DNA from: Rhizobium sp. Q54
GTDB lineage: Bacteria > Pseudomonadota > Alphaproteobacteria > Rhizobiales > Aestuariivirgaceae
Length of the DNA stretch: 60,611 bases
Assembly: GCA_945889445.1 (NCBI GenBank)
Contig: CAMDBX010000016.1
Coordinates: 1-60,611, forward strand
Direction of reading: 5' to 3'
Notes under the pieces: generated by a model
What the model saw: the letters and a program-made list of their open reading frames with translations, nothing else
What the model was told of the DNA's origin: nothing
The model's database searches: none
Shown here: piece after piece, positions 1 through 60,611 of the stretch
Layout: every line of letters begins with the position of its first letter
How positions within the stretch are numbered: the stretch's first letter is position 1
Made by a program: the position numbers and the translations under genes

Positions 1-57
1 GATCGCCGCACGCACCTTGGGCGTCGTCGTCGCCTGCTTGTGAAGATGGATCAGCAT
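1..57 (-). CDS. IS481-like transposase, N-terminal 19 residues only
   Basis: The minus strand encodes 19 residues, MLIHLHKQATTTPKVRAAI, from an ATG at 57-55 before the sequence ends. The string resembles the start of IS481-type transposases, where a short basic leader and an ATTTPxVRxxI-like segment open an N-terminal helix-turn-helix. The DDE catalytic core would lie beyond the window. A GAGGTG sequence just upstream could be the ribosome-binding site. The family call rests on this short stretch together with the TGT end and CTAG target, so it is moderately secure. Confidence 0.6.
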   Translation of the reverse strand, partial: MLIHLHKQATTTPKVRAAI

Positions 58-149
58 GCCCGCACCTCGCCCAGAATGTCCCTCAAGACCGATCTTGCCA
101 TGAACAGGGCGGATCGCCGAGGGGAGATGTGATCATCCGGGATGGAACA
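1..149 (-). mobile_element. IS481-family insertion sequence, left end (partial)
   Basis: The left end of an insertion sequence enters the window from its left edge. Read on the minus strand, the element appears to begin at 149 with TGTTCCATCCC, the TGT terminus typical of IS481-family elements. About 90 bp later comes the start of a transposase-like reading frame. The outer end abuts TCTAGC (150-155), which fits the NCTAGN target known for Bordetella IS481. The insertion lies inside the 3' part of a permease gene. The other end and the duplicated target copy lie outside the window, so the boundary is inferred from one end only. Confidence 0.7.
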
Positions 150-1714
150 TCTAGCCGGATGTCGCCTTCTGCGAGATCGGCCACTGATTCCAGCAGCTGG
201 TTCACGGCCGAACTGGCATTCAGCGCCGTGGCAGGCTTCAGCCCCCACATTTCGCCCCATTCGGTGAGCGCCTCCTCGACCTGCTCGTGCCGCCCGGCGC
301 CCGAAACCAGGGTGATCGTTGCCTTCTGCGCGATTCCGATGCGCATCAAACCATTCAAGACAATAGCCACGATCGAGGCTGACATGAGCGGAGACTGGAT
401 GAGGATCGCGGCAATTCCCGTCATCCCCACACCCAGCCGCGATGTGGTCAGCACGGCAATCCCCGTGGCGATCGGCAGGCCCACCACCAGCATGCGCCGG
501 GGGGACATCATGCGCGACAGGGAAAGCTGCGCGCCCGCCACGATGAAGTAACTGGCGGCAAAGGCCAGGATGCCGCCCAGCACCGGGTCCGGCATGGCGA
601 TCACCAAGGCGAGTGCCGCCGGGAAGAAGGCGATGCCCGCCATGATCAGCCCGGCGGTGATGCCCACCACGCGCGATGTCACCCCGGTGGCGAAGGCCAG
701 CCCGATGTTGGTCGACGAAAGCCCCAGATGCGTGCCGCCGAGCAGCGAGGAGAAGATCGTCGTGGCGCCGAGTGACGAGACGCCGCGCGAGATCTGTCCC
801 ACGTCAGGCCTGCTCCATTCTGCATCGTCCAGCCGGTCGGTGCTGATGATCACGCCCATATTGTCGACGGCGGCGATCATCGCCACGATGGCATAACCCG
901 CAAGGAAGCTGGGTTCGAGCGACAGGCTCGGCATGCGCAGTTGCGGCAGGTCCACCATCGAGGCTTGTCCCACCACCTCGGCAAAGCTGCCGAGTTCGCC
1001 GAGCGCCGCCGCCGCATAGCCCGCCGCGCAGCCGAGCAGCATGGCAAAGAACCGTTTGCTGCCCTTGAGCCAGATGGTGCAGGCAATGATCGTGGCAAGG
1101 GTCACGAGGCCGGTGATCACCGAGGGCAGGTAGATGCCGGTCGCCGCGGGAGCCACCAGCTTGTCGAAGGCGTGCGGCACCATGGAGATGCCGAGTGAAA
1201 TCGCGATCGGTGCCGAGAATACGGCCGTAATTGCCGAGGGCATGTTGACGATGCGCTCGAAGGCATGCGGCACCATGGAGACGCCAAGCATCAGCACCAC
1301 CACGCCGCACACCTCTGGCGGAAAGAAGGCCCTGAGCCGGCGGAAGGTGAGCCCCACGAGAATCTGCACAAGGCCGCCGACCAGTGTCAGGGCCGCAACA
1401 CCGTCTGGTCCCGTCAGTTTGCCCGCCGGTATCGCAAAGATCACGAACATCGGTGACGACAGCGGGATAAGAACGAGCCCGCTCGAAAAGCGCGGGAACC
1501 CACCCTGCAGGATCGCACCGACACCGCAGGCGAGCAGGGTGCCGACAACCATGCCTTGTTGCTGCTCGAGCGTGAATCCAGCACCCTTCGCCACCATCGC
1601 GGCATAGACCAGGAACACGATGGAGAGCGCGGCATGCTGCAGGCCCAGCACCAGCATGGGTGCCGTCGGCGGCCGCTCGTTCACCGCATAGACAAGGTTG
1701 CGCGGGCGCTTCAT
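83..1714 (-). CDS. NCS2 uracil/xanthine permease, C-terminus truncated by an IS
   Basis: This is an inner-membrane nucleobase:cation symporter of the NCS2 (UraA/XanQ) family, probably importing a purine or pyrimidine base. The N-terminus carries the family-typical Asn-Glu-Arg-Pro-Pro segment and a Gln-His-Ala motif in the first membrane helix. About a dozen hydrophobic helices follow, then a cytoplasmic tail. After roughly 521 residues (near GDIRL) the frame crosses the IS boundary at about 150 and ends with some 20 IS-encoded residues. Related alphaproteobacterial proteins carry an ATPase-like C-terminal domain that continues past this point, so the tail is probably lost. Transport may survive because the membrane core is intact. 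A LGxSMVPHAF segment occurs twice, 31 residues apart, near residues 145-190. The start at 1714 (MKRPRNLVYAVNERPP) fits the family. Confidence 0.8.
   Translation of the reverse strand: MKRPRNLVYAVNERPPTAPMLVLGLQHAALSIVFLVYAAMVAKGAGFTLEQQQGMVVGTLLACGVGAILQGGFPRFSSGLVLIPLSSPMFVIFAIPAGKLTGPDGVAALTLVGGLVQILVGLTFRRLRAFFPPEVCGVVVLMLGVSMVPHAFERIVNMPSAITAVFSAPIAISLGISMVPHAFDKLVAPAATGIYLPSVITGLVTLATIIACTIWLKGSKRFFAMLLGCAAGYAAAALGELGSFAEVVGQASMVDLPQLRMPSLSLEPSFLAGYAIVAMIAAVDNMGVIISTDRLDDAEWSRPDVGQISRGVSSLGATTIFSSLLGGTHLGLSSTNIGLAFATGVTSRVVGITAGLIMAGIAFFPAALALVIAMPDPVLGGILAFAASYFIVAGAQLSLSRMMSPRRMLVVGLPIATGIAVLTTSRLGVGMTGIAAILIQSPLMSASIVAIVLNGLMRIGIAQKATITLVSGAGRHEQVEEALTEWGEMWGLKPATALNASSAVNQLLESVADLAEGDIRLDVPSRMITSPLGDPPCSWQDRS
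150..155. other. Probable IS481 target site (NCTAGN)
   Basis: The hexamer TCTAGC directly abuts the inferred TGT end of the insertion sequence. IS481 is known to insert at NCTAGN and to duplicate it. The second copy would be at the far end of the element, outside the window. Confidence 0.55.
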
Positions 1715-1763
1715 CGCCGCTGCTCCCGGCGCGTCAGCGCGCCCAGATGCCTTGCCACGACCG

Positions 1764-2552
1764 TCACGCCAACTTCAGTTCGATCACCACCGGCACATGG
1801 TCCGATGGTTTCTCCTGCGTGCGCACCTCGCGGTCGATGCGGGCGTCTTTCAGCAGGTCGGCGGCTTGCGGCGACAGCAGCAGATGGTCGATGCGGATGC
1901 CGTTGTTCCGCTGCCATGCCCCTGCCTGATAGTCCCAGAAACTGTAGAGCCCGGGCTCATCGCCATGCACCTGCCGCACGGCATCCACGAATCCCATGTT
2001 CAGCAGCGCGCGGAACTTGGCACGCGACTCGAGCTGGAAAAGTGCGTCGCCCGTCCAGTTCTCCGGGTGCTTGGCATCAAGCGGAGTGGGGATCACATTG
2101 TAGTCGCCGGCCAGCACCAAAGGGTTTTCCATTTTGAGGAGCGCCCTGGCACGCGCCTGCAGGCGGTCCATCCATCGCAGCTTGTAGTCAAATTTCTCCG
2201 TACCCAGAGGATTGCCGTTGGGGAGATAGATCGAGGCCACCCGCACCACGCCAGTCTTGCGCGTGAACACGGCTTCAATATAGCGCGCCTGGGTGTCCTC
2301 GTCCTCGCCGGGTAAGCCCCGCGTCACGTCCTCGGGCTTGAGCTTCGAGAGGATGGCAACCCCGTTATAGGTTTTCTGGCCATGGGTGAGCACATTGTAG
2401 CCGAGGTCCTCGAAGGCCTGCACCGGAAAGGTCTGGTCCTCGCACTTCAGTTCCTGCAGGCACACGACGTCGGGATTGGCCTCCTTCAACCACGCAAGAG
2501 CGTTGTCGAGGCGGGCCTTGATGGAGTTCACGTTCCAGGTGGCGATCTTCAT
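1764..2552 (-). CDS. xthA: Exodeoxyribonuclease III
   Basis: This is a 262-residue apurinic/apyrimidinic endonuclease and 3'-5' exonuclease for base-excision repair, of the cytoplasmic exonuclease III type (endonuclease/exonuclease/phosphatase fold). The start MKIATWNVNSIKARL is the classic N-terminus with the metal-binding Asn. LQELKCED supplies the catalytic Glu, AGDYNVIPTPLDAKHPE the Asp/Asn pair, and a C-terminal SDHVPVV the catalytic Asp-His. I chose the ATG at 2552 because the protein then begins at the conserved MKIATWN; an upstream in-frame Met at 2588 would add unconserved basic residues. It sits 42 bp downstream of erpA on the same strand and is probably co-transcribed. Length matches the family. 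Confidence 0.95.
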   Translation of the reverse strand: MKIATWNVNSIKARLDNALAWLKEANPDVVCLQELKCEDQTFPVQAFEDLGYNVLTHGQKTYNGVAILSKLKPEDVTRGLPGEDEDTQARYIEAVFTRKTGVVRVASIYLPNGNPLGTEKFDYKLRWMDRLQARARALLKMENPLVLAGDYNVIPTPLDAKHPENWTGDALFQLESRAKFRALLNMGFVDAVRQVHGDEPGLYSFWDYQAGAWQRNNGIRIDHLLLSPQAADLLKDARIDREVRTQEKPSDHVPVVIELKLA

Positions 2553-2594
2553 GGGCGGCATGATGCCGGGGCGCATCCTGCGCCGCAAGCCGCA

Positions 2595-2924
2595 TCAGAT
2601 CGAGAACGAGGTTCCGCAGCCGCAGGAGGAGGTGGCGTTCGGGTTCTTGATGCGGAAGGACTGGCCCATCAGGTCGTCCACGAAGTCGATCTCTGCCCCG
2701 TTCAGGAATTCCTGGCTCACCGGGTCGACGAGGGCCTTGACGCCCGACCGCTCGATGACGAGGTCTTCGTCCGCGGCACCGTCGGCCAGTTGGAACTCAT
2801 ACTGAAATCCGGAGCAGCCGCCGCCGTTCACCGCGATTCTGAGCGCGCTCTTGCCGGGCTCCTTCGCAAGAATGTCGCGGATGCGCGAGGCTGCAGCCTC
2901 GGTGAGGGTGATGGATGCGGTCAT
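2595..2924 (-). CDS. erpA: A-type iron-sulfur cluster carrier, ErpA/IscA-like
   Basis: This is a 109-residue A-type carrier protein that receives Fe-S clusters from the assembly machinery and delivers them to apo-enzymes. The three ligand cysteines are present: Cys37 in NGGGCSGFQYEF, and Cys101 and Cys103 in the terminal SCGCG. The ATG at 2924 (MTASITLTEAAASRIRD) is preferred over an in-frame Met 60 bp upstream, because homologues start close to the ITLT strand. It is divergent from dgt with only 46 bp between the start codons, so both promoters share or overlap that gap. xthA follows on the same strand. An ErpA/IscA/HesB identity is certain; choosing ErpA over IscA is less so because no isc or suf genes are nearby. 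Confidence 0.9.
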   Translation of the reverse strand: MTASITLTEAAASRIRDILAKEPGKSALRIAVNGGGCSGFQYEFQLADGAADEDLVIERSGVKALVDPVSQEFLNGAEIDFVDDLMGQSFRIKNPNATSSCGCGTSFSI

Positions 2925-2970
2925 GTTGTGTATGTTGGGTCTTGCCACAGGCTTGTCAACGGATTCTCCC

Positions 2971-4143
2971 ATGCAGCGGTTCACGGCTCCCTATTCCTCC
3001 TTTCCCGAGGAGACCCGCGGCCGGGTCCATGCCGAGGGCGGGCCAGATTTCCGCTCCGCCTTCGCCCGCGACCGTGACCGGATCATCCACTCCCAGGCCT
3101 TCCGGCGCCTGAAGCACAAGACCCAGGTCTTTGTGTATCACGAGGGCGACCACTACCGGACGAGGCTGACCCACACCATCGAGGTGGCCCAGGTGGCCCG
3201 CTCGATCGCCCGGGCGCTGGGGCTGGATGAGGACCTGACCGAGGCCCTGGCGCTCGCCCATGATCTGGGCCACACGCCCTTCGGCCATGCGGGGGAGCGC
3301 GAACTCGACACGCTGATGAAGCCCTGGGGCGGCTTCGACCACAATGCCCAGTCGCTTCGCATCCTCACCAAGCTGGAGAAGCGCTACGCCCAGTTCGATG
3401 GGCTCAATCTGACCTGGGAGACGCTGGAGGGGCTGGTCAAGCACAATGGCCCGCTGGTGAACGCGGAGGGCGACCCGGTTGGTCACTACCGCGAGAGCGG
3501 GCTGCCGGAGGCGATCCTCGAATATGTTGCGGATCATGACCTCGAACTGGCCAGCTACGCCTCGGCCGAAGCGCAGGTCGCGGCGATCGCGGATGACATC
3601 GCCTACAATGCGCATGACATCGACGACGGGCTGCGGGCAGGGCTGTTCAGGTTGATCGACCTGGGCGACGTGCCGCTGGCGGGCGAGGCGCTGTCGAAGG
3701 TTCTGAAGCTCTACCCCGACCTCGAGCAGGACCGGATCGTGCATGAGACGGTGCGCCGGGTGATGTCGGCGATGGTCAACGACATCATCACGGAATGCAA
3801 CAACAACAACGCCAAATACAACATCCGGGGCGCCAACGGCGTGCGTCATTTGGGGCAGCCGCTGATCGTGTTCGGAAGGCAGATGCACGAGCAGAACAAG
3901 GCGTTGCAGTCGTTTCTTAGCGAGCGCATGTATCGCCATGAAAGAGTTGAAGAAATCATGGCCCGGGCACGGCGGGTGATGCATGATCTGTTTGCCGCCT
4001 ACATGAACGATCCGAAGTTGCTGCCCGCCGGCTGGCAGGACGGCCAGGCCCGCCAGGTCTGCGACTTCATCGCCGGCATGACCGACCGCTACGCACTGGA
4101 CCAGCACAAGAGGCTGTTTGACCTCGATCCGCTTTTCCGCTAG
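2971..4143 (+). CDS. dgt: dGTP triphosphohydrolase-like HD-domain protein
   Basis: This 390-residue cytosolic HD-domain dNTP triphosphohydrolase is expected to hydrolyse dGTP or other dNTPs to the nucleoside and triphosphate, limiting dNTP pools. The HD metal motif is clear: His in LTHTIEVAQVARSIARAL, then AHDLGHTPFGHAGERELD, and a later Asp in AAIADDIAYNAHDIDDG. FRRLKHKTQVF precedes them, as in the alphaproteobacterial type-2 subfamily. The chosen start at 2971 (MQRFTAPYSSF) avoids an upstream extension running across the erpA promoter. Four consecutive AAC codons (about 3800-3812) encode an Asn run. The gene is divergent from erpA and is followed 39 bp later by argS, a common alphaproteobacterial order. 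Confidence 0.93.
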   Translation: MQRFTAPYSSFPEETRGRVHAEGGPDFRSAFARDRDRIIHSQAFRRLKHKTQVFVYHEGDHYRTRLTHTIEVAQVARSIARALGLDEDLTEALALAHDLGHTPFGHAGERELDTLMKPWGGFDHNAQSLRILTKLEKRYAQFDGLNLTWETLEGLVKHNGPLVNAEGDPVGHYRESGLPEAILEYVADHDLELASYASAEAQVAAIADDIAYNAHDIDDGLRAGLFRLIDLGDVPLAGEALSKVLKLYPDLEQDRIVHETVRRVMSAMVNDIITECNNNNAKYNIRGANGVRHLGQPLIVFGRQMHEQNKALQSFLSERMYRHERVEEIMARARRVMHDLFAAYMNDPKLLPAGWQDGQARQVCDFIAGMTDRYALDQHKRLFDLDPLFR

Positions 4144-4182
4144 GGGCCAGCAGGGCATTGATTCAACAGTTTAAAAGTAGTC

Positions 4183-5916
4183 ATGAACCTGTTTGCTGAG
4201 TTTCTGCAGGTGGTCCGTGAGGCCGTCACCACGGCCGCGGCGACGCAGGGCGTAACGCTGCCTGACCTTTCCAAGGTCACGGCCGAGCCCCCGCGCGACC
4301 CATCCCACGGTGACATCTCCACCAATGCCGCGATGGTGCTGTACAAGGCATTCGGCGTGCCGCCGAAGGCGTTGGCGGAGACGCTTTCCGCGTTGCTGCG
4401 GATGCAGAAAAACGTTGCCGCCGTTGACATCGCCGGGCCAGGTTTCATCAACATCAAGCTTCAGGCTGACCAGTGGCCGCGCGTCCTTCAGGCCATTTTG
4501 GCAGAGGGTGGTCGCTACGGGGGTTCAACCCTTGGTGGTGGCAAGAAGGTCAATGTCGAGTATGTCTCCGCCAACCCGACCGGCCCGCTTCATGTGGGCC
4601 ATGTACGCGGTGCGGTGTTCGGCGATGCGCTTGCCGAACTGCTGACAACCTGCGGCTACCAGGTGACCCGCGAGTACTACATCAACGACGCGGGCGCCCA
4701 GGTGGACGTGCTGGCCCGCTCCGCCTACCTCCGCTACCTCGAGGCGCTGGGCGAGACCATCGGGGACATTCCAGCCGGCCTCTATCCGGGCGACTACCTG
4801 AACCCAGTGGGGCAGGCGCTGGCCCAGGAATTCGGTCCGGCCCTGAAGGACATGCCGGAAGTGGAATGGCTGCCCATCGTGCGCAGCAAGGCGATCACCA
4901 TGATGATGGCGCTGATCCGGGACGACCTGGCGGCGCTGAACATCAAGCAGGAGGTCTTTGCCTCTGAGAAGGAACTGCACGAGACCGGAGAGGTGAAGGA
5001 CACCATCGCCGAATTGCGTGCGCGGGACCTCGTCTACCAGGGCACCCTGCCGCCGCCCAAGGGCGAGGTGCCGGAGGACTGGGAAGACCGCGAGCAGACC
5101 CTCTTCCGCACCACCGGCTTTGGCGACGACATCGACCGGCCGCTGCTGAAATCGGACGGCTCCTACACCTATTTCGCCTCGGACGTGGCCTACAGCCGCA
5201 ACAAGATCCAGCGCGGCTTCAACGAGCTCATCTACATTCTCGGTGCCGATCACGGCGGCTACGTGAAGCGGCTGGAAGCGCTGGGCGCGGCACTTGCCGG
5301 CGACCGCGAAGTCGACGTCATCGTCAGGCTGTGCCAGCTGGTGAAGCTCTATCGAGCCGGCGAACCAGTGCGCATGTCGAAGCGGGCGGGAGAATACGTG
5401 ACGCTGCGTGACGCGGTCGACGAGGTCGGCCCCGATGTCCTGCGTTTCATGATGCTGTTCCGCAAGAACGAGGCACCGCTCGACTTTGATTTCGCCAAGG
5501 TGACGGAGCAGTCGAAGGACAATCCGGTGTTCTATGTGCAGTATGCCCATGCCCGGACCTGCTCGGTCCTGCGCAATGCGGCAGAGGAGGGCTTTGTCCC
5601 AGCAGAAACACATAGCTTCGATCTTCTCAGCGACGAGGCGGAGCTTGGACTGGCGCGCCGGCTCGCCGAATTCCCGCGTATCGTCGAGGCTGCGGCGTTG
5701 GCCCACGAGCCCCATCGCATCGCATTCTATCTTTTTGACCTTGCTGGCGATTTTCACGCCCTTTGGAACAAGGGCAAAGACTCGCCGCATTTAAGATTTA
5801 TTTTGAAAGAAGATGTGAACTTGACCCAAACTCGTCTCGCCTTCTTGGTGGCGATTCGATATGTTTTGGCAAATGGCCTTCGGATCCTCGGGGTGAGACC
5901 CGCCGAAGAGATGTAG
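4183..5916 (+). CDS. argS: Arginyl-tRNA synthetase
   Basis: This 577-residue class I aminoacyl-tRNA synthetase charges tRNA-Arg. The HIGH-type signature lies in [16 protein letters not shown] (about residues 129-144) and the KMSKS equivalent is [20 protein letters not shown] near residue 397. The N-terminal Add-1 tRNA-binding domain and the C-terminal DALR anticodon-binding domain are both recognisable. Length is normal. The last 60 or so codons (about 5720-5916) are visibly AT-richer than the rest and use TTA, AGA, ATT and TTT codons that are otherwise rare here, without loss of the expected DALR sequence. The SPOR-domain gene starts 14 bp after the stop, suggesting co-transcription. Confidence 0.97.
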
Positions 5917-5930
5917 AGGCGTATGGTTCA

Positions 5931-8474
5931 ATGGATCAAGATTCGAGCAACGGCACAGGGCCGGATAAGCGGAACTGGCGCGAGCGACTCGGCATCGGTG
6001 CGAAGGAGCTTCCGAAACTCTCGGATGAATTCCGCGACGGGCCGCAGATGACTTCGCAGCCCGCGCCGCCTGCCGGTACTGCCAAGGCCGCGCCGCGCGC
6101 CCCGGTGACCAAGCCTGCGCCGATGGCCCCACGCGTGGCCCCCAAGCCAGCCCAGCCCGCCGCCGAGGCCTCCGGTCCTGCTGCTGCCCCATCCATTCCG
6201 CCGTCGCTGTCACGCGCCACGCCCCGGGGGGCTGACAATGCCGCCCAGGACGCGCTGGCCGAGAAACTCCGTGCCCAGCGCGCTGCCGCTGAGCGCCTTG
6301 CCGAGCAGCGCGTGCAGGCGGCCCGCAGCCGTGCCGAGGGCAAGAAGCCCGATCCCGTTCCGCAACGCCCTGCCACTCCGCCGCCGCCGCTGCGCACGAG
6401 CCCATCGTCGCTGCGCTCGAGCCCATCGTCGCCGCGCACGACTGGCCCGACGCCTCCTCCGGGCAGCCCTCGACCCAAGTTCAGCTTTGCCGATGATCGC
6501 GGTGAGACGCCGCAGCGCCCCGGCCTGGGTGGTGCCCCGCTGACGCCGCCGCGCCCGGCCCTTGGTGTCGAGCGTGGCCAGCCGCCATTCCTGCGCCCGG
6601 CCGGCAATGGCACCTTGGGCGCCCGCCCGCAGCCGGCGTTCCGCCCCACCAGCACGGAAGGTGGTTCGGGCTATGTCCCCCAGCCGCGTCTGCAGGCGCC
6701 TGGCGCCGCGCGCCCCAGCCTCGGCGCGGAAGCGGCAGGCTATGGCGCCTCGCGGGTTCCAGTGCGCCGTTCACCGGCGCTTGAGCCCTATGCCCGCCCA
6801 CCCGTTCCGGAAGCGCGCGAGCCCAGTGAAGACGAGTTCGATGACGAGGGGCGCATGGCGCCGCGGCTCGGACGGCCCGGTCTGTCGGCGCGTGGCCGTT
6901 CAAGCGACGATTTCGACGAGGTGTTCGAGGACGAACAGGCGCCGCGCAGCCGCGCGGGTGCGCGTGAGTACCAAGCCGCCTACCCGGATGGCGAGGAAGG
7001 TTTCGCTGATGAGCCGCGCCGTTCCGGCGGCCCGTGGCTGCTTCTGCTGGCCTTGTTGGCCGCTGCCGTTCTCACGGGCGCCGTGGTCTGGTTCTACAGC
7101 GACAGCGTGAAGAACCTCGCGGGAATTGGGTCTTCTTCTTCTTCCTCTGGTTCGACACCCGTGGTGGCCGCACCCGAAGATCCTTCAAAGGTGGCGGCTC
7201 CCGACGCCTCGGGCAACAGCGAGACCGAAGCACCGGCGTCACGCAAGAAGCAGATCTACGATCGCATCGTCGGCGAACAGGAAGTGACCGGCGAGATGCA
7301 GCCGACGGAAGAAATTCCGGTGGCGCCTGAGGCCGCGGCCCCGGCGGATGCCGCGGCGCCTGCGGAAGCGGCCGCGCCGGCCGGTTCAGCAGCGCCAGCC
7401 GACCAGGTGCCGAAGATCGAACCGGCGGGCACCGCCGACCCGATCCCGGCGCCGGATGCACCCACGCAGGGAGCAACCGGGCTTCCCGAAGTCGAACCGC
7501 CGCCGCCGCTGCCAATTCCCGGCAGCGACGAGCAGGGGAGTTTGGGGCTGAAGGGCGGTAGCCAGGTGGCCGCCGCCTCTGCCCAGCCGGATCAGGGGGC
7601 AACGGCGCCACCTCCACTGCCAGCCAGTTCCGCTCAGCCCTTGTCGAGTGACGCGAATGCCCCGCCGCCCCCGGAAAAAGCCACCGACGGGGCGGCTTTT
7701 GTTTCAGGGGGAGGCTCAGCCGCAGGCACTGGAACGGCAAGCGACCAGACCGCGTCTGCGGCGCCTGTGGTGACGCCTGAACCCAACACCCAGATCACGC
7801 CGCCCGCGCCCGTGGCGCCGGCCGAGACGCAGAGCGCCACCAAGCCGAAGCCTGCGGCAAAAAAGAAGCCGCCTGCCAAGAAGACCGCCACCAAGCAGAC
7901 CAACTTCGACGAACTCGGTTCCGAGCCTGTGGTGCTGGTTCCGCCGTCAAAGCAGGCAGCGCAGAGCCAGAGTTCGTCCGCTGCCTCGCAGCCGGCGGCC
8001 ACCGCGCCGGCGACGACGCCCGAGCAGCCCGCCACGCAGGCTGCCAATCCGCAGAAGCGCAAAACCATCTTCGATCTGTTCAACGGCGGCACCGGCAGTG
8101 GCGGTGCCACCACCGCAGCCCCCACCCAGGTTGCCTCGGCACCGACCCAGACGAAGCAGGCGGCCACGCCCGCTCCGCAGCAGAAGGCCGCGCCTGCGCC
8201 GGCCCAGCCGCAAGCCTCGGCGGGTGGCGGCTATGTTGTGCAGCTTGCGTCGTTCCGCAGCGACACCGACGCGAAGACGGAATATTCGCGGCTGGCAAAG
8301 GACTACCCCAGCATCGTGGGGCCGCTGAAGTCGCAGATCCGTCAGACGACGGTGGGTGGAAGCACGCGCTACCAGCTGGGCCTTGGCCCGCTTCCGACGC
8401 GTGGAGATGCCACGCGCGTGTGCGGCGAGCTGATTGCCGCGGGCGAAAGCGACTGCATCGTGAGAGGACCCTGA
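5931..8474 (+). CDS. SPOR-domain inner-membrane protein with long Pro/Ala-rich regions
   Basis: This 847-residue protein has a long, probably disordered, cytoplasmic N-terminal half rich in Pro, Ala, Arg and Ser. A single membrane helix follows (PWLLLLALLAAAVLTGAVVW, about residues 368-388). A low-complexity periplasmic linker rich in Ala/Pro/Gln/Lys comes next, ending in a C-terminal SPOR domain (GGYVVQLASFRSDTDA onwards, about 80 residues). SPOR domains bind denuded septal peptidoglycan, so a role in cell division or envelope remodelling is likely. Just after the helix a run of TCT codons gives six serines. The start at 5931 (MDQDSSNGTGPD) is chosen because an earlier in-frame Met overlaps argS. 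nagZ follows 21 bp later, a conserved alphaproteobacterial pairing. Confidence 0.85.
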   Translation: MDQDSSNGTGPDKRNWRERLGIGAKELPKLSDEFRDGPQMTSQPAPPAGTAKAAPRAPVTKPAPMAPRVAPKPAQPAAEASGPAAAPSIPPSLSRATPRGADNAAQDALAEKLRAQRAAAERLAEQRVQAARSRAEGKKPDPVPQRPATPPPPLRTSPSSLRSSPSSPRTTGPTPPPGSPRPKFSFADDRGETPQRPGLGGAPLTPPRPALGVERGQPPFLRPAGNGTLGARPQPAFRPTSTEGGSGYVPQPRLQAPGAARPSLGAEAAGYGASRVPVRRSPALEPYARPPVPEAREPSEDEFDDEGRMAPRLGRPGLSARGRSSDDFDEVFEDEQAPRSRAGAREYQAAYPDGEEGFADEPRRSGGPWLLLLALLAAAVLTGAVVWFYSDSVKNLAGIGSSSSSSGSTPVVAAPEDPSKVAAPDASGNSETEAPASRKKQIYDRIVGEQEVTGEMQPTEEIPVAPEAAAPADAAAPAEAAAPAGSAAPADQVPKIEPAGTADPIPAPDAPTQGATGLPEVEPPPPLPIPGSDEQGSLGLKGGSQVAAASAQPDQGATAPPPLPASSAQPLSSDANAPPPPEKATDGAAFVSGGGSAAGTGTASDQTASAAPVVTPEPNTQITPPAPVAPAETQSATKPKPAAKKKPPAKKTATKQTNFDELGSEPVVLVPPSKQAAQSQSSSAASQPAATAPATTPEQPATQAANPQKRKTIFDLFNGGTGSGGATTAAPTQVASAPTQTKQAATPAPQQKAAPAPAQPQASAGGGYVVQLASFRSDTDAKTEYSRLAKDYPSIVGPLKSQIRQTTVGGSTRYQLGLGPLPTRGDATRVCGELIAAGESDCIVRGP

Positions 8475-8495
8475 CGGGGGCGGCGGACTGATTTC

Positions 8496-9515
8496 ATGAC
8501 ATCCATCGGCGCATTCATCTCGGGCTGTTCCGGTCCAGTGCTGAGCACGGCCGAGCGCGCTTTCTTCGCGCGCACCAACCCCTGGGGCCTAATCCTGTTC
8601 AAGCGCAATTGCGAGACGCCGGAGCAGTTGAAGCGGCTGACCAGCGACTTCCGCGATGCGGTGGGGCGCAAGACTGCGCCCGTGTTCATCGACCAGGAAG
8701 GCGGCCGCGTGCAGCGGCTGGGTCCGCCGAGCAACGCGTGGCGCCGCTACCCCGCCGCCCGCGCCTATGGCGAGGCCTTCAATGCCAGTGCGCTGGCGGG
8801 CCTGCGCGCCGCGCGCAACGTGGGCCGCCTGATGGCGGAAGACCTCATTGCCGCGGGGATCACGGCGAACTGCGTGCCGGTGCTGGACGTGCCGCAACCG
8901 GGCGCACACGAGATCGTGGGCAACCGTGCCTATTCGGACCGCATCGAAGCCATCATGGCGCTGGCGAGAGCCCATGCGGCGGGTTTTGCCGATGGCGGCG
9001 TGCTGCCGGTGATCAAGCACATTCCCGGCCACGGCCGGGCGCGGGCCGACAGCCATCTTGAACTGCCTGTGGTCGATGCCACGCGGGCCGAACTTGAAGC
9101 TGTGGACTTTCCGCCCTTTGCTGCCATGGCCGATGCGCCGATGGCGATGACGGCGCATGTGGTTTACACAGCGATCGACAAGACAGCGCCGGCCACGCTC
9201 TCCAAGAAGGTGATCTTGTCCGTCATCCGCAAGCAGATCGGGTTTCGCGGGCTGCTGATGACGGATGATCTTTCCATGAAAGCGCTGACCGGCAGCTATG
9301 CCGACAAGACGCGACGCGCACTGGATGCGGGGTGTGACATCGTTCTCCACTGCAACGGCGAGATGGTGCAGATGGAAGAGGTGGCTGCCGCCGCCGGTGT
9401 GCTGAAGGGCAAGGCCCTGTCACGGGCGAAGGCGGCGCTGAAGGCAGCCCGCAAGCCGCAGCCCTTCGACCGGAAGATGGCCCTGAAGGATCTTGAGGCG
9501 GTGTTGCCCGCCTGA
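8496..9515 (+). CDS. nagZ: Beta-N-acetylhexosaminidase (glycoside hydrolase family 3)
   Basis: This 339-residue cytoplasmic enzyme removes N-acetylglucosamine from anhydromuropeptides in peptidoglycan recycling. GH3/NagZ hallmarks are FIDQEGGRVQRL near residue 65, the KHIPGHGRARADSHLELP loop carrying the catalytic His and Asp, and MTDDLSMKAL with the nucleophilic Asp. No signal peptide is visible. It follows the SPOR gene by 21 bp and precedes scpA, an order common in alphaproteobacteria that ties septal peptidoglycan turnover to chromosome-segregation genes. Start and length agree with the family. Confidence 0.95.
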   Translation: MTSIGAFISGCSGPVLSTAERAFFARTNPWGLILFKRNCETPEQLKRLTSDFRDAVGRKTAPVFIDQEGGRVQRLGPPSNAWRRYPAARAYGEAFNASALAGLRAARNVGRLMAEDLIAAGITANCVPVLDVPQPGAHEIVGNRAYSDRIEAIMALARAHAAGFADGGVLPVIKHIPGHGRARADSHLELPVVDATRAELEAVDFPPFAAMADAPMAMTAHVVYTAIDKTAPATLSKKVILSVIRKQIGFRGLLMTDDLSMKALTGSYADKTRRALDAGCDIVLHCNGEMVQMEEVAAAAGVLKGKALSRAKAALKAARKPQPFDRKMALKDLEAVLPA

Positions 9516-9604
9516 ACGCCCCCCGGGCGTGCGCCAAGCGGGACGAGCCGGGTGTATCCCACTGGTGAATCTGGGGATAAGTTGTGGCATCTGGGCGAAT
9601 CACC

Positions 9605-9631
9605 CACCATCCCTTGGTATCAAGGGTGGTG
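9605..9631. terminator. Stem-loop between nagZ and scpA
   Basis: CACCATCCCTTG and CAAGGGTGGTG form a stem of about 11 bp with one bulged base around a GTAT loop. There is no U-run, so it may be an attenuating or mRNA-stabilising hairpin rather than a full intrinsic terminator. It lies 22 bp upstream of the scpA start. Confidence 0.4.
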
Positions 9632-9653
9632 ACGATGCGAGGATGATTCCGGC

Positions 9654-10493
9654 GTGAGCAGTCAGGACCAGAGCAACCAGGAACCGGTGGGCGCCCCAGA
9701 GGGCTGGCCCGATGGCGAGTCGCCACTGCGCACGGAGCCCGTGGCCGTCGTCGACGAGGGCATGCTGATCGTCGATGTCGGTGGCTTTGAGGGGCCGTTG
9801 GACCTGCTGCTTGAACTGGCCCGTCAGCACAAGGTTGATCTCAAGCATATCTCCATTCTCAAGCTTGCCGAGCAGTATCTCGAGTTCATCGAGAGGGCGC
9901 GCAAGCTGCAACTCGAGATCGCGGCCGATTATCTGGTCATGGCGGCATGGCTGGCTTATCTGAAGTCGCGGCTGCTGATCCCGGTTCCGCCCGGCTCGGA
10001 AGAGCAGGAGCCGGCCGACCTGGCCGCGCGCCTCGCCTTCCGACTGCAGCGCCTGCAAGCGATGCGCACGGCCTCCGAGAATTTGATGAAGCGCAGCGTG
10101 CTCGGCCGCGACGTGTTCGCGCGCGGTGCACCGGAGCCGATCATCGTCGATACCACGCGCCAGTATTCCGACAACCTCATCGACCTGCTGAAGGCCTATG
10201 CGGACCGGCGCAAGAAGAAGATGGTGCACCAGATCTATGTGCCCAAGCGCCATCCCACCTGGTCGATCAAGGAAGCCCGCAACGCGCTGGAGCGCATGGT
10301 GGGCGTGATGGACGACTGGGGCACCTTCGACATGTGGCTGGCGCAATACTTGACCGAGCCCGGCATGCGCCGGTCGGTGACGGCATCGAGTTTTACCGCA
10401 AGTCTCGAGCTTGCGCGCGAAGGCCTGCTGGAGCTGAGGCAGGAGGGGCCGTTCCGCCCCATCTATCTCAGGCGGCGGGCAAGTGCGGCCTGA
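9654..10493 (+). CDS. scpA: Segregation and condensation protein A
   Basis: This 279-residue kleisin subunit bridges the SMC heads and works with ScpB in chromosome compaction and segregation. The conserved N-terminal winged-helix segment is visible in VGGFEGPLDLLLELARQHK, followed by the helical ILKLAEQYLEF and LVMAAWLAYLKSRLL segments and a C-terminal winged helix. I accept the GTG at 9654. The upstream ATG at 9642 reads only four codons before a stop, and the next in-frame Met would leave a very short leader before the conserved region. About 35 acidic, unconserved residues precede the core. scpB follows after 32 bp. Confidence 0.93.
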   Translation: MSSQDQSNQEPVGAPEGWPDGESPLRTEPVAVVDEGMLIVDVGGFEGPLDLLLELARQHKVDLKHISILKLAEQYLEFIERARKLQLEIAADYLVMAAWLAYLKSRLLIPVPPGSEEQEPADLAARLAFRLQRLQAMRTASENLMKRSVLGRDVFARGAPEPIIVDTTRQYSDNLIDLLKAYADRRKKKMVHQIYVPKRHPTWSIKEARNALERMVGVMDDWGTFDMWLAQYLTEPGMRRSVTASSFTASLELAREGLLELRQEGPFRPIYLRRRASAA

Positions 10494-10525
10494 GGGCCGC
10501 GTCAGTGAAGTGACGGAGTGAGGAC

Positions 10526-11422
10526 ATGACCATGCAGACGCAAGCCGTAGCGGCCGAAGCCGCACACGACGAGGACGAGGCGATCGCGCATGAGGCGGGT
10601 GTCGAGGACGGAAACCCCGGTGAGGAAGAGGTTGTGGCCATCATCACCGAAGAGGTGATCGAGATCGAGATGGTGGTGGAAGAGTCCACCAAGGACATGC
10701 CGGACGGCGAGACCGAGGACCAGCCCTCGGCCACGGTGACGCGCCATCCGCGTGCCGACCGTAACCATCACCTGCGCATCGTCGAGGCCATTCTGTTTGC
10801 CACTGCCGAGCCGGTCGACGTGGCCCACCTCAAGGCTTTCCTGCCCGAGGGCACCGACATTGCCGGCCTGCTCACCGACTTGCAGGCCAACTACGCCAAC
10901 CGCGGCGTGAACCTCGTCGAAGTGGCCGGCAAGTGGCTGTTCCGCACATCCGATGATCTCAGCTACCTGCTGCGCCGCGAAAAGGTCGAGGCGCGCAAGC
11001 TCTCCAAGGCCGCGATGGAGACCCTGGCGATCATCGCCTATCATCAGGCCGTGACGCGCGCCGAGATCGAGGACATTCGTGGCGTTGCCATCTCCAAGGG
11101 CACGCTGGACCAGCTTCTGGAAATCGGTTGGGTGCGCATGCGCGGCCGCCGCAAGACGCCGGGGCGCCCCGTCACCTATGGCACGACGGACGCGTTCCTC
11201 AGCCATTTCGGCCTGAATGAAGTCGGTGACCTGCCGGGTCTGCAGGAGCTCAAGGGAGCTGGTCTGCTCGACGCCAACCTGCCGCCGGGCTTCGACATCC
11301 CGATGCCGCGATCAAGCGACGACCTGCTGCCCGACGAGGATCCGCTGGATGGCACCGAAACGGACCAGCTGCCGCTCGAAATGCACTTGCCGGAAGCGAG
11401 CGAAGAGCCGGGTTCGGTGTAA
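10526..11422 (+). CDS. scpB: Segregation and condensation protein B
   Basis: This 298-residue winged-helix protein is the partner of ScpA in the SMC-ScpAB complex. The conserved part begins near residue 78 (HHLRIVEAILFATAEPV) and includes KLSKAAMETLAIIAYHQAVT and the second winged helix with RGRRKTPGRPVTYGTT. The first 75 or so residues are strongly acidic and low in complexity, an extension often seen in alphaproteobacterial ScpB. In many relatives tatABC comes next; here it does not, and a short minus-strand hypothetical gene is found instead. Confidence 0.93.
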   Translation: MTMQTQAVAAEAAHDEDEAIAHEAGVEDGNPGEEEVVAIITEEVIEIEMVVEESTKDMPDGETEDQPSATVTRHPRADRNHHLRIVEAILFATAEPVDVAHLKAFLPEGTDIAGLLTDLQANYANRGVNLVEVAGKWLFRTSDDLSYLLRREKVEARKLSKAAMETLAIIAYHQAVTRAEIEDIRGVAISKGTLDQLLEIGWVRMRGRRKTPGRPVTYGTTDAFLSHFGLNEVGDLPGLQELKGAGLLDANLPPGFDIPMPRSSDDLLPDEDPLDGTETDQLPLEMHLPEASEEPGSV

Positions 11423-11466
11423 GCACCTGACGGACCGGCCTCGCGCGGCCGGTCATTTCATAGACA

Positions 11467-11661
11467 TCATGTGTGCGAGGACGTGGCGGCCCCGCGGCGT
11501 TCCGCGGCGCGTGCGATGGACGCCTCGGCGCGGCGGATGATGCCCGCGTCACCGGTGGCCACGGCGTTCCACATGAACGCACGCGCCACGGCGGGGTGGT
11601 TCAGCTGCTGGGCCACATCAAAGCGACGCTCGGCCTTTTCAAACGAATCATCAACGTCCAT
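11467..11661 (-). CDS. Small hypothetical protein
   Basis: This is a 64-residue open frame starting MDVDDSFEKAERRFDVAQQL. It reads like a real soluble protein: heptad-like charged helices, Ala-rich, with no membrane segment or cysteine. An alternative Met at 11691 would add ten basic residues. It lies convergent to scpB (44 bp gap) and downstream of another small gene on the same strand. I do not recognise the family. The case for it being real is the regular amphipathic composition and the absence of any better frame in this gap. Confidence 0.5.
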   Translation of the reverse strand: MDVDDSFEKAERRFDVAQQLNHPAVARAFMWNAVATGDAGIIRRAEASIARAAERRGAATSSHT

Positions 11662-11729
11662 GAAGGGAGTATGGCGGGGGCGCGTGCGCATGCTATTGGG
11701 ATTTTCTCATAGATGCGCTGCCGGACGAT

Positions 11730-12026
11730 TTATCCCGGCAATTCGGCGGTCTCCGCCGTGCGGGCGCGCTTGTCATAAAGGCATGCAAAGCGAGCCGGGG
11801 CGTTCTTCATGAGCGGCTGCGGCCAGTTGCCATCCACGATCACCAGCAACTTGTCGCTGAAGTCAACCGGCTTGCCCGTTCTCACCTTCTTGAGTTCGCT
11901 GGCTTTGGCGCAGGCGGCCGATGCGCGTGTGAAGAGTTCCGTCCAGGTTTCGGGCGATGAGGCGCGTGCGGATCCTGGGGCGGCTGCGATGGCGCCCAGA
12001 GCGAGGATGGTGGCGACAGGCTTCAT
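11730..12026 (-). CDS. Small secreted hypothetical protein
   Basis: This is a 98-residue protein with a plausible Sec signal peptide (MKPVATILALGAIAAAPGSARA, cleavage near residue 22). A mature domain of about 76 residues follows, with two cysteines (in SAACAK and FACLYD) that could form a periplasmic disulfide. A segment KLLVIVDGNWPQPLMKNAP precedes the second cysteine. It follows the aldehyde dehydrogenase on the same strand, only 12 bp after its stop, so the two may share a transcript. The function is unknown. Confidence 0.65.
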   Translation of the reverse strand: MKPVATILALGAIAAAPGSARASSPETWTELFTRASAACAKASELKKVRTGKPVDFSDKLLVIVDGNWPQPLMKNAPARFACLYDKRARTAETAELPG

Positions 12027-12038
12027 GCGTTTCCTCCC

Positions 12039-13520
12039 TTACAACTGGATGTAGGTGTTCTTCACCTGGCAGTACTTGTCCATGGCGTGGAGCGACTTGT
12101 CGCGGCCGATGCCGGACTGTTTGTAGCCGCCGAAGGGGTTGGTGATGTCGGAGCCCCAGACATTGTTGACGACCACCGTGCCGGCCTTGAGGCGGCGGGC
12201 CAGGCGGTGGGCACGGCTCACGTCGCGGGTCCACAGATTGGCCTGCAGGCCATAGATCGAGTCATTGGCGATCCGCACGGCCTCGTCTTCGTCCTTGAAG
12301 GAGACGGCGACGACGACGGGTCCGAAGATTTCCTCCTGGGCGATCTTCATGTCGTTCCTGACATCGGTGAAGACGGTGGGCTCGATATAGGTGCCGCCGC
12401 TGTCCTGGCGGGCCTGGGCGCCGCCTGCGGCCACTGTGGCGCCTTCCTCGCGGCCCGCGGCGATGTAGCCCAGCACGCGGTTCATCTGGTCCTTGTCGAC
12501 GACAGCACCCATGGAGGTGTTGGGGTCCAACGGATCGGCGGGTGTCCAGGGCTTTGCATTTCTCGCCATCAGCGCCACGAACTCGTCCCTGATCTTGTCC
12601 TCGACGAGGATGCGGGTGGGGGCGTTGCAGCTCTGGCCGGAATTGTAGAAGACGCCATCGGCCGAGGTCTTGGCGATATGCTCGAGATTGCCGGCGTCAG
12701 CGAAGACGATGTTGGGCGACTTGCCGCCCGTCTCCAGCGACACATGCTTCATGTTGGACTCGCCCGCATAGCGCAGGAAGTATTTGCCGACCACGGTGGA
12801 GCCGGTGAAGGCAACCATGTCGACGTCCATGTGGCGGCCAAGCGCCTGGCCCGCCGTCTCGCCGAAGCCGGGCAGGACCTGCAGCACGCCGTCAGGAAGA
12901 CCCGCCTCCGCAGCCAGTTCGGCGATGCGGATGGCGGTCAGCGGCGATTGCTCAGCGGGCTTCAGGATGATCGAGTTGCCGGTGGCAAGCGCCGGGCCCA
13001 GTTTCCACGAGGCCATCATGAGGGGATAGTTCCATGGCACCACGGCGGCGACGACGCCAATGGGTTCGCGCGTGATGAGCGAGACGGAGTCGGGGCGGTA
13101 GGGTGCCACCTCGTCATAGACCTTGTCGGCCGCCTCGGCATACCACTGGATGGCCTGGATGGAACCGGGGATGTCGCCGCCGGCGGATGCCGAGATCGGC
13201 TTGCCCATGTCGAGCGTCTCGAGGAGCGCCAGCTCGTCCTTGTGTCTGGCAATGAGGTCAGCGAATTTTAGCATCACCTTCTTGCGCTTGGCTGGGTGGC
13301 AGGCCGACCACGAACCCTTCTCGAACACCGCACGCGCTGCGGCGACGGCGCGGTTCACGTCCTCGGCGTCACACTCTGCAACCTGGGTCAGCACCCGGCC
13401 GTCGATGGGCGAGACGCAGTCGAACGTCTTACCGGAGGCGGCCGCCACGTACTTGCCATTGATGAAAGCCTGGTTGCGGTAGCTGAGGGTGGGGATCATG
13501 GCGCGATAGTCGACGGGCAT
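12039..13520 (-). CDS. NAD(P)-dependent aldehyde dehydrogenase (PuuC/gamma-aminobutyraldehyde type)
   Basis: This 493-residue aldehyde dehydrogenase oxidises an aldehyde to its acid with NAD(P)+. The catalytic Cys lies in NSGQSCNAPTRILVE and the general-base Glu in VSLETGGKSPNIVF. The cofactor-binding FTGSTVVGKYF, VVPWNYP and EEIFGPVV motifs are intact. Overall it resembles the gamma-glutamyl-gamma-aminobutyraldehyde/betaine-aldehyde branch, but the substrate cannot be fixed from sequence. The start at 13520 has a GGAGAGCC Shine-Dalgarno; a Met 13 codons upstream lacks one. It lies downstream of rpmG, separated by that gene's terminator, and upstream of the small secreted protein. Confidence 0.92.
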   Translation of the reverse strand: MPVDYRAMIPTLSYRNQAFINGKYVAAASGKTFDCVSPIDGRVLTQVAECDAEDVNRAVAAARAVFEKGSWSACHPAKRKKVMLKFADLIARHKDELALLETLDMGKPISASAGGDIPGSIQAIQWYAEAADKVYDEVAPYRPDSVSLITREPIGVVAAVVPWNYPLMMASWKLGPALATGNSIILKPAEQSPLTAIRIAELAAEAGLPDGVLQVLPGFGETAGQALGRHMDVDMVAFTGSTVVGKYFLRYAGESNMKHVSLETGGKSPNIVFADAGNLEHIAKTSADGVFYNSGQSCNAPTRILVEDKIRDEFVALMARNAKPWTPADPLDPNTSMGAVVDKDQMNRVLGYIAAGREEGATVAAGGAQARQDSGGTYIEPTVFTDVRNDMKIAQEEIFGPVVVAVSFKDEDEAVRIANDSIYGLQANLWTRDVSRAHRLARRLKAGTVVVNNVWGSDITNPFGGYKQSGIGRDKSLHAMDKYCQVKNTYIQL

Positions 13521-13551
13521 GTGGCTCTCCGGAACGGGGGTCAGAAATGCG

Positions 13552-13579
13552 AAAGGCACCGCCCGCGAGCGATGCCTTT
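13552..13579 (-). terminator. Hairpin terminator after rpmG
   Basis: On the minus strand AAAGGCATCGC and GCGGTGCCTTT pair, with one G:T wobble, around a six-base loop, and a T-containing tail follows. It is 26 bp downstream of the rpmG stop and upstream of the aldehyde dehydrogenase start. Confidence 0.65.
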
Positions 13580-13605
13580 TCGATTTGGGCCGTAAAGGTC
13601 CAAGA

Positions 13606-13773
13606 TTACTTGATCTTGGTTTCCTTGAACTCGACGTGCTTGCGCGCGACGGGGTCGTACTTCTTGAACGACAGCTTGTCGGTCTTGGTACGCGAGTTCT
13701 TCTTGGTCACGTAGAAGTAGCCGGTGTCGGCAGTCGACGCGAGCTTGATCTTGATAACGTTGCCTTTGGCCAT
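13606..13773 (-). CDS. rpmG: 50S ribosomal protein L33
   Basis: This 55-residue ribosomal protein reads [20 protein letters not shown] at its N-terminus, then [14 protein letters not shown], and ends in EFKETKIK. This matches proteobacterial L33 of the cysteine-free (non-zinc-ribbon) type. It is very basic. A GGAGAGCAT leader gives a Shine-Dalgarno sequence. It is followed by a stem-loop terminator and lies 54 bp downstream of the NUDIX gene, the usual alphaproteobacterial context (rnr-DUF983-NUDIX-rpmG). Confidence 0.97.
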
Positions 13774-13827
13774 AATGCTCTCCAGAACACGAATTTGGGG
13801 CCGATAGACCCGAATTGGCAGGCAAAG

Positions 13828-14526
13828 TCAAGGCAGCGGGGAGATCTCGTCCTCGACCCAGTCCTTGCCCCGGTAATACTGGAAAGAGGCAGGGCATTCC
13901 GGGGTTGGCAGCTGGCCCTGATCAAGGAATGGTTTCAGACGCTTGAGGGCGTCAATGGTGATCAGCGGCAGGTCCAGCGAAGCGATATCGTCGAGCGTCA
14001 GCCATGACAGGGTGAGCAGCTCGCCGCCGCCGTCATGGTGGGGCTGGTCGATGTTGGACAAGTGCTTGGCGTCAGCCACGAAAAACCGGGAGTCGTAGCG
14101 CCTGGTGCGGCCCGGGGGCGTGATGGCCCGCATGAACAGGGTGAGGCCGGAAAGGTCGGGAGCGTCCTCCAGACGGCCGCGGCCGAACAGCAGGCCGGTC
14201 TCCTCCCAGGTCTCGCGCACCGCGGCATGGGCCAGGCCACGGGCCCGGGTGGGGGTGGGCTTGCCCCGCATGCGGTGCAGGAGCTTGGCGAGGGTGGCGG
14301 GGTGGAGGTCACGCCCCGGCTTCACGCGGCAGTCGGCGGCGTCCAACCGCCCACCGGGGAAGACGAACTTGTTGGGCATGAAGGCGTGGCCCTGGGCCCG
14401 CTGGCCCATGAGAATGCGGGGGCTCCCAAGCCCCTTGCGCACTAGGACCAGCGTGGCAGAGTCCTTTGGTTTCAGGACCTTGGCATGGACCTTGGAGCCT
14501 GCGAATTCCGGGTGGTCGTAGCTCAT
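13828..14526 (-). CDS. NUDIX hydrolase (CoA pyrophosphatase-like)
   Basis: This 232-residue NUDIX-fold pyrophosphohydrolase carries the core Nudix helix RGLAHAAVRETWEETGLLFG, containing the metal-binding REXXEEXG. Around it, NKFVFPGGRLDAAD gives the preceding glycine-rich strand. The substrate is unknown; NUDIX proteins of this layout in this neighbourhood are generally annotated only as NUDIX hydrolase. The start at 14526 (MSYDHPEFAGSKV) overlaps the DUF983 stop by 4 bp (ATGA), so the two are translationally coupled. A longer frame to 14649 would be antisense-like to DUF983 and is rejected. rpmG follows. Confidence 0.9.
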   Translation of the reverse strand: MSYDHPEFAGSKVHAKVLKPKDSATLVLVRKGLGSPRILMGQRAQGHAFMPNKFVFPGGRLDAADCRVKPGRDLHPATLAKLLHRMRGKPTPTRARGLAHAAVRETWEETGLLFGRGRLEDAPDLSGLTLFMRAITPPGRTRRYDSRFFVADAKHLSNIDQPHHDGGGELLTLSWLTLDDIASLDLPLITIDALKRLKPFLDQGQLPTPECPASFQYYRGKDWVEDEISPLP

Positions 14527-14942
14527 TCGGCCTCGAACCGATGTGCGGGATCGAAGCCGTGCATGCGGTTTGCCCACTGCAGGCCGACGATGGCGCCCTT
14601 GACGGCGGGCATGAGCGCGAAGGTCATCGACAGGACCACGGCCGTCCACAGCATGAAATGGACCGAGACGTCCGGATGCCAGATCTTCTCCACCACCAGC
14701 ACGAGCGGCACCACGATGTGGCCAACGATCATCATGGTGAAATAGGGCGGTGCGTCATCTGCCTGGTGATGGTGGAGTTCCTCGCCGCAGGCGGAGCAGG
14801 TGTCCGCCACCTTGAGATACTTGCCGAACATGCGGCCCTTGCCGCAGGCCGGGCAGGAACAGGTGAAGCCGCGCCACATCGCCTGCTTCCAGAAGCGGGG
14901 GTGGGCAAGGTGGATGGGCTGGGATTCGAGGGTGAGGGTCAT
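14523..14942 (-). CDS. DUF983 family zinc-ribbon membrane protein
   Basis: This 139-residue protein has an N-terminal zinc ribbon (CPACGKGRMF, then CSACGEEL about 20 residues later). Two membrane helices follow (about residues 68-85 and 92-115). The arrangement is that of DUF983 proteins, a widespread alphaproteobacterial family of unknown function often lying between rnr and a NUDIX gene. It overlaps the NUDIX start by 4 bp. Its promoter must lie in the 236-bp gap shared with the divergent TRAP genes (14943-15178), where I see no confident -35/-10 pair. Confidence 0.85.
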   Translation of the reverse strand: MTLTLESQPIHLAHPRFWKQAMWRGFTCSCPACGKGRMFGKYLKVADTCSACGEELHHHQADDAPPYFTMMIVGHIVVPLVLVVEKIWHPDVSVHFMLWTAVVLSMTFALMPAVKGAIVGLQWANRMHGFDPAHRFEAE

Positions 14943-15178
14943 GGGTTACGAGGATGGGGGCGGCCTTGGGCGAATTGAAGGTCTTTTCGTCCGCGCGACG
15001 GTGTGCCGCAAGGGGCTTCGCGCGTGACGGGTTTGAGGTTCGAACTCATGGAGGATTCCGCTGGCCGATTGTTTTGCTTGAAAGAGTGCGGTTCTTTGGG
15101 AATGCTGATTGTAATTTCCATCAGATCGGCTGGTATTGTCCAGTCCCTGACATGGATGACGGGGAGCTTCCGGAGCGA

Positions 15179-15718
15179 ATGATCGCATTGCTGTCGTTTT
15201 CCCGCGCAATCGACCGGATCAGCCATGTTGCCGCCATCGTGGCGGCAATCCTCGCCTTTGTGAGTTGCTTCATCAGCGCGGCAAATGCCTTGTCGCGCTA
15301 TCTGCTCGACGCTTCATCAAACGCATGGCTGGAGATCCAGTGGCAGATGTTTGCCGGCATCTTTCTGCTGGGCGCGGCATGGGTTCTGAAGCTCAACGAG
15401 CACGTCCGTGTTGACCTGATTTACGGCAGCCTGTCACCTCGGTCCCGCGCCAAGGTCGACATCTTCGGCTTCCTGTTTTTCTTCTTTCCGTTTTGTCTCG
15501 TGATGCTGGACATGACCATACCGTGGTTCCTGCGCAGCTTCTGGTCGGGCGAGGGGTCGGCCAATGCAGGGGGCCTGCCGGTATGGCCGGTAAAGGGTTT
15601 GCTGCCCATCGGCTTCGGACTGCTGGCGCTGCAGGGAGTGTCGGAGCTCATCAAGCGCCTCGCGGTGCTGCGCGGCACTGGCGAAGTTGAACTCAGCTAT
15701 GAGAGGCCCCTTCAGTGA
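15179..15718 (+). CDS. dctQ: TRAP transporter small permease (DctQ)
   Basis: This 179-residue inner-membrane protein has four hydrophobic helices and is the small subunit of a tripartite ATP-independent periplasmic transporter. Its AWLEIQWQMFAGIFLLGAAW segment and the DLIYGSL motif after the second helix are typical of DctQ. I place the start at the ATG at 15179 because CGGAG lies about 7 bp upstream. Another Met at 15152 is possible. It is the first gene of dctQ-dctM-dctP, with dctM beginning 15 bp after its stop. Confidence 0.88.
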   Translation: MIALLSFSRAIDRISHVAAIVAAILAFVSCFISAANALSRYLLDASSNAWLEIQWQMFAGIFLLGAAWVLKLNEHVRVDLIYGSLSPRSRAKVDIFGFLFFFFPFCLVMLDMTIPWFLRSFWSGEGSANAGGLPVWPVKGLLPIGFGLLALQGVSELIKRLAVLRGTGEVELSYERPLQ

Positions 15719-15733
15719 GCACGGAGAGACCCC

Positions 15734-17146
15734 TTGCTTGACTATGGCCTTCTCGCACCAACGATGTTCGCCGGGCTCATCCTGTTCCTGCTGATCGGCT
15801 TTCCGGTCGCATTCTCGCTCGCATCGCTCGGTCTGTTCTTCAGTTTCATTGCGATTGAAACGGGCTACTTCGGTGTCGAGTTCATGCAGGCACTGCCGGC
15901 GCGGGTGTTCGGCATCATGTCGAACGAACTGCTCCTGGCCATTCCCTTCTTCACGCTGATGGGCGTGGTGCTGGAGAAATCCGGCCTCGCCGAAGACCTG
16001 ATGGAAGGCTTCGGCCAACTCTTTGGTTCAATGCCGGGCGGCCTTGCACAGGCGGTCATCTTCGTCGGCGCGATTCTCGGCGCGATCACCGGCACGGTTG
16101 CAGCCAGCGTTATCGCCATCGGCATGATCTCCATTCCGATCATGATGAAGTATGGCTATGACATGAAACTCGGTACCGGGGTGATTGCCGCCTCAGGCAC
16201 CATCACACAGGTCATTCCGCCATCGTTGGTGCTGATCGTTCTTGCCTTCCAGCTGGGCGTGCCCGTTGGCGACATGTACCTTGGGGCCATTGGCCCCTCG
16301 ATTGCGCAGGTGCTTCTGTTCTCCGGTTTCATATTGCTGGTCTCGATTTTCCAGCCGCACCGGGTGCCCGCATTGCCGCCCGAGGCACGCACCCTGAGGG
16401 GCATGGCCCTGTGGTCAAAGGTTGCCTGGGGAATGGTGCCTTCGCTGGTGCTGATTTTCCTTGTTCTCGGCACCATCTTCATGGGCATCGCTTCACCCAC
16501 CGAAGCCGGCGCCATGGGTTCGATGGGCGCCATTCTGCTTGCCGTTGCGCATGGCCGGTTCTCCTGGAAAAAACTGTGGGAGTCCGCCGACGGAACCATG
16601 CGCATCACCACCATGGTGATTTTCATCCTGATCGGCGCTACGGTTTTCAGCCTGGTGTTTCAGGGCGTCAATGGCGGCAAGTGGATTGAGCATCTGCTCA
16701 GCCACATTCCGGGCGGGCGACTGGGCTTTCTTATCTTCATCAACATTTTCATCTTCTTCATCGCCTTCTTTCTCGATTTCTTCGAGATCGTGTTCATCAT
16801 CGTGCCGCTGCTGATACCGACGGCCGTGGCACTGGACATCGACCTGATCTGGCTTGGCGTGCTGCTCTGCGTGAACATGCAGACGGCCTTCATGCACCCG
16901 CCTTTCGGTTTTGCGCTGTTCTACCTGAGGGGCATTGCGCCACCGGAGATCAAGAGCCGGGACATCTATCTGGGGTCGATACCCTGGATCTTCCTCCAGC
17001 TCATTCTGGTGGCGCTGATCATCACATTTCCGGCAATCGTGGACTACTGGATTGCAGACGCAGCGAAGCTCAACGATGCTGGCGTCCAGCAGCAGCTGGA
17101 CGACATACAGATGCCGACCATTGCGCCGCTCGATTTCAACCAATGA
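15734..17146 (+). CDS. dctM: TRAP transporter large permease (DctM)
   Basis: This 470-residue polytopic inner-membrane protein is the ion-coupled channel subunit of the TRAP transporter. It has the repeated hydrophobic architecture of the DctM/IT superfamily, including IGFPVAFSLASLGL, IMSNELLLAIPFFTLMGVVL, GAITGTVAASVIAIG and the second-half counterpart ASPTEAGAMGS. The frame opens with TTG at 15734, which is preceded by GGAGAG; no ATG lies before the conserved first helix. It is co-transcribed with dctQ, and dctP follows after 41 bp. Confidence 0.92.
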   Translation: MLDYGLLAPTMFAGLILFLLIGFPVAFSLASLGLFFSFIAIETGYFGVEFMQALPARVFGIMSNELLLAIPFFTLMGVVLEKSGLAEDLMEGFGQLFGSMPGGLAQAVIFVGAILGAITGTVAASVIAIGMISIPIMMKYGYDMKLGTGVIAASGTITQVIPPSLVLIVLAFQLGVPVGDMYLGAIGPSIAQVLLFSGFILLVSIFQPHRVPALPPEARTLRGMALWSKVAWGMVPSLVLIFLVLGTIFMGIASPTEAGAMGSMGAILLAVAHGRFSWKKLWESADGTMRITTMVIFILIGATVFSLVFQGVNGGKWIEHLLSHIPGGRLGFLIFINIFIFFIAFFLDFFEIVFIIVPLLIPTAVALDIDLIWLGVLLCVNMQTAFMHPPFGFALFYLRGIAPPEIKSRDIYLGSIPWIFLQLILVALIITFPAIVDYWIADAAKLNDAGVQQQLDDIQMPTIAPLDFNQ

Positions 17147-17157
17147 CAGCTGAATGA

Positions 17158-18276
<1,119 letters not shown>

Positions 18277-18290
18277 GATCACTAAGCGCT

Positions 18291-18318
18291 CTGCCTCCCC
18301 GCCCAGGCGGGGAGGCAG
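18291..18318 (+). terminator. Strong hairpin after the TRAP operon
   Basis: CTGCCTCCCCG and CGGGGAGGCAG form a perfect 11-bp stem around a six-base loop, 15 bp after the dctP stop. No U-run follows, so it may act bidirectionally or protect the 3' end. Confidence 0.6.
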
Positions 18319-18397
18319 CCTTGACCATGGGAACCATCTGGCCGGTCCAGATCAGGGCTTGACAGCCACGAGAGACCGACGCGCATCCGGGCGCTGA

Positions 18398-20635
18398 TCA
18401 GCGCCGGCGACCCTTGCTGGCTTTGCCGCCCCGGAACGGCTTCGCCGCCGTGCGCGCAGCCCTGCGGTTGGCGGGCTTGCCCTCCTTGCCCTCGGAGACC
18501 ACCTCGAAGCGCATGCCACCGGAGACGGGGGTGGCCTCCACAAGTTTCACCTCCAGCCGGTCGCCCATCTGGTAGGTGTCGCCGGATCGTTCGCCGATGA
18601 GGGCATGGCGGGCTTTGTCATAAACAAAGTATTCGCGGCCCAGCGTGGTGACGGGCACGAAGCCATCCGCACCATTGTCGTCCAGCTTCACGAAGAGCCC
18701 GGCGCTGACGACGCCGCCGATACGCCCACGGAAGGTGGCGCCGGTGTGATTGGCGAGGTGAGTGGCGATGAGGCGATCGATGGTCTCGCGCTCAGCCGCC
18801 ATGGCGCGGCGCTCGGCATCCGAGATCATCTCGGCGGTTTCAGGCAACCGTGCGATGTCATCTGCGCTCAGGCCGTCGGAACCGAAGCCGAGCGATGTGA
18901 CCAGCGCCCGGTGGACGATCAGGTCGGCATAGCGGCGGATCGGCGAGGTGAAATGGGCATAGCGGCGCAGTGCCAGTCCGAAGTGGCCCTTGTTCTCCGG
19001 GCTGTAGATGGCCTGCGCCTGCGTTCTCAGCACCACCTCATTGACGACATGCTGATAATCCTTGCCCTCAACTTCTTTCAATAATTTGTTGAAATGCTTA
19101 GGCCTCATGACCTGGCCCAGGGGCAGGGACAGGTTCACGGTACGGAGGAACTCGGCCAATGCCCGGACCTTTTCCTCAGACGGCTGGTCATGCACGCGGA
19201 AGATCAGCGGGGTCTTGCGGTTTTCCAGCTCCTCTGCGGCGGCAACATTGGCCTGGATCATGAACTCCTCGACCAGCTTGTGGGCGTCGAGGCGGTTGGG
19301 CGTGACCACACGCTCGATCAGGCCATGGGCATCGAGCACCAGCTTGCGCTCGGGGAGATCGAGCTCAAGTGGCTCTCGCGCATTGCGGCCCTTGGTGAGG
19401 ACGCCATAGGCGGCCCACAGGGGCTTCAGCACGCCGTCGAGGAGGGTCTCGGTCTTGTCGTTCGTCTGGCCGTCAATGGCGGCCTGCGCCTCCTCGTAGG
19501 CCAGCTTGGCGGCCGACCGCATGATGACGCGTTCGAAGCGGTGCTTCATCTTGCGGCCCGACTTGTCGAAGCTCATGTAGCAGGCGAGGGCGGGGCGTTC
19601 TTCCTTCTCGCGGAGCGAGCACAAGTCGTTCGAGATGCGCTCGGGCAGCATCGGCACGACGCGGTCGGGGAAATAGACGGAGTTGCCGCGGATACGTGCC
19701 TCGCGGTCGAGTGACGATCCAGAGCGGACGTAGGCGGCAACATCGGCAATGGCGACGATGATGTTGGCCCCGCCGGTCGCTTCGTCGATTTCGCCCCAGA
19801 CGGCGTCGTCATGGTCGCGCGCGTCCTTGGGGTCGATGGTGAGGAGCGGCACTTGCCGCAAGTCAGTGCGGCCCTCGCGGGCGAAGGGCCTAAGCTCTTC
19901 GGACTCGCGCAGCACGCGCTCCGGGAACTCGTTGGGGATGCCGTGGTGGTTGATGGCGATGAGCGAGATGTTGCGCTGGTCGTTCATGTTGCCCAGCCGC
20001 TCGCGCACGCGGGCCGAGGGCAGGCCCTGGCCGCGATCCTTGATGATCTCGGCCTCCACCAGCTCGCCGTTGAGGGCGCCGTTTTCGTCGCCCTTCTTGA
20101 CCTGCAGTTCGTGGCGGGCTTTCTTGTCCACGGGAATGATGCGGGCGCCCAGGCCAGCCTGAACGCGGAACACCCCCAGCACTTTGGTGGAACGGTCCGA
20201 CAGGGTCTTGATGACCCGGGCACGGAACTTGTAGCGGCCGTCCTTCGAGGGCTGGATCTTGGCCAGCACCCGATCGCCCTTGCGCGGCGCCTTCTCGGTG
20301 CCTTCGATCACAACATGCGGAGGCTTGCCCGCCTGGCGCTCGTCCCATTCCACGGGCTCGGCATAAGCCTCGCCATCCTTGTCGGTACCGATGACCTCCA
20401 GCACGGTGACGGGCGGCAGGGAGGAGCGGTCGATCAGCTTGCGGGCGCGCTTGGCCAGCAGGCCCTTCTCCTCCATGCGCTTCAGCAGGGCCTTGAGGCC
20501 GATCTTGTCGCCGCCCTTGACGTCAAAATGGCGCGAGATTTCGCGCTTGCCCACGATCGAGGGCGATGACTGGATGAATTCCAGGACGTCTGCTTCGGTG
20601 GGAAGCTGCGGTTTTGCTGCGGGGCGTTTGGCCAT
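18398..20635 (-). CDS. rnr: Ribonuclease R
   Basis: This 745-residue processive 3'-5' exoribonuclease functions in mRNA and structured-RNA decay. It has an N-terminal winged-helix region and cold-shock OB folds. The RNB catalytic domain carries the metal-site signature TIDPKDARDHDDAVW (about residue 270) and RYAHFTSPIRRYADLIVHR. An S1 domain follows near residue 640. The C-terminus is a basic tail rich in Arg, Ala and Lys, as in RNase R but not RNase II. It is on the same strand as topA, from which it is separated by a plus-strand NUDIX gene, and upstream of DUF983. Confidence 0.96.
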   Translation of the reverse strand: MAKRPAAKPQLPTEADVLEFIQSSPSIVGKREISRHFDVKGGDKIGLKALLKRMEEKGLLAKRARKLIDRSSLPPVTVLEVIGTDKDGEAYAEPVEWDERQAGKPPHVVIEGTEKAPRKGDRVLAKIQPSKDGRYKFRARVIKTLSDRSTKVLGVFRVQAGLGARIIPVDKKARHELQVKKGDENGALNGELVEAEIIKDRGQGLPSARVRERLGNMNDQRNISLIAINHHGIPNEFPERVLRESEELRPFAREGRTDLRQVPLLTIDPKDARDHDDAVWGEIDEATGGANIIVAIADVAAYVRSGSSLDREARIRGNSVYFPDRVVPMLPERISNDLCSLREKEERPALACYMSFDKSGRKMKHRFERVIMRSAAKLAYEEAQAAIDGQTNDKTETLLDGVLKPLWAAYGVLTKGRNAREPLELDLPERKLVLDAHGLIERVVTPNRLDAHKLVEEFMIQANVAAAEELENRKTPLIFRVHDQPSEEKVRALAEFLRTVNLSLPLGQVMRPKHFNKLLKEVEGKDYQHVVNEVVLRTQAQAIYSPENKGHFGLALRRYAHFTSPIRRYADLIVHRALVTSLGFGSDGLSADDIARLPETAEMISDAERRAMAAERETIDRLIATHLANHTGATFRGRIGGVVSAGLFVKLDDNGADGFVPVTTLGREYFVYDKARHALIGERSGDTYQMGDRLEVKLVEATPVSGGMRFEVVSEGKEGKPANRRAARTAAKPFRGGKASKGRRR

Positions 20636-20781
20636 GGATCAAGGATTAGCCGGGAATTATGCCCGAAATCCAGCGGAATGCCGGATGCTACCTTGCTACG
20701 GCCGCAGTTTGGACCGATCAGCTTCGCAGCATCAACTTGCTGTTAACTGAAAGAAAGTGAATGTCCGGTTCCCTGTATCCA

Positions 20782-20787
20782 TATAAT
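20782..20787 (+). promoter_or_regulatory. Consensus -10 hexamer upstream of the NUDIX gene
   Basis: A perfect TATAAT lies about 36 bp before the GTG at 20823. No good -35 is seen 16-18 bp upstream. Transcription starting about 7 bp downstream would give only about a 10-base leader for the TTG at 20805, which favours the GTG start. Confidence 0.35.
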
Positions 20788-20822
20788 CACGGAGCCCGAA
20801 TCGTTTGCTCTGGACAGGTGCA

Positions 20823-21236
20823 GTGAAGAAGCCGGCCACCAATAAACAGTATGCCGCCCTGCCGTGGCGCTATAGCGGCGGTGTGCGTGAGGTGTGCCTC
20901 ATTTCATCGCGTGAAACGGGACGCTGGGTGATCCCCAAAGGCTGGCCGATCAAGGGCCTCACGCCTCCTCAAACCGCCGCTCGCGAGGCCTATGAAGAAG
21001 CTGGCCTCGGCGGCATGATGAGCACGAAGCCGATCGGCGAGTACGAGTACGGCAAGCGGCTGGACAATGGCAAGGTGCAGCCGACGCGCGTTGAGGTCTT
21101 CGCCCTCGAACAGATGGTGCAGCACCCGGAGTGGCCCGAGCAGGGCCAGCGCAAGCTGCAGTGGTTCTCGGTTCCCGAGGCGGCCGAGGCTGTCGATGAG
21201 CCGGAGCTGAAGGTGATCATCAGGAAGCTGAAGTAG
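20823..21236 (+). CDS. NUDIX hydrolase (diphosphoinositol-polyphosphatase-like)
   Basis: This 137-residue NUDIX protein carries WVIPKGWPIKGLTPPQTAAR leading into the Nudix helix AAREAYEEAGLGG, plus ALPWRYSGGVREVCLISS. This arrangement resembles DIPP-type NUDIX enzymes that hydrolyse diphosphoinositol polyphosphates or dinucleoside polyphosphates; the real substrate here is unknown. The start is uncertain: GTG at 20823 (VKKPATNKQYAALPW) or TTG at 20805. It is transcribed opposite to its neighbours rnr and topA and converges with topA, with terminators in between. Confidence 0.88.
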   Translation: MKKPATNKQYAALPWRYSGGVREVCLISSRETGRWVIPKGWPIKGLTPPQTAAREAYEEAGLGGMMSTKPIGEYEYGKRLDNGKVQPTRVEVFALEQMVQHPEWPEQGQRKLQWFSVPEAAEAVDEPELKVIIRKLK

Positions 21237-21336
21237 GCACGGCCGCTCCCTTCGCTTCCGGCAAATGGTTCAATTTGAATCCTTCACCTCGCCCCGGCTT
21301 GACCGGTGCGTCCTTTTGTTTCGGCCAGAAAAGGAT

Positions 21337-21355
21337 GCGCGGATCAAGTCCGCGC
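21337..21355 (-). terminator. Terminator after topA
   Basis: GCGCGGA and TCCGCGC pair around a five-base loop. On the minus strand the stem is followed by ATCCTTTTC. It is about 45 bp past the topA stop, in the topA/NUDIX convergent gap. Confidence 0.5.
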
Positions 21356-21398
21356 AAGGTGCGCTTGGTGGCGGCGGCACCGCTCGAATAGCAATGAA

Positions 21399-24056
21399 CT
21401 AAGCCGCTTCCTTGGGTGTCTTCGCTGCTTTCTTCGCGGCCTTCTTCGCCGGCTTCTTGGCTGCCGCTTTCTTTGCCGGGGCCGTCGTTGCAGCGGCCTT
21501 CTTGGGTGCAGCCTTTTTCGCCGGTGCCTTCTTCTGCACCGGGCTCTTGCCCTCGCGCTCGACGATCAGCGCCACGGCCTCGTCCATGGTCAGCTGCTCT
21601 GGGTCCTTGTCCTTCGGCAGCGTGGCGTTGACCTTGCCGAACTTCACATAGGGACCGTACTTGCCCTTCATCACCTGGACATTGCCGCCGCCTGACGGAT
21701 GCGGGCCCAGATCCTTCAGCGCGCCCGCCTTGGGGCGCTGGAAACCGCGGAGCTTCTTTTCGGCCAGGATATCCACCGCGCGGTTGATGCCGATGGTGAA
21801 GACATCCTCCGGGCTTTCGAGATTGGCGTAGGTGCCGTCATGCAGCACGAAGGGCCCGAAGCGGCCGAAGTTCGCCACGATGGGCTTGCCCGATTCCGGG
21901 TGGATGCCGACTTCACGTGGCAGCGAGAGCAGCTTCAGCGCCTCTTCGAGCGTGATCTCCTCGGGCTTCTTGTTGCGCGGGATGGAGGCGCGCTGGGGCT
22001 TCTCGCCTTCAACCGCCTCGCCCAGTTGCAGGTAGGGGCCGAAGCGGCCCATGCGGCGCGTGACCTTCTCTCCTGTCTCGGGATCGACACCGAGCAGCAC
22101 GCCTTCGGCGGGCATGGCTTCCGCACCCTCGGCACCGGGCGACATGGGACGCGTGAATTTGCACTCGGGGTAGTTCGAGCAGCCGATGAAGGAGCCGAAC
22201 TTGCCGAGCTTGAGGGAAAGCTGGCCGCCGCCGCAGGACGGGCAGGCGCGGGCATCGCCGCCATCTTCCCGCGGTGGGAAGATGTGTGGGGCGAGGATGA
22301 CGTTGAGAGAATCCAGCACGTTGGTGACGCGCAGTTCCTTGACGTCGGCTAGTGCGGCGGTGAAGTCGACCCAGAATTCGCGCAGCACCTGCTTCCAGTC
22401 GATCTCGCCGGCCGAGACCTTGTCGAGCTTTTCCTCGAGGTCGGCGGTGAAGTCATATTCCACATAGCGGCGGAAGAAGCTTTCGAGGAAGGCGGTGACG
22501 ACGCGGCCCTTGTCCTCAGGGATCAACCGCTTCTTGTCGAGGCGGACATAGCCGCGCGTGCGCAGCGTTTCCATGATGGACACATAGGTCGAGGGGCGGC
22601 CGATGCCGAGCTCTTCCATCTTCTTGATAAGCGAGGCTTCCGAATAGCGCGGCGGCGGCTCGGTGAAATGCTGCACACCCTCGATCTTCTTGACGCCGAT
22701 GGAGTCGCCGCGCGCCATGGCGGGCAGTCGCTTGGAGTCCTCGTCCTCGCCGTCGTCCAGACCCTCGGTATAAACCTTGAGGAAGCCGTCGAACTTCACG
22801 ACCGAGCCATTGGCCCGGAAGGTGTAGTGCTTGCCGTCCTTGCCGTCGGTGCCGATGTCGGCAGTGGTGCGCTCGAGCTCCGCACTCTCCATCTGCGAGG
22901 CGATGGTGCGCTTCCAGACCAGATCATATAGCGCGAATTGGTCTTCATCGAGCACGCGGCGCACGTCATTCGGGTGGCGCGACATCTCGGTGGGGCGGAT
23001 CGCCTCGTGTGCCTCCTGCGCGTTCTTGGCCTTGGTGGTGTAGAGGCGCGGGGTGGGCGGCACATAGGGCTCGCCGAAGTTCTTGAGAATGGCGTTGCGC
23101 GTGGCGGCAATGGCCTCGGGCGCCATGTCGACGCCGTCGGTACGCATGTAGGTGATGAGGCCCACTGTCTCGCCGCCCAGTTCCACGCCTTCATAGAGGC
23201 GTTGGGCAATCTGCATGGTGCGTGCAGACGAGAACCCCAGCTTGCGCGAGGCTTCCTGCTGAAGCGTCGAGGTGCGGAATGGCGGGTAGGGGTTGCGCTT
23301 GGCGGGCTTCGATTCAATCGAGTCCACCTTAAAGGGCTGGCCCTTCACGGCCTGCTCGACGGCCCGCGCCGAGGCTTCGTCCTTGAGGTCGAGCTTGCCG
23401 AGCTTCTTGTCGCCGATGGCGTTGAGGAAAGCCTGGAACTCCTGGCCCTTCGGCGTCACGAAGGTGCCGTCGATGGTCCAATACTCCTGGGCCCGGAACG
23501 CTTCGATCTCCAATTCACGGTCACAGATCAGGCGCAGCGCCACCGACTGCACGCGGCCCGCCGAACGCGAGCCCGGCAGCTTGCGCCAGAGGACGGGAGA
23601 GAGCGAGAAGCCGACGAGATAGTCCAGCGCCCGGCGGGCCAGATAGGCATCGACCAGCGGCACGTCGACGTCACGCGGGTGCTGCATGGCTTCGAGCACG
23701 GAGGATTTGGTGATGGCGTTGAACACCACGCGCTGAACGGCCTTGCCCTTGAGCGCACCCTTCTTGCGCAGAACCTCCATGACGTGCCAGGAAATGGCCT
23801 CGCCTTCGCGGTCAGGGTCGGTTGCGAGGATCAGGCGGTCGTCGGTCTTGAGAGCTGCCGCAATGTCGGCCAGGCGCTTGGCGGATTTGCCGTCAACCTC
23901 CCAATCCATCTCGAAATCGGCGTCGGGACGCACCGAACCGTCCTTGGCAGGCAGGTCGCGGACATGGCCATATGAGGCCAGGACCTTGAAATCCTTACCC
24001 AAATACTTGTTGATGGTCTTGGCCTTGGCCGGTGATTCAACGACGACGACTGTCAT
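21399..24056 (-). CDS. topA: DNA topoisomerase I
   Basis: This 885-residue type IA topoisomerase relaxes negative supercoils. The Toprim domain opens the protein (VVVESPAKAKTINKYLG, DPDREGEAISWH). The catalytic tyrosine lies in GLITYMRTDGVDM (about residue 303). One canonical four-Cys zinc ribbon follows (CPSCGGGQLSL, then CSNYPEC), and then three shorter cysteine-free repeats with a GRFGPYL/GRFGPFV/GKYGPYV core. The C-terminus is a Lys/Ala-rich histone-like tail (about 50 residues of AAKK and PAKK repeats), as in other alphaproteobacterial enzymes. It begins at the ATG at 24056. In relatives topA usually follows dprA directly; here about 12 kb of other genes intervene. Confidence 0.97.
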   Translation of the reverse strand: MTVVVVESPAKAKTINKYLGKDFKVLASYGHVRDLPAKDGSVRPDADFEMDWEVDGKSAKRLADIAAALKTDDRLILATDPDREGEAISWHVMEVLRKKGALKGKAVQRVVFNAITKSSVLEAMQHPRDVDVPLVDAYLARRALDYLVGFSLSPVLWRKLPGSRSAGRVQSVALRLICDRELEIEAFRAQEYWTIDGTFVTPKGQEFQAFLNAIGDKKLGKLDLKDEASARAVEQAVKGQPFKVDSIESKPAKRNPYPPFRTSTLQQEASRKLGFSSARTMQIAQRLYEGVELGGETVGLITYMRTDGVDMAPEAIAATRNAILKNFGEPYVPPTPRLYTTKAKNAQEAHEAIRPTEMSRHPNDVRRVLDEDQFALYDLVWKRTIASQMESAELERTTADIGTDGKDGKHYTFRANGSVVKFDGFLKVYTEGLDDGEDEDSKRLPAMARGDSIGVKKIEGVQHFTEPPPRYSEASLIKKMEELGIGRPSTYVSIMETLRTRGYVRLDKKRLIPEDKGRVVTAFLESFFRRYVEYDFTADLEEKLDKVSAGEIDWKQVLREFWVDFTAALADVKELRVTNVLDSLNVILAPHIFPPREDGGDARACPSCGGGQLSLKLGKFGSFIGCSNYPECKFTRPMSPGAEGAEAMPAEGVLLGVDPETGEKVTRRMGRFGPYLQLGEAVEGEKPQRASIPRNKKPEEITLEEALKLLSLPREVGIHPESGKPIVANFGRFGPFVLHDGTYANLESPEDVFTIGINRAVDILAEKKLRGFQRPKAGALKDLGPHPSGGGNVQVMKGKYGPYVKFGKVNATLPKDKDPEQLTMDEAVALIVEREGKSPVQKKAPAKKAAPKKAAATTAPAKKAAAKKPAKKAAKKAAKTPKEAA

Positions 24057-24222
24057 ACATGGTCCCGTTCAGGTTTCAGGGCCTCATATAGGCATCGTTC
24101 CTCCGGTTCAAGCCGAGCCAAATTTCTACCTGTCACAGCACCAGTTCAAGTTTAAGTTGCTTTTAAAAGAAGAAAGCACGTTTAGAGTGCAATTCCGGAA
24201 ATTGACGCAACTGGAGGACGGC

Positions 24223-24534
24223 ATGGAAAAACGGCGCGCACAGGCCCCCCGGACAGCACCGGTGCTGGTGGAGGCGGGATCGAGAGCGCCTCCCACTCTT
24301 GCCGAGCGGCAGCGGGACACAGCGGAATATCTGGCCGACATGATCCTGGAGCTGCGAAACCTCGCGCGCTCGGTCGGGCTCCATACCGTGATGGTTCCGC
24401 TGGAGTTCGCCTATTACGAGTCCTTCGGGGTGGCGCACCGGGTGGAAGTGCCCAAAGGCGAGATTGAACGCATCCAGCAATTGTCGAAGGCTGCCGACAG
24501 TCTCGACCGTGATCCTGCAAACGGCGGAATCTAG
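24223..24534 (+). CDS. Conserved hypothetical protein, about 100 residues
   Basis: This 103-residue soluble protein (MEKRRAQAPRTAPVLVEAG start) has a good Shine-Dalgarno, GGAGGACGGC, before the ATG. The central TAEYLADMILELRNLARSVG helix and a following segment with Leu-Glu-Phe-Ala-Tyr-Tyr-Glu look structured. Similar small proteins occur across Rhizobiales without known function; this is memory of the general type, not a database match. The leader (about 24130-24200) is AT-rich, with CTTTTAAAAG at 24160-24169. It overlaps the convergent CDF stop by 4 bp. Confidence 0.7.
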   Translation: MEKRRAQAPRTAPVLVEAGSRAPPTLAERQRDTAEYLADMILELRNLARSVGLHTVMVPLEFAYYESFGVAHRVEVPKGEIERIQQLSKAADSLDRDPANGGI

Positions 24535-25922
24535 AGCGCGTGACTGTCTGCGCCGAGTGGTTCGGCGTGGGCGATGACCCGGCGGATGTCGGAAAAGCGT
24601 TCCTTCAGTCCGGCTTCGACGCGGTCGATGTCGTCATGGATCTGCTCCACCGTGTCGGTGGGAGAACAGCGGCAGTGATAGTGCAGGAACAGGCCTTCTT
24701 CGTTGCGCCGAAGCCGGATTGAGTGGATATCGCTGAGCCGCTCATGGGTGGCGGCGAGTTGCAGGAGTGCGGTTGACACTTCCGCCATCAGTCTGGCCGG
24801 AGCCTCCTCGCCCAGCAGCATGCGCTCAGGCTGGGGCTCAATGTGGCTTTCCACTTCAACGTCACTGCCCAGTTCGCCGCGGATCGCGTCCTCCAGCTCG
24901 GTGGCACGGTCATGCGCCTCGCCCAGCGGCATGGAGCCATCCACCTCGAGGTCGAAGCTGATGGCCGGTCTGCCGTCGATCTTCTGGACGTTCAGGTGGT
25001 GGATAGCCTGGTTGCGCCGGCTGGCGATGAGCATGACCTTCTGAAAAACCGTCTCGCCATCGAGGGCCACCGGGTTTGCCGTCACCGTGATATCGGCGTT
25101 GGGGAAGCGCTCCTGCACGGCGGCGGTGATCGCATCCTTGGTGCGGACGATTTCGTCGATCGGCAAGGTGCGGGCAACCTCGACGACGATGGCGGTGAAC
25201 ATGGTTGCGCCCGCCGGTCGGAGCCGGATCGACTTGATGGCAAGCACGCCGTGGACGTCGTTGACGAGGCCGCGCACGATTTCCGTGGCACCGGCCGGGG
25301 CAGCGTCGAGCAGGGTGCTCATGGTGCGGGCGCCAAGCTCCCACCCGGCATGGGCGATGAAGGCCGAGACGACGAGGGCGGCAATCGAGTCCGCCGCCGG
25401 AACGCCCGCCCAGACCGCACCAAGCCCGCCGAGTACGACGATGGAACTCCACATGTCGGAGGAGAAGTGCAGCGCATCGGCTTCCAGCGCCTCGCTGGAG
25501 GTCTTTTTCGCCACCCGCTTGAGCGCCCGGGCCCGGTTGTAGTCGATGATGATCGAACCGGCGATGATTGCCACCGCCCACCAGGTGACCTCGACCTCGT
25601 GGACCTCATCGCCCAGCAGGCGCCGCAACGCCTCCCAGGCAATCCAGCCGGTGGTGACAAACAGCAGACCCGTCTCGACAAGTGCTGCAATGCTCTCGAT
25701 CTTGGCGTGGCCGTAATGGTGCTGGTCATCGGCCGGGCGGTCGGCCCAGCGGATGGCGAAATAGGTGACGATGGTGGCCCCGAAGTCGATCACGCTGTGG
25801 ACCGCTTCCGACAAGATGCCCAGCGAGCCGGTGAACATGGCGGCCAGAAACTTGCTGCCGGCCAGAAGGGCGCTGGCGCCCATTGAAACCAGGGCGACGG
25901 TCTGTTTCTCGGAGCTGGACAT
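24531..25922 (-). CDS. Cation diffusion facilitator metal exporter
   Basis: This 463-residue inner-membrane CDF antiporter probably exports Zn2+ or a related divalent metal from the cytoplasm. The two HxxxD motifs of the transport site are visible: AVHSVIDFG in helix 2 and ALHFSSDMW in helix 5. That HD-HD pattern is typical of zinc-selective members, in contrast to the DD-HD of FieF/YiiP. After the membrane region come two consecutive cytoplasmic dimerisation-type segments rather than one, so the tail is long (about 250 residues). The start at 25922 (MSSSEKQTVALVS) is preferred to one seven codons upstream. The MFS gene is divergent. Confidence 0.88.
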   Translation of the reverse strand: MSSSEKQTVALVSMGASALLAGSKFLAAMFTGSLGILSEAVHSVIDFGATIVTYFAIRWADRPADDQHHYGHAKIESIAALVETGLLFVTTGWIAWEALRRLLGDEVHEVEVTWWAVAIIAGSIIIDYNRARALKRVAKKTSSEALEADALHFSSDMWSSIVVLGGLGAVWAGVPAADSIAALVVSAFIAHAGWELGARTMSTLLDAAPAGATEIVRGLVNDVHGVLAIKSIRLRPAGATMFTAIVVEVARTLPIDEIVRTKDAITAAVQERFPNADITVTANPVALDGETVFQKVMLIASRRNQAIHHLNVQKIDGRPAISFDLEVDGSMPLGEAHDRATELEDAIRGELGSDVEVESHIEPQPERMLLGEEAPARLMAEVSTALLQLAATHERLSDIHSIRLRRNEEGLFLHYHCRCSPTDTVEQIHDDIDRVEAGLKERFSDIRRVIAHAEPLGADSHAL

Positions 25923-26038
25923 GACTCTGTGTATCGCTCTCACAGGTGCGCCTCAAGCCATACCTTTCCGGCATGCGGGGAAGCGGCATCGACAGTTGCG
26001 GATCAGTCCCGAAAAATGCTGGTCTGACGGCAGCAACC

Positions 26039-27238
26039 ATGCCGACCGACGCAACGACAACCGATTTTCCGCTGCCGCGCCGCGCCGGGGCCTACACCTT
26101 CGCGTCGCTATTCGCCTTTGAGTCTTTCGTCCGGTCGCTGAACTCCACCGTCATCTCACTGCAGGCCTATGACATTCTGGGCACCGCCCAGAGGGTGAGC
26201 GTGCTGTCCACGGTGGTGTCGCTCAGCGTGCTGAGTGCAACGCTGCTGCTGCCCTTCCTGCTCGGCCGCATGCGCCGGCGCTGGGCCTATACGCTGGGTA
26301 TCAGCATGATGATGGCGGCCAGCCTGGCGCTGGCCAGCCATGTGCTGGCAGGGCAGGCGGGTGGCATGCTGCTGCGAAATCTGGGTGCTGCGGTGCTCAA
26401 CATCACGCTGCAGCTCTACATCATGGAGAATATCCGGCGCACCGACCTGGCACGATCGGAACCGATCCGGCTCAGCCTGTCGACGCTGTCATGGGCGATG
26501 GGTCCGGCCTTGGGGGTCTCGCTCTATGTGAGCTATGGCCCATGGGGTCCGCAGCTTCTGGCGATCGGGGCTGCCGCGGCGCTGCTGGTGCTGTTCTGGT
26601 GGCTCAGGCTCTCGGACACCGCCAATGCGTTGCCAACGGGCAACCTCGAGGCGTTCAACCCGTTGGCCAACGTCAGGCGCTTTCTGGCCCAGCCGCGACT
26701 GGTGCTGGCCTGGCTCATCGCCTTCGGGAGGTCCTGCTTCTGGACAACCTTCTTCATCTATGGGCCGCTGCTGCTTGTCGAGGCGGGGCTCGACAAGCGG
26801 GTGGGCGGCTACATGATCTCAGCGAGCCAGGTGCTGCTGTTCACCGCCTGGTTCGCGGGGCGCTTTGCCCGGAGCCATGGCGTGCGCGCGGTGCTGGTGG
26901 TGGCGTTTACGGTGTGTGCCGTGGCCTCGCTGTGCGCTGGTCTGGCCGGCACGGCCTCGCCCTATGTGGCGATCGTCTGCCTGCTGGCAGGTTCTGTTGC
27001 GGCCTCCGCCATCGACGGGGTGGGAGGGATCCCCTTCCTGCGTGCCGTGCGCCACCACGAACGGCAGAAGATGGCTGCCGTCTACCGCACCTATATCGAC
27101 TGCTCGGAACTGATCCCTGCCTTCGTGTTCGCCATCGCCTTGCTCTGGCTTCCAATCGGGGCGGTGTTCGTCATTCTTTCCGTGGCGCTGGCGGGCGTGG
27201 GCTATGTCGCCTGGCGCCACTTGCCGAAGTCGCTGTAG
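26039..27238 (+). CDS. Major facilitator superfamily transporter
   Basis: This 399-residue inner-membrane transporter has about twelve hydrophobic segments and the MFS loop 2-3 signature in a loose form (LLGRMRRRWAYTLG). The substrate is unknown. It starts at the ATG at 26039 (MPTDATTTDFPLPRRAG); an upstream frame from 25946 is polar and unlikely. It is divergent from the CDF exporter with about 116 bp between starts. Its last 68 bp overlap the 3' end of the convergent DMT permease gene. The C-terminal WRHLPKSL is a plausible natural end. Confidence 0.85.
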   Translation: MPTDATTTDFPLPRRAGAYTFASLFAFESFVRSLNSTVISLQAYDILGTAQRVSVLSTVVSLSVLSATLLLPFLLGRMRRRWAYTLGISMMMAASLALASHVLAGQAGGMLLRNLGAAVLNITLQLYIMENIRRTDLARSEPIRLSLSTLSWAMGPALGVSLYVSYGPWGPQLLAIGAAAALLVLFWWLRLSDTANALPTGNLEAFNPLANVRRFLAQPRLVLAWLIAFGRSCFWTTFFIYGPLLLVEAGLDKRVGGYMISASQVLLFTAWFAGRFARSHGVRAVLVVAFTVCAVASLCAGLAGTASPYVAIVCLLAGSVAASAIDGVGGIPFLRAVRHHERQKMAAVYRTYIDCSELIPAFVFAIALLWLPIGAVFVILSVALAGVGYVAWRHLPKSL

Positions 27239-28127
27239 CGGACCTTCGGCGAGACACGAGGAAGCCCCCGATCACGCAGGCCAGCGCCGAGATGATGTGC
27301 CAGGTGACCGGTTCGCCAAGCACGGCCCAGGCCAGCAGCACGCCCGACACCGGCATGAAATAGCTCGCCATGCTCATGAAGCTCTGGCCCACGGTGAGCG
27401 TGATATTGGCCCGCAGCAGGTAAGCGAAGCCGGTGCAGACGAGACCCAGGTATAGCGCGGCAAGGGCCGCCGTACCGGACATCTGCGGAAAGGGATGATG
27501 GGCGACCAGCAGGAGCGGGGTGAGAGCAAGGATGCCGACGCCCATGTTGACCGCTGTCATCATCGGCACGCTGGTGCGGCGCACGAAGCGGATGAGGGTT
27601 CCCGCCGCCACGTAACACAGCATACCAGACCACACCGCCGCGTAGGCCAATGCATCGAAGCCGATCCCCTGCGAGAGCCCGGGGCCGACCACCAGAGCAA
27701 GACCGGCAAAGCCGAGGAACATGCTCATGATCTTGCCGCCGGTGAAACGGTCATCGGGGGTGGTGAAGTGCGCCGCCACCATGGTGGCCAGTGGCCCCAC
27801 ACCCATGATGAGCGAGGTGACGCCAGCCGGGATGTGAAGCTCTGCCCATGAAATGAGAAAGAACGGGCCAACGGTGTTGAGCAGGCTCATGGCGATGATC
27901 ACCAGCCAGTCGTGCAGTGTTGGCGGCAGCGGGTCCTTGCGCCACCAGGCGAACATCGCGATGGGCAGGAAAGCAATGGCAACCCGGATCATGACGAGCC
28001 ACAATGGCCCGGTCTCGTGGACTGAGAGCTTGATCGCGAGGAAAGCTGAACCCCAGATTGCCCCAAGGAGCACAATCTTCAGCAGGTCGACCAGAGTAGG
28101 ATGGCGTAAGGTGTTAGGTGAAAGCAT
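27171..28127 (-). CDS. EamA/DMT-family permease
   Basis: This 318-residue inner-membrane protein has ten helices in two EamA repeats (about residues 13-140 and 155-290), as in the drug/metabolite transporter superfamily. Features include GAIWGSAFLAIKLSV near the start and SYFMPVSGVLLAWAVLGEP in the last repeat. The substrate is unknown. The last 25 residues are basic and low in complexity and are encoded antisense to the end of the MFS gene. The start at 28127 (MLSPNTLRHPT) lies inside a 15-bp palindrome, so the upstream rhodanese region may influence it. Confidence 0.85.
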   Translation of the reverse strand: MLSPNTLRHPTLVDLLKIVLLGAIWGSAFLAIKLSVHETGPLWLVMIRVAIAFLPIAMFAWWRKDPLPPTLHDWLVIIAMSLLNTVGPFFLISWAELHIPAGVTSLIMGVGPLATMVAAHFTTPDDRFTGGKIMSMFLGFAGLALVVGPGLSQGIGFDALAYAAVWSGMLCYVAAGTLIRFVRRTSVPMMTAVNMGVGILALTPLLLVAHHPFPQMSGTAALAALYLGLVCTGFAYLLRANITLTVGQSFMSMASYFMPVSGVLLAWAVLGEPVTWHIISALACVIGGFLVSRRRSATATSASGARRHSPRPPAPRKE

Positions 28128-28132
28128 TTCAC
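28118..28132. promoter_or_regulatory. Palindrome GTGAAA-GCA-TTTCAC
   Basis: This is a perfect 6-bp inverted repeat with a 3-bp centre. It covers the start codon of the DMT permease (minus strand) and lies about 58 bp upstream of the rhodanese start (plus strand). It could be an operator for one or both genes; no regulator gene is adjacent. Confidence 0.4.
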
Positions 28133-28189
28133 TTGACGGGCCTGCCGCAGACAGGCGAGGAAACGGGAAAGAACAATAGGGGGGATCGA

Positions 28190-28597
28190 ATGCCACAGAA
28201 TATCGTCGTGGGCCACAAGCAACTGATGGCCGAGGCCGAGGCCGAAGTGGACAGCATGTCCACCGCCGATGCGATTGCAGTGCTGGGGCAACCCGACGTC
28301 GCCATCATCGACATTCGCGACCCGCGCGAGATCGAGCGCGAGGGGCGCATTCCCGGTTCCTTCCACGCGCCGCGCGGCATGCTGGAATTCTGGGTCGACC
28401 CGGAAAGCCCCTATCACAAGCCGATTTTCGCGGAAGAAAAGAAATTTATCATCCATTGCGCCTCGGGCTGGCGCTCGCTGCTGGCCACCCAGGTGCTCCA
28501 GCGCATGGGGCTGAAGCCCGTGTTCAACCTCACGGGCGGTTTCGGGGCGTGGAAGGAAGCGGGTGGGCCGGTCGAGATGGTGGAAAAAAAGAAGTGA
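28190..28597 (+). CDS. Rhodanese-like sulfurtransferase
   Basis: This 135-residue single-domain rhodanese-fold protein has its active-site Cys90 in FIIHCASGWRSLL, a persulfide-carrying loop. The upstream IDIRDPREIEREGRIPGS is the CH2A-type motif of rhodaneses. It may transfer sulfane sulfur or detoxify thiosulfate-like species. Its Shine-Dalgarno is a strong GGGGGAT run before the ATG. The stop codon overlaps the GTG start of the next gene (GTGA), so it is translationally coupled with a glutathione S-transferase, suggesting a thiol-linked role. Confidence 0.9.
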   Translation: MPQNIVVGHKQLMAEAEAEVDSMSTADAIAVLGQPDVAIIDIRDPREIEREGRIPGSFHAPRGMLEFWVDPESPYHKPIFAEEKKFIIHCASGWRSLLATQVLQRMGLKPVFNLTGGFGAWKEAGGPVEMVEKKK

Positions 28598-29250
28598 GCA
28601 ACATCCATCTCGTCATTGGCAACAAGAACTACTCCTCATGGTCGCTCAGGCCGTGGATGGCATTGTCGATGGCAGGAATCCCCTTCCGAGAGACGGTGAT
28701 CCCGCTGGACACGCCGGAGACAGCGAAGCTGATCACCGAGCATTCGGCCGCTGGCCGGGTGCCGGTGCTCTATCACGGGCGGCAGGTGGTGTGGGAATCC
28801 CTCGCCATCATGGAGTATCTCGCGGAGTTGTTCCCCGAGAAGCACCTGTGGCCCAAGACGGTTTCGGCCCGGGCCATGGCGCGTGCCGTCTCCAACGAGA
28901 TGCATGCCGGCTTCAGCGCGCTGCGCAATGCCTGCCCGATGAACATCCGCCGCAAGCCCAAGCCTGTTCCGCTCAGCGACGCAGCCAGGCGCGACATTGC
29001 CCGCATCGAGCAGATCTGGCGTCAGTGCAGGGCCAAGTTCGGCAAGGGCGGCAAGTTCCTGTTCGGCAAGTTCTCGATCGCCGATGCGATGTACACGCCC
29101 GTGGTGTCGCGCTTCGAGACCTTTGCCATTCCGGTGGCCGACGATACGCGAGTCTACATGGACACGATCAACAACACCACGGCCTTTTCAGCCTGGCGTG
29201 AGGCAGCACTGAAGGAGACGTGGATCGTTCCGTCCGACGAGGTGGACTGA
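28594..29250 (+). CDS. Glutathione S-transferase family protein
   Basis: This 218-residue protein has an N-terminal thioredoxin-like domain beginning VIGNKNYSSWSLRPWMAL, where the N-terminal Ser-Trp-Ser replaces a cysteine. GRVPVLYHG supplies the cis-Pro and WESLAIMEYLAELFPE the glutathione-contacting Glu-Ser equivalent. An all-helical C-terminal domain follows (residues about 90-218). It belongs to a bacterial GST subgroup of unknown substrate. The GTG at 28594 overlaps the rhodanese stop. Downstream it runs into a methyltransferase pseudogene in the opposite orientation. Confidence 0.9.
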   Translation: MSNIHLVIGNKNYSSWSLRPWMALSMAGIPFRETVIPLDTPETAKLITEHSAAGRVPVLYHGRQVVWESLAIMEYLAELFPEKHLWPKTVSARAMARAVSNEMHAGFSALRNACPMNIRRKPKPVPLSDAARRDIARIEQIWRQCRAKFGKGGKFLFGKFSIADAMYTPVVSRFETFAIPVADDTRVYMDTINNTTAFSAWREAALKETWIVPSDEVD

Positions 29251-30028
29251 TCCATTTTGGCAAGGGGGATGGCAGCAGCCAGCGCGGAATGCCGTCTTGC
29301 GGTTCATCCACCCGGCTGGCGTGAATGTCCTCCCAACCGAGGCCGACGACGCGCAGGAGGCGGCGGAAGCTGCCAGCCGTCATCCAGGGGCCAGGTATGT
29401 CAATGCCGTAGGGTCCCGCCGAGTGAAATGAAAACTCGTGCAGATCGCGACCGAATGGGGTCATGATGAAATGCTGGCCATAACGTTCCGCGACGCTGCG
29501 CCCGTCCACGAGCTTGAAGGCCCGCTATCTGCCCTCTGTAACCATTTGCGCAAAGACGTCGAGTTGATGGACCTCGACAGAAAGGTAGTCCGGAAAGACC
29601 CCGCTGGCAAAGAGTGTGCGCAGAACCCGCGCGTCGTAGTACTCAAGATCGATCTTCACAGAGTGCGGCTGGCCGTGGCGTGCGACAAGTTCCGCTACTG
29701 AAAGAGCTGGCAGCGCGATCGCCTCGAAGGCGGCTGCATGGCTGGCCGGTGGTGCCGGAAACTGGCTCAGGACGTGTTTCGTCCGATGGATATCGAACAG
29801 GATGTCAGCGTCTCTGCCTTCGTGCGTGAGAACGACATTCTCGACCACAAGAGCACCTGAGGATATTTGATCGGCGTAACGCGTGCGAATGACGTCACAC
29901 AGTGCCGGATTGGCCTCAACCGCAACGACGTGGTCGGCCTGCTTCTCGTTTTAGACTATGTCATCCCCGTTATTGGCACCAATGTCATAGATCAGGGTCG
30001 TCGCGATGCGCACCTCTCGCAGAGGCAT
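29251..30028 (-). pseudogene. FkbM-family methyltransferase, inactivated by two in-frame stops
   Basis: A single minus-strand frame encodes a recognisable FkbM methyltransferase interrupted by two nonsense codons. The first part (MPLREVRIATTLIYDIGANN) is the SAM-binding motif I with GDDI. A TAA at 29953-29951 replaces a residue that is usually Tyr. The frame continues with KQADHVVAVEANPALCDVIR and HSVKIDLEYYDARVL. A TAG at 29527-29525 replaces another residue, and RAFKLVDGRSVAERY and IDIPGPWMTAGSFRRLL follow in the same frame. No frameshift is needed. The 3' end merges with antisense of the GST gene, so the original stop is unclear. The gene is probably dead; sequencing error at two separate sites is less likely. 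Confidence 0.8.
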
Positions 30029-30113
30029 GTCCTCGCGCAGTGGTGCGCGCCGTGCAAGGCCTTCTCGATCAGTGTTGAAGTTTGTCAAACATTCGCCGGG
30101 CCTGTTGCAGGCG

Positions 30114-30827
30114 TTAGTGGCGGACGGAACCAGCAGGTGGCACAATATCCTTGCCGCTTTGCGTCCAGTGGATGCCGCACTCGGTCTTTGCCGAGCCTGA
30201 CCAACGCCCGGCACGCGGATCGGCCGCCGTGCCACCGGCCTGGGTGCAGGGTTCGCAACCGATCGAGAAGTATCCGATCTCGGTGAGCGGATGGTGCGGC
30301 AGGTCGTGGGTCTTCATGTAGGCCGCGATATCGAGCGCGGAGAAGCCAGCGAGCGGCTCAACCTTCAGCCGGCCATCGGCGATGGACAGGAAGTCCAGCG
30401 TGGCACGTGCCGCGCCATGGTAGCGCTTGCGGCCGGAGATGGTGACCTCGAAGCCTTCCAGCGCCTTGGCCAGCGGAATGGCCTTGCGGATGCGGCAGCA
30501 GGCGTCTGCGCTGTTCTTGTGCAGCGTGCCGTCGGGATCCCGCGTGGAGAGATCCGCAGTGGCTGGCGTGATGATGCGCACAGCGGTGAGGCCCAGCTGG
30601 TCGATGAGCTTGGCGCGATACGACAGTGTCTCCCAGAAATGCTTGCCGGTATCGAGGAAGATCACCGGCGTTGCCTTGTCCACCTGCGAAACCATGTGCA
30701 GCAGCACTGCCGACTCCGCCCCGAAGGAAGAGATGACTGCGGCCTTGCCCGCGAAGTCGCGCAGGATCGGCCCCAGCAACTGCTGGCCCTCGAGGCCGGC
30801 GTAGCTTTCGAAGATGAACCTGTCCAT
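30114..30827 (-). CDS. cysH: Adenylyl-sulfate (APS) reductase, assimilatory
   Basis: This 237-residue enzyme reduces activated sulfate to sulfite in the cytoplasm. All four ligands of the [4Fe-4S] cluster typical of APS-using enzymes are visible: Cys110-Cys111 (DACCRIRK) and Cys191/Cys194 (IGCEPCTQ). The redox-active Cys217 lies in KTECGIH near the C-terminus. The cluster cysteines favour APS over PAPS as substrate. It is the last gene of cysG-DUF2849-cysI-DUF934-cysH, following DUF934 by 6 bp. Confidence 0.95.
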   Translation of the reverse strand: MDRFIFESYAGLEGQQLLGPILRDFAGKAAVISSFGAESAVLLHMVSQVDKATPVIFLDTGKHFWETLSYRAKLIDQLGLTAVRIITPATADLSTRDPDGTLHKNSADACCRIRKAIPLAKALEGFEVTISGRKRYHGAARATLDFLSIADGRLKVEPLAGFSALDIAAYMKTHDLPHHPLTEIGYFSIGCEPCTQAGGTAADPRAGRWSGSAKTECGIHWTQSGKDIVPPAGSVRH

Positions 30828-30833
30828 GGCCGT

Positions 30834-31364
30834 TCAGCCAGCGTGCGGCTGTTCGAGCCAGGGTTCAGCGTCGGTGTGGCGCTCTGTCCAGATCTCGGCC
30901 TCCGAACCGCGGCGGAACAAGCCGCGCTGATAGGCCAGCGACATCTGGCGCGACGCCTTCTGCCACGTTTCCAAGGGAAAACGCTCGCCGATCTCGAAGG
31001 CATCGAAGCCAACCTGAAGCATGAACTGCAGCTGGTCCGGCAACACGTTGCCGGTGGCGCGCAGCTCTCCGCGATAACCCATCTCGCGCAAGGACCGCGC
31101 GATGGAGTAGGCACGGCCGTCGTTGAAGGCGGGGAAGGGCAGCACGATGACCGAGAGCTTCGGCAGGAAGGTGCCAAGCGCTTCGGGACGGTCGGTGTTC
31201 GAAAGCCTGAGGCCCAGCTTGCCGGGGCGTGCTGAAAGCTCACCCCAGTCCTTGAGGAGCCGCGCGAAAGGCACGATCACGTCGCCAGAGGCGGGAAAAT
31301 CGCCGTCTGCTTCGGCGTTGATCCAGGTGTCGGCGACCAGCACATTGTTCTTAAGCAGTGGCAT
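30834..31364 (-). CDS. DUF934 family protein (sulfate assimilation cluster)
   Basis: This 176-residue protein, MPLLKNNVLVADTWINAEAD, belongs to the DUF934 family found next to cysI/cysH in proteobacteria. SVIVLPFPAFNDGRAYSIAR and DQLQFMLQVGFDAFEIGER are its conserved segments. The biochemical role is unsettled; a helper function in sulfite reduction is usually assumed from context. Its start overlaps the cysI stop by 14 bp, and cysH follows after 6 bp, so expression is tightly coupled. No catalytic cysteine or membrane segment is visible. Confidence 0.88.
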   Translation of the reverse strand: MPLLKNNVLVADTWINAEADGDFPASGDVIVPFARLLKDWGELSARPGKLGLRLSNTDRPEALGTFLPKLSVIVLPFPAFNDGRAYSIARSLREMGYRGELRATGNVLPDQLQFMLQVGFDAFEIGERFPLETWQKASRQMSLAYQRGLFRRGSEAEIWTERHTDAEPWLEQPHAG

Positions 31365-33006
31365 AGAGTGCCTCCTTGAAGGGCTTGGGTCCGAGACGGC
31401 GGTAGGTGGCGAGGAACTCCTCGCCGGCTTCACGATGCTTGAGATAGGTGTCGAGGATGGTTTCAATGGCATCCGCCACCTCGTGGCCGGCGAAGCCCGG
31501 GCCGAGGATCGTGCCAATCGAGGCGTTCTCGGCGGAGGAGCCGCCGAGCGTGATCTGGTAAAATTCCTCGCCCTTCTTGTCGAGGCCGAGAATGCCGATA
31601 TGGCCCACATGGTGGTGGCCGCATGCGTTGATGCAGCCCGAGATGTTGATCTTGAGCTTGCCGATCTCGTCCTGCTTCTTCGAGTCCGCAAACTTGCGCG
31701 AGATCGACTGCGCGACGGGGATCGAGCGCGCCGTTGCCAGCGCGCAATAGTCGAGGCCGGGACAGGCAATGATGTCGCCCGCCAGCCCATAGTTCGCGGC
31801 GGCGAGGTCGGCCTTTTCCAGCGCCTGATAGACGGTGAGCAGGTCGTCCTTCTTCACATGCGGCAGCACGATGTTCTGGGCGTGGCTGACGCGCAGCTCG
31901 TCACTGCCGAAGCGCTCGGCAAGATCCGCCATGACGCGCATCTGGTCGCCGGTCGCATCGCCTGGAATTCCGCCCTCGGGCTTTAGCGAGATGTTGACGA
32001 TGGCGTAGCCGTCGACATGGTGGGGGCCGAGGTTGTTCCTGGCCCAGCGCGCGAAAGCCGGGTTAGCGAGCTTGGCTTCTTCGAAGGAAGCCGACCAGCG
32101 TGGCAGCTTTTCGAAATCCGGCGGTGCGAAATAGGCGGCGATGCGAGCCAACTCGCGCTCTTCCACTTCCGTGGTCGGGTGCGGTCGGCGGGCGTATTCG
32201 GCCTCCACTTCGGACTTGAACTTGTCGGCCCCGATCTCGTGCACCAATATCTTGATGCGCGCCTTGTACTTGTTGTCACGCCGGCCATAGAGATTGTAGA
32301 CGCGCATGATGGCTTCCAGATAGCCGATCAGCTCATGCTGGGGCAGGAAGTCACGCACCGTGACGCCCACCATGGGCGTGCGGCCAAGGCCACCACCGAC
32401 GATCACTTCCCAGCCGATCTCGCCCGCATCGTTTTTGTGCAGGCGAAGGCCGATGTCATGCACCTTCACCGCCGCGCGGTCATGCGGGGCACCTGTCACC
32501 GCGATCTTGAACTTGCGCGGCAGGAACGAGAATTCGGGGTGGAGCGAGGACCACTGGCGCAGCAGCTCGCCAACCGGCCGCGGATCGGCGATCTCGTCGG
32601 CCGCAGCACCCGCCCAATGATCGGTCGTGACGTTGCGGATGCAGTTTCCGCTGGTCTGGATGGCATGCATCTCGACGGCGGCCAGCGCGTCAAGAATGTC
32701 CGGCGCATCTTCAAGCTTTACCCAGTTGTACTGGATGTTCTGGCGCGTGGTGAAATGGCCATAGCCTTTGTCCCACGTGTCGGCGATGTAGGCGAGCTGC
32801 CGCATCTGCCGCCCCGACAAGGTGCCATAGGGAATCGCGACGCGCAGCATGTAGGCGTGGAGCTGCAGGTAGAGGCCATTCATCAGGCGCAGCGGACGGA
32901 ACTCGTCCTCGGTCAGCGCACCTGACAGGCGGCGTTCCGTCTGATTGCGGAACTGGTCGGTGCGCTCACGCACGAACTGGTGGTCGAACTCGTCGTAACG
33001 GTACAT
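31351..33006 (-). CDS. cysI: Nitrite/sulfite reductase hemoprotein
   Basis: This 551-residue siroheme/[4Fe-4S] enzyme reduces sulfite to sulfide with six electrons. The four cluster-ligand cysteines are in CPGLDYCALATARS (about residue 414) and SGCINACGHHHVGHIG (about residue 455). Siroheme-binding Arg/Lys-rich segments include NIQYNWVKLEDAPD and RNVTTDHWAG. Its neighbours point to sulfite rather than nitrite as substrate: cysH is downstream and siroheme synthase upstream. No flavoprotein (CysJ) is present in the window, so electrons probably come from ferredoxin, as in other alphaproteobacteria. Confidence 0.93.
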   Translation of the reverse strand: MYRYDEFDHQFVRERTDQFRNQTERRLSGALTEDEFRPLRLMNGLYLQLHAYMLRVAIPYGTLSGRQMRQLAYIADTWDKGYGHFTTRQNIQYNWVKLEDAPDILDALAAVEMHAIQTSGNCIRNVTTDHWAGAAADEIADPRPVGELLRQWSSLHPEFSFLPRKFKIAVTGAPHDRAAVKVHDIGLRLHKNDAGEIGWEVIVGGGLGRTPMVGVTVRDFLPQHELIGYLEAIMRVYNLYGRRDNKYKARIKILVHEIGADKFKSEVEAEYARRPHPTTEVEERELARIAAYFAPPDFEKLPRWSASFEEAKLANPAFARWARNNLGPHHVDGYAIVNISLKPEGGIPGDATGDQMRVMADLAERFGSDELRVSHAQNIVLPHVKKDDLLTVYQALEKADLAAANYGLAGDIIACPGLDYCALATARSIPVAQSISRKFADSKKQDEIGKLKINISGCINACGHHHVGHIGILGLDKKGEEFYQITLGGSSAENASIGTILGPGFAGHEVADAIETILDTYLKHREAGEEFLATYRRLGPKPFKEALYATA

Positions 33007-33012
33007 CTGAAA

Positions 33013-33354
33013 TCACTCTCCCTCGGGCGCGGCAAAGCCGGCACCTTTGCCCTCGGCCTGCTTGCCGAGGTCCAGTCTCACGGTTGGTCCCAGAGCGCGC
33101 ATGCGCTCGCGGATATGTGCGGCGCGTACCCGGCCTTCCAGGCGCTCGGCATCGACGAGATAGGCCCCCGTCACGATGGTCTTCTTCTCGTCGTCGCGGG
33201 CGCGCGCCTCGAGTGCGGCGGCGGCCTGCGGCTCCAGCGCCAGCACGGCCTCGTCGATCACCTCGCTCCAGTCACCCCCACGGGTGAGAAACACAGCGAT
33301 CCCGTCACGCAGGCGGTTGGCGGTAACCAGTTGTCCCTTTTCAGGCGTTGTCAT
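33013..33354 (-). CDS. DUF2849 family protein
   Basis: This is a 113-residue soluble protein with MTTPEKGQLVTANRLRDGIA at its start and GAYLVDAERLEGRVRAAHIR near the middle. DUF2849 proteins occur in alphaproteobacteria between siroheme synthase and sulfite reductase genes. No biochemical function is established. It overlaps cysG by 4 bp (ATGA) and precedes cysI by 6 bp, so it is an integral member of this operon. The acidic, Gly-rich tail is not conserved-looking. Confidence 0.85.
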   Translation of the reverse strand: MTTPEKGQLVTANRLRDGIAVFLTRGGDWSEVIDEAVLALEPQAAAALEARARDDEKKTIVTGAYLVDAERLEGRVRAAHIRERMRALGPTVRLDLGKQAEGKGAGFAAPEGE

Positions 33355-34370
33355 GATGCGGCTCTCAGGATGTCGTCACGAATGTCCTCGCGGACGGGAA
33401 ATTCGATGATCTCGGCGGCCTTGGGCTGCGGCACCGAGGGTATGGTTTCGAAGGCGATGCCCTCGGCGGCGACCGATACAGTCTCCTCCAGCGAGACTTC
33501 CGCCGCGAGGCGCACCACCAGCTTGCCGGCCTTGGCCTCGGCCAGCAGCAGGTCGGTGGCGCCCCCATAGAGTTCGCCCTTCACGGGCGCGCGCACGGCG
33601 TCACGGCGGGCGAGTTCGAGGATCGCTTGCGGCACGGCGCGGTCATGCACGATGACGTCGGCTTCCTGCAACTTGCGCTGCGCTTTGATGGTCAGGAGTT
33701 CGGGGTCGTCCGAGCCGAGGCTGACGAAGGTGACGCGCCCCTGCGGCGGCTGTGCTTGCTCCACGAACAGGTTTTCGACGCCCGCGAGATAGCCGCAGGT
33801 ATCACCCGCCACAAAGGCCTCGCGCACGTCGCCGAAGAAGAAGCGATACCAGAAGGAGCGGCGGCGGTTGCCGGGCGGAATGCTCTCGGCCACGCGGTGG
33901 CGCAAGCCTGACGCGGCCTGCGCAAGGTCGCCCAGCACCTGCGGCAACATGGCGTCGATGCGTGCCCTTAGGCCTTGGCCCAGAATGGGGGCCGTGCCTT
34001 CGGTGCCGATGGCCACGACCACAGGGTCGCGGTCGACGATGGACGGCACGATGAAGGTGGAGATATCGGGGTTGTCGACGGCGTTTACCGGAATGCCCAG
34101 CGCCTTGGCATCTTCTGCCACGCGCTCGTTGAGGTCAGCATCGGCGGAATAGACAAGCGCCGCACCTTCAAGCAATCCGGCGTGATAACCCTTGGCGATC
34201 CAGTTGACGCGCGGTTCGGCGGCCAGTTCCTCATGCAGGGCAGGGGCGATGATGTTGAGGACGGCACCCGTCTTCAGCAGCAGCCGCACTTTGCGCAGCG
34301 CTTCCTCGGTGCCGCCCACCACGGTGACCGGCCTCTCCTGGAGGTCTATGAAGATCGGAAAGTAGCGCAT
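33351..34370 (-). CDS. cysG: Siroheme synthase CysG with degenerate methyltransferase half
   Basis: This 339-residue protein is shorter than the roughly 460 residues of a full CysG. The N-terminal half (about 1-205) is the precorrin-2 dehydrogenase/ferrochelatase domain (YFPIFIDLQERPVTVVGG). The C-terminal half starts like a uroporphyrinogen-III methyltransferase (GRVTFVSLGSDDPELLTIKA, DVIVHDRAVPQAILELARRD). It then lacks the GGDPxxFGRGxEE motif and the rest of the SAM-binding fold, ending after about 130 residues. It probably still makes siroheme from precorrin-2, with the methylation supplied by another enzyme. The start at 34370 (MRYFPIFIDL) is chosen over a weaker Met at 34532. It is first in the cys operon. 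Confidence 0.88.
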   Translation of the reverse strand: MRYFPIFIDLQERPVTVVGGTEEALRKVRLLLKTGAVLNIIAPALHEELAAEPRVNWIAKGYHAGLLEGAALVYSADADLNERVAEDAKALGIPVNAVDNPDISTFIVPSIVDRDPVVVAIGTEGTAPILGQGLRARIDAMLPQVLGDLAQAASGLRHRVAESIPPGNRRRSFWYRFFFGDVREAFVAGDTCGYLAGVENLFVEQAQPPQGRVTFVSLGSDDPELLTIKAQRKLQEADVIVHDRAVPQAILELARRDAVRAPVKGELYGGATDLLLAEAKAGKLVVRLAAEVSLEETVSVAAEGIAFETIPSVPQPKAAEIIEFPVREDIRDDILRAAS

Positions 34371-34451
34371 CGCATCTGCTCCCGTTGCTGTCTGTTCGCT
34401 GTTCCAAACGTTCGGTCTTCCGGACAGGCTCTTGGGGCAAAACACGAATTC

Positions 34452-34467
34452 GTTTGAACTAAAGGAC
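34452..34467. promoter_or_regulatory. Candidate sulfur-regulon operator S1 (weak copy)
   Basis: GTTTGAACTAAAGGAC matches the site upstream of the peroxiredoxin gene at 12 of 16 positions and S2 at 10 of 16. It lies 82 bp upstream of the cysG start. Confidence 0.4.
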
Positions 34468-34513
34468 GAAAACGCGGTATCAAGAGGCCCATCGGAACAC
34501 ACAAAAGAGGTGT

Positions 34514-34531
34514 TGTTCGTTATAACGAACA
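34514..34531. promoter_or_regulatory. Candidate sulfur-regulon operator S2 (perfect palindrome)
   Basis: TGTTCGTTATAACGAACA is an 18-bp perfect palindrome in the cysG/XRE-cupin intergenic gap, 26 bp before the regulator's start. The TATAAC inside it could act as a -10 element, so binding there would be expected to repress the regulator's own transcription. Confidence 0.6.
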
Positions 34532-34556
34532 CCAGTTCTAAGTTCAGGACGACGAA

Positions 34557-35180
34557 ATGTCAACGCGTCGCGGCAGCAAAAACAGCTCTTCACAGGACTT
34601 TGACCCGACCCCCTCCCTGGGCAAGACCATCCAGCGGCTGCGCAAGGCCTACAACATGTCGCTGGGCGACTTGTCGGAGCATTCAGGCGTTGCCAAGTCG
34701 ATCATCTCCCAGATCGAGCGGAACGAAACAAACCCAACTCTTTCAACGGTGTACCGGCTGTCGCGGGCACTCGACACGACAATTGACGAGGTGCTGCGCA
34801 CTGAGGGTGCGGCGCTGTTCCTCGAGCACCAGACGAAGTCCGGCGTGCCGATCCTCGAAAGCCAAGATGGTTTGTGCCGGCTGGCCATTGCCGGACCGCT
34901 GAACCTCGTCGATCAGGTGCAGTGGTACGATTTCCGGGCCAAGGAGGGCGGCGTTCTGGAATCGGACCCCCATCCGCAGGGCACCGTTGAGCACCTCTAC
35001 ATCCTGGCCGGAGAGCTGGACGTGACCACCGGCGAGGAAACCCGCCGGGTGAAGGTGGGCGAGACGCTGCGCTTCCGGGGCGACCTGCCCCACAAGATCG
35101 TCAATGTTGGTGCGGGCGACGCCCACGCCACCATGATGCTGGTTCTCCGCCAGCTTGGCTCCGCCGACAACAGCGGCTGA
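34557..35180 (+). CDS. XRE-cupin transcriptional regulator (SutR-like)
   Basis: This 207-residue regulator has an N-terminal XRE helix-turn-helix (about residues 20-75; LGKTIQRLRKAYNMSLGDLS, SGVAKSIISQIERNETNPTL) and a C-terminal cupin barrel (about 110-200; VEHLYILAGELDV, GETLRFRGDLPHKIVNVG). This is the architecture of E. coli SutR (YdcN), a regulator of sulfur utilisation. It is divergent from the cys operon, with a perfect palindrome between them, and 17 bp upstream of chaC. I infer control of sulfur assimilation genes, possibly with a thiol or sulfur metabolite bound by the cupin. The ligand and the direction of regulation are unknown. Confidence 0.88.
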   Translation: MSTRRGSKNSSSQDFDPTPSLGKTIQRLRKAYNMSLGDLSEHSGVAKSIISQIERNETNPTLSTVYRLSRALDTTIDEVLRTEGAALFLEHQTKSGVPILESQDGLCRLAIAGPLNLVDQVQWYDFRAKEGGVLESDPHPQGTVEHLYILAGELDVTTGEETRRVKVGETLRFRGDLPHKIVNVGAGDAHATMMLVLRQLGSADNSG

Positions 35181-35197
35181 GGAAGGGCTGGGGAGCG

Positions 35198-35893
35198 ATG
35201 CGCCGCAAGCTCGTTCTCACCCCCGACCTTGTGTCGCGCGTCGAGCGCAAGATCCCGCAGGACCACCTTCCCCCCGACCCTGACCGCGTGCCCATGGCGG
35301 ACGCGGACTACGCCGAGGCCGTCACCCATATTGTCGCCAAACACGGACCAGGTCCGATCTGGGTCTTCGCCTATGGTTCGCTGCTGTGGAACCAGGGGTT
35401 CGACTTTAACGAGCGTCGGCCTGCGACCTTACGGGGCTGGCACCGCGCCTTCTGCATACAGCTGTCACGCTTCAGGGGTTCGCCCGAGCAGCCCGGCCTG
35501 ATGCTCGGGCTCGACAATGGCGGCTCCTGCAAGGGCGAGGTGTTCCGCATCGATGAGGCTTCGGCATCTGTCCAGCTCGACAAGCTTTTGCGTCGGGAGG
35601 TGCCCTTCCGCCGCATAGCCAACGCGTGGCGCTGGGTTGACGTCGACATCGCGGGCACTCGCCAGAAGGCGCTCACCTTTTATGCCGGCATGCGGCGGGA
35701 CCGCTTCTACGTGGACCTGCCGATCCATGCCCAGGCCCACATGCTGGCACGTGCCGCCGGTTGGGCCGGATCAGGTGCTGCCTATCTGCACGCCACGGTC
35801 ATGAAGCTGGAGGAGCTGGGCATTCACGACACGTACCTGTGGGAGCTCCAATACCTCGTGGCGGCTGAGATCCGCCAGTTCTCAGGCAAGTGA
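35198..35893 (+). CDS. chaC: Glutathione-specific gamma-glutamylcyclotransferase (ChaC family)
   Basis: This 231-residue ChaC protein cleaves glutathione to 5-oxoproline and Cys-Gly. The family signature VFAYGSLLW lies near residue 56. The catalytic-type Glu is in LLRREVPF, and VMKLEELGIHDTYLW is near the C-terminus. It starts 17 bp after the XRE-cupin stop, so the regulator and glutathione breakdown are probably co-transcribed. That placement suggests a route that releases cysteine from glutathione when sulfur is limiting. Its last 12 bp overlap the dprA 3' end, which is convergent. Confidence 0.9.
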   Translation: MRRKLVLTPDLVSRVERKIPQDHLPPDPDRVPMADADYAEAVTHIVAKHGPGPIWVFAYGSLLWNQGFDFNERRPATLRGWHRAFCIQLSRFRGSPEQPGLMLGLDNGGSCKGEVFRIDEASASVQLDKLLRREVPFRRIANAWRWVDVDIAGTRQKALTFYAGMRRDRFYVDLPIHAQAHMLARAAGWAGSGAAYLHATVMKLEELGIHDTYLWELQYLVAAEIRQFSGK

Positions 35894-36982
35894 AACGGAA
35901 CCATCCGGGTGGCGGGTGATCCGCCCCGCCAGCGCCAGTTCGAGCAGCAAGGCCGAGAGTGTTGCCGCGTCGAAGCCGCTTTCGCGCGCCAGGTCATCTG
36001 TGTCGATAGGATTGGGTGAGAGCAGCTCCAGCAGGTGGCGCATGTCGGCGGCGTCCGGCTGGCGCAAGGGCAGGGGCGGCGGATCCGGCTCGAAGAAGCT
36101 CATCTGGCGGGGGCCTTCGCTGCCAAGCGCCTCCAGCACGTCGCGTGATGACATCAGCAGCGTGGCACCATCGCGGATAAGCCGGTTGGTGCCTTCGCAA
36201 CGCGGGTCGAGCGGCGATCCCGGAACCGCAAAGACGTCGCGGCCCTGTTCGGCGGCGAACCGGGCAGTGATCAGTGAGCCTGAGCGCAATGCCGCCTCCA
36301 CCACGATCAGCGCGCGCGACATGCCGGAGATGATCCGGTTGCGGCGTGGGAAGAAGTCCGCCTTTGGCTCGGTGCCCGGCACCTGCTCCGACACGATCAG
36401 TCCACGCTCGCCGATCGCGGCATGCAGTGCGGCGTTCTCCGGTGGATAAATCACGTCAAGACCTCCTGCCACCACGGCAATGGTACCGCTGTCGAGGGCT
36501 GCATCATGGGCCGCCGTGTCGATGCCGCGCGCAAGGCCGGAGACGATCACGTGTCCCTCCTGGCCGATCTACTGCGCCAGTTGCCGGGAGAACTTTCGCG
36601 CCAGTGCGGAGGCATTGCGGGCGCCCACGATGGCAACGCCGCTGCGGGTAAGGAGGCGTTCATCACCCTTGATGCAAAGCAGCGGTGGCGCGGTATCGGC
36701 CTGCCTGAGCAAGGACGGATATGAGGGCTCGATGCTGCACAGGAAGCGCGCCCCGATCCTTTCCGCATTTGCGATGGCGCGCTCGGCGGCATCACGGCTC
36801 CAGATCCGCGGCGGGCGGTTGAGCCCACCCCTGCGGGTCAGGTCGGGAAGCGCGCGGAGAGCCGCGCCGGCGGTGTGGAAACGTTTGATGAGCTTCTTGA
36901 AGGTGGTGGGCCCGACATTCTCGCTTCTCGAGAGGATCAGCCAGTTGAGGCGTTCCTCGTCCGTGAGCGGGCCACCGCTCAT
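35882..36982 (-). pseudogene. dprA: DNA processing protein DprA, interrupted by an amber codon
   Basis: The frame from MSGGPLTDEERLNWL through GVAIVGARNASALARKFSRQ is a normal DprA N-terminal half. A TAG at 36571-36569 follows LAQ, after which the same frame continues IGQEGHVIVSGLARGIDTAA through the Rossmann fold (FPRRNRIISGMSRALIVVEA) and the C-terminal winged helix (residues about 300-366). The stop falls between two conserved motifs and replaces what is normally Glu, Asp or Gln. DprA loads RecA onto incoming single-stranded DNA in transformation, so loss would probably impair natural transformation. A GTG at 36550 could restart the C-terminal part. A sequencing error at one base is the main alternative. 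Confidence 0.85.
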
Positions 36983-36993
36983 TCAAGTGTCCA

Positions 36994-37596
36994 TCATGCA
37001 GTTGTCGACTTTCCGATGCGCGGTTCCTCGCCCTTGAGGATGCGCGAAATGTTGGCGCGGTGGGTGACGAAGATCGCCGCTCCCATGATCACGGCGGGCA
37101 GGATCAAGTCACCCCGCCCCAGCGCGTAAGCCGCGAAGGGTGACAGGAAGCTCGCCGTGAGGGCGGAGAGCGAGGAGATGCGAAACAGCAGGGCCATGAT
37201 GATCCAGACGGCGAGGAAGATCAGGCCAAGCGGCCAGAACAGCCCGAACAGCACGCCGATATTGGTGGCAACACCCTTGCCGCCCTTGAAACCCAGCCAC
37301 ATGGGGAACAGGTGTCCGAAAAAGGCTGCAAGCCCGCCGAGCGCGCCCGCTTCGGGCCCATAGAGCCAGCCCATCACCAGGGCGGGCACGGCGCCCTTCA
37401 GCGCGTCGAGGATCAGGGTGAGGGCGGCGACCTTCTTGTTTCCCGTGCGCAGCACGTTGGTGGCGCCGATGTTGCCCGAGCCGATGGTCCGGATGTCACC
37501 CAGCCCAGCCGATTTCGTCAGGATCAGCCCGAAGGGGATGGTCCCGCAGAGATAGCCGAACACCAGCGCGATGATCATCTCGAGGCCGGAGCCCAT
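36994..37596 (-). CDS. plsY: Glycerol-3-phosphate acyltransferase PlsY
   Basis: This 200-residue inner-membrane enzyme acylates glycerol 3-phosphate with acyl-phosphate, the first step of phospholipid synthesis. The three PlsY motifs are present: [11 protein letters not shown] near residue 45, [18 protein letters not shown] (about residues 95-110) and a C-terminal [18 protein letters not shown]. Five or so helices are visible. Two adjacent ATGs (37599 and 37596) follow GAGGAA; I prefer 37596 because the spacing is better. It lies between pyrC' and dprA, the conserved alphaproteobacterial order. Confidence 0.94.
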
Positions 37597-37618
37597 CATT
37601 TCCTCATGCACGAATTGG

Positions 37619-38935
37619 TCAGCGCGGAGCGTAGGCGAAGACGCTCTCGCCCGCAACGACGGTCTCCACCGCCCGGCCTTCCAGCGTGCGGTGCTCGAAG
37701 GGTGAATTCTTGGCGCGCGAGCGCAGAACATCCTCCTCGACAGTCCACGACATGTTGACGTCGACCAGCACGAAATCGGCAGGCGCACCCGGCGCCAGCC
37801 GCCCGGTTTCGAGCTTCAGGATCTCGGCGGGCTTTGAAGACAGGGCCTCGACCAGCCGCGACAGCGGGACGCCGTCATTGTGATGCAGTCCGATTGCTGC
37901 CGAGAGCATGGTTTCCAGACCGATGGCGCCATAGGCGGCCTCGGCGAAGGGCAGGCGCTTGGTGTCGGCACTTTGCGGGTCGTGGCCCGAGACGATGACG
38001 TCGATGGTGCCGTCCGCGAGCGCTTCCACCAGGGCGCGCCGGTCGTCCTCGGCGCGGAGCGGCGGCGAGAGCTTGAAGAATGTGCGGTAGGCGCCGATGT
38101 CGTTCTCGTTGAGAACCAGATGATGGATCGACACGCCGCAGGTCACGGGCAGGCCCTTCACCTTTGCGGCGCGCATCACCTCCACCGAATTCTGTCCCGA
38201 GATCTGCGAGGCATGGTAGCGGGCACCCGTCATCTCGACGAGGCGCAGGTCGCGCTCCAGCATGATGACCTCGGACATGGCAGGATTGCCGGACAGGCCG
38301 AGACGGCTGGCCGCTTCGCCGGCGTTCATCACGCCTGATGAGAGTGTTGGCTCCTCGACGTGCTGCACCACCAGCATGTCGAAGTCCTTGGCATACATCA
38401 GCGCACGGCGGAACACATTGGCATTGACGAGGGCCCGCGTGCCCTCGGTGATGGCCACGGCACCTGCTTCCTTGAGCAGGCCGATTTCGGTTATCAGTTC
38501 GCCGCCGAGGCCCTTGGTAATCGCCGCCATGGGCGCCACGCGCACCGAGGCGGTGTCGCGCGCGCGCCTGAGGATGAAATCGACAATGGCTGCATCGTCG
38601 ATCACCGGCTGGGTGTTGGGCATGACGATCATGGTGGTCACGCCGCCTGCTGCCGCAGCGCCCGAAGCACTGGCCAGCGTCTCGCGGTATTCGGTGCCGG
38701 GCTCGCCGGTGAACACCCGCATGTCGATCAGGCCAGGAATGAGGGTGAGGCCCTTGCAGTCGGTGACGGTGGCGGAGGCGCCGACGCTGTCCTTCGTCAC
38801 CTTGGGCCCGACGTCGAGAATCCAGCCGTCCTCGATCAGGATGCCGCCCTTGCCATTGAGGCCCTGGGCAGGCGCCACGATGTTGGCGTTCACATAGGCG
38901 CGGCGGCGGGCGCTGTGCTTGGCGGGGTTGATCAT
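37619..38935 (-). CDS. pyrC: Dihydroorotase-like protein, probably non-catalytic (PyrC')
   Basis: This 438-residue amidohydrolase-fold protein of the dihydroorotase type is usually encoded with pyrB. The canonical metal-binding DxHxH is replaced: [14 protein letters not shown] stands where an active enzyme has D-M-H-V-H. The usual second metal-ligand loop is also altered (QHVEEP). Inactive dihydroorotase homologues (PyrC'/PyrX) are known to form structural complexes with aspartate carbamoyltransferase, and I infer the same here. A catalytic dihydroorotase must be encoded elsewhere. It overlaps pyrB by 4 bp and is followed 22 bp later by plsY. Confidence 0.85.
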
Positions 38936-39891
38936 GAATTGTCTCCGCCGGGCATGTTGCGGCTCAGGGCGTCGAGCACCGCCATGCGCACGGCGACGCC
39001 CATCTCCACTTGTTCGCGGATCACGGATTGAACGCCGTCGGCAACATCCGAGTCGATCTCGATGCCCCGGTTCATGGGGCCGGGGTGCATCACCATGGCG
39101 TCCGGTTTCGCCAGCCTCAGCTTCTCGGCGTTGAGGCCATAGAAGCGGTAGTATTCGCGGATCGAGGGCACGAAGGCGCCGGTCATGCGCTCAAGCTGCA
39201 GCCGCAGCATCATGACAACGTCGGCGCCCCGCAGGCCGCTGTCCATGCTGCGGTGAACCTCGACGCCGAAATTGGCGATGCCGGAGGGCAGCAGGGTGGA
39301 GGGCGCCACCACGCGCACCTGCGCGCCCAGCTTGTTGAGCAGGTGAATGTTGGAGCGCGCCACGCGCGAATGCAACACGTCGCCGCAGATCGCCACGATG
39401 AGGCCCTCGAACTGGTTCTTGTGGCGGCGGATGGTGAGCGCATCGAGCAGCGCCTGCGTGGGGTGCTCGTGCTGGCCGTCGCCTGCGTTTATGACGGCGC
39501 AGGATACCTTCTGGGCGAGAAGTTCGGCCGCACCCGAGGATTGGTGGCGCACCACCAGGAAGTCGGGCTGCATGGCATTGATGGTCATTGCCGTGTCGAG
39601 CAGCGTCTCGCCCTTGGAGACGGCGGAGTTGGCGACTGCCATGTTCATCACGTCGGCGCCCAGGCGCTTGCCAGCGATCTCGAAGGATGACTGGGTGCGG
39701 GTGGAGGCCTCGAAGAACAGGTTTACCTGTGTCCGGCCCTGAAGCACCAGCTGACGCTTGTCGGTCTGGCGGCTCACCTCGACGTAGCGCGCGGCCAGGT
39801 CGAGGATGCGGATTGCTTCAAGTGATGAGATATCGTCGATGGCCAGCAGGTGCTGGCGCTTGAGGAGCGGCGGGCGGGCATCGCGTGTCAT
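38932..39891 (-). CDS. pyrB: Aspartate carbamoyltransferase catalytic subunit
   Basis: This roughly 319-residue enzyme condenses carbamoyl phosphate and aspartate in pyrimidine synthesis. The carbamoyl-phosphate loop [20 protein letters not shown] (about residues 47-66), the [15 protein letters not shown] motif and the C-terminal HPGPMNRG are intact. The start is uncertain: ATG at 39891 ([10 protein letters not shown]) or at 39912. Neither has a strong Shine-Dalgarno, and I chose 39891 to match usual family length. The TGA stop overlaps the pyrC' start (ATGA). A catalytic/inactive-dihydroorotase pair is expected. Confidence 0.93.
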
Positions 39892-39957
39892 TAAAGCCGG
39901 GTGTGTAAGCATTATCCCGGCGCGCCGCAAGCCTCATCTGGGGGCTTTGCACAAGCC

Positions 39958-40893
39958 TTAAGCGCCAACCCCGGCCAGCCAGAGAATGAGGGGGATGGTG
40001 ACAGCCGCCGCGATCACCTGCACGGTCAGCATGTTGGCCACCATGGGCGCATCGCCCCCCATCTTGCGGGCCAGCACATAGGCCCCGGAGCCGGTGGGCA
40101 CCGCCCCGCACAGCAACGCCACCGCGAAGGCCTCACCATGCACCCCCATCAGCCACAGGGTGGCCGCCATCAGGGCTGGCATGGCGAGCAGCTTCAGCAC
40201 CACGGCCAGCGCCACCGGTGGCCATTCCTTGACCACCGAGCCAATCCGCAGTCCCGCGCCCACGGTGAGGAGCGCAAGGCCCAGCGCCCCCCGCCCGATC
40301 ATGTCCAGCACCTGCAGCCCCATGGCCGGCAGCTCAAGCCCCGAGAGCTGCCAGGCAACCCCGCCAAGCGACGAGAACACGAACGGGTTCTTGAGGATCG
40401 ACAGCAGAAGCGCGCCTGGTGCCACATAGGTTTCGTGCGCGTAGCGGGCCATGACGATGACGCAGAGGATGTTGAGGAGCGGCGTCATCGCCGCCGCACT
40501 CACCGCACCCAGCGACAGCGCCTGCGTTCCGAAGACGAGCGGAATGATGGCGAAGGCAATGAAGGTGTGCCAGCGCGCCGAACCCTGGACCAGCGAGGTG
40601 AACTGCGGTCCGCTGATGCCGAGCCCGGCCATCAGCGGGCGGCTGAACAGCACGAGAAGCCCGATCATCGCGATCACCGAAACCGCCATGGCGCTCGCCA
40701 TCTGCAGCACCGGCACGCCGGCAAAATCGGCGGCTGCGATCTCCTTGAAGATGATGACCGGGAACAGCACGAAATAGCAGACGTGGTCGAGCCCCGCCCA
40801 TTGCTCCGTCGAGATGACCTCGCCCTTCCGCAGGGCGAAACCCACCAGAATGACGATGAACACCGGCAGCAGGGCGAGGAAGATCGTCGTCAT
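39958..40893 (-). CDS. AEC (auxin efflux carrier) family transporter
   Basis: This 311-residue inner-membrane protein has about ten hydrophobic helices in two inverted halves, resembling AEC/BASS-fold exporters (VFIVILVGFALRKGEVIS at the start). Substrates of bacterial AEC proteins include organic acids; no specific substrate can be called. The start at 40893 (MTTIFLALLP) overlaps the ruvX stop (ATGA), indicating translational coupling. A 39-aa insertion-like stretch is not seen, and length is normal. It precedes pyrB on the same strand with a 66-bp gap. Confidence 0.85.
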   Translation of the reverse strand: MTTIFLALLPVFIVILVGFALRKGEVISTEQWAGLDHVCYFVLFPVIIFKEIAAADFAGVPVLQMASAMAVSVIAMIGLLVLFSRPLMAGLGISGPQFTSLVQGSARWHTFIAFAIIPLVFGTQALSLGAVSAAAMTPLLNILCVIVMARYAHETYVAPGALLLSILKNPFVFSSLGGVAWQLSGLELPAMGLQVLDMIGRGALGLALLTVGAGLRIGSVVKEWPPVALAVVLKLLAMPALMAATLWLMGVHGEAFAVALLCGAVPTGSGAYVLARKMGGDAPMVANMLTVQVIAAAVTIPLILWLAGVGA

Positions 40894-41354
40894 CTGAGTG
40901 AATCGAGTGCCGCCTGCAGGATCCACGCGGCGGCCAGCTTGTCGATCACCTCGTCGCGCTTGGCGCGTGAGGCATCCGCCTGGATCAACATGCGCTCCAC
41001 CGCGGCCGTGGACAGGCGTTCATCCCAGAACACCACGGGCGTGGGCGACAGCCTGGCGAAGTTCCGCGCAAAGGAGCGGGTGGACTGGCAGCGCGGCCCC
41101 TCGGTGCCGTCCATGTTGACGGGCAAGCCCAGTATGATGAGCCCGATGTTCTCCGCCGTGATGATTTCGAGAAGTCGCTCGGCATCCTTGGTGAACTTCT
41201 TCCGCGCAATGGTCTCGATCGGTGTGGCGATCATCCGGGTGCGGTCGCTGGTGGCCACCCCGATGGTCTTCGAGCCAAGGTCGAGTGCCATTAGCCGCCT
41301 GTCCGGCGGAATGGCGGCAATGGCTTGGGTCAGGGTGAGGTCGGTGGAGGCCAT
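40890..41354 (-). CDS. ruvX: RuvX/YqgF family Holliday junction resolvase-like protein
   Basis: This 154-residue RNase-H-fold protein is involved in 16S rRNA 5'-end maturation and/or resolution of recombination intermediates. Signature segments are LMALDLGSKTIGVATSD near residue 22, NIGLIILGLPVNMDGTEG, and FWDERLSTAAVERML, with the acidic residues of the active site. The start at 41354 includes about 20 unconserved residues. It is followed by the AEC transporter with a 4-bp overlap. In alphaproteobacteria it often lies near pyrB and gatC, as here. Confidence 0.9.
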   Translation of the reverse strand: MASTDLTLTQAIAAIPPDRRLMALDLGSKTIGVATSDRTRMIATPIETIARKKFTKDAERLLEIITAENIGLIILGLPVNMDGTEGPRCQSTRSFARNFARLSPTPVVFWDERLSTAAVERMLIQADASRAKRDEVIDKLAAAWILQAALDSLR

Positions 41355-41399
41355 GGCTGTCGGTTTAGTGGATTACGACCGACAAGCAAGCTCCCGCGT

Positions 41400-41546
41400 C
41401 CTCTCCCGCTTTAGCGGCAGAGGAGGGGCCCCCAACGCAGTTGGGGTAGGTGAGGGGACGCGCTCTCTGAGCGTGCCCGTCTCCCCTCATCTCCCCGTTG
41501 CGTACGCAACGGGTCCCTTCTTCTCCCGCTCAGGAAGCGGGAGAAG
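41400..41546. repeat. Multi-hairpin intergenic repeat element
   Basis: Nearly all of the ruvX/UPF0173 gap is inverted-repeat DNA. Hairpins include 41430-41446 (CCCCAAC/GTTGGGG); a nested structure at 41451-41490 (TGAGGGG...CCCCTCA with CGCTC/GAGCG inside); a perfect 20-bp palindrome CCCGTTGCGTACGCAACGGG (41494-41513); and 41520-41546 (CTTCTCCCGCT/AGCGGGAGAAG). This looks like a dispersed rhizobial-type palindromic element, non-coding and transcribed as structured RNA if read through. No copy of the whole unit occurs elsewhere in the window. Confidence 0.65.
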
Positions 41547-41628
41547 ACGAATGGGCATGCACGGCAACCATCACCTTGCCATTCCCGGACCGGCGGAGGA
41601 TACATCCACCATCCCAAGGAGTGCCCAG

Positions 41629-42336
41629 ATGAAGATCACCTATCACGGCCATTCGGCCTTCCGGATCGAGACCGGCGACGCCGTCATCCTCGTCGACCCG
41701 TTCTTCACCGGCAACCCGGCCGCCACGGTGGGTTGGCAGGAGGCCAGCACGGGCCTGACGCACCTGCTTCTCACCCATGGCCACGGCGACCATGTGGGTG
41801 ACTCGCTCGAGATCCTGAAGACCACGGGTGCCACACTCGTTTCCAATTTCGAAGTCTGCTCCTGGCTCAACGGCAAGGGCGCAGAAAAATACAGTCCGGG
41901 CAACCACGGCGGCCGCATCAGCTTCGACGACTTCGACGTGATCTTCACCAATGCCTGGCACTCGTCCTCCGACATGGTGGCGGGTCAGCCCGTCTACCTC
42001 GGCAACCCTGCGGGGTTCGTGATCGAACCGAAGAAGGAGCATGGCAACACGCTCTACATCGCTGGCGACACCGGCTTGTCCTACGACATGAAGCTGATTC
42101 AGGAGCTCTACCGCCCTGAAATCGGCATCCTGCCGATCGGCGACCGCTTCACCATGGGCGGCGACCAGGCGGCCTATGCTTGCCGTCATTTCTTCGATTT
42201 CAAGACCGTCATTCCCTGCCACTTCGCCTCCTTCAAGGGCTATGTTGATGATGACGCCTCCAAGTTCCTCAAGGCCATGGGCCCGGACGCCGCCAAGGTT
42301 CGCGTGATGACGTCCTGCGAAACGATGACATTCTGA
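41629..42336 (+). CDS. UPF0173 metal-dependent hydrolase
   Basis: This 235-residue metallo-beta-lactamase-fold protein has the metal motif HGHGDHVGD (about residues 48-56) and a further Asp in IAGDTGLSYDM. A C-terminal IPCHFASF histidine is the last ligand candidate. The family is widespread and of unknown substrate. The start has AAGGAG nine bases upstream. The stop overlaps the next gene's ATG by one base (TGATG), suggesting coupling. It lies just before gatC in other alphaproteobacteria too. Confidence 0.9.
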   Translation: MKITYHGHSAFRIETGDAVILVDPFFTGNPAATVGWQEASTGLTHLLLTHGHGDHVGDSLEILKTTGATLVSNFEVCSWLNGKGAEKYSPGNHGGRISFDDFDVIFTNAWHSSSDMVAGQPVYLGNPAGFVIEPKKEHGNTLYIAGDTGLSYDMKLIQELYRPEIGILPIGDRFTMGGDQAAYACRHFFDFKTVIPCHFASFKGYVDDDASKFLKAMGPDAAKVRVMTSCETMTF

Positions 42337-43031
42337 TGGCAAAGAAACCCGAACGTCCGGTGGGGCGGGTGGTCGACCCGCTGCCATCCGGCTCCAAGCC
42401 CGACATGCGCCCGCTGCACGGCCGCTGGGTGGTGCTGGAACCGGTTTTCGCCGCAGCCCACGCCAAGGACCTCTACGACAGCTTCAAGGACAGTGACCCC
42501 GAGGGCGATGTCTGGACATACATGCCATATGGCCCATGGCAATCCTTCGAGCAGTTCGAGGCTTGGGTGAAGGATCGCGCAACCTCGCGCGACCCGTGGT
42601 TCTATGCCTTCATCAACCGCGCCACCGGCAAGGCCGTTGGCATGGGGGCCTTCATGCGGTCCGACGCGCCCAACGGGGTGATCGAGATCGGCCACATCTG
42701 GATGTCGCCCGGCCTGCAGCAGACCAGAGAGGCCACCGAGGTAATCTTCCTGATGATCCGCCACTGCTTCGATGACCTGGGCGTCCGACGGCTCGAATGG
42801 AAGTGCGACGCCCTCAACGCCCCCTCGCGCAAGGCGGCGGAACGCTTCGGTTTCACGTTCGAGGGTGTTTTCCGCCAGCACCTGATCGTCAAGGGTCGGA
42901 ACCGCGATACCGCTTGGTTCGCCATTCTGGACAAGGACTGGCAGCTCATCCGGGCGGGGTTCGAGCGCTGGCTGGACCTCAGGAACTTCGATGAAAAGGG
43001 CCGCCAGAAAGCCAAGTTGCAGGTGGCTTGA
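42336..43031 (+). CDS. GNAT family N-acetyltransferase (RimJ/RimL-like)
   Basis: This 231-residue acetyltransferase (GNAT fold) is of the RimJ/RimL type. The acetyl-CoA-binding region is around [20 protein letters not shown], and [20 protein letters not shown] is a family hallmark, followed by [20 protein letters not shown]. The substrate is unknown; it may be a protein N-terminus or a small amine. It is coupled to the UPF0173 gene by a one-base overlap and is 48 bp upstream of gatC. Start and length agree with homologues of this type. Confidence 0.9.
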
Positions 43032-43078
43032 GCGGGTGCTATTCCGCCCCACGAGAGAGTTCCCAAGGGTTTGATTTC

Positions 43079-43366
43079 ATGTCGGTCGATCAGAAAACCG
43101 TGAAGCGTGTGGCGCGCCTGGCGCGCCTCAAGGTGAAGGAAGAGGACGTGCCGCGCCTGGCCGGCGAACTCAACGCCATCCTCGGCTTCATCGAGCAGCT
43201 GAACGAGGTCGACGTGGCCAATGTGGAGCCCATGACCTCGGTGGTCACCATGAAGATGAAGATGCGGAACGACGTGGTGACCGACGGTCATTACCCGCAG
43301 AAGATCGTCGCCAACGCGCCAGCGCAAGATGATGAGTTCTTCATGGTCCCGAAGGTGGTGGAGTAA
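43079..43366 (+). CDS. gatC: Asp/Glu-tRNA amidotransferase subunit GatC
   Basis: This 95-residue subunit helps assemble the GatCAB amidotransferase that converts Glu-tRNA-Gln and Asp-tRNA-Asn to the amidated forms. The typical [19 protein letters not shown] start, the [20 protein letters not shown] middle and the C-terminal VPKVVE are present. The start at 43079 follows GGGTTTGATTTC. gatA begins 6 bp after the stop. The GatC call is secure from sequence and from the next gene. Confidence 0.95.
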
Positions 43367-43371
43367 CCGTC

Positions 43372-44838
43372 ATGAGCAACCTCACCGCCCTTACCATCGC
43401 GGCCGCCCGCGACGGCCTCAAGAAGAAGCAGTTCACCGCGCTTGAGCTTACGGATGCCTATCTCGCCGCCATGGAGAAGGCCCGCGTGCTCAACGCCTAT
43501 ATTGTCGAGACGCCGGAAAAGGCGCGCGACATGGCCAAGGCCTCGGACGCGCGGCTGGCCGCCGGGCAGGGCGGTGCGCTGGAAGGCATTCCGCTCGGCA
43601 TCAAAGACCTCTTCGCCACCGAAGGCGTGCACACCCAGGCCTGCAGCCACGTGCTCGACGGCTTCAAGCCGCAATATGAATCCACCGTCAGCGCCAACCT
43701 GTGGCGCGATGGTGCGGTGATGCTCGGCAAGCTCAACATGGACGAGTTCGCCATGGGCTCGTCCAACGAGACGAGCTACTACGGCAACGTCATCAATCCG
43801 TGGAAGCGCACGAACTCCAACGCGGCCCTCGTGCCGGGCGGTTCCTCGGGCGGTTCCGCCGCTGCCGTTGCAGCGCACATCTGTGCTGCCGCCACGGCCA
43901 CAGACACCGGCGGCTCGATCCGCCAGCCCGCCGCATTCACCGGCACGGTCGGCATCAAGCCGACCTATGGCCGCTGCTCGCGCTGGGGCATCGTTGCCTT
44001 CGCTTCGTCGCTCGATCAGGCAGGCCCCATCGCACGCGACGTGCGCGATGCCGCAATCATGCTGAAGTCGATGGCGAGCGTCGACCCCAAGGACGCCACT
44101 TCGGTCGACCTTCCCGTACCCGATTACGAAGCCGCCATCGGCCGCCCGATCAAGGGTCTGCGCGTCGGCATCCCGAAGGAATACCGCGTCGACGGCATGC
44201 CGGCCGAGATCGACGCGCTGTGGAGCAAGGGGGCGGAGTGGCTGAAGGCTCAAGGAGCCGAGATCGTCGAGATCTCACTCCCTCACACCAAATATGCGCT
44301 GCCAGCCTATTACATCGTGGCGCCCGCCGAGGCTTCATCCAACCTCGCGCGCTATGACGGCGTGCGCTACGGCCTGCGCGTTCCGGGCGACGACATCGTC
44401 GACATGTACGAGAAATCCCGCGCCGCCGGCTTTGGCCGCGAGGTGCAGCGCCGCATCCTGATCGGCACCTATGTGCTATCGGCTGGCTACTACGATGCCT
44501 ATTATGTCCGCGCCCAGAAGGTCCGCACACTGATCAAGAACGACTTCGACAAGGCCTGGGACAAGGTGGACGTGGTGCTGACCCCGGCCACGCCCAGCCC
44601 CGCCTTCGCGCCGGGCGAGATCACCGATCCCGTCCAGATGTACCTGAACGACATCTTCACCGTCACGGTGAACATGGCAGGCCTTCCCGGCATCGCCGTG
44701 CCCGCCGGCCTCTCCGCCGACGGCCTACCGCTGGGGCTTCAGCTCATCGGCAAGCCCTTCGGCGAGGAGACCCTGTTCCAGGCCGCCGCCGCCATTGAAG
44801 CCGCGGCAGGGGGCTACACCGCGCCGCAGTGGTGGTGA
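43372..44838 (+). CDS. gatA: Asp/Glu-tRNA amidotransferase subunit GatA
   Basis: This 488-residue amidase subunit hydrolyses glutamine and channels ammonia to GatB. The amidase catalytic triad is visible: Lys78 in [14 protein letters not shown], the cis-Ser in [13 protein letters not shown] (about residue 158) and the nucleophile Ser in [14 protein letters not shown]. Length is normal. gatB is not next to it and must be elsewhere, as in many alphaproteobacteria. A strong terminator (44889-44914) on the other strand lies just beyond the convergent peroxiredoxin gene. Confidence 0.96.
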
Positions 44839-44888
44839 GGCTTACGCCCGCCAAACACCTGACCCGGCGATCCTTTTTCGCGGCCACC

Positions 44889-44914
44889 AAAAAAAGGCCG
44901 GGACAAGCCCGGCC
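44889..44914 (-). terminator. Intrinsic terminator of the peroxiredoxin gene
   Basis: On the minus strand GGCCGGG pairs with CCCGGCC around a short loop and is followed by a run of seven T. It is 26 bp past the peroxiredoxin stop, a textbook rho-independent terminator. Confidence 0.9.
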
Positions 44915-44939
44915 ACGATGAACGTCGGCGAAATCTGAA

Positions 44940-45599
44940 TTACTTCGGCTGCGGCACAACCCGCAGATACGGCTTCAGCGTCTTCCAGCCACCGGGGAAC
45001 TTCTCCTTCGCGGTCTCATCCGACAGTGAGGCAAGGATGATCACGTCCTCGCCCTGCTTCCAGTCGGCAGGCGTGGCCACCGACTTGGTTGCGGTGAGCT
45101 GCAGCGAGTCCACCACGCGGACGATTTCATTGAAGTTGCGGCCCGTGCTCATCGGGTAGGAGGCGATGAACTTCACCTTCTTGTCCGGCCCGATGATGAA
45201 CACGCTGCGCACCGTGGCGTTGTCAGCCGCCGTGCGGCCCTTGGCATTGCCCGAGGCATTGGGGTGGATCATGCCATAGAGCTTGGCAACCGAGAGGTCC
45301 TCGTCGCCGATCATCGGATAGTTCACGGTCGCGCCGGTGACGTCCTTGATGTCGTCCTTCCAGCGCTTGTGATCCTCGACCGAGTCAATCGAGATGCCGA
45401 TCAGCTTCACGCCGCGCTTGTCGAACTCATGCTTCATCTTGGCAACCGAGCCCAGCTCGGTGGTGCAGACAGGGGTGAAGTCCTTGGGATGAGAGAAAAA
45501 CACCACCCAGGAGCCATCGATGTAGTCATGGAACTTCAGGTGGCCATCCGTGGTGTTGGCCTCGAAGTCCGGGGCGATATCGCCGATTTGCAGTGACAT
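44940..45599 (-). CDS. Peroxiredoxin, 1-Cys (Prx6-like) type
   Basis: This 219-residue peroxidase reduces peroxides with its peroxidatic Cys45 in KDFTPVCTTELG. DFEANTTDGHLKFHDYIDGS precedes it. The sequence carries a long C-terminal segment (RNFNEIVRVVDSLQLTATKS, QGEDVIILASLSDE) as in Prx6-type enzymes, and no second resolving cysteine is obvious. The start at 45599 (MSLQIGDIAPDF) has family agreement; an upstream Met adds 13 unconserved residues. Its promoter region contains the GTTCG-N6-type motif at 45643-45660 with a TATATT -10-like hexamer next to it, and the gene ends in a strong terminator. Confidence 0.92.
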   Translation of the reverse strand: MSLQIGDIAPDFEANTTDGHLKFHDYIDGSWVVFFSHPKDFTPVCTTELGSVAKMKHEFDKRGVKLIGISIDSVEDHKRWKDDIKDVTGATVNYPMIGDEDLSVAKLYGMIHPNASGNAKGRTAADNATVRSVFIIGPDKKVKFIASYPMSTGRNFNEIVRVVDSLQLTATKSVATPADWKQGEDVIILASLSDETAKEKFPGGWKTLKPYLRVVPQPK

Positions 45600-45642
45600 G
45601 GTTTTCTCCGTCTCTTGGATGCCCAGAATATAGATCAAGCGC

Positions 45643-45660
45643 TGTTCGTAATAAAGAACA
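45643..45660. promoter_or_regulatory. Candidate sulfur-regulon operator S3
   Basis: TGTTCGTAATAAAGAACA matches the perfect palindrome in the cys/XRE gap at 16 of 18 positions. It lies 43 bp upstream of the peroxiredoxin start, in the -35 region if TATATT (about 45627-45632) is the -10. Confidence 0.55.
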
Positions 45661-45743
45661 ATTTGTCCGGTAATTCGTTCAGTCCGGCTTTGCGGGAATC
45701 GCGGGACTTGGGCTAGCTAGGGGCACACCGGAGAACAGCCACC

Positions 45744-46148
45744 ATGAAGTATATCATTTCCTTTCCCGCCCTCGCCATCGTGATCGCGGCCTATCTGCTG
45801 ATGGCGGCGGGCGGCGACATGCTGATCGACGGTGATGCCTATTCGATGACACTGGCCTCGGGTGCCGAGATGACGCTGAGGGGCGGAGATGTCTTCGTGA
45901 TCGCTGGGCTGTTTGCCCTGTTCCTCGAAATGCTGAAGGCCGCCCGCCCGGGCCGGGCCGCGGTACTAGACCACGTCCTGTCCGTCGGCACCTTCGTCGT
46001 CGCGCTCGTTGCCTTCCTGCTGGTCGACTATGCCGGCACGGCGCCGTTCTTCATCCTGACCCTGATGACGCTGGTTGACGTCATCGCGGGCTTCGCGATC
46101 TCGCTGTTCTCGGCGAGATGCGATCTGGCGATCGGCAGCGACCGCTAG
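45744..46148 (+). CDS. Small membrane protein, unknown function
   Basis: This 134-residue protein has four hydrophobic segments (residues about 5-24, 48-65, 78-98 and 100-120) and a short polar tail. I see no family signature beyond an inner-membrane protein with a DUF-like 4-TM topology. The first helix, with no classic signal-peptidase site, suggests an N-terminal signal anchor. It is divergent from the peroxiredoxin and converges, with a 4-bp gap, on the large flavoprotein gene. The function is unknown. Confidence 0.7.
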   Translation: MKYIISFPALAIVIAAYLLMAAGGDMLIDGDAYSMTLASGAEMTLRGGDVFVIAGLFALFLEMLKAARPGRAAVLDHVLSVGTFVVALVAFLLVDYAGTAPFFILTLMTLVDVIAGFAISLFSARCDLAIGSDR

Positions 46149-46152
46149 CGCC

Positions 46153-48612
46153 TCATGCCTTGATGCGTTCGCCCTTGGGGTCGTAGAAAGACTGGAACTG
46201 AACCTTGGCCGAATAGCGCTTCCACGCCAGTTCCACTTCCCACTTGCCCGCATCGATCCAGTCCTTGGTGACGCCGTCCGCGTTGTGGACATAGCCCAGA
46301 CCCAGAGACAGGTTCACGCGGTGGCCCCAGGCGCCTGAGGTGGTCGAGCCAACGAGCACGCCGTTCCGGTAGATCGGCTCCTCGTGATAGATCATCGGCG
46401 CCGTGGCGGAATTGTCCTCGAGTGCGAGGCAGACGAAGCGCTTCGGCAGCACCGGCAGGGCCTTCTGCTTCAGCAGCGCCTCGCGGCCGATGAAGCCGCC
46501 CGGCTTGTCCATGGCGACGGCGAAGCCAAGGCCGGCTTCGAGGGGCGTGTCCTCATCCGCAATGTCATGGCCCCAGTGGCGGTAGGCCTTTTCGGTGCGG
46601 CAGTTGTTCATGGTGTGCATGCCTGCCGGCGTCAGGCCGAACTCCTTGCCGCCCTCCTGCAGCACCTCGAACACGTGTGCGGTGAACTCGGTGGGGATAT
46701 AGAGTTCCCAGCCCAGTTCGCCCACATAGGTGATGCGGCTCGCCCGCACACGGGCGTAGCCCACCTCGAGTTCCTTCGACGTGCCGAAGGGGAAGGCGGC
46801 ATTGGAGAGATCCGCGCCCGAGACTTTCTCGAGCAGTGCGCGCGACTTCGGCCCCATGATGGCGATCATCGGCAGGCCTGAGGTAATGTCGGTTGCCACA
46901 CAATGCGCGTCGAATGGCGTGTGGCGCTTGAGCCATGCCATGTCGCGGGTCTGCGGTGCGGCACCCGTCACGACGAGGAACTTGTTCTCCTCCAGCCTGG
47001 TGACGGTGAGGTCGGCTTCGATGCCGCCGCGCTCGTTCAGCCATTGGGTGTAGACGAGGCGACCCGGTTCAACGTCGACGTTCGCGGCCGAAACGCGGTT
47101 CAGCACCTTGAGTGCATCGCGGCCCTCGACCGAATACTTGGCGAAGCTCGACTGGTCGAAGAAGGCGCAGTGGGTCATCAGCTGCTTGGCTTCATGGTCG
47201 GCGCAGGGGAACCAGTTCTGGCGGCCATAGGAGTATTCATATTCGGGCTTCACGCCACCGCGGGCATACCAGTTGGGGCGCTCCCAGCCGTTCACCTCGC
47301 CGAACACGGCGCCCAGCTCTTTCTCGTATTGATAGAGCGGCGAACGCCTGATGCCGCGGGCCGTCTCCGGCTGGCGGTAAGGCCAGTGCATGGCATAGAG
47401 CAGGCCCAGGCTTTCGGACACGCGCTCGCGCACATAGGACTTCACCGACTGGAAGGGGTGGATGCGGCGAATGTCCATGCCGGTGACGTCCATCGGCGGA
47501 TGGCCGTTCTTTATCCACTTTGAAAGCACCAGGCCCGCACCGCCCGAGGACTGGATGCCGATCGAGTTGAACCCTGCCGCCACATAGACGTTCTTCACCT
47601 CCGGCGCTTCGCCAAGGTAATACTTCACGTCCGGCGTGAAGCTTTCAGGCCCGTTGAAGAACAGCTGGATGCCGGCCGTCTCCAGCAGCGGCACGCGGTT
47701 GATGGCGTCCGCCAGGATCGGCTCGAAGTGCTCCATGTCCTCGGGCAGCGTCACGAAGGCGTGGTCTTCGTCGATGCCGCCACCGCCCCACGGCTTGGCC
47801 TTGGGCTCGAAGGCGCCGATCATCAGCTTGCCGGCATCCTCCTTGTAGTAGGTGCATTCATCCGGCACGCGCACCACAGGCATGTTGCGGGGAAGCTCGG
47901 AGATGGGCTCCGACACGATGTAGAAATGCTCGCAGGCATGGAGCGGAATGTTGACGCCGATGGAACGGCCAAGCTCGCGCGACCACATGCCCGATGCCAC
48001 CACAACCTTGTCGGCGAGGATGGTGCCGTCGCTGGTCTCGACGCCATAGGCCGCTCCGTCCTTGGTCAGGATCCTGGTGACCTTGACGTTCTCCAGCACC
48101 TTGGCCCCGCGTGAGCGCGCGCCCTGGGCCAGCGCCTGCGTCACGTCAATCGGGTTCACCTGTCCGTCCTTGGGCAGGAACACGCCGCCCTTGACGTTCT
48201 CCATGTTGTAGTGCGGCAGGCGTTCCTTGATCTCGCCCGTCGAGATCACCTGCACGTCGAGGCCGAAGTTCTTGGCCATGGAGGCGCCGCGGATCAGTTC
48301 CTCGAGGCGGCCATCGTTCAGCGCGATGGAGATCGAGCCGTTCTGCTTGAAGCCGGTGGCCTGACCGGTTTCCTTCTCCAGCCCCTCGAACAGTGTGGTG
48401 GTGTACTTGGCGAGCTCTGTCAGGTTGCGGGTGGCGCGCAACTGCCCCACGAGGCCCGCCGCGTGCCAGGTCGTTCCGGAGGTGAGCTGCTTGCGCTCCA
48501 GCAGCACGACGTCGGTGATCCCCTCCTTGGTCAGGTGGTAGGCGATTGAACAACCGACGATGCCGCCGCCGATGATGACGACGTCGGCGCGGGCGGGCAG
48601 GGACTTGGACAT
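46153..48612 (-). CDS. Dimethylglycine/sarcosine dehydrogenase-like FAD oxidoreductase
   Basis: This 819-residue flavoenzyme has an N-terminal D-amino-acid-oxidase-type FAD domain (VVIIGGGIVGCSIAYHL, residues about 9-26; GTTWHAAGLVG near residue 50, whose His is the covalent-flavin position in animal dimethylglycine dehydrogenase). A short middle domain follows, then GCV_T aminomethyltransferase-like domains (about residues 435-805). The architecture matches dimethylglycine, sarcosine or related methylamine dehydrogenases that pass one-carbon units to tetrahydrofolate; the exact substrate is unknown. I chose the ATG at 48612 with GGAG upstream, rather than the GTG before it. It is divergent from rhodanese-metZ, with operator-like sequences between. 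Confidence 0.88.
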   Translation of the reverse strand: MSKSLPARADVVIIGGGIVGCSIAYHLTKEGITDVVLLERKQLTSGTTWHAAGLVGQLRATRNLTELAKYTTTLFEGLEKETGQATGFKQNGSISIALNDGRLEELIRGASMAKNFGLDVQVISTGEIKERLPHYNMENVKGGVFLPKDGQVNPIDVTQALAQGARSRGAKVLENVKVTRILTKDGAAYGVETSDGTILADKVVVASGMWSRELGRSIGVNIPLHACEHFYIVSEPISELPRNMPVVRVPDECTYYKEDAGKLMIGAFEPKAKPWGGGGIDEDHAFVTLPEDMEHFEPILADAINRVPLLETAGIQLFFNGPESFTPDVKYYLGEAPEVKNVYVAAGFNSIGIQSSGGAGLVLSKWIKNGHPPMDVTGMDIRRIHPFQSVKSYVRERVSESLGLLYAMHWPYRQPETARGIRRSPLYQYEKELGAVFGEVNGWERPNWYARGGVKPEYEYSYGRQNWFPCADHEAKQLMTHCAFFDQSSFAKYSVEGRDALKVLNRVSAANVDVEPGRLVYTQWLNERGGIEADLTVTRLEENKFLVVTGAAPQTRDMAWLKRHTPFDAHCVATDITSGLPMIAIMGPKSRALLEKVSGADLSNAAFPFGTSKELEVGYARVRASRITYVGELGWELYIPTEFTAHVFEVLQEGGKEFGLTPAGMHTMNNCRTEKAYRHWGHDIADEDTPLEAGLGFAVAMDKPGGFIGREALLKQKALPVLPKRFVCLALEDNSATAPMIYHEEPIYRNGVLVGSTTSGAWGHRVNLSLGLGYVHNADGVTKDWIDAGKWEVELAWKRYSAKVQFQSFYDPKGERIKA

Positions 48613-48724
48613 CACGTAAACTCCGGATCAAATGGTGAATTCTTCTAACAGGGGAGGGCCCTGATCCGGAAGCGCCAAACCGCCTCACGGGAGCGGGCCA
48701 GCCCCTCACCTCTGGCCGGTCCAG

Positions 48725-48733
48725 CCCCCCCCC
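48725..48733. repeat. Run of nine C residues
   Basis: A homopolymer of nine C lies in the gap between the flavoprotein gene and rhodanese-metZ, about 38 bp before the operator-like motif. Such tracts can vary in length by slippage, which might modulate promoter spacing. Confidence 0.5.
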
Positions 48734-48755
48734 TTTTCCTTTGCGGGACGAATCC

Positions 48756-48786
48756 GTTTGGACTAAATCCGTTCGAAACAACGAAC
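48756..48786. promoter_or_regulatory. Candidate sulfur-regulon operator S4 with an adjacent weaker copy
   Basis: GTTCGAAACAACGAAC (48771-48786) has the same GTTCG-N6-CGAAC architecture as S2. Directly upstream, GTTTGGACTAAATCCG (48756-48771) resembles S1, and both contain a CGTTTGRACTAAA stretch. The site is only 10 bp before the rhodanese start codon. Confidence 0.5.
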
Positions 48787-48796
48787 GGATCGTTCC

Positions 48797-49198
48797 ATGC
48801 ATCTGGGTGACATCTCCCCGGCCGAGGCCTATCAGCGGCTCCAGAACAACCCCTCCGCCGTGCTCGTCGACGTGCGCACCCAGCCCGAATGGGTGTTCGT
48901 GGGCGTACCCGCCGTGGAGCGGCTCATCCGCCTGTCCTGGCAGGTGTTCCCGTCGATGCAGGTCAACGGCAATTTCGTCGCCGAGGTCGACCAGTTGGGC
49001 CTGCCCAAGGACGCCGAAATCCTCTGCATCTGCCGTTCCGGCGCGCGCTCGGCTTCGGCCGCCTCGGCGCTGACCCAGGCCGGCTATTCCAACGCCTGGA
49101 ACGTGGCGCAGGGTTTCGAGGGCGACAAGGACGCCACCGGCCACCGCGGCACGCTGGGCGGCTGGAAGGCCGCCGGCCTTCCTTGGGTCCAGAGCTAG
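48797..49198 (+). CDS. Rhodanese-like sulfurtransferase preceding metZ
   Basis: This 133-residue single-domain rhodanese has the active-site Cys79 in the CICRSGARSASA loop (a Cys also at 77). VLVDVRTQPEWVFVG is the first conserved motif. It directly precedes metZ (8 bp gap), so it probably channels sulfur for homocysteine or related thiol metabolism; this is inference from context. There is no strong Shine-Dalgarno; a short leader overlaps the operator-like motif. Other rhodanese-metZ pairs exist in alphaproteobacteria. Confidence 0.9.
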   Translation: MHLGDISPAEAYQRLQNNPSAVLVDVRTQPEWVFVGVPAVERLIRLSWQVFPSMQVNGNFVAEVDQLGLPKDAEILCICRSGARSASAASALTQAGYSNAWNVAQGFEGDKDATGHRGTLGGWKAAGLPWVQS

Positions 49199-49206
49199 AA
49201 GGCACG

Positions 49207-50400
49207 ATGAAGAAGAAAAATTCCGATCCCAGGACCTGGGGAGACGCCACCAAGCTCGTCCGCGGCGGGCTGGATCGCACCAAGCATGGCGAGACGTCCG
49301 AAGCGCTCTTCCTCAATTCGGGCTTCGTCTATGACGAGCCCGAAACCGCCGAGAAACGCTTCGCCGGCGAGGATGACGGCTATGTCTATGGCCGTTACGG
49401 CAACCCCACCGTCACCATGTTCGAGGAAAGGCTGGCGATGCTCGAAGGGGCGGAAGCCTGCTACGCCGTCGCCTCCGGCATGGCCGCGGTGTTTGGCGCG
49501 CTCGCCTGCCAGCTGAAGGCGGGTGACCATCTCGTGGCGTCGAAGGCGCTGTTCGGCTCCTGCTACCAGATCGTGACATCCATCCTGCCGCGCTTCGGCA
49601 TCAAGATCACGCTGGTCGACGGCAAGGACCTGAACGCCTGGAAAGAGGCTATCGCCTCTGAGACCAAATGCGTGTTCCTCGAGACGCCGTCGAACCCCGG
49701 CCTCGAGGTCATCGACCTCGATGCCGTCTGCGCCATCGCCAAGGCCAAGGGCGCCAACATCGTGGTGGACAACATCTTCGCCACCCCCATCCTGCAGCGT
49801 CCGCTCAGCTATGGCGCGGATGTCATCGTTTATTCCGGCACCAAGCACATGGATGGGCAGGGCCGTGTCCTCGGCGGCGCCATCATGTCGACCAAGAAGT
49901 TCAAGGAAGAGCATCTGAAGCCCTTCCTCCGCCACACCGGTCCGTCGATCTCGCCGTTCAACGCCTGGGTGCTGCTCAAGGGCCTCGAGACCATGAAGCT
50001 CCGCGTCGAGGCGCAGAGCCACGCCGCGCACAAGGTGGCGGCAGCGCTGGAGGCCATGCCCGGCATCGCCCGCGTGCTCTATCCGCATCTCGGATCCCAC
50101 CCGCAGGCCGCGCTGTGCCGCAAGCAGATGACGCTTGGCGGCACCATGGTGACCTTCGAAGTCGAGGGCGGCAAGACGAAGGCCTTCGATCTGCTCCGCA
50201 ATCTCGGCATCATCGACATCTCGAACAACCTCGGCGACGCCAAGTCGCTGATGACCCATCCCGCCTCGACGACCCATCGCAACATCGGCGCGGAAGCCCG
50301 CGCCATGATGGGCATCACCGACGGCATGGTTCGCCTGTCGGTGGGCCTCGAGGACGTGGACGACCTGATCGGTGACCTGTCGCAGGCGATCAAGGCCTGA
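49207..50400 (+). CDS. metZ: O-succinylhomoserine sulfhydrylase (MetZ-type)
   Basis: This 397-residue PLP enzyme of the Cys/Met metabolism family forms homocysteine from an activated homoserine and sulfide. The PLP lysine lies in YSGTKHMDGQGR (about residue 212), and VYGRYGNPTVTMFEERLAML and ETPSNPGLEV are family hallmarks. Its separation of MetZ from MetB/MetC relies on overall resemblance. It follows rhodanese by 8 bp and is controlled, I infer, from the same promoter with the GTTCG-N6 motif. Its product pathway consumes the sulfide made by the cysH-cysI cluster. Confidence 0.9.
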   Translation: MKKKNSDPRTWGDATKLVRGGLDRTKHGETSEALFLNSGFVYDEPETAEKRFAGEDDGYVYGRYGNPTVTMFEERLAMLEGAEACYAVASGMAAVFGALACQLKAGDHLVASKALFGSCYQIVTSILPRFGIKITLVDGKDLNAWKEAIASETKCVFLETPSNPGLEVIDLDAVCAIAKAKGANIVVDNIFATPILQRPLSYGADVIVYSGTKHMDGQGRVLGGAIMSTKKFKEEHLKPFLRHTGPSISPFNAWVLLKGLETMKLRVEAQSHAAHKVAAALEAMPGIARVLYPHLGSHPQAALCRKQMTLGGTMVTFEVEGGKTKAFDLLRNLGIIDISNNLGDAKSLMTHPASTTHRNIGAEARAMMGITDGMVRLSVGLEDVDDLIGDLSQAIKA

Positions 50401-50430
50401 CATCGTTTCGGCTCCAATTCACCATAGATG

Positions 50431-50520
50431 CGGTCATCCCGGCGAAGGCCGGGATCCAGCTTCCTCTCCGCTCAAGCTGAACCAGGTCAGGACCCCAGCC
50501 TTCACCGGGTTACCCAAACG
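50431..50520. repeat. GTCATCCCGG-type intergenic repeat, copy A
   Basis: CGGTCATCCCGGCGAAGGCC begins a unit with internal stem-loops, shared with the unit at 58521-58603. Copies of such a palindrome are common between alphaproteobacterial genes. This copy is degenerate at its right end. It lies between metZ and an esterase. Confidence 0.75.
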
Positions 50521-50604
50521 AGTCATGCGGGGGCGAGTGGGAATGAGTGCAATTGACTCCTCCATCTCCCCTCCATAGCCTCCAACAAATGTCGGGAGCA
50601 CCAC

Positions 50605-51639
50605 ATGCTGAACTCCGCAAGGATGGCACGCCGCATCCGCACCGTCCTGCTTTCGGTCGTCATGTCATCCGGTGCCGCCATGGCTGCTGACACCGTCCCG
50701 CTGCCGGGCACAATTTCACCCGAGGCGAAAGCCGTCATCGAGTTCCTGCAGTCCGCCGGGCTCAAGCACCTCAAGGGCCCGGCAACCGACGACCTTGCCG
50801 GATGGACGGCCCTGCACGCTGCACAGGAGAAGGCGCTGGAAGCCCCGAACAAGGCCGTCCTCGACCAGCTTGGCGCCACGGTAACGGATGCCGTGATCGG
50901 CGGCGTGCCGGTGCTCGACATCAGGCCGAAGGGCTGGGCGGATGACGGTCGCGTCATTGTCTACATCCACGGTGGCGCCTTCACGCTGTTCAGCGCGCGC
51001 TCCATGGCGGGCCTCGGCGCGCTTGTTGCCGATGCTGCAGGCATGCGGATGATCTCCATCGACTACACCAATCCGCCCGCCGCGCAGTGGGACACGGTGC
51101 AGGCGCAGGTGGATGCGGTGCTCAAGGGCATCGTGGCGCAAGGCACCCCAATCAACCGCGTCGCGCTGTTCGGCGACTCCGCCGGCGGCAACCTCGTCAT
51201 GCGGGCGGTGCTGAAGCAGCGTGATGAAGGCGCGGCCCTGCCCGCCGCCGTGTTGCTGTTCTCGCCCTGGGCCGATCTCTCCAACAGCGGTGACACCGCC
51301 CTCACGCTGCCGGAGGCTGACCCGACCCTGTCCTATGCCGGGCTGATGGCCAATTCGGCACGGGCCTATGCCGGCAGCCTCAACCTCAAGGACCCGCGGG
51401 TCTCACCCCTCTATGGGGATTTCTCGAAGGGCTTTCCGCCCACGCTGATCCAGGATGGCACGCGCACCATCCTGCTGAGCGACAGCGTGCGCAGCTATCG
51501 CGCACTGAAGGCCGCAGGGCAGGACGCGGTGATCGATCTTTACGAAGGCATGTGGCACGTCTTCCAGGGAGCCCCCGCGCCGGAGGCAGCCGAGGCTCTG
51601 GCGAGCGCCGGCGCCTTCCTCAGGCAGCGGCTGAAGTAA
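50605..51639 (+). CDS. Secreted alpha/beta hydrolase (HSL-type esterase)
   Basis: This 344-residue alpha/beta hydrolase of the hormone-sensitive-lipase group has a probable Sec signal peptide (first 27 residues, ending AAMAAD). The oxyanion-hole HGGAF is at about residue 122, the nucleophile Ser in GDSAGG at about residue 191, and the His in MWHVF near residue 317. Substrates are probably short acyl esters; none can be specified. It overlaps the convergent MFS gene by 20 bp. No regulatory element was seen apart from the repeat upstream. Confidence 0.88.
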   Translation: MLNSARMARRIRTVLLSVVMSSGAAMAADTVPLPGTISPEAKAVIEFLQSAGLKHLKGPATDDLAGWTALHAAQEKALEAPNKAVLDQLGATVTDAVIGGVPVLDIRPKGWADDGRVIVYIHGGAFTLFSARSMAGLGALVADAAGMRMISIDYTNPPAAQWDTVQAQVDAVLKGIVAQGTPINRVALFGDSAGGNLVMRAVLKQRDEGAALPAAVLLFSPWADLSNSGDTALTLPEADPTLSYAGLMANSARAYAGSLNLKDPRVSPLYGDFSKGFPPTLIQDGTRTILLSDSVRSYRALKAAGQDAVIDLYEGMWHVFQGAPAPEAAEALASAGAFLRQRLK

Positions 51640-52816
51640 CGGCCGGACTGCGACGGACCAGCCGGTCAGAGACCAGCAGGTGCACCAGTGCGAGGCCGGC
51701 GCTGGCGCCTGCGGCCACGCCCAGCACTGAAAGTCCCTGCCAGTCGAGCAGCCGCGCGCCCACGGTGGAGCCGATGGCGATGCCGGCATAGATCATCGCC
51801 GCGTTGAGGGCCAAGGCCAGGGCCGGTGCCTGCGGGGCAATGGTGACGAGGCGCGACTGCTGCGCCGGCAGGAAGCACCAGGCAAAGCTGCTCCACACCA
51901 GCACGAGCAGCGCCAGCAGCCACGGGTTCCACGGCATGACCGAGAACAGCGGCAGCAGCACCATGTGCGCGATGCACACCAGCACCAGCGTGCCGCGCGG
52001 CCCGAAGCGGTCGCTCAGGTAACCGCCAACGAAGTTGCCACCCACCGCGCCCAGCCCGAACAGCATGAAGAACAGTGGCCGCGTGTCGGCATTGGCCCCT
52101 GCTGATGCTTCGATCAGCGGGCCGAAGAAGGTGAACACCACATAGACCGAGGCCATCAGCGTGGCGGTGAAGGTGACGGCCACCATGAGGCGCAGGTTGC
52201 CGAGGGCAGAGAGGATGGAGGAGACACTGCCCGCCGGCACGTGGATGTTGCGGGGAATGGTGCGCAGCAGGACCACGGCGCAAATCGCCGCCAGCGCCGC
52301 CACCAGGAAGAACGGCGCATGCCAGCCGAAGCGATAGGCCATCCAGGCGCCCAGCGGCACGCCCACGACCTGCGCCAGGGTCATGCCGGCGAACACCTTG
52401 GCCAGCGCCCGGCCGCGCTCCTCGGGTGGTGCGACGGCCACCGCCACCCCGGCGGAGAGCGGCGTGTAGAGTGCCGCCCCCAGTGCCACGACAAGACGCG
52501 ACAGGGTGAGCATCACCAGCGTGGTGGAAATGGCCGACAGCAACGAGCCGAGGCAGAACAGCCCCAGCGATGCAACGAGCACCGTGCGGCGCGACAGGCG
52601 GCCCGTCAGCGCCGCCCCGATCGGCGAGAGCAGCGCATAGGCAACGGCGTAGCTGGTGATCAGGATGCCGGCATCGGCCGGCGAGACGGACAGTGCCTCG
52701 GCGATGGGCGAGACAATACCAATGACCACGAAGACGCCCATGCCGACAACGAAGTTTCCAAGGGCCAGACGCGACAGGAGGGGGGAGGCTTTCGCCTTGG
52801 GCGGGGCGTCGGCCAT
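51620..52816 (-). CDS. MFS transporter (DHA1-type efflux)
   Basis: This 398-residue inner-membrane MFS transporter has twelve helices. Its loop 2-3 motif GAALTGRLSRRTVL and the ASLGLFCLGSLLSA region fit the DHA1 drug:proton antiporter group (AraJ/YdhP-like). The substrate is unknown. It starts 9 bp after the Rrf2 stop on the same strand, so the Rrf2 protein is the probable regulator. The 3' end overlaps the esterase gene by 20 bp. Confidence 0.87.
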   Translation of the reverse strand: MADAPPKAKASPLLSRLALGNFVVGMGVFVVIGIVSPIAEALSVSPADAGILITSYAVAYALLSPIGAALTGRLSRRTVLVASLGLFCLGSLLSAISTTLVMLTLSRLVVALGAALYTPLSAGVAVAVAPPEERGRALAKVFAGMTLAQVVGVPLGAWMAYRFGWHAPFFLVAALAAICAVVLLRTIPRNIHVPAGSVSSILSALGNLRLMVAVTFTATLMASVYVVFTFFGPLIEASAGANADTRPLFFMLFGLGAVGGNFVGGYLSDRFGPRGTLVLVCIAHMVLLPLFSVMPWNPWLLALLVLVWSSFAWCFLPAQQSRLVTIAPQAPALALALNAAMIYAGIAIGSTVGARLLDWQGLSVLGVAAGASAGLALVHLLVSDRLVRRSPAVTSAAA

Positions 52817-52825
52817 TTGTCAGGA

Positions 52826-53242
52826 TCAGACGATCGCCGAGGCGACGTCGCGGATCGATGTCTTGGCGAGGCTCGAGTGCAGGGCACATTCGGCGGCCCT
52901 GAGCGGCCCGGTGAGGATATCGCCCAGCTGCACGGCAACCGGGCAACTCGACTGTGGATCAGTCTTGTGCATACGGAAGACGTTTTCGTCCTCCACTGCG
53001 AAATAGACGTCGGCCAGCGTGATGTCGCCCGGGTCCTTGTTCAGCTCGAAGCCGCCGGCGCGGCCGGCCACCGACTTCACCAGATGAGCCTTCTCCAGCT
53101 CGGTCATCAGCCGACGGATGACAACCGGGTTGGTATGAACGCTCGCGGCCACCGATGCCGAGCACACCGGGCCCTTGCCCTTGAACCGGGCGAGGACGCT
53201 CATGGCGTGGACGGCGACGACGAAGCGGCTGCTGGACAACAT
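52826..53242 (-). CDS. Rrf2-family transcriptional regulator
   Basis: This 138-residue Rrf2 winged-helix protein starts MLSSSRFVVAVHAMSVLARF. The recognition helix region is around PVVIRRLMTELEKAHLV, and GRAGGFELNK is the beta-wing. Only three cysteines (27, 100 and 119) are present, in an arrangement that is not the clear three-Cys cluster of IscR/NsrR, so Fe-S sensing is uncertain. It precedes an MFS gene by 9 bp. A perfect palindrome (53247-53263) sits immediately upstream of its start codon, strongly suggesting autoregulation. Confidence 0.88.
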   Translation of the reverse strand: MLSSSRFVVAVHAMSVLARFKGKGPVCSASVAASVHTNPVVIRRLMTELEKAHLVKSVAGRAGGFELNKDPGDITLADVYFAVEDENVFRMHKTDPQSSCPVAVQLGDILTGPLRAAECALHSSLAKTSIRDVASAIV

Positions 53243-53246
53243 AATG

Positions 53247-53263
53247 GTAACTCCGAGAGTTAC
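53247..53263. promoter_or_regulatory. Operator of the Rrf2-MFS operon
   Basis: GTAACTC-CGA-GAGTTAC is a perfect 7-bp inverted repeat with a 3-bp centre. It ends 4 bp before the Rrf2 start codon and contains the gene's own GGAG ribosome-binding site, so binding could block transcription and affect translation initiation. Confidence 0.6.
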
Positions 53264-53369
53264 ATCGGCACGGAGGCCCCAAAGGTCAAGTGATTTAAAT
53301 CTTGGGGCTGTGAGGGATTGTTAACCGAGTCCGTCGAAACCTGCGATTGGATTTAACGGGACTCGGTCC

Positions 53370-53672
53370 ATGCGCCGCTTCGACTTCATCGTGACTTGTG
53401 TTTGCTGCGCGCTGCTCGGCTATTTTGGCTGGCACGCCTACAAGGGGCCGCGCGGCTTTCCGCACCGGGATGGTCTCGTGGTCAAGGTTGCGGGACTCCA
53501 GCAGAAGTTCGAGGCCCTTCAGGATCAACGGTTGAAGCTGGAAGGCAAGGTCACGCTGCTGCGTCCGGAGAGCATCGACCCGGACCTGCTCGACGAAATG
53601 GTCCGCGGGAACCTCGAACTCGCCAAGCCAACCGATGTGGTGGCCTTCACCTCGCGGCAAATCTCCGAGTGA
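53370..53672 (+). CDS. ftsB: Septum formation initiator, FtsB/DivIC family
   Basis: This 100-residue single-pass inner-membrane protein (helix at about residues 5-22) has a periplasmic coiled coil (VAGLQQKFEALQDQRLKLEG). It is the alphaproteobacterial FtsB/DivIC-like protein that links divisome components. The ATG at 53370 begins MRRFDFIVTCVCC. The gene lies just upstream of pdhA as in many alphaproteobacteria (104-bp gap). Promoter sequences were not identified with confidence. Confidence 0.85.
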   Translation: MRRFDFIVTCVCCALLGYFGWHAYKGPRGFPHRDGLVVKVAGLQQKFEALQDQRLKLEGKVTLLRPESIDPDLLDEMVRGNLELAKPTDVVAFTSRQISE

Positions 53673-53685
53673 AATCCGCAGCGTA

Positions 53686-53700
53686 AACCGAATTTCGGTT
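53686..53700. promoter_or_regulatory. Near-palindrome AACCGAA-T-TTCGGTT before pdhA
   Basis: This is a 7-bp perfect inverted repeat with one central base in the ftsB-pdhA gap, about 77 bp upstream of the pdhA start. It could be an operator of the pyruvate dehydrogenase operon or a short hairpin terminating ftsB; I cannot separate these. Confidence 0.4.
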
Positions 53701-53776
53701 AATCGTCGAAACCCCCTGCATTCTCAAGCCTTTAATGCTATGACCTCTTTGTTGGTCATGGCTGGAGGAAGCTTTC

Positions 53777-54814
53777 ATGGCGGTCAAGTCGGCCTATATC
53801 TCGAAGAAATCGGCCAAGGGTGACAAGCCCAATCTCACCAACAGTGGCTTCACCACCGAGGAAGAGCTTTTCGCCTACAAGGAAATGCTGCTGATCCGCC
53901 GCTTCGAGGAGAAGGCCGGCCAGCTTTACGGCATGGGCTTCATCGGCGGCTTCTGCCACCTCTACATCGGCCAGGAAGCGGTCGTGGTGGGCATGGAAAT
54001 GGCCCAGAAGGAGGGTGACGCGGTCATCACCTCCTATCGCGACCACGGCCACATGCTGGCCGCCGGCATGGATCCCAAGGGCGTCATGGCCGAGCTCACG
54101 GGCCGCAAGGGCGGCCTGTCCAAGGGCAAGGGCGGCTCCATGCACATGTTCTCAAAGGAAAAGCAGTTCTACGGCGGACACGGCATTGTCGGCGCCCAGG
54201 TGCCGCTGGGCGCGGGGCTCGCCTTCGCCAACAAGTATCGCGGCAACGACAATGTCTCGATCGCCTATTTCGGCGACGGCGCGGCGAACCAGGGCCAGGT
54301 CTACGAGACCTTCAACATGGCCTCGATCTGGAAGCTGCCGGTGATCTTCGTGATCGAGAACAACCGCTATGCCATGGGCACGGCGGCCGCGCGGTCGACG
54401 GCGGTGTCCGAACACCTCGGCGCGCGTGGCGCTGCCTTCGGCATCCCCTTCGAGCAGGTGGACGGCATGGACGTCCGCGCCGTGCGCGATGCCGCCGAGC
54501 GCGCCATCGAACACTGCCGCGCGGGCGAAGGCCCCTACATCCTCGAGATGATGACCTATCGCTATCGCGGCCACTCCATGTCGGATCCGGCGAAGTACCG
54601 CTCCAAGGAAGAAGTGCAGAAGATGCGCGAGGAGCATGACCCGATCGAGCAGGTGAAGGCCCGCATCCTCAACGCCAAGCTGGCCACCGAGGACGACTTG
54701 AAGAAGATCGACGCCGAGATCCGCGCCGTCGTGACGGAGGCCGCGGAATTCGCCCAGAATGATCCGGAGCCGGACGCGTCCGAGCTCTACACCGACATCT
54801 ACGTGAACGCCTGA
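53777..54814 (+). CDS. pdhA: Pyruvate dehydrogenase E1 component, alpha subunit
   Basis: This 345-residue thiamine-diphosphate-dependent E1 alpha subunit decarboxylates pyruvate. The TPP motif [17 protein letters not shown] is near residue 170, and [13 protein letters not shown] and the phosphorylation-loop-like [15 protein letters not shown] are present. It begins [15 protein letters not shown] after GGAGGAAG. pdhB follows after 13 bp. This split alpha/beta E1 is typical of alphaproteobacteria. Confidence 0.97.
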
Positions 54815-54827
54815 GCCGGGGACGCCA

Positions 54828-56165
54828 ATGCCATCCATCCTCATGCCCGCCCTGTCTCCCACCATGGAAGAGGGCAAGCTCGCCAAGTGGCTCAAGAACG
54901 TGGGCGACATGGTGAAGCCCGGCGATGTCATCGCCGAGATCGAGACCGACAAGGCCACCATGGAAGTGGAAGCCGTGGACGAGGGTGCGCTCACTGCCAT
55001 TCTCGTGCCTGCCGGCACCGAGAACGTGAAGGTCAACACGCCCATCGCCGTCATTGGCGAGGCGGATGCCGCACCCGCTGCGAAGGCTGAGGCGCCGAAA
55101 CCTGCCGAGGCTGCTCCCGTCGCGGCACCAGCCATCATCACCTCGGCTCCCGCCGCGTCGCCTGAAGTGCCCGAATGCACCGAGATGGTGACCATGACGG
55201 TGCGTGAGGCGCTGCGCGAAGCCATGTCGGAGGAAATGCGCCGCGACCCGGACGTCTTCCTGATGGGCGAGGAAGTGGGCCAGTATCAGGGCGCCTACAA
55301 GATTTCTCAAGGGATGCTCGACGAGTTCGGCCCCCGGCGCGTGATCGATACGCCGATCACCGAGCATGGCTTCACCGGCCTTGCGGTGGGTGCGGCCTTC
55401 GCCGGGTTGAAGCCCATTGTCGAGTTCATGACCTTCAATTTCGCCATGCAGGCGATCGACCAGATCATCAACTCCGCCGCCAAGACCCATTACATGTCGG
55501 GCGGCCAGCTGAACTGCTCCATCGTGTTCCGTGGTGCTTCCGGAGCGGCGGCCCGCGTCGGCGCCCAGCACAGCCAGGACTATGCCGCCTGGTACGGCCA
55601 CATCCCCGGCCTCAAGGTGGTGCAGCCCTACAGCGCCGCTGATGCGAAGGGCCTCTTGAAGTCCGCCATTCGTGATCCGAACCCCGTGGTCTTCCTCGAG
55701 AACGAGATCCTCTACGGCAAGAGCTTCGAGGTCCCCAAGGTCGAGGACTGGCTGGTGCCGATCGGCAAGGCGCGCATCGCGCGTGTGGGCCACCACGTCA
55801 CCATCGTCTCTTTCGGCATCGGCATGACCTATGCCATGGCGGCAGCCGACAAGCTCGCCGCCGAAGGCATCGAGGCCGAGGTCATCGACCTCCGCACCAT
55901 CCGCCCGATGGACCTCGCCACGGTGCTGGAGAGTGTCAGGAAAACCAATCGCTGCGTCTGCGTGGAGGAGGGCTTCCCGCAGTTCTCGGTCACCAGCGAA
56001 ATCGCCGCCCAGGTGATGACGCATGCCTTCGATTACCTCGACGCGCCCGTCGCACGCGTCGCCGGCAAGGACGTACCCATGCCCTATGCGGCCAATCTCG
56101 AAAAACTGGCGCTGCCCAATGCCGATGAGGTGGTCGCCGCAGCAAAGGCTGTTCTCTATGTCTGA
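54828..56165 (+). CDS. pdhB: Pyruvate dehydrogenase E1 beta subunit with N-terminal lipoyl domain
   Basis: This 445-residue protein is an E1 beta subunit that carries its own N-terminal lipoyl domain (Lys42 in [14 protein letters not shown]), as is usual in alphaproteobacteria. The linker (about residues 85-110) is Ala/Pro/Glu-rich. The transketolase-like pyrimidine and C-terminal domains follow ([20 protein letters not shown], then [20 protein letters not shown]). Its last 8 bp overlap the DUF5076 start. Both lipoyl domains of the complex (here and in E2) will need LipA, whose gene starts at the end of the window. Confidence 0.96.
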
Positions 56166-56493
56166 CGACCATCACCACCACAACCACCACGGGGAAACCC
56201 ATCCGCACCAGCTGGAGCCGCCGCATGAGGTGTTCCACGATCCGAAGGCCGGCGAAGTCGTCCGCGGATGGATCACCAACGGGGGCTTGAGCCTCTCGCT
56301 CCATGCCATGGCCTTCGGCAAGGCCGAAGTCTGGGGCCACGTGCTGGCCGGCATGGCGCAGCAGGTTGCTTCCGCCTGCGCCGAAATGGGCGAAGGCAAC
56401 GCCGCCGACAATTTCGCGGCCATCCGCAAGGTGCTGAACGAGGACCTGAACAAGGTCGCCGCCCAGCTCTCGCCGCTCGCCAACAAGAGCTGA
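56158..56493 (+). CDS. DUF5076 family protein with His-rich N-terminus
   Basis: This 111-residue soluble protein opens with [20 protein letters not shown], a His-rich stretch that could bind metal. [19 protein letters not shown] and [20 protein letters not shown] follow. It matches DUF5076, a small alphaproteobacterial family lying between pdhB and pdhC with no known function. The start overlaps the pdhB stop by 8 bp. It may regulate or assemble the complex, but that is a guess from position only. Confidence 0.75.
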
Positions 56494-56558
56494 GACGATA
56501 CCCGCCGCCGGGACCCGTTCCCGGCGGCGAAGACCAAGAGGAATGGGGAACTCCGCCG

Positions 56559-57851
56559 ATGCCCGTGAACGTGCTCATGCCCGCCCTGTCGCCCACCATG
56601 GAAAAGGGCAAGCTTGCCAAGTGGCTCAAGAAGGAAGGCGACGCCGTCAAGTCCGGCGACGTTCTGGCCGAGATCGAGACCGACAAGGCCACGATGGAAG
56701 TCGAAGCCGTGGATGAAGGCACCATCGGCAAGCTGCTGGTCCCCGCCGGTACGGAAGACGTGGCTGTCAACACCCCCATTGCCGTGATCCTCGGCGAAGG
56801 CGAGAAGATGGGCGATGCGCCCGCCGCCGCCGCGCCGAAGGCAGCCGCTCCTGCCGCCGCTGCACCCGTTCCTGCCGCAGCCATTGCCGCGGCAATACCT
56901 GCTCCTGCAGCCGCCGCGAGAACCGAAGGCGCCCGTGTCTTTGCCTCCCCGCTTGCCCGCCGCGTGGCGAAGCAGAAGGGCATCGACATCGCCGCCCTGC
57001 TGGGCTCGGGCCCGCATGGCCGCATCGTGCTGAAGGACGTCGAAACCGCCAAGCCGGGTGCCGCTCCCGCCGCCGCTGCGAAATCCGCGGGCCCCGCGTT
57101 CGCCGCACCGCCGTCAGACGAGCAGCTGCTGAAGCTCTTCGCCGAAGGCTCCTACGAGCTCGTGCCGCATGACCAGATGCGCAAGGTCATCGCCCGCAGG
57201 CTCACCGAGTCGAAGCAGACCATCCCGCATTTCTACGTCTCGGTGGACGTCACCCTCGACCACCTGCTGGAGCTGCGCGAGCGCCTGAACCTGCAGGCGC
57301 CCAAGGACAAGGAGGGCAAGCCCCTCTGGAAGATTTCGGTCAATGACTTCATCATCAAGGCCATGGCCATGGCACTCATCAAGGTGCCGGATGCCAACGT
57401 GACCTGGACCGAGAATGCCATGGTGAAGCACAAGCATGCCGACATCGGCATTGCGGTGTCGATCCCCGGCGGCCTCATCACCCCCATCGTCCGCTCCGCC
57501 GAGATGAAGGGCCTCGCCCAGATTTCGACCGAGATGAAGGACTACGCCGCGCGCGCCCGCAATCGTAAGCTGAAGCCGGAGGAATACACCGGCGGCTCGG
57601 CGGCCATTTCCAACATGGGCATGATGAACGTCAAGTCCTTCGCGGCCATCGTCAACCCGCCGCATGCCTCGATCCTCGCCATCGGCACGGGCGAGCGCCG
57701 CCCGGTGGTGCGTGGCAATGACATCGTCATCGAACAACAGATGACCATCACGCTGTCGACTGACCACCGCTGCATCGACGGCGCGCTGGGTGCCGAGTTC
57801 ATCGGCGCCATCAAGGCCTATCTCGAAGAACCCGGCCTGATGCTGGTGTGA
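56559..57851 (+). CDS. pdhC: Pyruvate dehydrogenase E2, dihydrolipoamide acetyltransferase
   Basis: This 430-residue E2 core of the pyruvate dehydrogenase complex has one N-terminal lipoyl domain (Lys43 in [14 protein letters not shown]), an Ala/Pro linker, and a peripheral subunit-binding domain ([20 protein letters not shown]). The C-terminal acetyltransferase domain carries the catalytic His in [15 protein letters not shown] (about residue 403). The start at 56559 ([12 protein letters not shown]) is favoured because an upstream frame is antisense-like. The next gene overlaps its stop by one base. Confidence 0.97.
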
Positions 57852-58495
57852 TGGCCATGAAGAACATCCTCGCCTTCGGCGACAGCCTCACCTGGGGTTT
57901 CATAGCCGGCACCTGGGAGCGCCACCCCTTCGACACGCGTTGGCCCAACATGCTGGCCGCCGGCCTTCACGGCAAGGCGCGGGTGATCGAGGAGGGTCAC
58001 AATGGCCGCACCACGGTGTTCGACGATCCGACCACCGGGGATGACCGCAATGGCGCGCGGATCCTTCCCGTGCTGCTGTCCACCCACCAGCCGCTCGACC
58101 TCGTCATCATCCTGCTCGGCACCAACGACATCAAGTTTGCCAACCGTTGCCGCGCCTTTGATGCCTCCATGGGCATGGGCCGCCTCGTGCAGATCATCCA
58201 GACCTTCCCGTACCAGGCGTGGGCGCCGAAGCCGCAGGTGCTGATCGTCGCGCCGCCGGCGCTCGTTCACACCGATGACGAATGGTTCAACGACCTGTGG
58301 GGCCACGCCATCGAAGAGTCGAAGCTGTTCGGCAAGCACTACGCCCGCGTGGCTGAGGAAATGGGCGTTCACTTCTTCGATGCAGGCGCGGTGGCCAAGG
58401 CCGACAAGACCGACGGCGGCCATCTCGACGCCGAGAACACCAAGGCCATCGGCACCGCGCTGGTGCCGGTGGTGAAGAGGATACTGAATATTTGA
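57851..58495 (+). CDS. SGNH/GDSL family hydrolase
   Basis: This 214-residue SGNH hydrolase has the Ser motif AFGDSLTWG near residue 10, the Gly-x-Asn of block III in LLGTNDIKF, and the Asp/His of block V in TDGGHLDAENTK. It has no signal peptide, so it is probably cytoplasmic. The substrate is unknown (arylesterase-like). Its start overlaps pdhC by one base (TGATG), and a GTG or second ATG nearby are alternatives. It lies inside the pdh operon between E2 and E3, an order found in other alphaproteobacteria. Confidence 0.85.
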   Translation: MAMKNILAFGDSLTWGFIAGTWERHPFDTRWPNMLAAGLHGKARVIEEGHNGRTTVFDDPTTGDDRNGARILPVLLSTHQPLDLVIILLGTNDIKFANRCRAFDASMGMGRLVQIIQTFPYQAWAPKPQVLIVAPPALVHTDDEWFNDLWGHAIEESKLFGKHYARVAEEMGVHFFDAGAVAKADKTDGGHLDAENTKAIGTALVPVVKRILNI

Positions 58496-58520
58496 GACCG
58501 GGCATCACCCCACCCACAAG

Positions 58521-58603
58521 CCGTCATCCCGTCGAAGGCCGGGATCCAGCTTTCAACCGGGGTACTGCCCATAGCTGGACCCCGGCCTTCGCCGGGGTGA
58601 CGG
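58521..58603. repeat. GTCATCCCGG-type intergenic repeat, copy B
   Basis: CCGTCATCCCGTCGAAGGCC starts and GCCGGGGTGACGG ends a roughly symmetric 83-bp unit with stem-loops. It matches copy A at 50431 over its first ~30 bp. It lies between the SGNH gene and lpdA inside the pyruvate dehydrogenase operon, so it will be transcribed and could form a hairpin in the mRNA. Confidence 0.8.
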
Positions 58604-58627
58604 CATCAGAGGAGTGAGGGTTTCAGC

Positions 58628-60067
58628 ATGGCCGACACCAGTTTCGACATCATCATCATCGGCGGCGGCCCGGGCGGCTACGTGGCCGCCATCCGTGCGG
58701 CACAGCTGGGCCTCAAGACCGCGGTCGTGGAGCGTGAGCACTTGGGCGGCATCTGCCTCAACTGGGGCTGCATCCCGACGAAGGCGCTGCTGCGCTCGGC
58801 CGAAATCTACCACTACATGAAGCACGCCAAGAACTATGGCCTGTCAGCCGACAACATCTCGTTTGATCCCGCAGCCGTCGTCCAGCGCTCGCGCGGGGTT
58901 TCGGGCCGCCTCAACGGCGGCGTCACCATGCTGCTGAAGAAGAACAAGGTCACCGTCATCTGGGGCGAGGCGAAGCTCACGAAGCCCAACGAGGTCGTCG
59001 TCACCGCGCCGACGAAGCCCGCCGTCCAGCCGCAGGCACCCGAGCCGAAGGACAAGCTGGGCCCGGGCACCTACACCGCCAAGAACATCATCATCGCCAC
59101 TGGTGCGCGCCCGCGCGTGCTTCCCGGTCTCGAACCCGACGGCAAGCTGGTGTGGACCTATTTCGAGGCCATGGTGCCCAAGGCCATACCGAAGTCGCTG
59201 CTCGTCGTCGGCTCGGGCGCCATCGGCATCGAGTTCGCATCCTTCTACAATTCCATGGGCGTCGACGTGACGGTGGTCGAGGTCATGGACCAGATCATGC
59301 CGGTGGAGGATGCAGAGATCTCCAAGGCCGCCCAGAAGCAGCTGGAAAAGCAGGGCCTCAAGTTCAGGCTGGCCGCGAAGGTCACCAAGCTCGACCGCCA
59401 CGCCGACAGCGTCACCGCGACGATCGAGGCGGGCGGCAAGACCGAGCAGATCACGGTGGACCGCGTCATCTCCGCTGTGGGCGTGCAGGGCAACATCGAA
59501 GGCCTTGGGCTGGAAGCAATGGGGGTGAAGACCGAGCGCGGCTGCATCGTCATCGACGGTTATGGCCGCACCAACATCCCCGGCGTCTATGCCATCGGCG
59601 ACGTGGCCGGTCCCCCGATGCTCGCCCACAAGGCCGAGCATGAGGGCGTGATCTGTGTCGAGAAGATCAAGGGCCTCGACGTCCACCCGATGAAGAAGGA
59701 GCAGATCCCCGGCTGCACCTATTGCCACCCGCAGGTGGCCAGCGTCGGCCTCACCGAGGCCAAGGCCAAGGCGGCAGGCTATGAGTTGAAGGTGGGCCGC
59801 TTCCCCTTCCTCGCCAATGGCAAGGCCATCGCACTGGGCGAGGATCAGGGCCTGATCAAGACCATCTTCGATGCCAAGACCGGACAGCTGCTGGGCGCCC
59901 ACATGGTGGGGGCCGAGGTCACCGAGCTGATCCAGGGCTTCGTTATCGCCATGGGTCTGGAGACGACGGAGGAAGAGCTGATGCACACCGTCTTCCCGCA
60001 TCCCACCCTCTCCGAAATGATGCACGAGAGCGTGCTCGACGCCTACGGGCGCGTCATCCACATGTGA
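58628..60067 (+). CDS. lpdA: Dihydrolipoamide dehydrogenase (E3)
   Basis: This 479-residue FAD flavoprotein reoxidises dihydrolipoamide and passes electrons to NAD+. The disulfide cysteines Cys43 and Cys48 are in GGICLNWGCIPTK, the FAD GxGxxG motif is IIGGGPGGYVA, the NAD motif is VVGSGAIGIEFASF, and the C-terminal His-Glu lies in VFPHPTLSEMMHE. It is the E3 of the upstream pdhA-pdhB-pdhC complex. A repeat element separates it from the SGNH gene, 25 bp before its start. Confidence 0.97.
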   Translation: MADTSFDIIIIGGGPGGYVAAIRAAQLGLKTAVVEREHLGGICLNWGCIPTKALLRSAEIYHYMKHAKNYGLSADNISFDPAAVVQRSRGVSGRLNGGVTMLLKKNKVTVIWGEAKLTKPNEVVVTAPTKPAVQPQAPEPKDKLGPGTYTAKNIIIATGARPRVLPGLEPDGKLVWTYFEAMVPKAIPKSLLVVGSGAIGIEFASFYNSMGVDVTVVEVMDQIMPVEDAEISKAAQKQLEKQGLKFRLAAKVTKLDRHADSVTATIEAGGKTEQITVDRVISAVGVQGNIEGLGLEAMGVKTERGCIVIDGYGRTNIPGVYAIGDVAGPPMLAHKAEHEGVICVEKIKGLDVHPMKKEQIPGCTYCHPQVASVGLTEAKAKAAGYELKVGRFPFLANGKAIALGEDQGLIKTIFDAKTGQLLGAHMVGAEVTELIQGFVIAMGLETTEEELMHTVFPHPTLSEMMHESVLDAYGRVIHM

Positions 60068-60146
60068 GCCATGCCCGGCCCACCCGCTTGATGGCGGGGC
60101 GGGCAGGGCCTATCTTAAGCAACAAACCTAACGAAGAGGCAGAGAC

Positions 60147-60437
60147 ATGGAACCCAATCAACTGATGGACCTCGGCGGCGGCGTGGGCTGGATCGGCACG
60201 CTGTTCATCGGCGCGCTCGCGGGCATCATCGCCGACAAGGTCATGAAGTCGAATCACGGCCTGTTGATGAACATCGTCATCGGCATCGTCGGCTCCTACA
60301 TCGGCGCCTTCCTCGCCAATGCGCTGGGCATTCAGTTGGGCGAAATCTTCAGCGGCTGGTTCTGGGGCAACCTCATCGTCGCCGCCATAGGCGCCGTGGT
60401 GCTGATCTGGGCCCTCAGGCTCGTCAGGGGGCGATAA
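60147..60437 (+). CDS. GlsB/YeaQ/YmgE family stress-response membrane protein
   Basis: This 96-residue protein has three hydrophobic helices (about residues 15-32, 43-60 and 68-90). It matches the transglycosylase-associated/YeaQ family ([40 protein letters not shown]). Its function is unclear; the family is linked to stress responses. It lies between lpdA and lipA. AGAGGCAGAGAC precedes the ATG. Confidence 0.85.
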
Positions 60438-60448
60438 GCGACAAGCCA

Positions 60449-60611
60449 TGGTCACCGTCGTTGACACCAAGCTGAAGCCGCGCCACCCCGAGAAGGCGCA
60501 CAAGCCCGACACCCCCATTCTGAAGAAGCCGGAGTGGATCAGGGTCAAGGCGCCGGGCTCGGCTGTCTATGGGGAAACCCAGAAGATCGTGCGCGACAAC
60601 AAGCTGGTGAC
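60449..60611 (+). CDS. lipA: Lipoyl synthase, N-terminal part (cut by window end)
   Basis: The last 163 bp encode 54 residues starting [20 protein letters not shown], continuing with Pro-Glu-Trp-Ile-Arg-Val-Lys-Ala-Pro and [12 protein letters not shown]. This is the N-terminus of alphaproteobacterial LipA, a radical-SAM enzyme that makes the lipoyl cofactor for PdhB and PdhC. The cysteine clusters lie beyond the window. It begins 11 bp after the YeaQ-like gene. Its placement here completes the lipoic acid supply for the adjacent complex. Confidence 0.88.

Follow-up and report, generated by a model that had tools for sequence, protein, structure and literature searches.

A predicted operator and sulfur regulon of a SutR-like XRE-cupin regulator in an alphaproteobacterium

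Three near-identical palindromes in the analysed window, a stretch of 60,611 nt, are very probably binding sites for a cupin-type regulator of genes for sulfur uptake and use. Judged from sequence, sites of this kind also stand before sulfur genes in relatives that have the regulator, namely Aestuariivirga and other Hyphomicrobiales. The explanation as a whole, in which a SutR-like protein, its operator and a sulfur regulon are joined by likely repression and likely sensing of a sulfur amino acid, is considered highly probable.

The predicted operator and its genes in the window

The regulator gene (34557..35180, plus strand) encodes an XRE-cupin protein of 207 aa. Divergent to it, on the minus strand, lies a cys cluster that begins with cysG (sirohaem synthase, 33351..34370) and continues with a DUF2849 gene (33013..33354), cysI (sulfite/nitrite reductase haemoprotein, 33006 down to 31351, Pfam NIR_SIR) and cysH (PAPS/APS reductase, 30114..30827, Pfam PAPS_reduct); the first two were also assigned by Pfam. 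A 1-Cys-type peroxiredoxin is encoded at 44940..45599 on the minus strand (Pfam AhpC-TSA and 1-cysPrx_C). A rhodanese-domain protein (48797..49198, plus strand, Pfam Rhodanese) is followed on the same strand by metZ, the gene of an O-succinylhomoserine sulfhydrylase (49207..50400, NCBIfam TIGR01325 above cut-off).

The main predicted operator, GTTCGTTATAACGAAC at 34515..34530, precedes the regulator gene and is the best match of the window (32.6 bits). The predicted operators upstream of the peroxiredoxin gene (GTTCGTAATAAAGAAC, 45644..45659) and of rhodanese-metZ (GTTCGAAACAACGAAC, 48771..48786) score 30.5 and 22.6 bits. The weight matrix was trained only on XRE-cupin gene promoters from other species, and these sites take ranks 1, 2 and 3 in the window; the best score of the same matrix among 20 shuffled windows was 16.2 bits. 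By its 16-bp core alone, the metZ site scores 19.7 and does not rise above the background of its own genome, where an unrelated site reaches 19.9. The distance from site end to start codon is 26 bp for the regulator, 44 bp for the peroxiredoxin and 10 bp for the rhodanese. The letters and coordinates given in the initial annotation for these sites and for a fourth copy are exact. Its perfect 18-bp palindrome at 34514-34531 pairs at 9/9 positions, and the 16/18 agreement between the extended 34515 and 45644 sites was confirmed. The corresponding extensions of the 45644, 48771 and 34452 sites pair at 7/9, 6/9 and 3/9.

The motif proposed at first, GTTCG-N6-CGAAC, did not hold as written, since it is not enriched across the genome: 242 matches with at most one mismatch were counted against 289 for the reversed control. 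This loose form was dropped; when up to two mismatches were allowed, the window had 48 matches and its shuffles 36.6. The corrected form of the predicted operator, GTTC-N8-GAAC, is AT-rich in the centre, and its half-site GTTC/GAAC is flanked by G or T. The form GTTC-N-W6-N-GAAC has three exact copies in the 4.94 Mb genome, two of them in the window, and none in the control; the site at 48771-48786 is one mismatch away. Outside the window, two ferredoxin promoters of the same genome also carry the site. The pattern GTTC-K-N6-M-GAAC was rejected (32 copies against 18 in the control), as about half of its copies are expected by chance. A site at C12:47646 was set aside because it lies within the final part of a coding frame. 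Another site, at C128:5363, precedes a gene that was read by eye as an arsenite-oxidase subunit.

No further copy had been seen in the gaps of the window, but weaker ones are present in the same gap between the regulator and cysG. The predicted second operator GTTCTAAGTTCAGGAC (34535..34550, 5.7 bits) lies 20 bp from the main site in a conserved block, and its right half overlaps the likely ribosome site. Two head-to-tail copies by the cysG start (34394..34409 and 34410..34425, 7.1 and 10.1 bits) lie 23 bp before the gene, in a block conserved in close relatives. By score, all three are within chance in the window. The fourth copy of the initial annotation, GTTTGAACTAAAGGAC at 34452..34467, is uncertain. 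Its letters stood, its status as a site did not: at 10.7 bits it is not above chance and is not confirmed, because 7 of the 20 shuffled windows hold a better best match. The partly conserved block in which it lies could be a promoter instead of an operator.

Conservation of the sites and co-occurrence with the regulator

The position of the main site (-42) is kept in close relatives. Before the XRE-cupin gene, GTTC-N8-GAAC was found exactly in 30 of 62 loci, against a mean of 0.23 in 200 shuffles (maximum 2), and with one mismatch in 49 of 62, against 5.6 (maximum 14). A named set of 80 loci, which overlaps in species with the first and was counted without a shuffle control, gave 61 exact sites and 70 with one mismatch. 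Among the 56 named loci having an exact site within 100 bp, 27 hold a second site (at most one mismatch) at +20 bp. Two loci, L130 and L131, were left out of the locus analysis. The cysG gene is divergent to the regulator in 41 of the 72 named loci with enough upstream DNA. The situation is different for chaC, which lies downstream of the regulator in the window (35198..35893, plus strand, Pfam ChaC) and had been used to argue for a link to glutathione. As only 5 of 75 named loci have it directly after the regulator, this argument is not needed; ChaC was rejected as a member of the system, and the gene is a lineage-specific neighbour.

The co-occurrence test spans 199 genomes, in which the excess of the motif follows the presence of an XRE-cupin orthologue. 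In the 57 genomes with the regulator, the AT-centred motif was counted 102 times against 18 for the control (73 against 15 in the 29 with a close orthologue, and 29 against 3 in the 28 with a more distant one). The 142 genomes without a close orthologue showed no excess (86 against 87). Sites upstream of cys, met and sulfate-transport genes are also present in held-out genomes, none of which was used in making the reference target list. In 21 such genomes with the regulator, 16 of 38 non-XRE sites precede genes of the list fixed beforehand (15 sulfur genes and one ATP-grasp gene), against 0 of 40 sites in 20 genomes without it (Fisher p 1.3e-6). In the former set, 19 of the 38 sites were unmatched by the prespecified list, and 14 after families had been added post hoc.

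At individual targets, conservation is patchy. Sites of at least 20 bits were found at 7 of 30 peroxiredoxin loci and 13 of 30 metZ/rhodanese loci, the window's own included (0 of 600 shuffles each), at 5 of 29 reductase loci (0 of 580; two of the five in a gap shared with the regulator) and, without a shuffle control, at 5 of 29 fdxA loci. Elsewhere the site scores below 20 bits or is absent (23/30, 17/30, 24/29 and 24/29 loci in the same order), and the relative G135, with 95% identical proteins, has lost it at both peroxiredoxin and reductase. At both peroxiredoxin and metZ, the site reappears before orthologues of more than one family. By site prediction, the targets in this and related genomes are sulfur genes. 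The own-promoter sites, the co-occurrence and the held-out targets support the earlier proposal of a sulfur/thiol regulon under an XRE-cupin protein that would also regulate itself.

The regulator, its mode of action and competing explanations

Both domains of the protein were recognised by Pfam above cut-off (HTH_3, 53.9 bits; Cupin_2, 40.9 bits). Residues 43-51, 53-54 and 56-61 of the HTH and H139, E145 and H179 of the cupin are invariant in 57/57 orthologues. Sequence comparison and Foldseek E-value agree on the best match in the PDB, 1y9q, an XRE-cupin regulator of Vibrio cholerae whose cupin stretch aligns with this region. The structural match has a good E-value with 22% identity and a whole-chain TM of 0.43, a poor superposition, and the HTH part of the structure model is of low confidence. 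A thiol or cysteine switch was rejected, as the protein has a single cysteine, Cys107, which 43/57 orthologues keep.

SutR (YdcN) of Escherichia coli is an XRE-cupin regulator of sulfur utilisation. The protein described here has the same two domains and is 28% identical to it over 170 aa covering both (E 6e-25 for the pair); the cupin stretch PH-x2-G-x2-EH is common to the two. The gap before sutR holds GTCCGTTATAACGCAC and GTGCGTTATAGCGTAC, which are 14/16 and 13/16 like the window site. They are the two best matches in 20 kb and candidate operators; no shuffle reached 14/16, and at least 4 of 100 reached 13/16. The half-site is GTSC in that gap and GTTC here. Further differences from SutR are that the gene here is divergent to cysG-cysI-cysH and that its predicted regulon takes in ferredoxins, a probable ferredoxin reductase, the peroxiredoxin and metZ.

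On these computed sites and their gene set we infer binding, repression and a ligand as follows. GTTC-K-TTATAA-M-GAAC would be the operator of the SutR-like regulator, each 16-bp site being bound by a dimer, with weaker sites at the regulator's promoter, one at a distance of 20 bp from the main site and a pair beside cysG. In the window, the regulator would control itself, the cysG-cysI-cysH cluster, the peroxiredoxin and rhodanese-metZ. Elsewhere in the genome, a 2Fe-2S ferredoxin, a thioredoxin-reductase-type oxidoreductase (a probable ferredoxin reductase) and FdxA would be added, and in relatives also sulfate and sulfonate uptake, cysD, cysJ, metY and metK. Repression is the most likely mode of action, since the distance to the start codon is no more than 1-60 bp at many sites. 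Because no sigma-70-type promoter was detected by a scan of the three site-bearing gaps, this claim rests on distances to inferred starts. The most likely signal in the cupin pocket is a sulfur amino acid, for instance methionine or cysteine, and the genes would then open when sulfur runs short. PMC7901475 places D-methionine in the cupin pocket of 1y9q.

The protein could instead bind the same sites and activate, or dually regulate, sulfur genes at low sulfur, which we regard as possible yet rather unlikely. The annotation of E. coli SutR as a dual regulator favours this, as do the sites of genes for the uptake of sulfate, sulfonate and methionine, which stand 66-295 bp ahead of the start, where activation is possible. 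Those of cysJ, Fpr, cysH, rhodanese, fdx and the regulator, however, lie 1-34 bp before it, which is late for activation, and all eight Pseudomonas aeruginosa XRE-cupin regulators studied are inhibitors according to PMC7901475.

It is improbable that the palindrome belongs to a LysR-type regulator of the CysB, LsrB or OxyR kind, with the XRE gene as one target only. CysB and LsrB/OxyR have the same physiological role, the control of sulfate assimilation; in Agrobacterium, cys genes are under LsrB and OxyR and a peroxiredoxin under LsrB, and only a distant CysB relative was found, as stated in a 2025 study (PMC11975290). The regulator gene could also be a target of such a protein. Against this, the motif excess tracks the XRE orthologue, and a palindrome of this type is also present in the sutR promoter of E. 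coli. In 19 of the 80 named loci, none of the tested sulfur genes lies near the regulator (in at least two, L157 and L176, through a contig end), and the XRE promoter has its site also in loci of this kind such as L162 and L167. The regulator itself is of XRE-cupin type, and Pfam found no LysR domain in it.

Confinement of the SutR-like regulator to itself and the cys cluster, with the peroxiredoxin and metZ copies as chance matches or relics, is very improbable. According to PMC7901475, PauR, PsdR, ErfA and other P. aeruginosa members share the architecture, inhibit transcription and have a metabolite-sensing cupin, and their targets are few and mostly neighbouring; the peroxiredoxin site is also missing in 23 of 30 loci. 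But a matrix trained elsewhere ranks the peroxiredoxin and metZ sites second and third in the 60 kb, and they recur at orthologues. A local repressor of the Pseudomonas type was rejected, as sites are predicted genome-wide under one metabolic theme, on other contigs and loci of this and related genomes. Chance palindromes can practically be dismissed: GTTCG-N6-CGAAC occurs as often as its control across the genome, but the AT-centred count, own-promoter, co-occurrence, matrix-rank, orthologue and held-out tests refute this reading.

Meaning for sulfur assimilation

By title and start of abstract, no description of this regulon in Alphaproteobacteria was recognised among the papers listed, and no paper on the subject was found by title among those listed for literal forms of the motif. 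PMC12565409, which reports 223 XRE motif clusters, may list it in its supplement. Tentatively, the SutR-like repressor might be the master of sulfate assimilation, replacing CysB in this branch of the Hyphomicrobiales and some relatives. Sensing a sulfur amino acid, it would couple sulfate assimilation to the electron supply of the pathway itself, through ferredoxins and ferredoxin reductases, and also to an uncharacterised ligase of the RimK-like ATP-grasp type, whose product might be a new sulfur compound or thiol peptide. For the control of sulfur assimilation here, a single regulator, its operator and a coherent set of genes can be named. From this gene set, the ferredoxins that feed sulfite reductase can be predicted, and an ATP-grasp enzyme emerges as a possible member of sulfur metabolism.

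Sites in the window and definition of the predicted operator

The four sequences on which the initial annotation based a sulfur/thiol regulon of the XRE-cupin protein (34557..35180, plus strand, 207 aa, SutR-like) are present at their coordinates. The first (34515-34530) extends to a perfect 18-bp palindrome and is identical to the second (45644-45659) at 16 of 18 positions; the third is located at 48771-48786. Each lies upstream of a gene, its end separated from the start codon by 26 bp for XRE-cupin (34557), 44 bp for the minus-strand peroxiredoxin (45599) and 10 bp for the rhodanese (48797). Pfam agreed with the proposed neighbours: CysG, DUF2849, a CysI-type reductase, CysH, XRE-cupin, ChaC, a 1-Cys peroxiredoxin, a rhodanese and a Cys/Met PLP enzyme, the last being O-succinylhomoserine sulfhydrylase (MetZ). 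In the same window (35882-36982), DprA appears to be divided between two reading frames (35882-36550 and 36569-36982), which would fit a frameshift, be it an error or a pseudogene.

The motif as first written, GTTCG-N6-CGAAC, is not enriched: the whole genome contains 242 matches versus 289 for the reversed pattern (at most one mismatch), and the signal in the window is weak (48 matches versus 36.6 in shuffles, at most two mismatches). XRE-cupin matches were found in 165 of 199 genomes of the order, many being distant paralogues. The promoter set comprised the 62 best loci, including the window's own (57 at ≥47% identity, five below 40%). Within 220 bp upstream of the XRE-cupin gene, 30 of these 62 loci carry an exact GTTC-N8-GAAC, against a mean of 0.23 and a maximum of 2 in 200 shuffles, and allowing one mismatch raises the count to 49 (shuffles 5.57, maximum 14); it is absent from all five distant loci (<40% identity). 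In 80 named GTDB loci, which overlap in species with the 62-locus set and were counted without shuffles, it is exact at 61 and within one mismatch at 70. The operator in the named-locus promoters prefers [T/C]-GTTC-[G/T]-TTATAA-[A/C]-GAAC-[A/G].

As an independent check, a matrix was trained on 60 distinct exact sites, all taken from promoters whose regulators share less than 80% identity with that of the window. It ranks the three sites first, second and third in the window (32.6, 30.5 and 22.6 bits); the best match across 20 shuffled windows is 16.2 bits. The proposed fourth, weak copy (34452-34467) ranks fourth at 10.7 bits and is beaten in 7 of 20 shuffles. Three further weak copies in the gap between the regulator and cysG, at 34410 (10.1), 34394 (7.1) and 34535 (5.7 bits), also score within chance. 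When the gap is aligned with those of eight relatives, invariant letters cluster in the weak-copy blocks. Of the 56 named loci with an exact site at most 100 bp from the start, 27 carry a further site 20 bp downstream; the right half of this second site may also be constrained by the ribosome site.

Link between the predicted operator and the regulator

The expected co-occurrence of motif and regulator was borne out in 199 genomes, where GTTC-N-W6-N-GAAC is in excess only if the regulator is present: 73 versus 15 for the control in 29 close-orthologue genomes, 29 versus 3 in 28 genomes with a more distant orthologue, and 86 versus 87, no excess, in 142 genomes without a close orthologue. Mann-Whitney p values for the excess with the regulator are 3e-10 and 4e-6, phylogeny being ignored. 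The HTH residues SGVAKSIIS-IE-NETNPT are invariant in 57/57 orthologues.

cysG diverges from the regulator at 41 of the 72 named loci whose upstream DNA is long enough, and cysI lies upstream of the regulator at 43 of 63. The ChaC neighbourhood, once considered part of the system, is rare, with chaC downstream at just 5 of 75 loci. None of the tested sulfur genes is near the regulator at 19 of 80 loci, and the site is kept in the promoters of some such regulators (e.g., loci L162 and L167). The GTDB collection holds 551 stretches encoding relatives, of which 80 were kept; the nearest named ones belong to Aestuariivirga and other Hyphomicrobiales, and four of the 80 are labelled Gammaproteobacteria or Arenicellales. 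In L189 and L194 (labelled Arenicellales and Gammaproteobacteria), an apparent glyA (serine hydroxymethyltransferase) follows the regulator in the same direction. L375 and L396, from genomes without a close orthologue, each contain a distant XRE gene (identity 28% and 23%, respectively) preceded by a GTTC-N-W6-N-GAAC palindrome at a distance of 8 and 50 bp, so a related operator may serve paralogues in their own promoters.

E. coli SutR is 28% identical to the regulator over both domains. The ydcO-sutR gap holds the top two matches to the window's palindrome in the 20 kb around sutR (14/16 and 13/16), 34 and 66 bp upstream of the sutR start. A best match of 14 was reached in 0 of 100 shuffles; another 100 shuffles gave at most 13, a score attained by at least four of them. 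GTTC-N8-GAAC is not enriched in these 20 kb (7 versus 7.06), because a half-site of SutR would deviate from it at one position. For YdcN, a palindromic motif has been reported from ChIP-exo (PMC8464067).

Predicted regulon in this genome and in relatives

Exact GTTC-N-W6-N-GAAC occurs three times in the 4.94-Mb genome (control 0), twice in the window. The third copy, on contig 33 (23292), is 19 bp upstream of the gene for a 2Fe-2S ferredoxin; next to it comes a pyridine-nucleotide-disulphide oxidoreductase, which we take to be a probable YumC-type ferredoxin reductase. Allowing one mismatch gives 13 copies versus 6 for the control, and one of the 13 is 10 bp upstream of FdxA. Scored by the 16-bp core, 33 places are led by the regulator (28.0), prx (26.8), FdxA (25.4) and ferredoxin-reductase (23.3) sites, followed by an unrelated site at 19.9 and, at 19.7 each, by the metZ site and one that falls within a coding frame. 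The core alone therefore does not separate the metZ site from background, and this predicted site rests on its conservation.

Orthologous promoters were surveyed in the 29 close-orthologue genomes, including the window's own, at a threshold of ≥20 bits. Sites were found at 13 of 30 metZ loci (shuffles 0/600), 7 of 30 prx loci (0/600), 5 of 29 reductase loci (0/580) and, without a shuffle control, 5 of 29 fdxA loci. Eleven of the 13 metZ-locus sites are 436-492 bp upstream of metZ, just before rhodanese. In three genomes, a second reductase copy diverges from the regulator across a 283-291 bp gap, and a shared gap of this kind accounts for two of the five strong sites at reductase loci. Many orthologues carry no site; the predicted pattern is one of individual targets gained and lost around a constant sulfur theme.

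Twelve of the 29 close-orthologue genomes were scanned for the exact pattern, which has 44 places in them (control 4). Of 43 sites scanned in the corresponding loci, 31 precede regulator/cysG or a listed target, a count that is circular because this set also supplied part of the reference list. Listed are prx, ferredoxin, ferredoxin reductase Fpr, rhodanese-metZ, metY, sulfate-binding protein, sulfonate-type binding protein, MetN/MetQ-like, CysH, CysJ-like, CysD and a RimK-like ATP-grasp protein, several named by reading the sequence rather than by family search.

The held-out set comprised 21 further regulator-bearing genomes, 13 close-orthologue (≥1 match) and 8 of the 28 more distant (≥2 matches), some in the same genus as first-set genomes. 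Of 42 places, 38 were examined, the remaining four being known regulator promoters. Nineteen of the 38 were assigned, three to regulators and 16 to other references: metY (seven, two in one promoter), sulfate-binding protein (three), and sulfonate-type binding protein, rhodanese, CysD, CysJ, MetZ and ATP-grasp (one each). Control genomes were 20 of the 142 without a close orthologue, picked for having matches. Of their 43 places, 40 were examined; no sulfur gene was assigned to any of them, and the two assignments made point to distant XRE genes with 23-28% identity. The proposed enrichment upstream of sulfur genes was recovered (16/38, 15 of these being sulfur genes, versus 0/40, Fisher p 1.3e-6). 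Letters flanking the half-sites match the operator (G/T and A/C) at 25/38 held-out versus 6/40 control places. Enlarging the list post hoc (35% identity floor) gave 24/38 versus 0/40, the five additions (MetK, MetX, an SfnB-like protein, a second sulfonate-type binding protein and a KorA-like protein) being picked from unassigned held-out sites, with control loci not inspected likewise; the names MetK, MetX, SfnB-like and KorA come from reading the sequences.

In L389, a strong operator lies ~244 bp upstream of a gene for a KorA-like 2-oxoacid:ferredoxin oxidoreductase, which adds to the connections with ferredoxin. The RimK-like ATP-grasp protein (about 330 aa) is encoded 34-65 bp behind a strong operator (position 1501 in each locus) at six sites in five of 33 regulator-bearing genomes scanned (L093, L098, L099, L123, L127, L346). 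It is possibly a new enzyme of sulfur metabolism.

Proposed mode of action

XRE proteins usually bind palindromes as dimers. A regulator dimer would sit on each palindromic site, the mode described as usual for XRE proteins in PMC12565409. Many sites are 1-60 bp upstream of start codons, as placed by inferred starts, and these short distances suggest repression. In P. aeruginosa, the eight XRE-cupin proteins that have been investigated act as inhibitors (PMC7901475). By sequence and Foldseek E-value, the best PDB match of the regulator is 1y9q (whole-chain TM 0.43), whose pocket contains D-methionine according to PMC7901475. In the cupin, H139, E145 and H179 do not vary among the orthologues; the quality of the structure model is good in the cupin part and poor in the HTH part. 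From the site distances, the P. aeruginosa inhibitors, the 1y9q match with its D-methionine and the invariant cupin residues, we propose a sulfur-amino-acid-sensing repressor, both its sign and its ligand being putative. The sulfur/thiol regulon of the XRE-cupin protein is retained as a prediction from sequence, with the motif corrected and ChaC dropped, and in this genome the ferredoxin-reductase and FdxA promoters join the predicted regulon.
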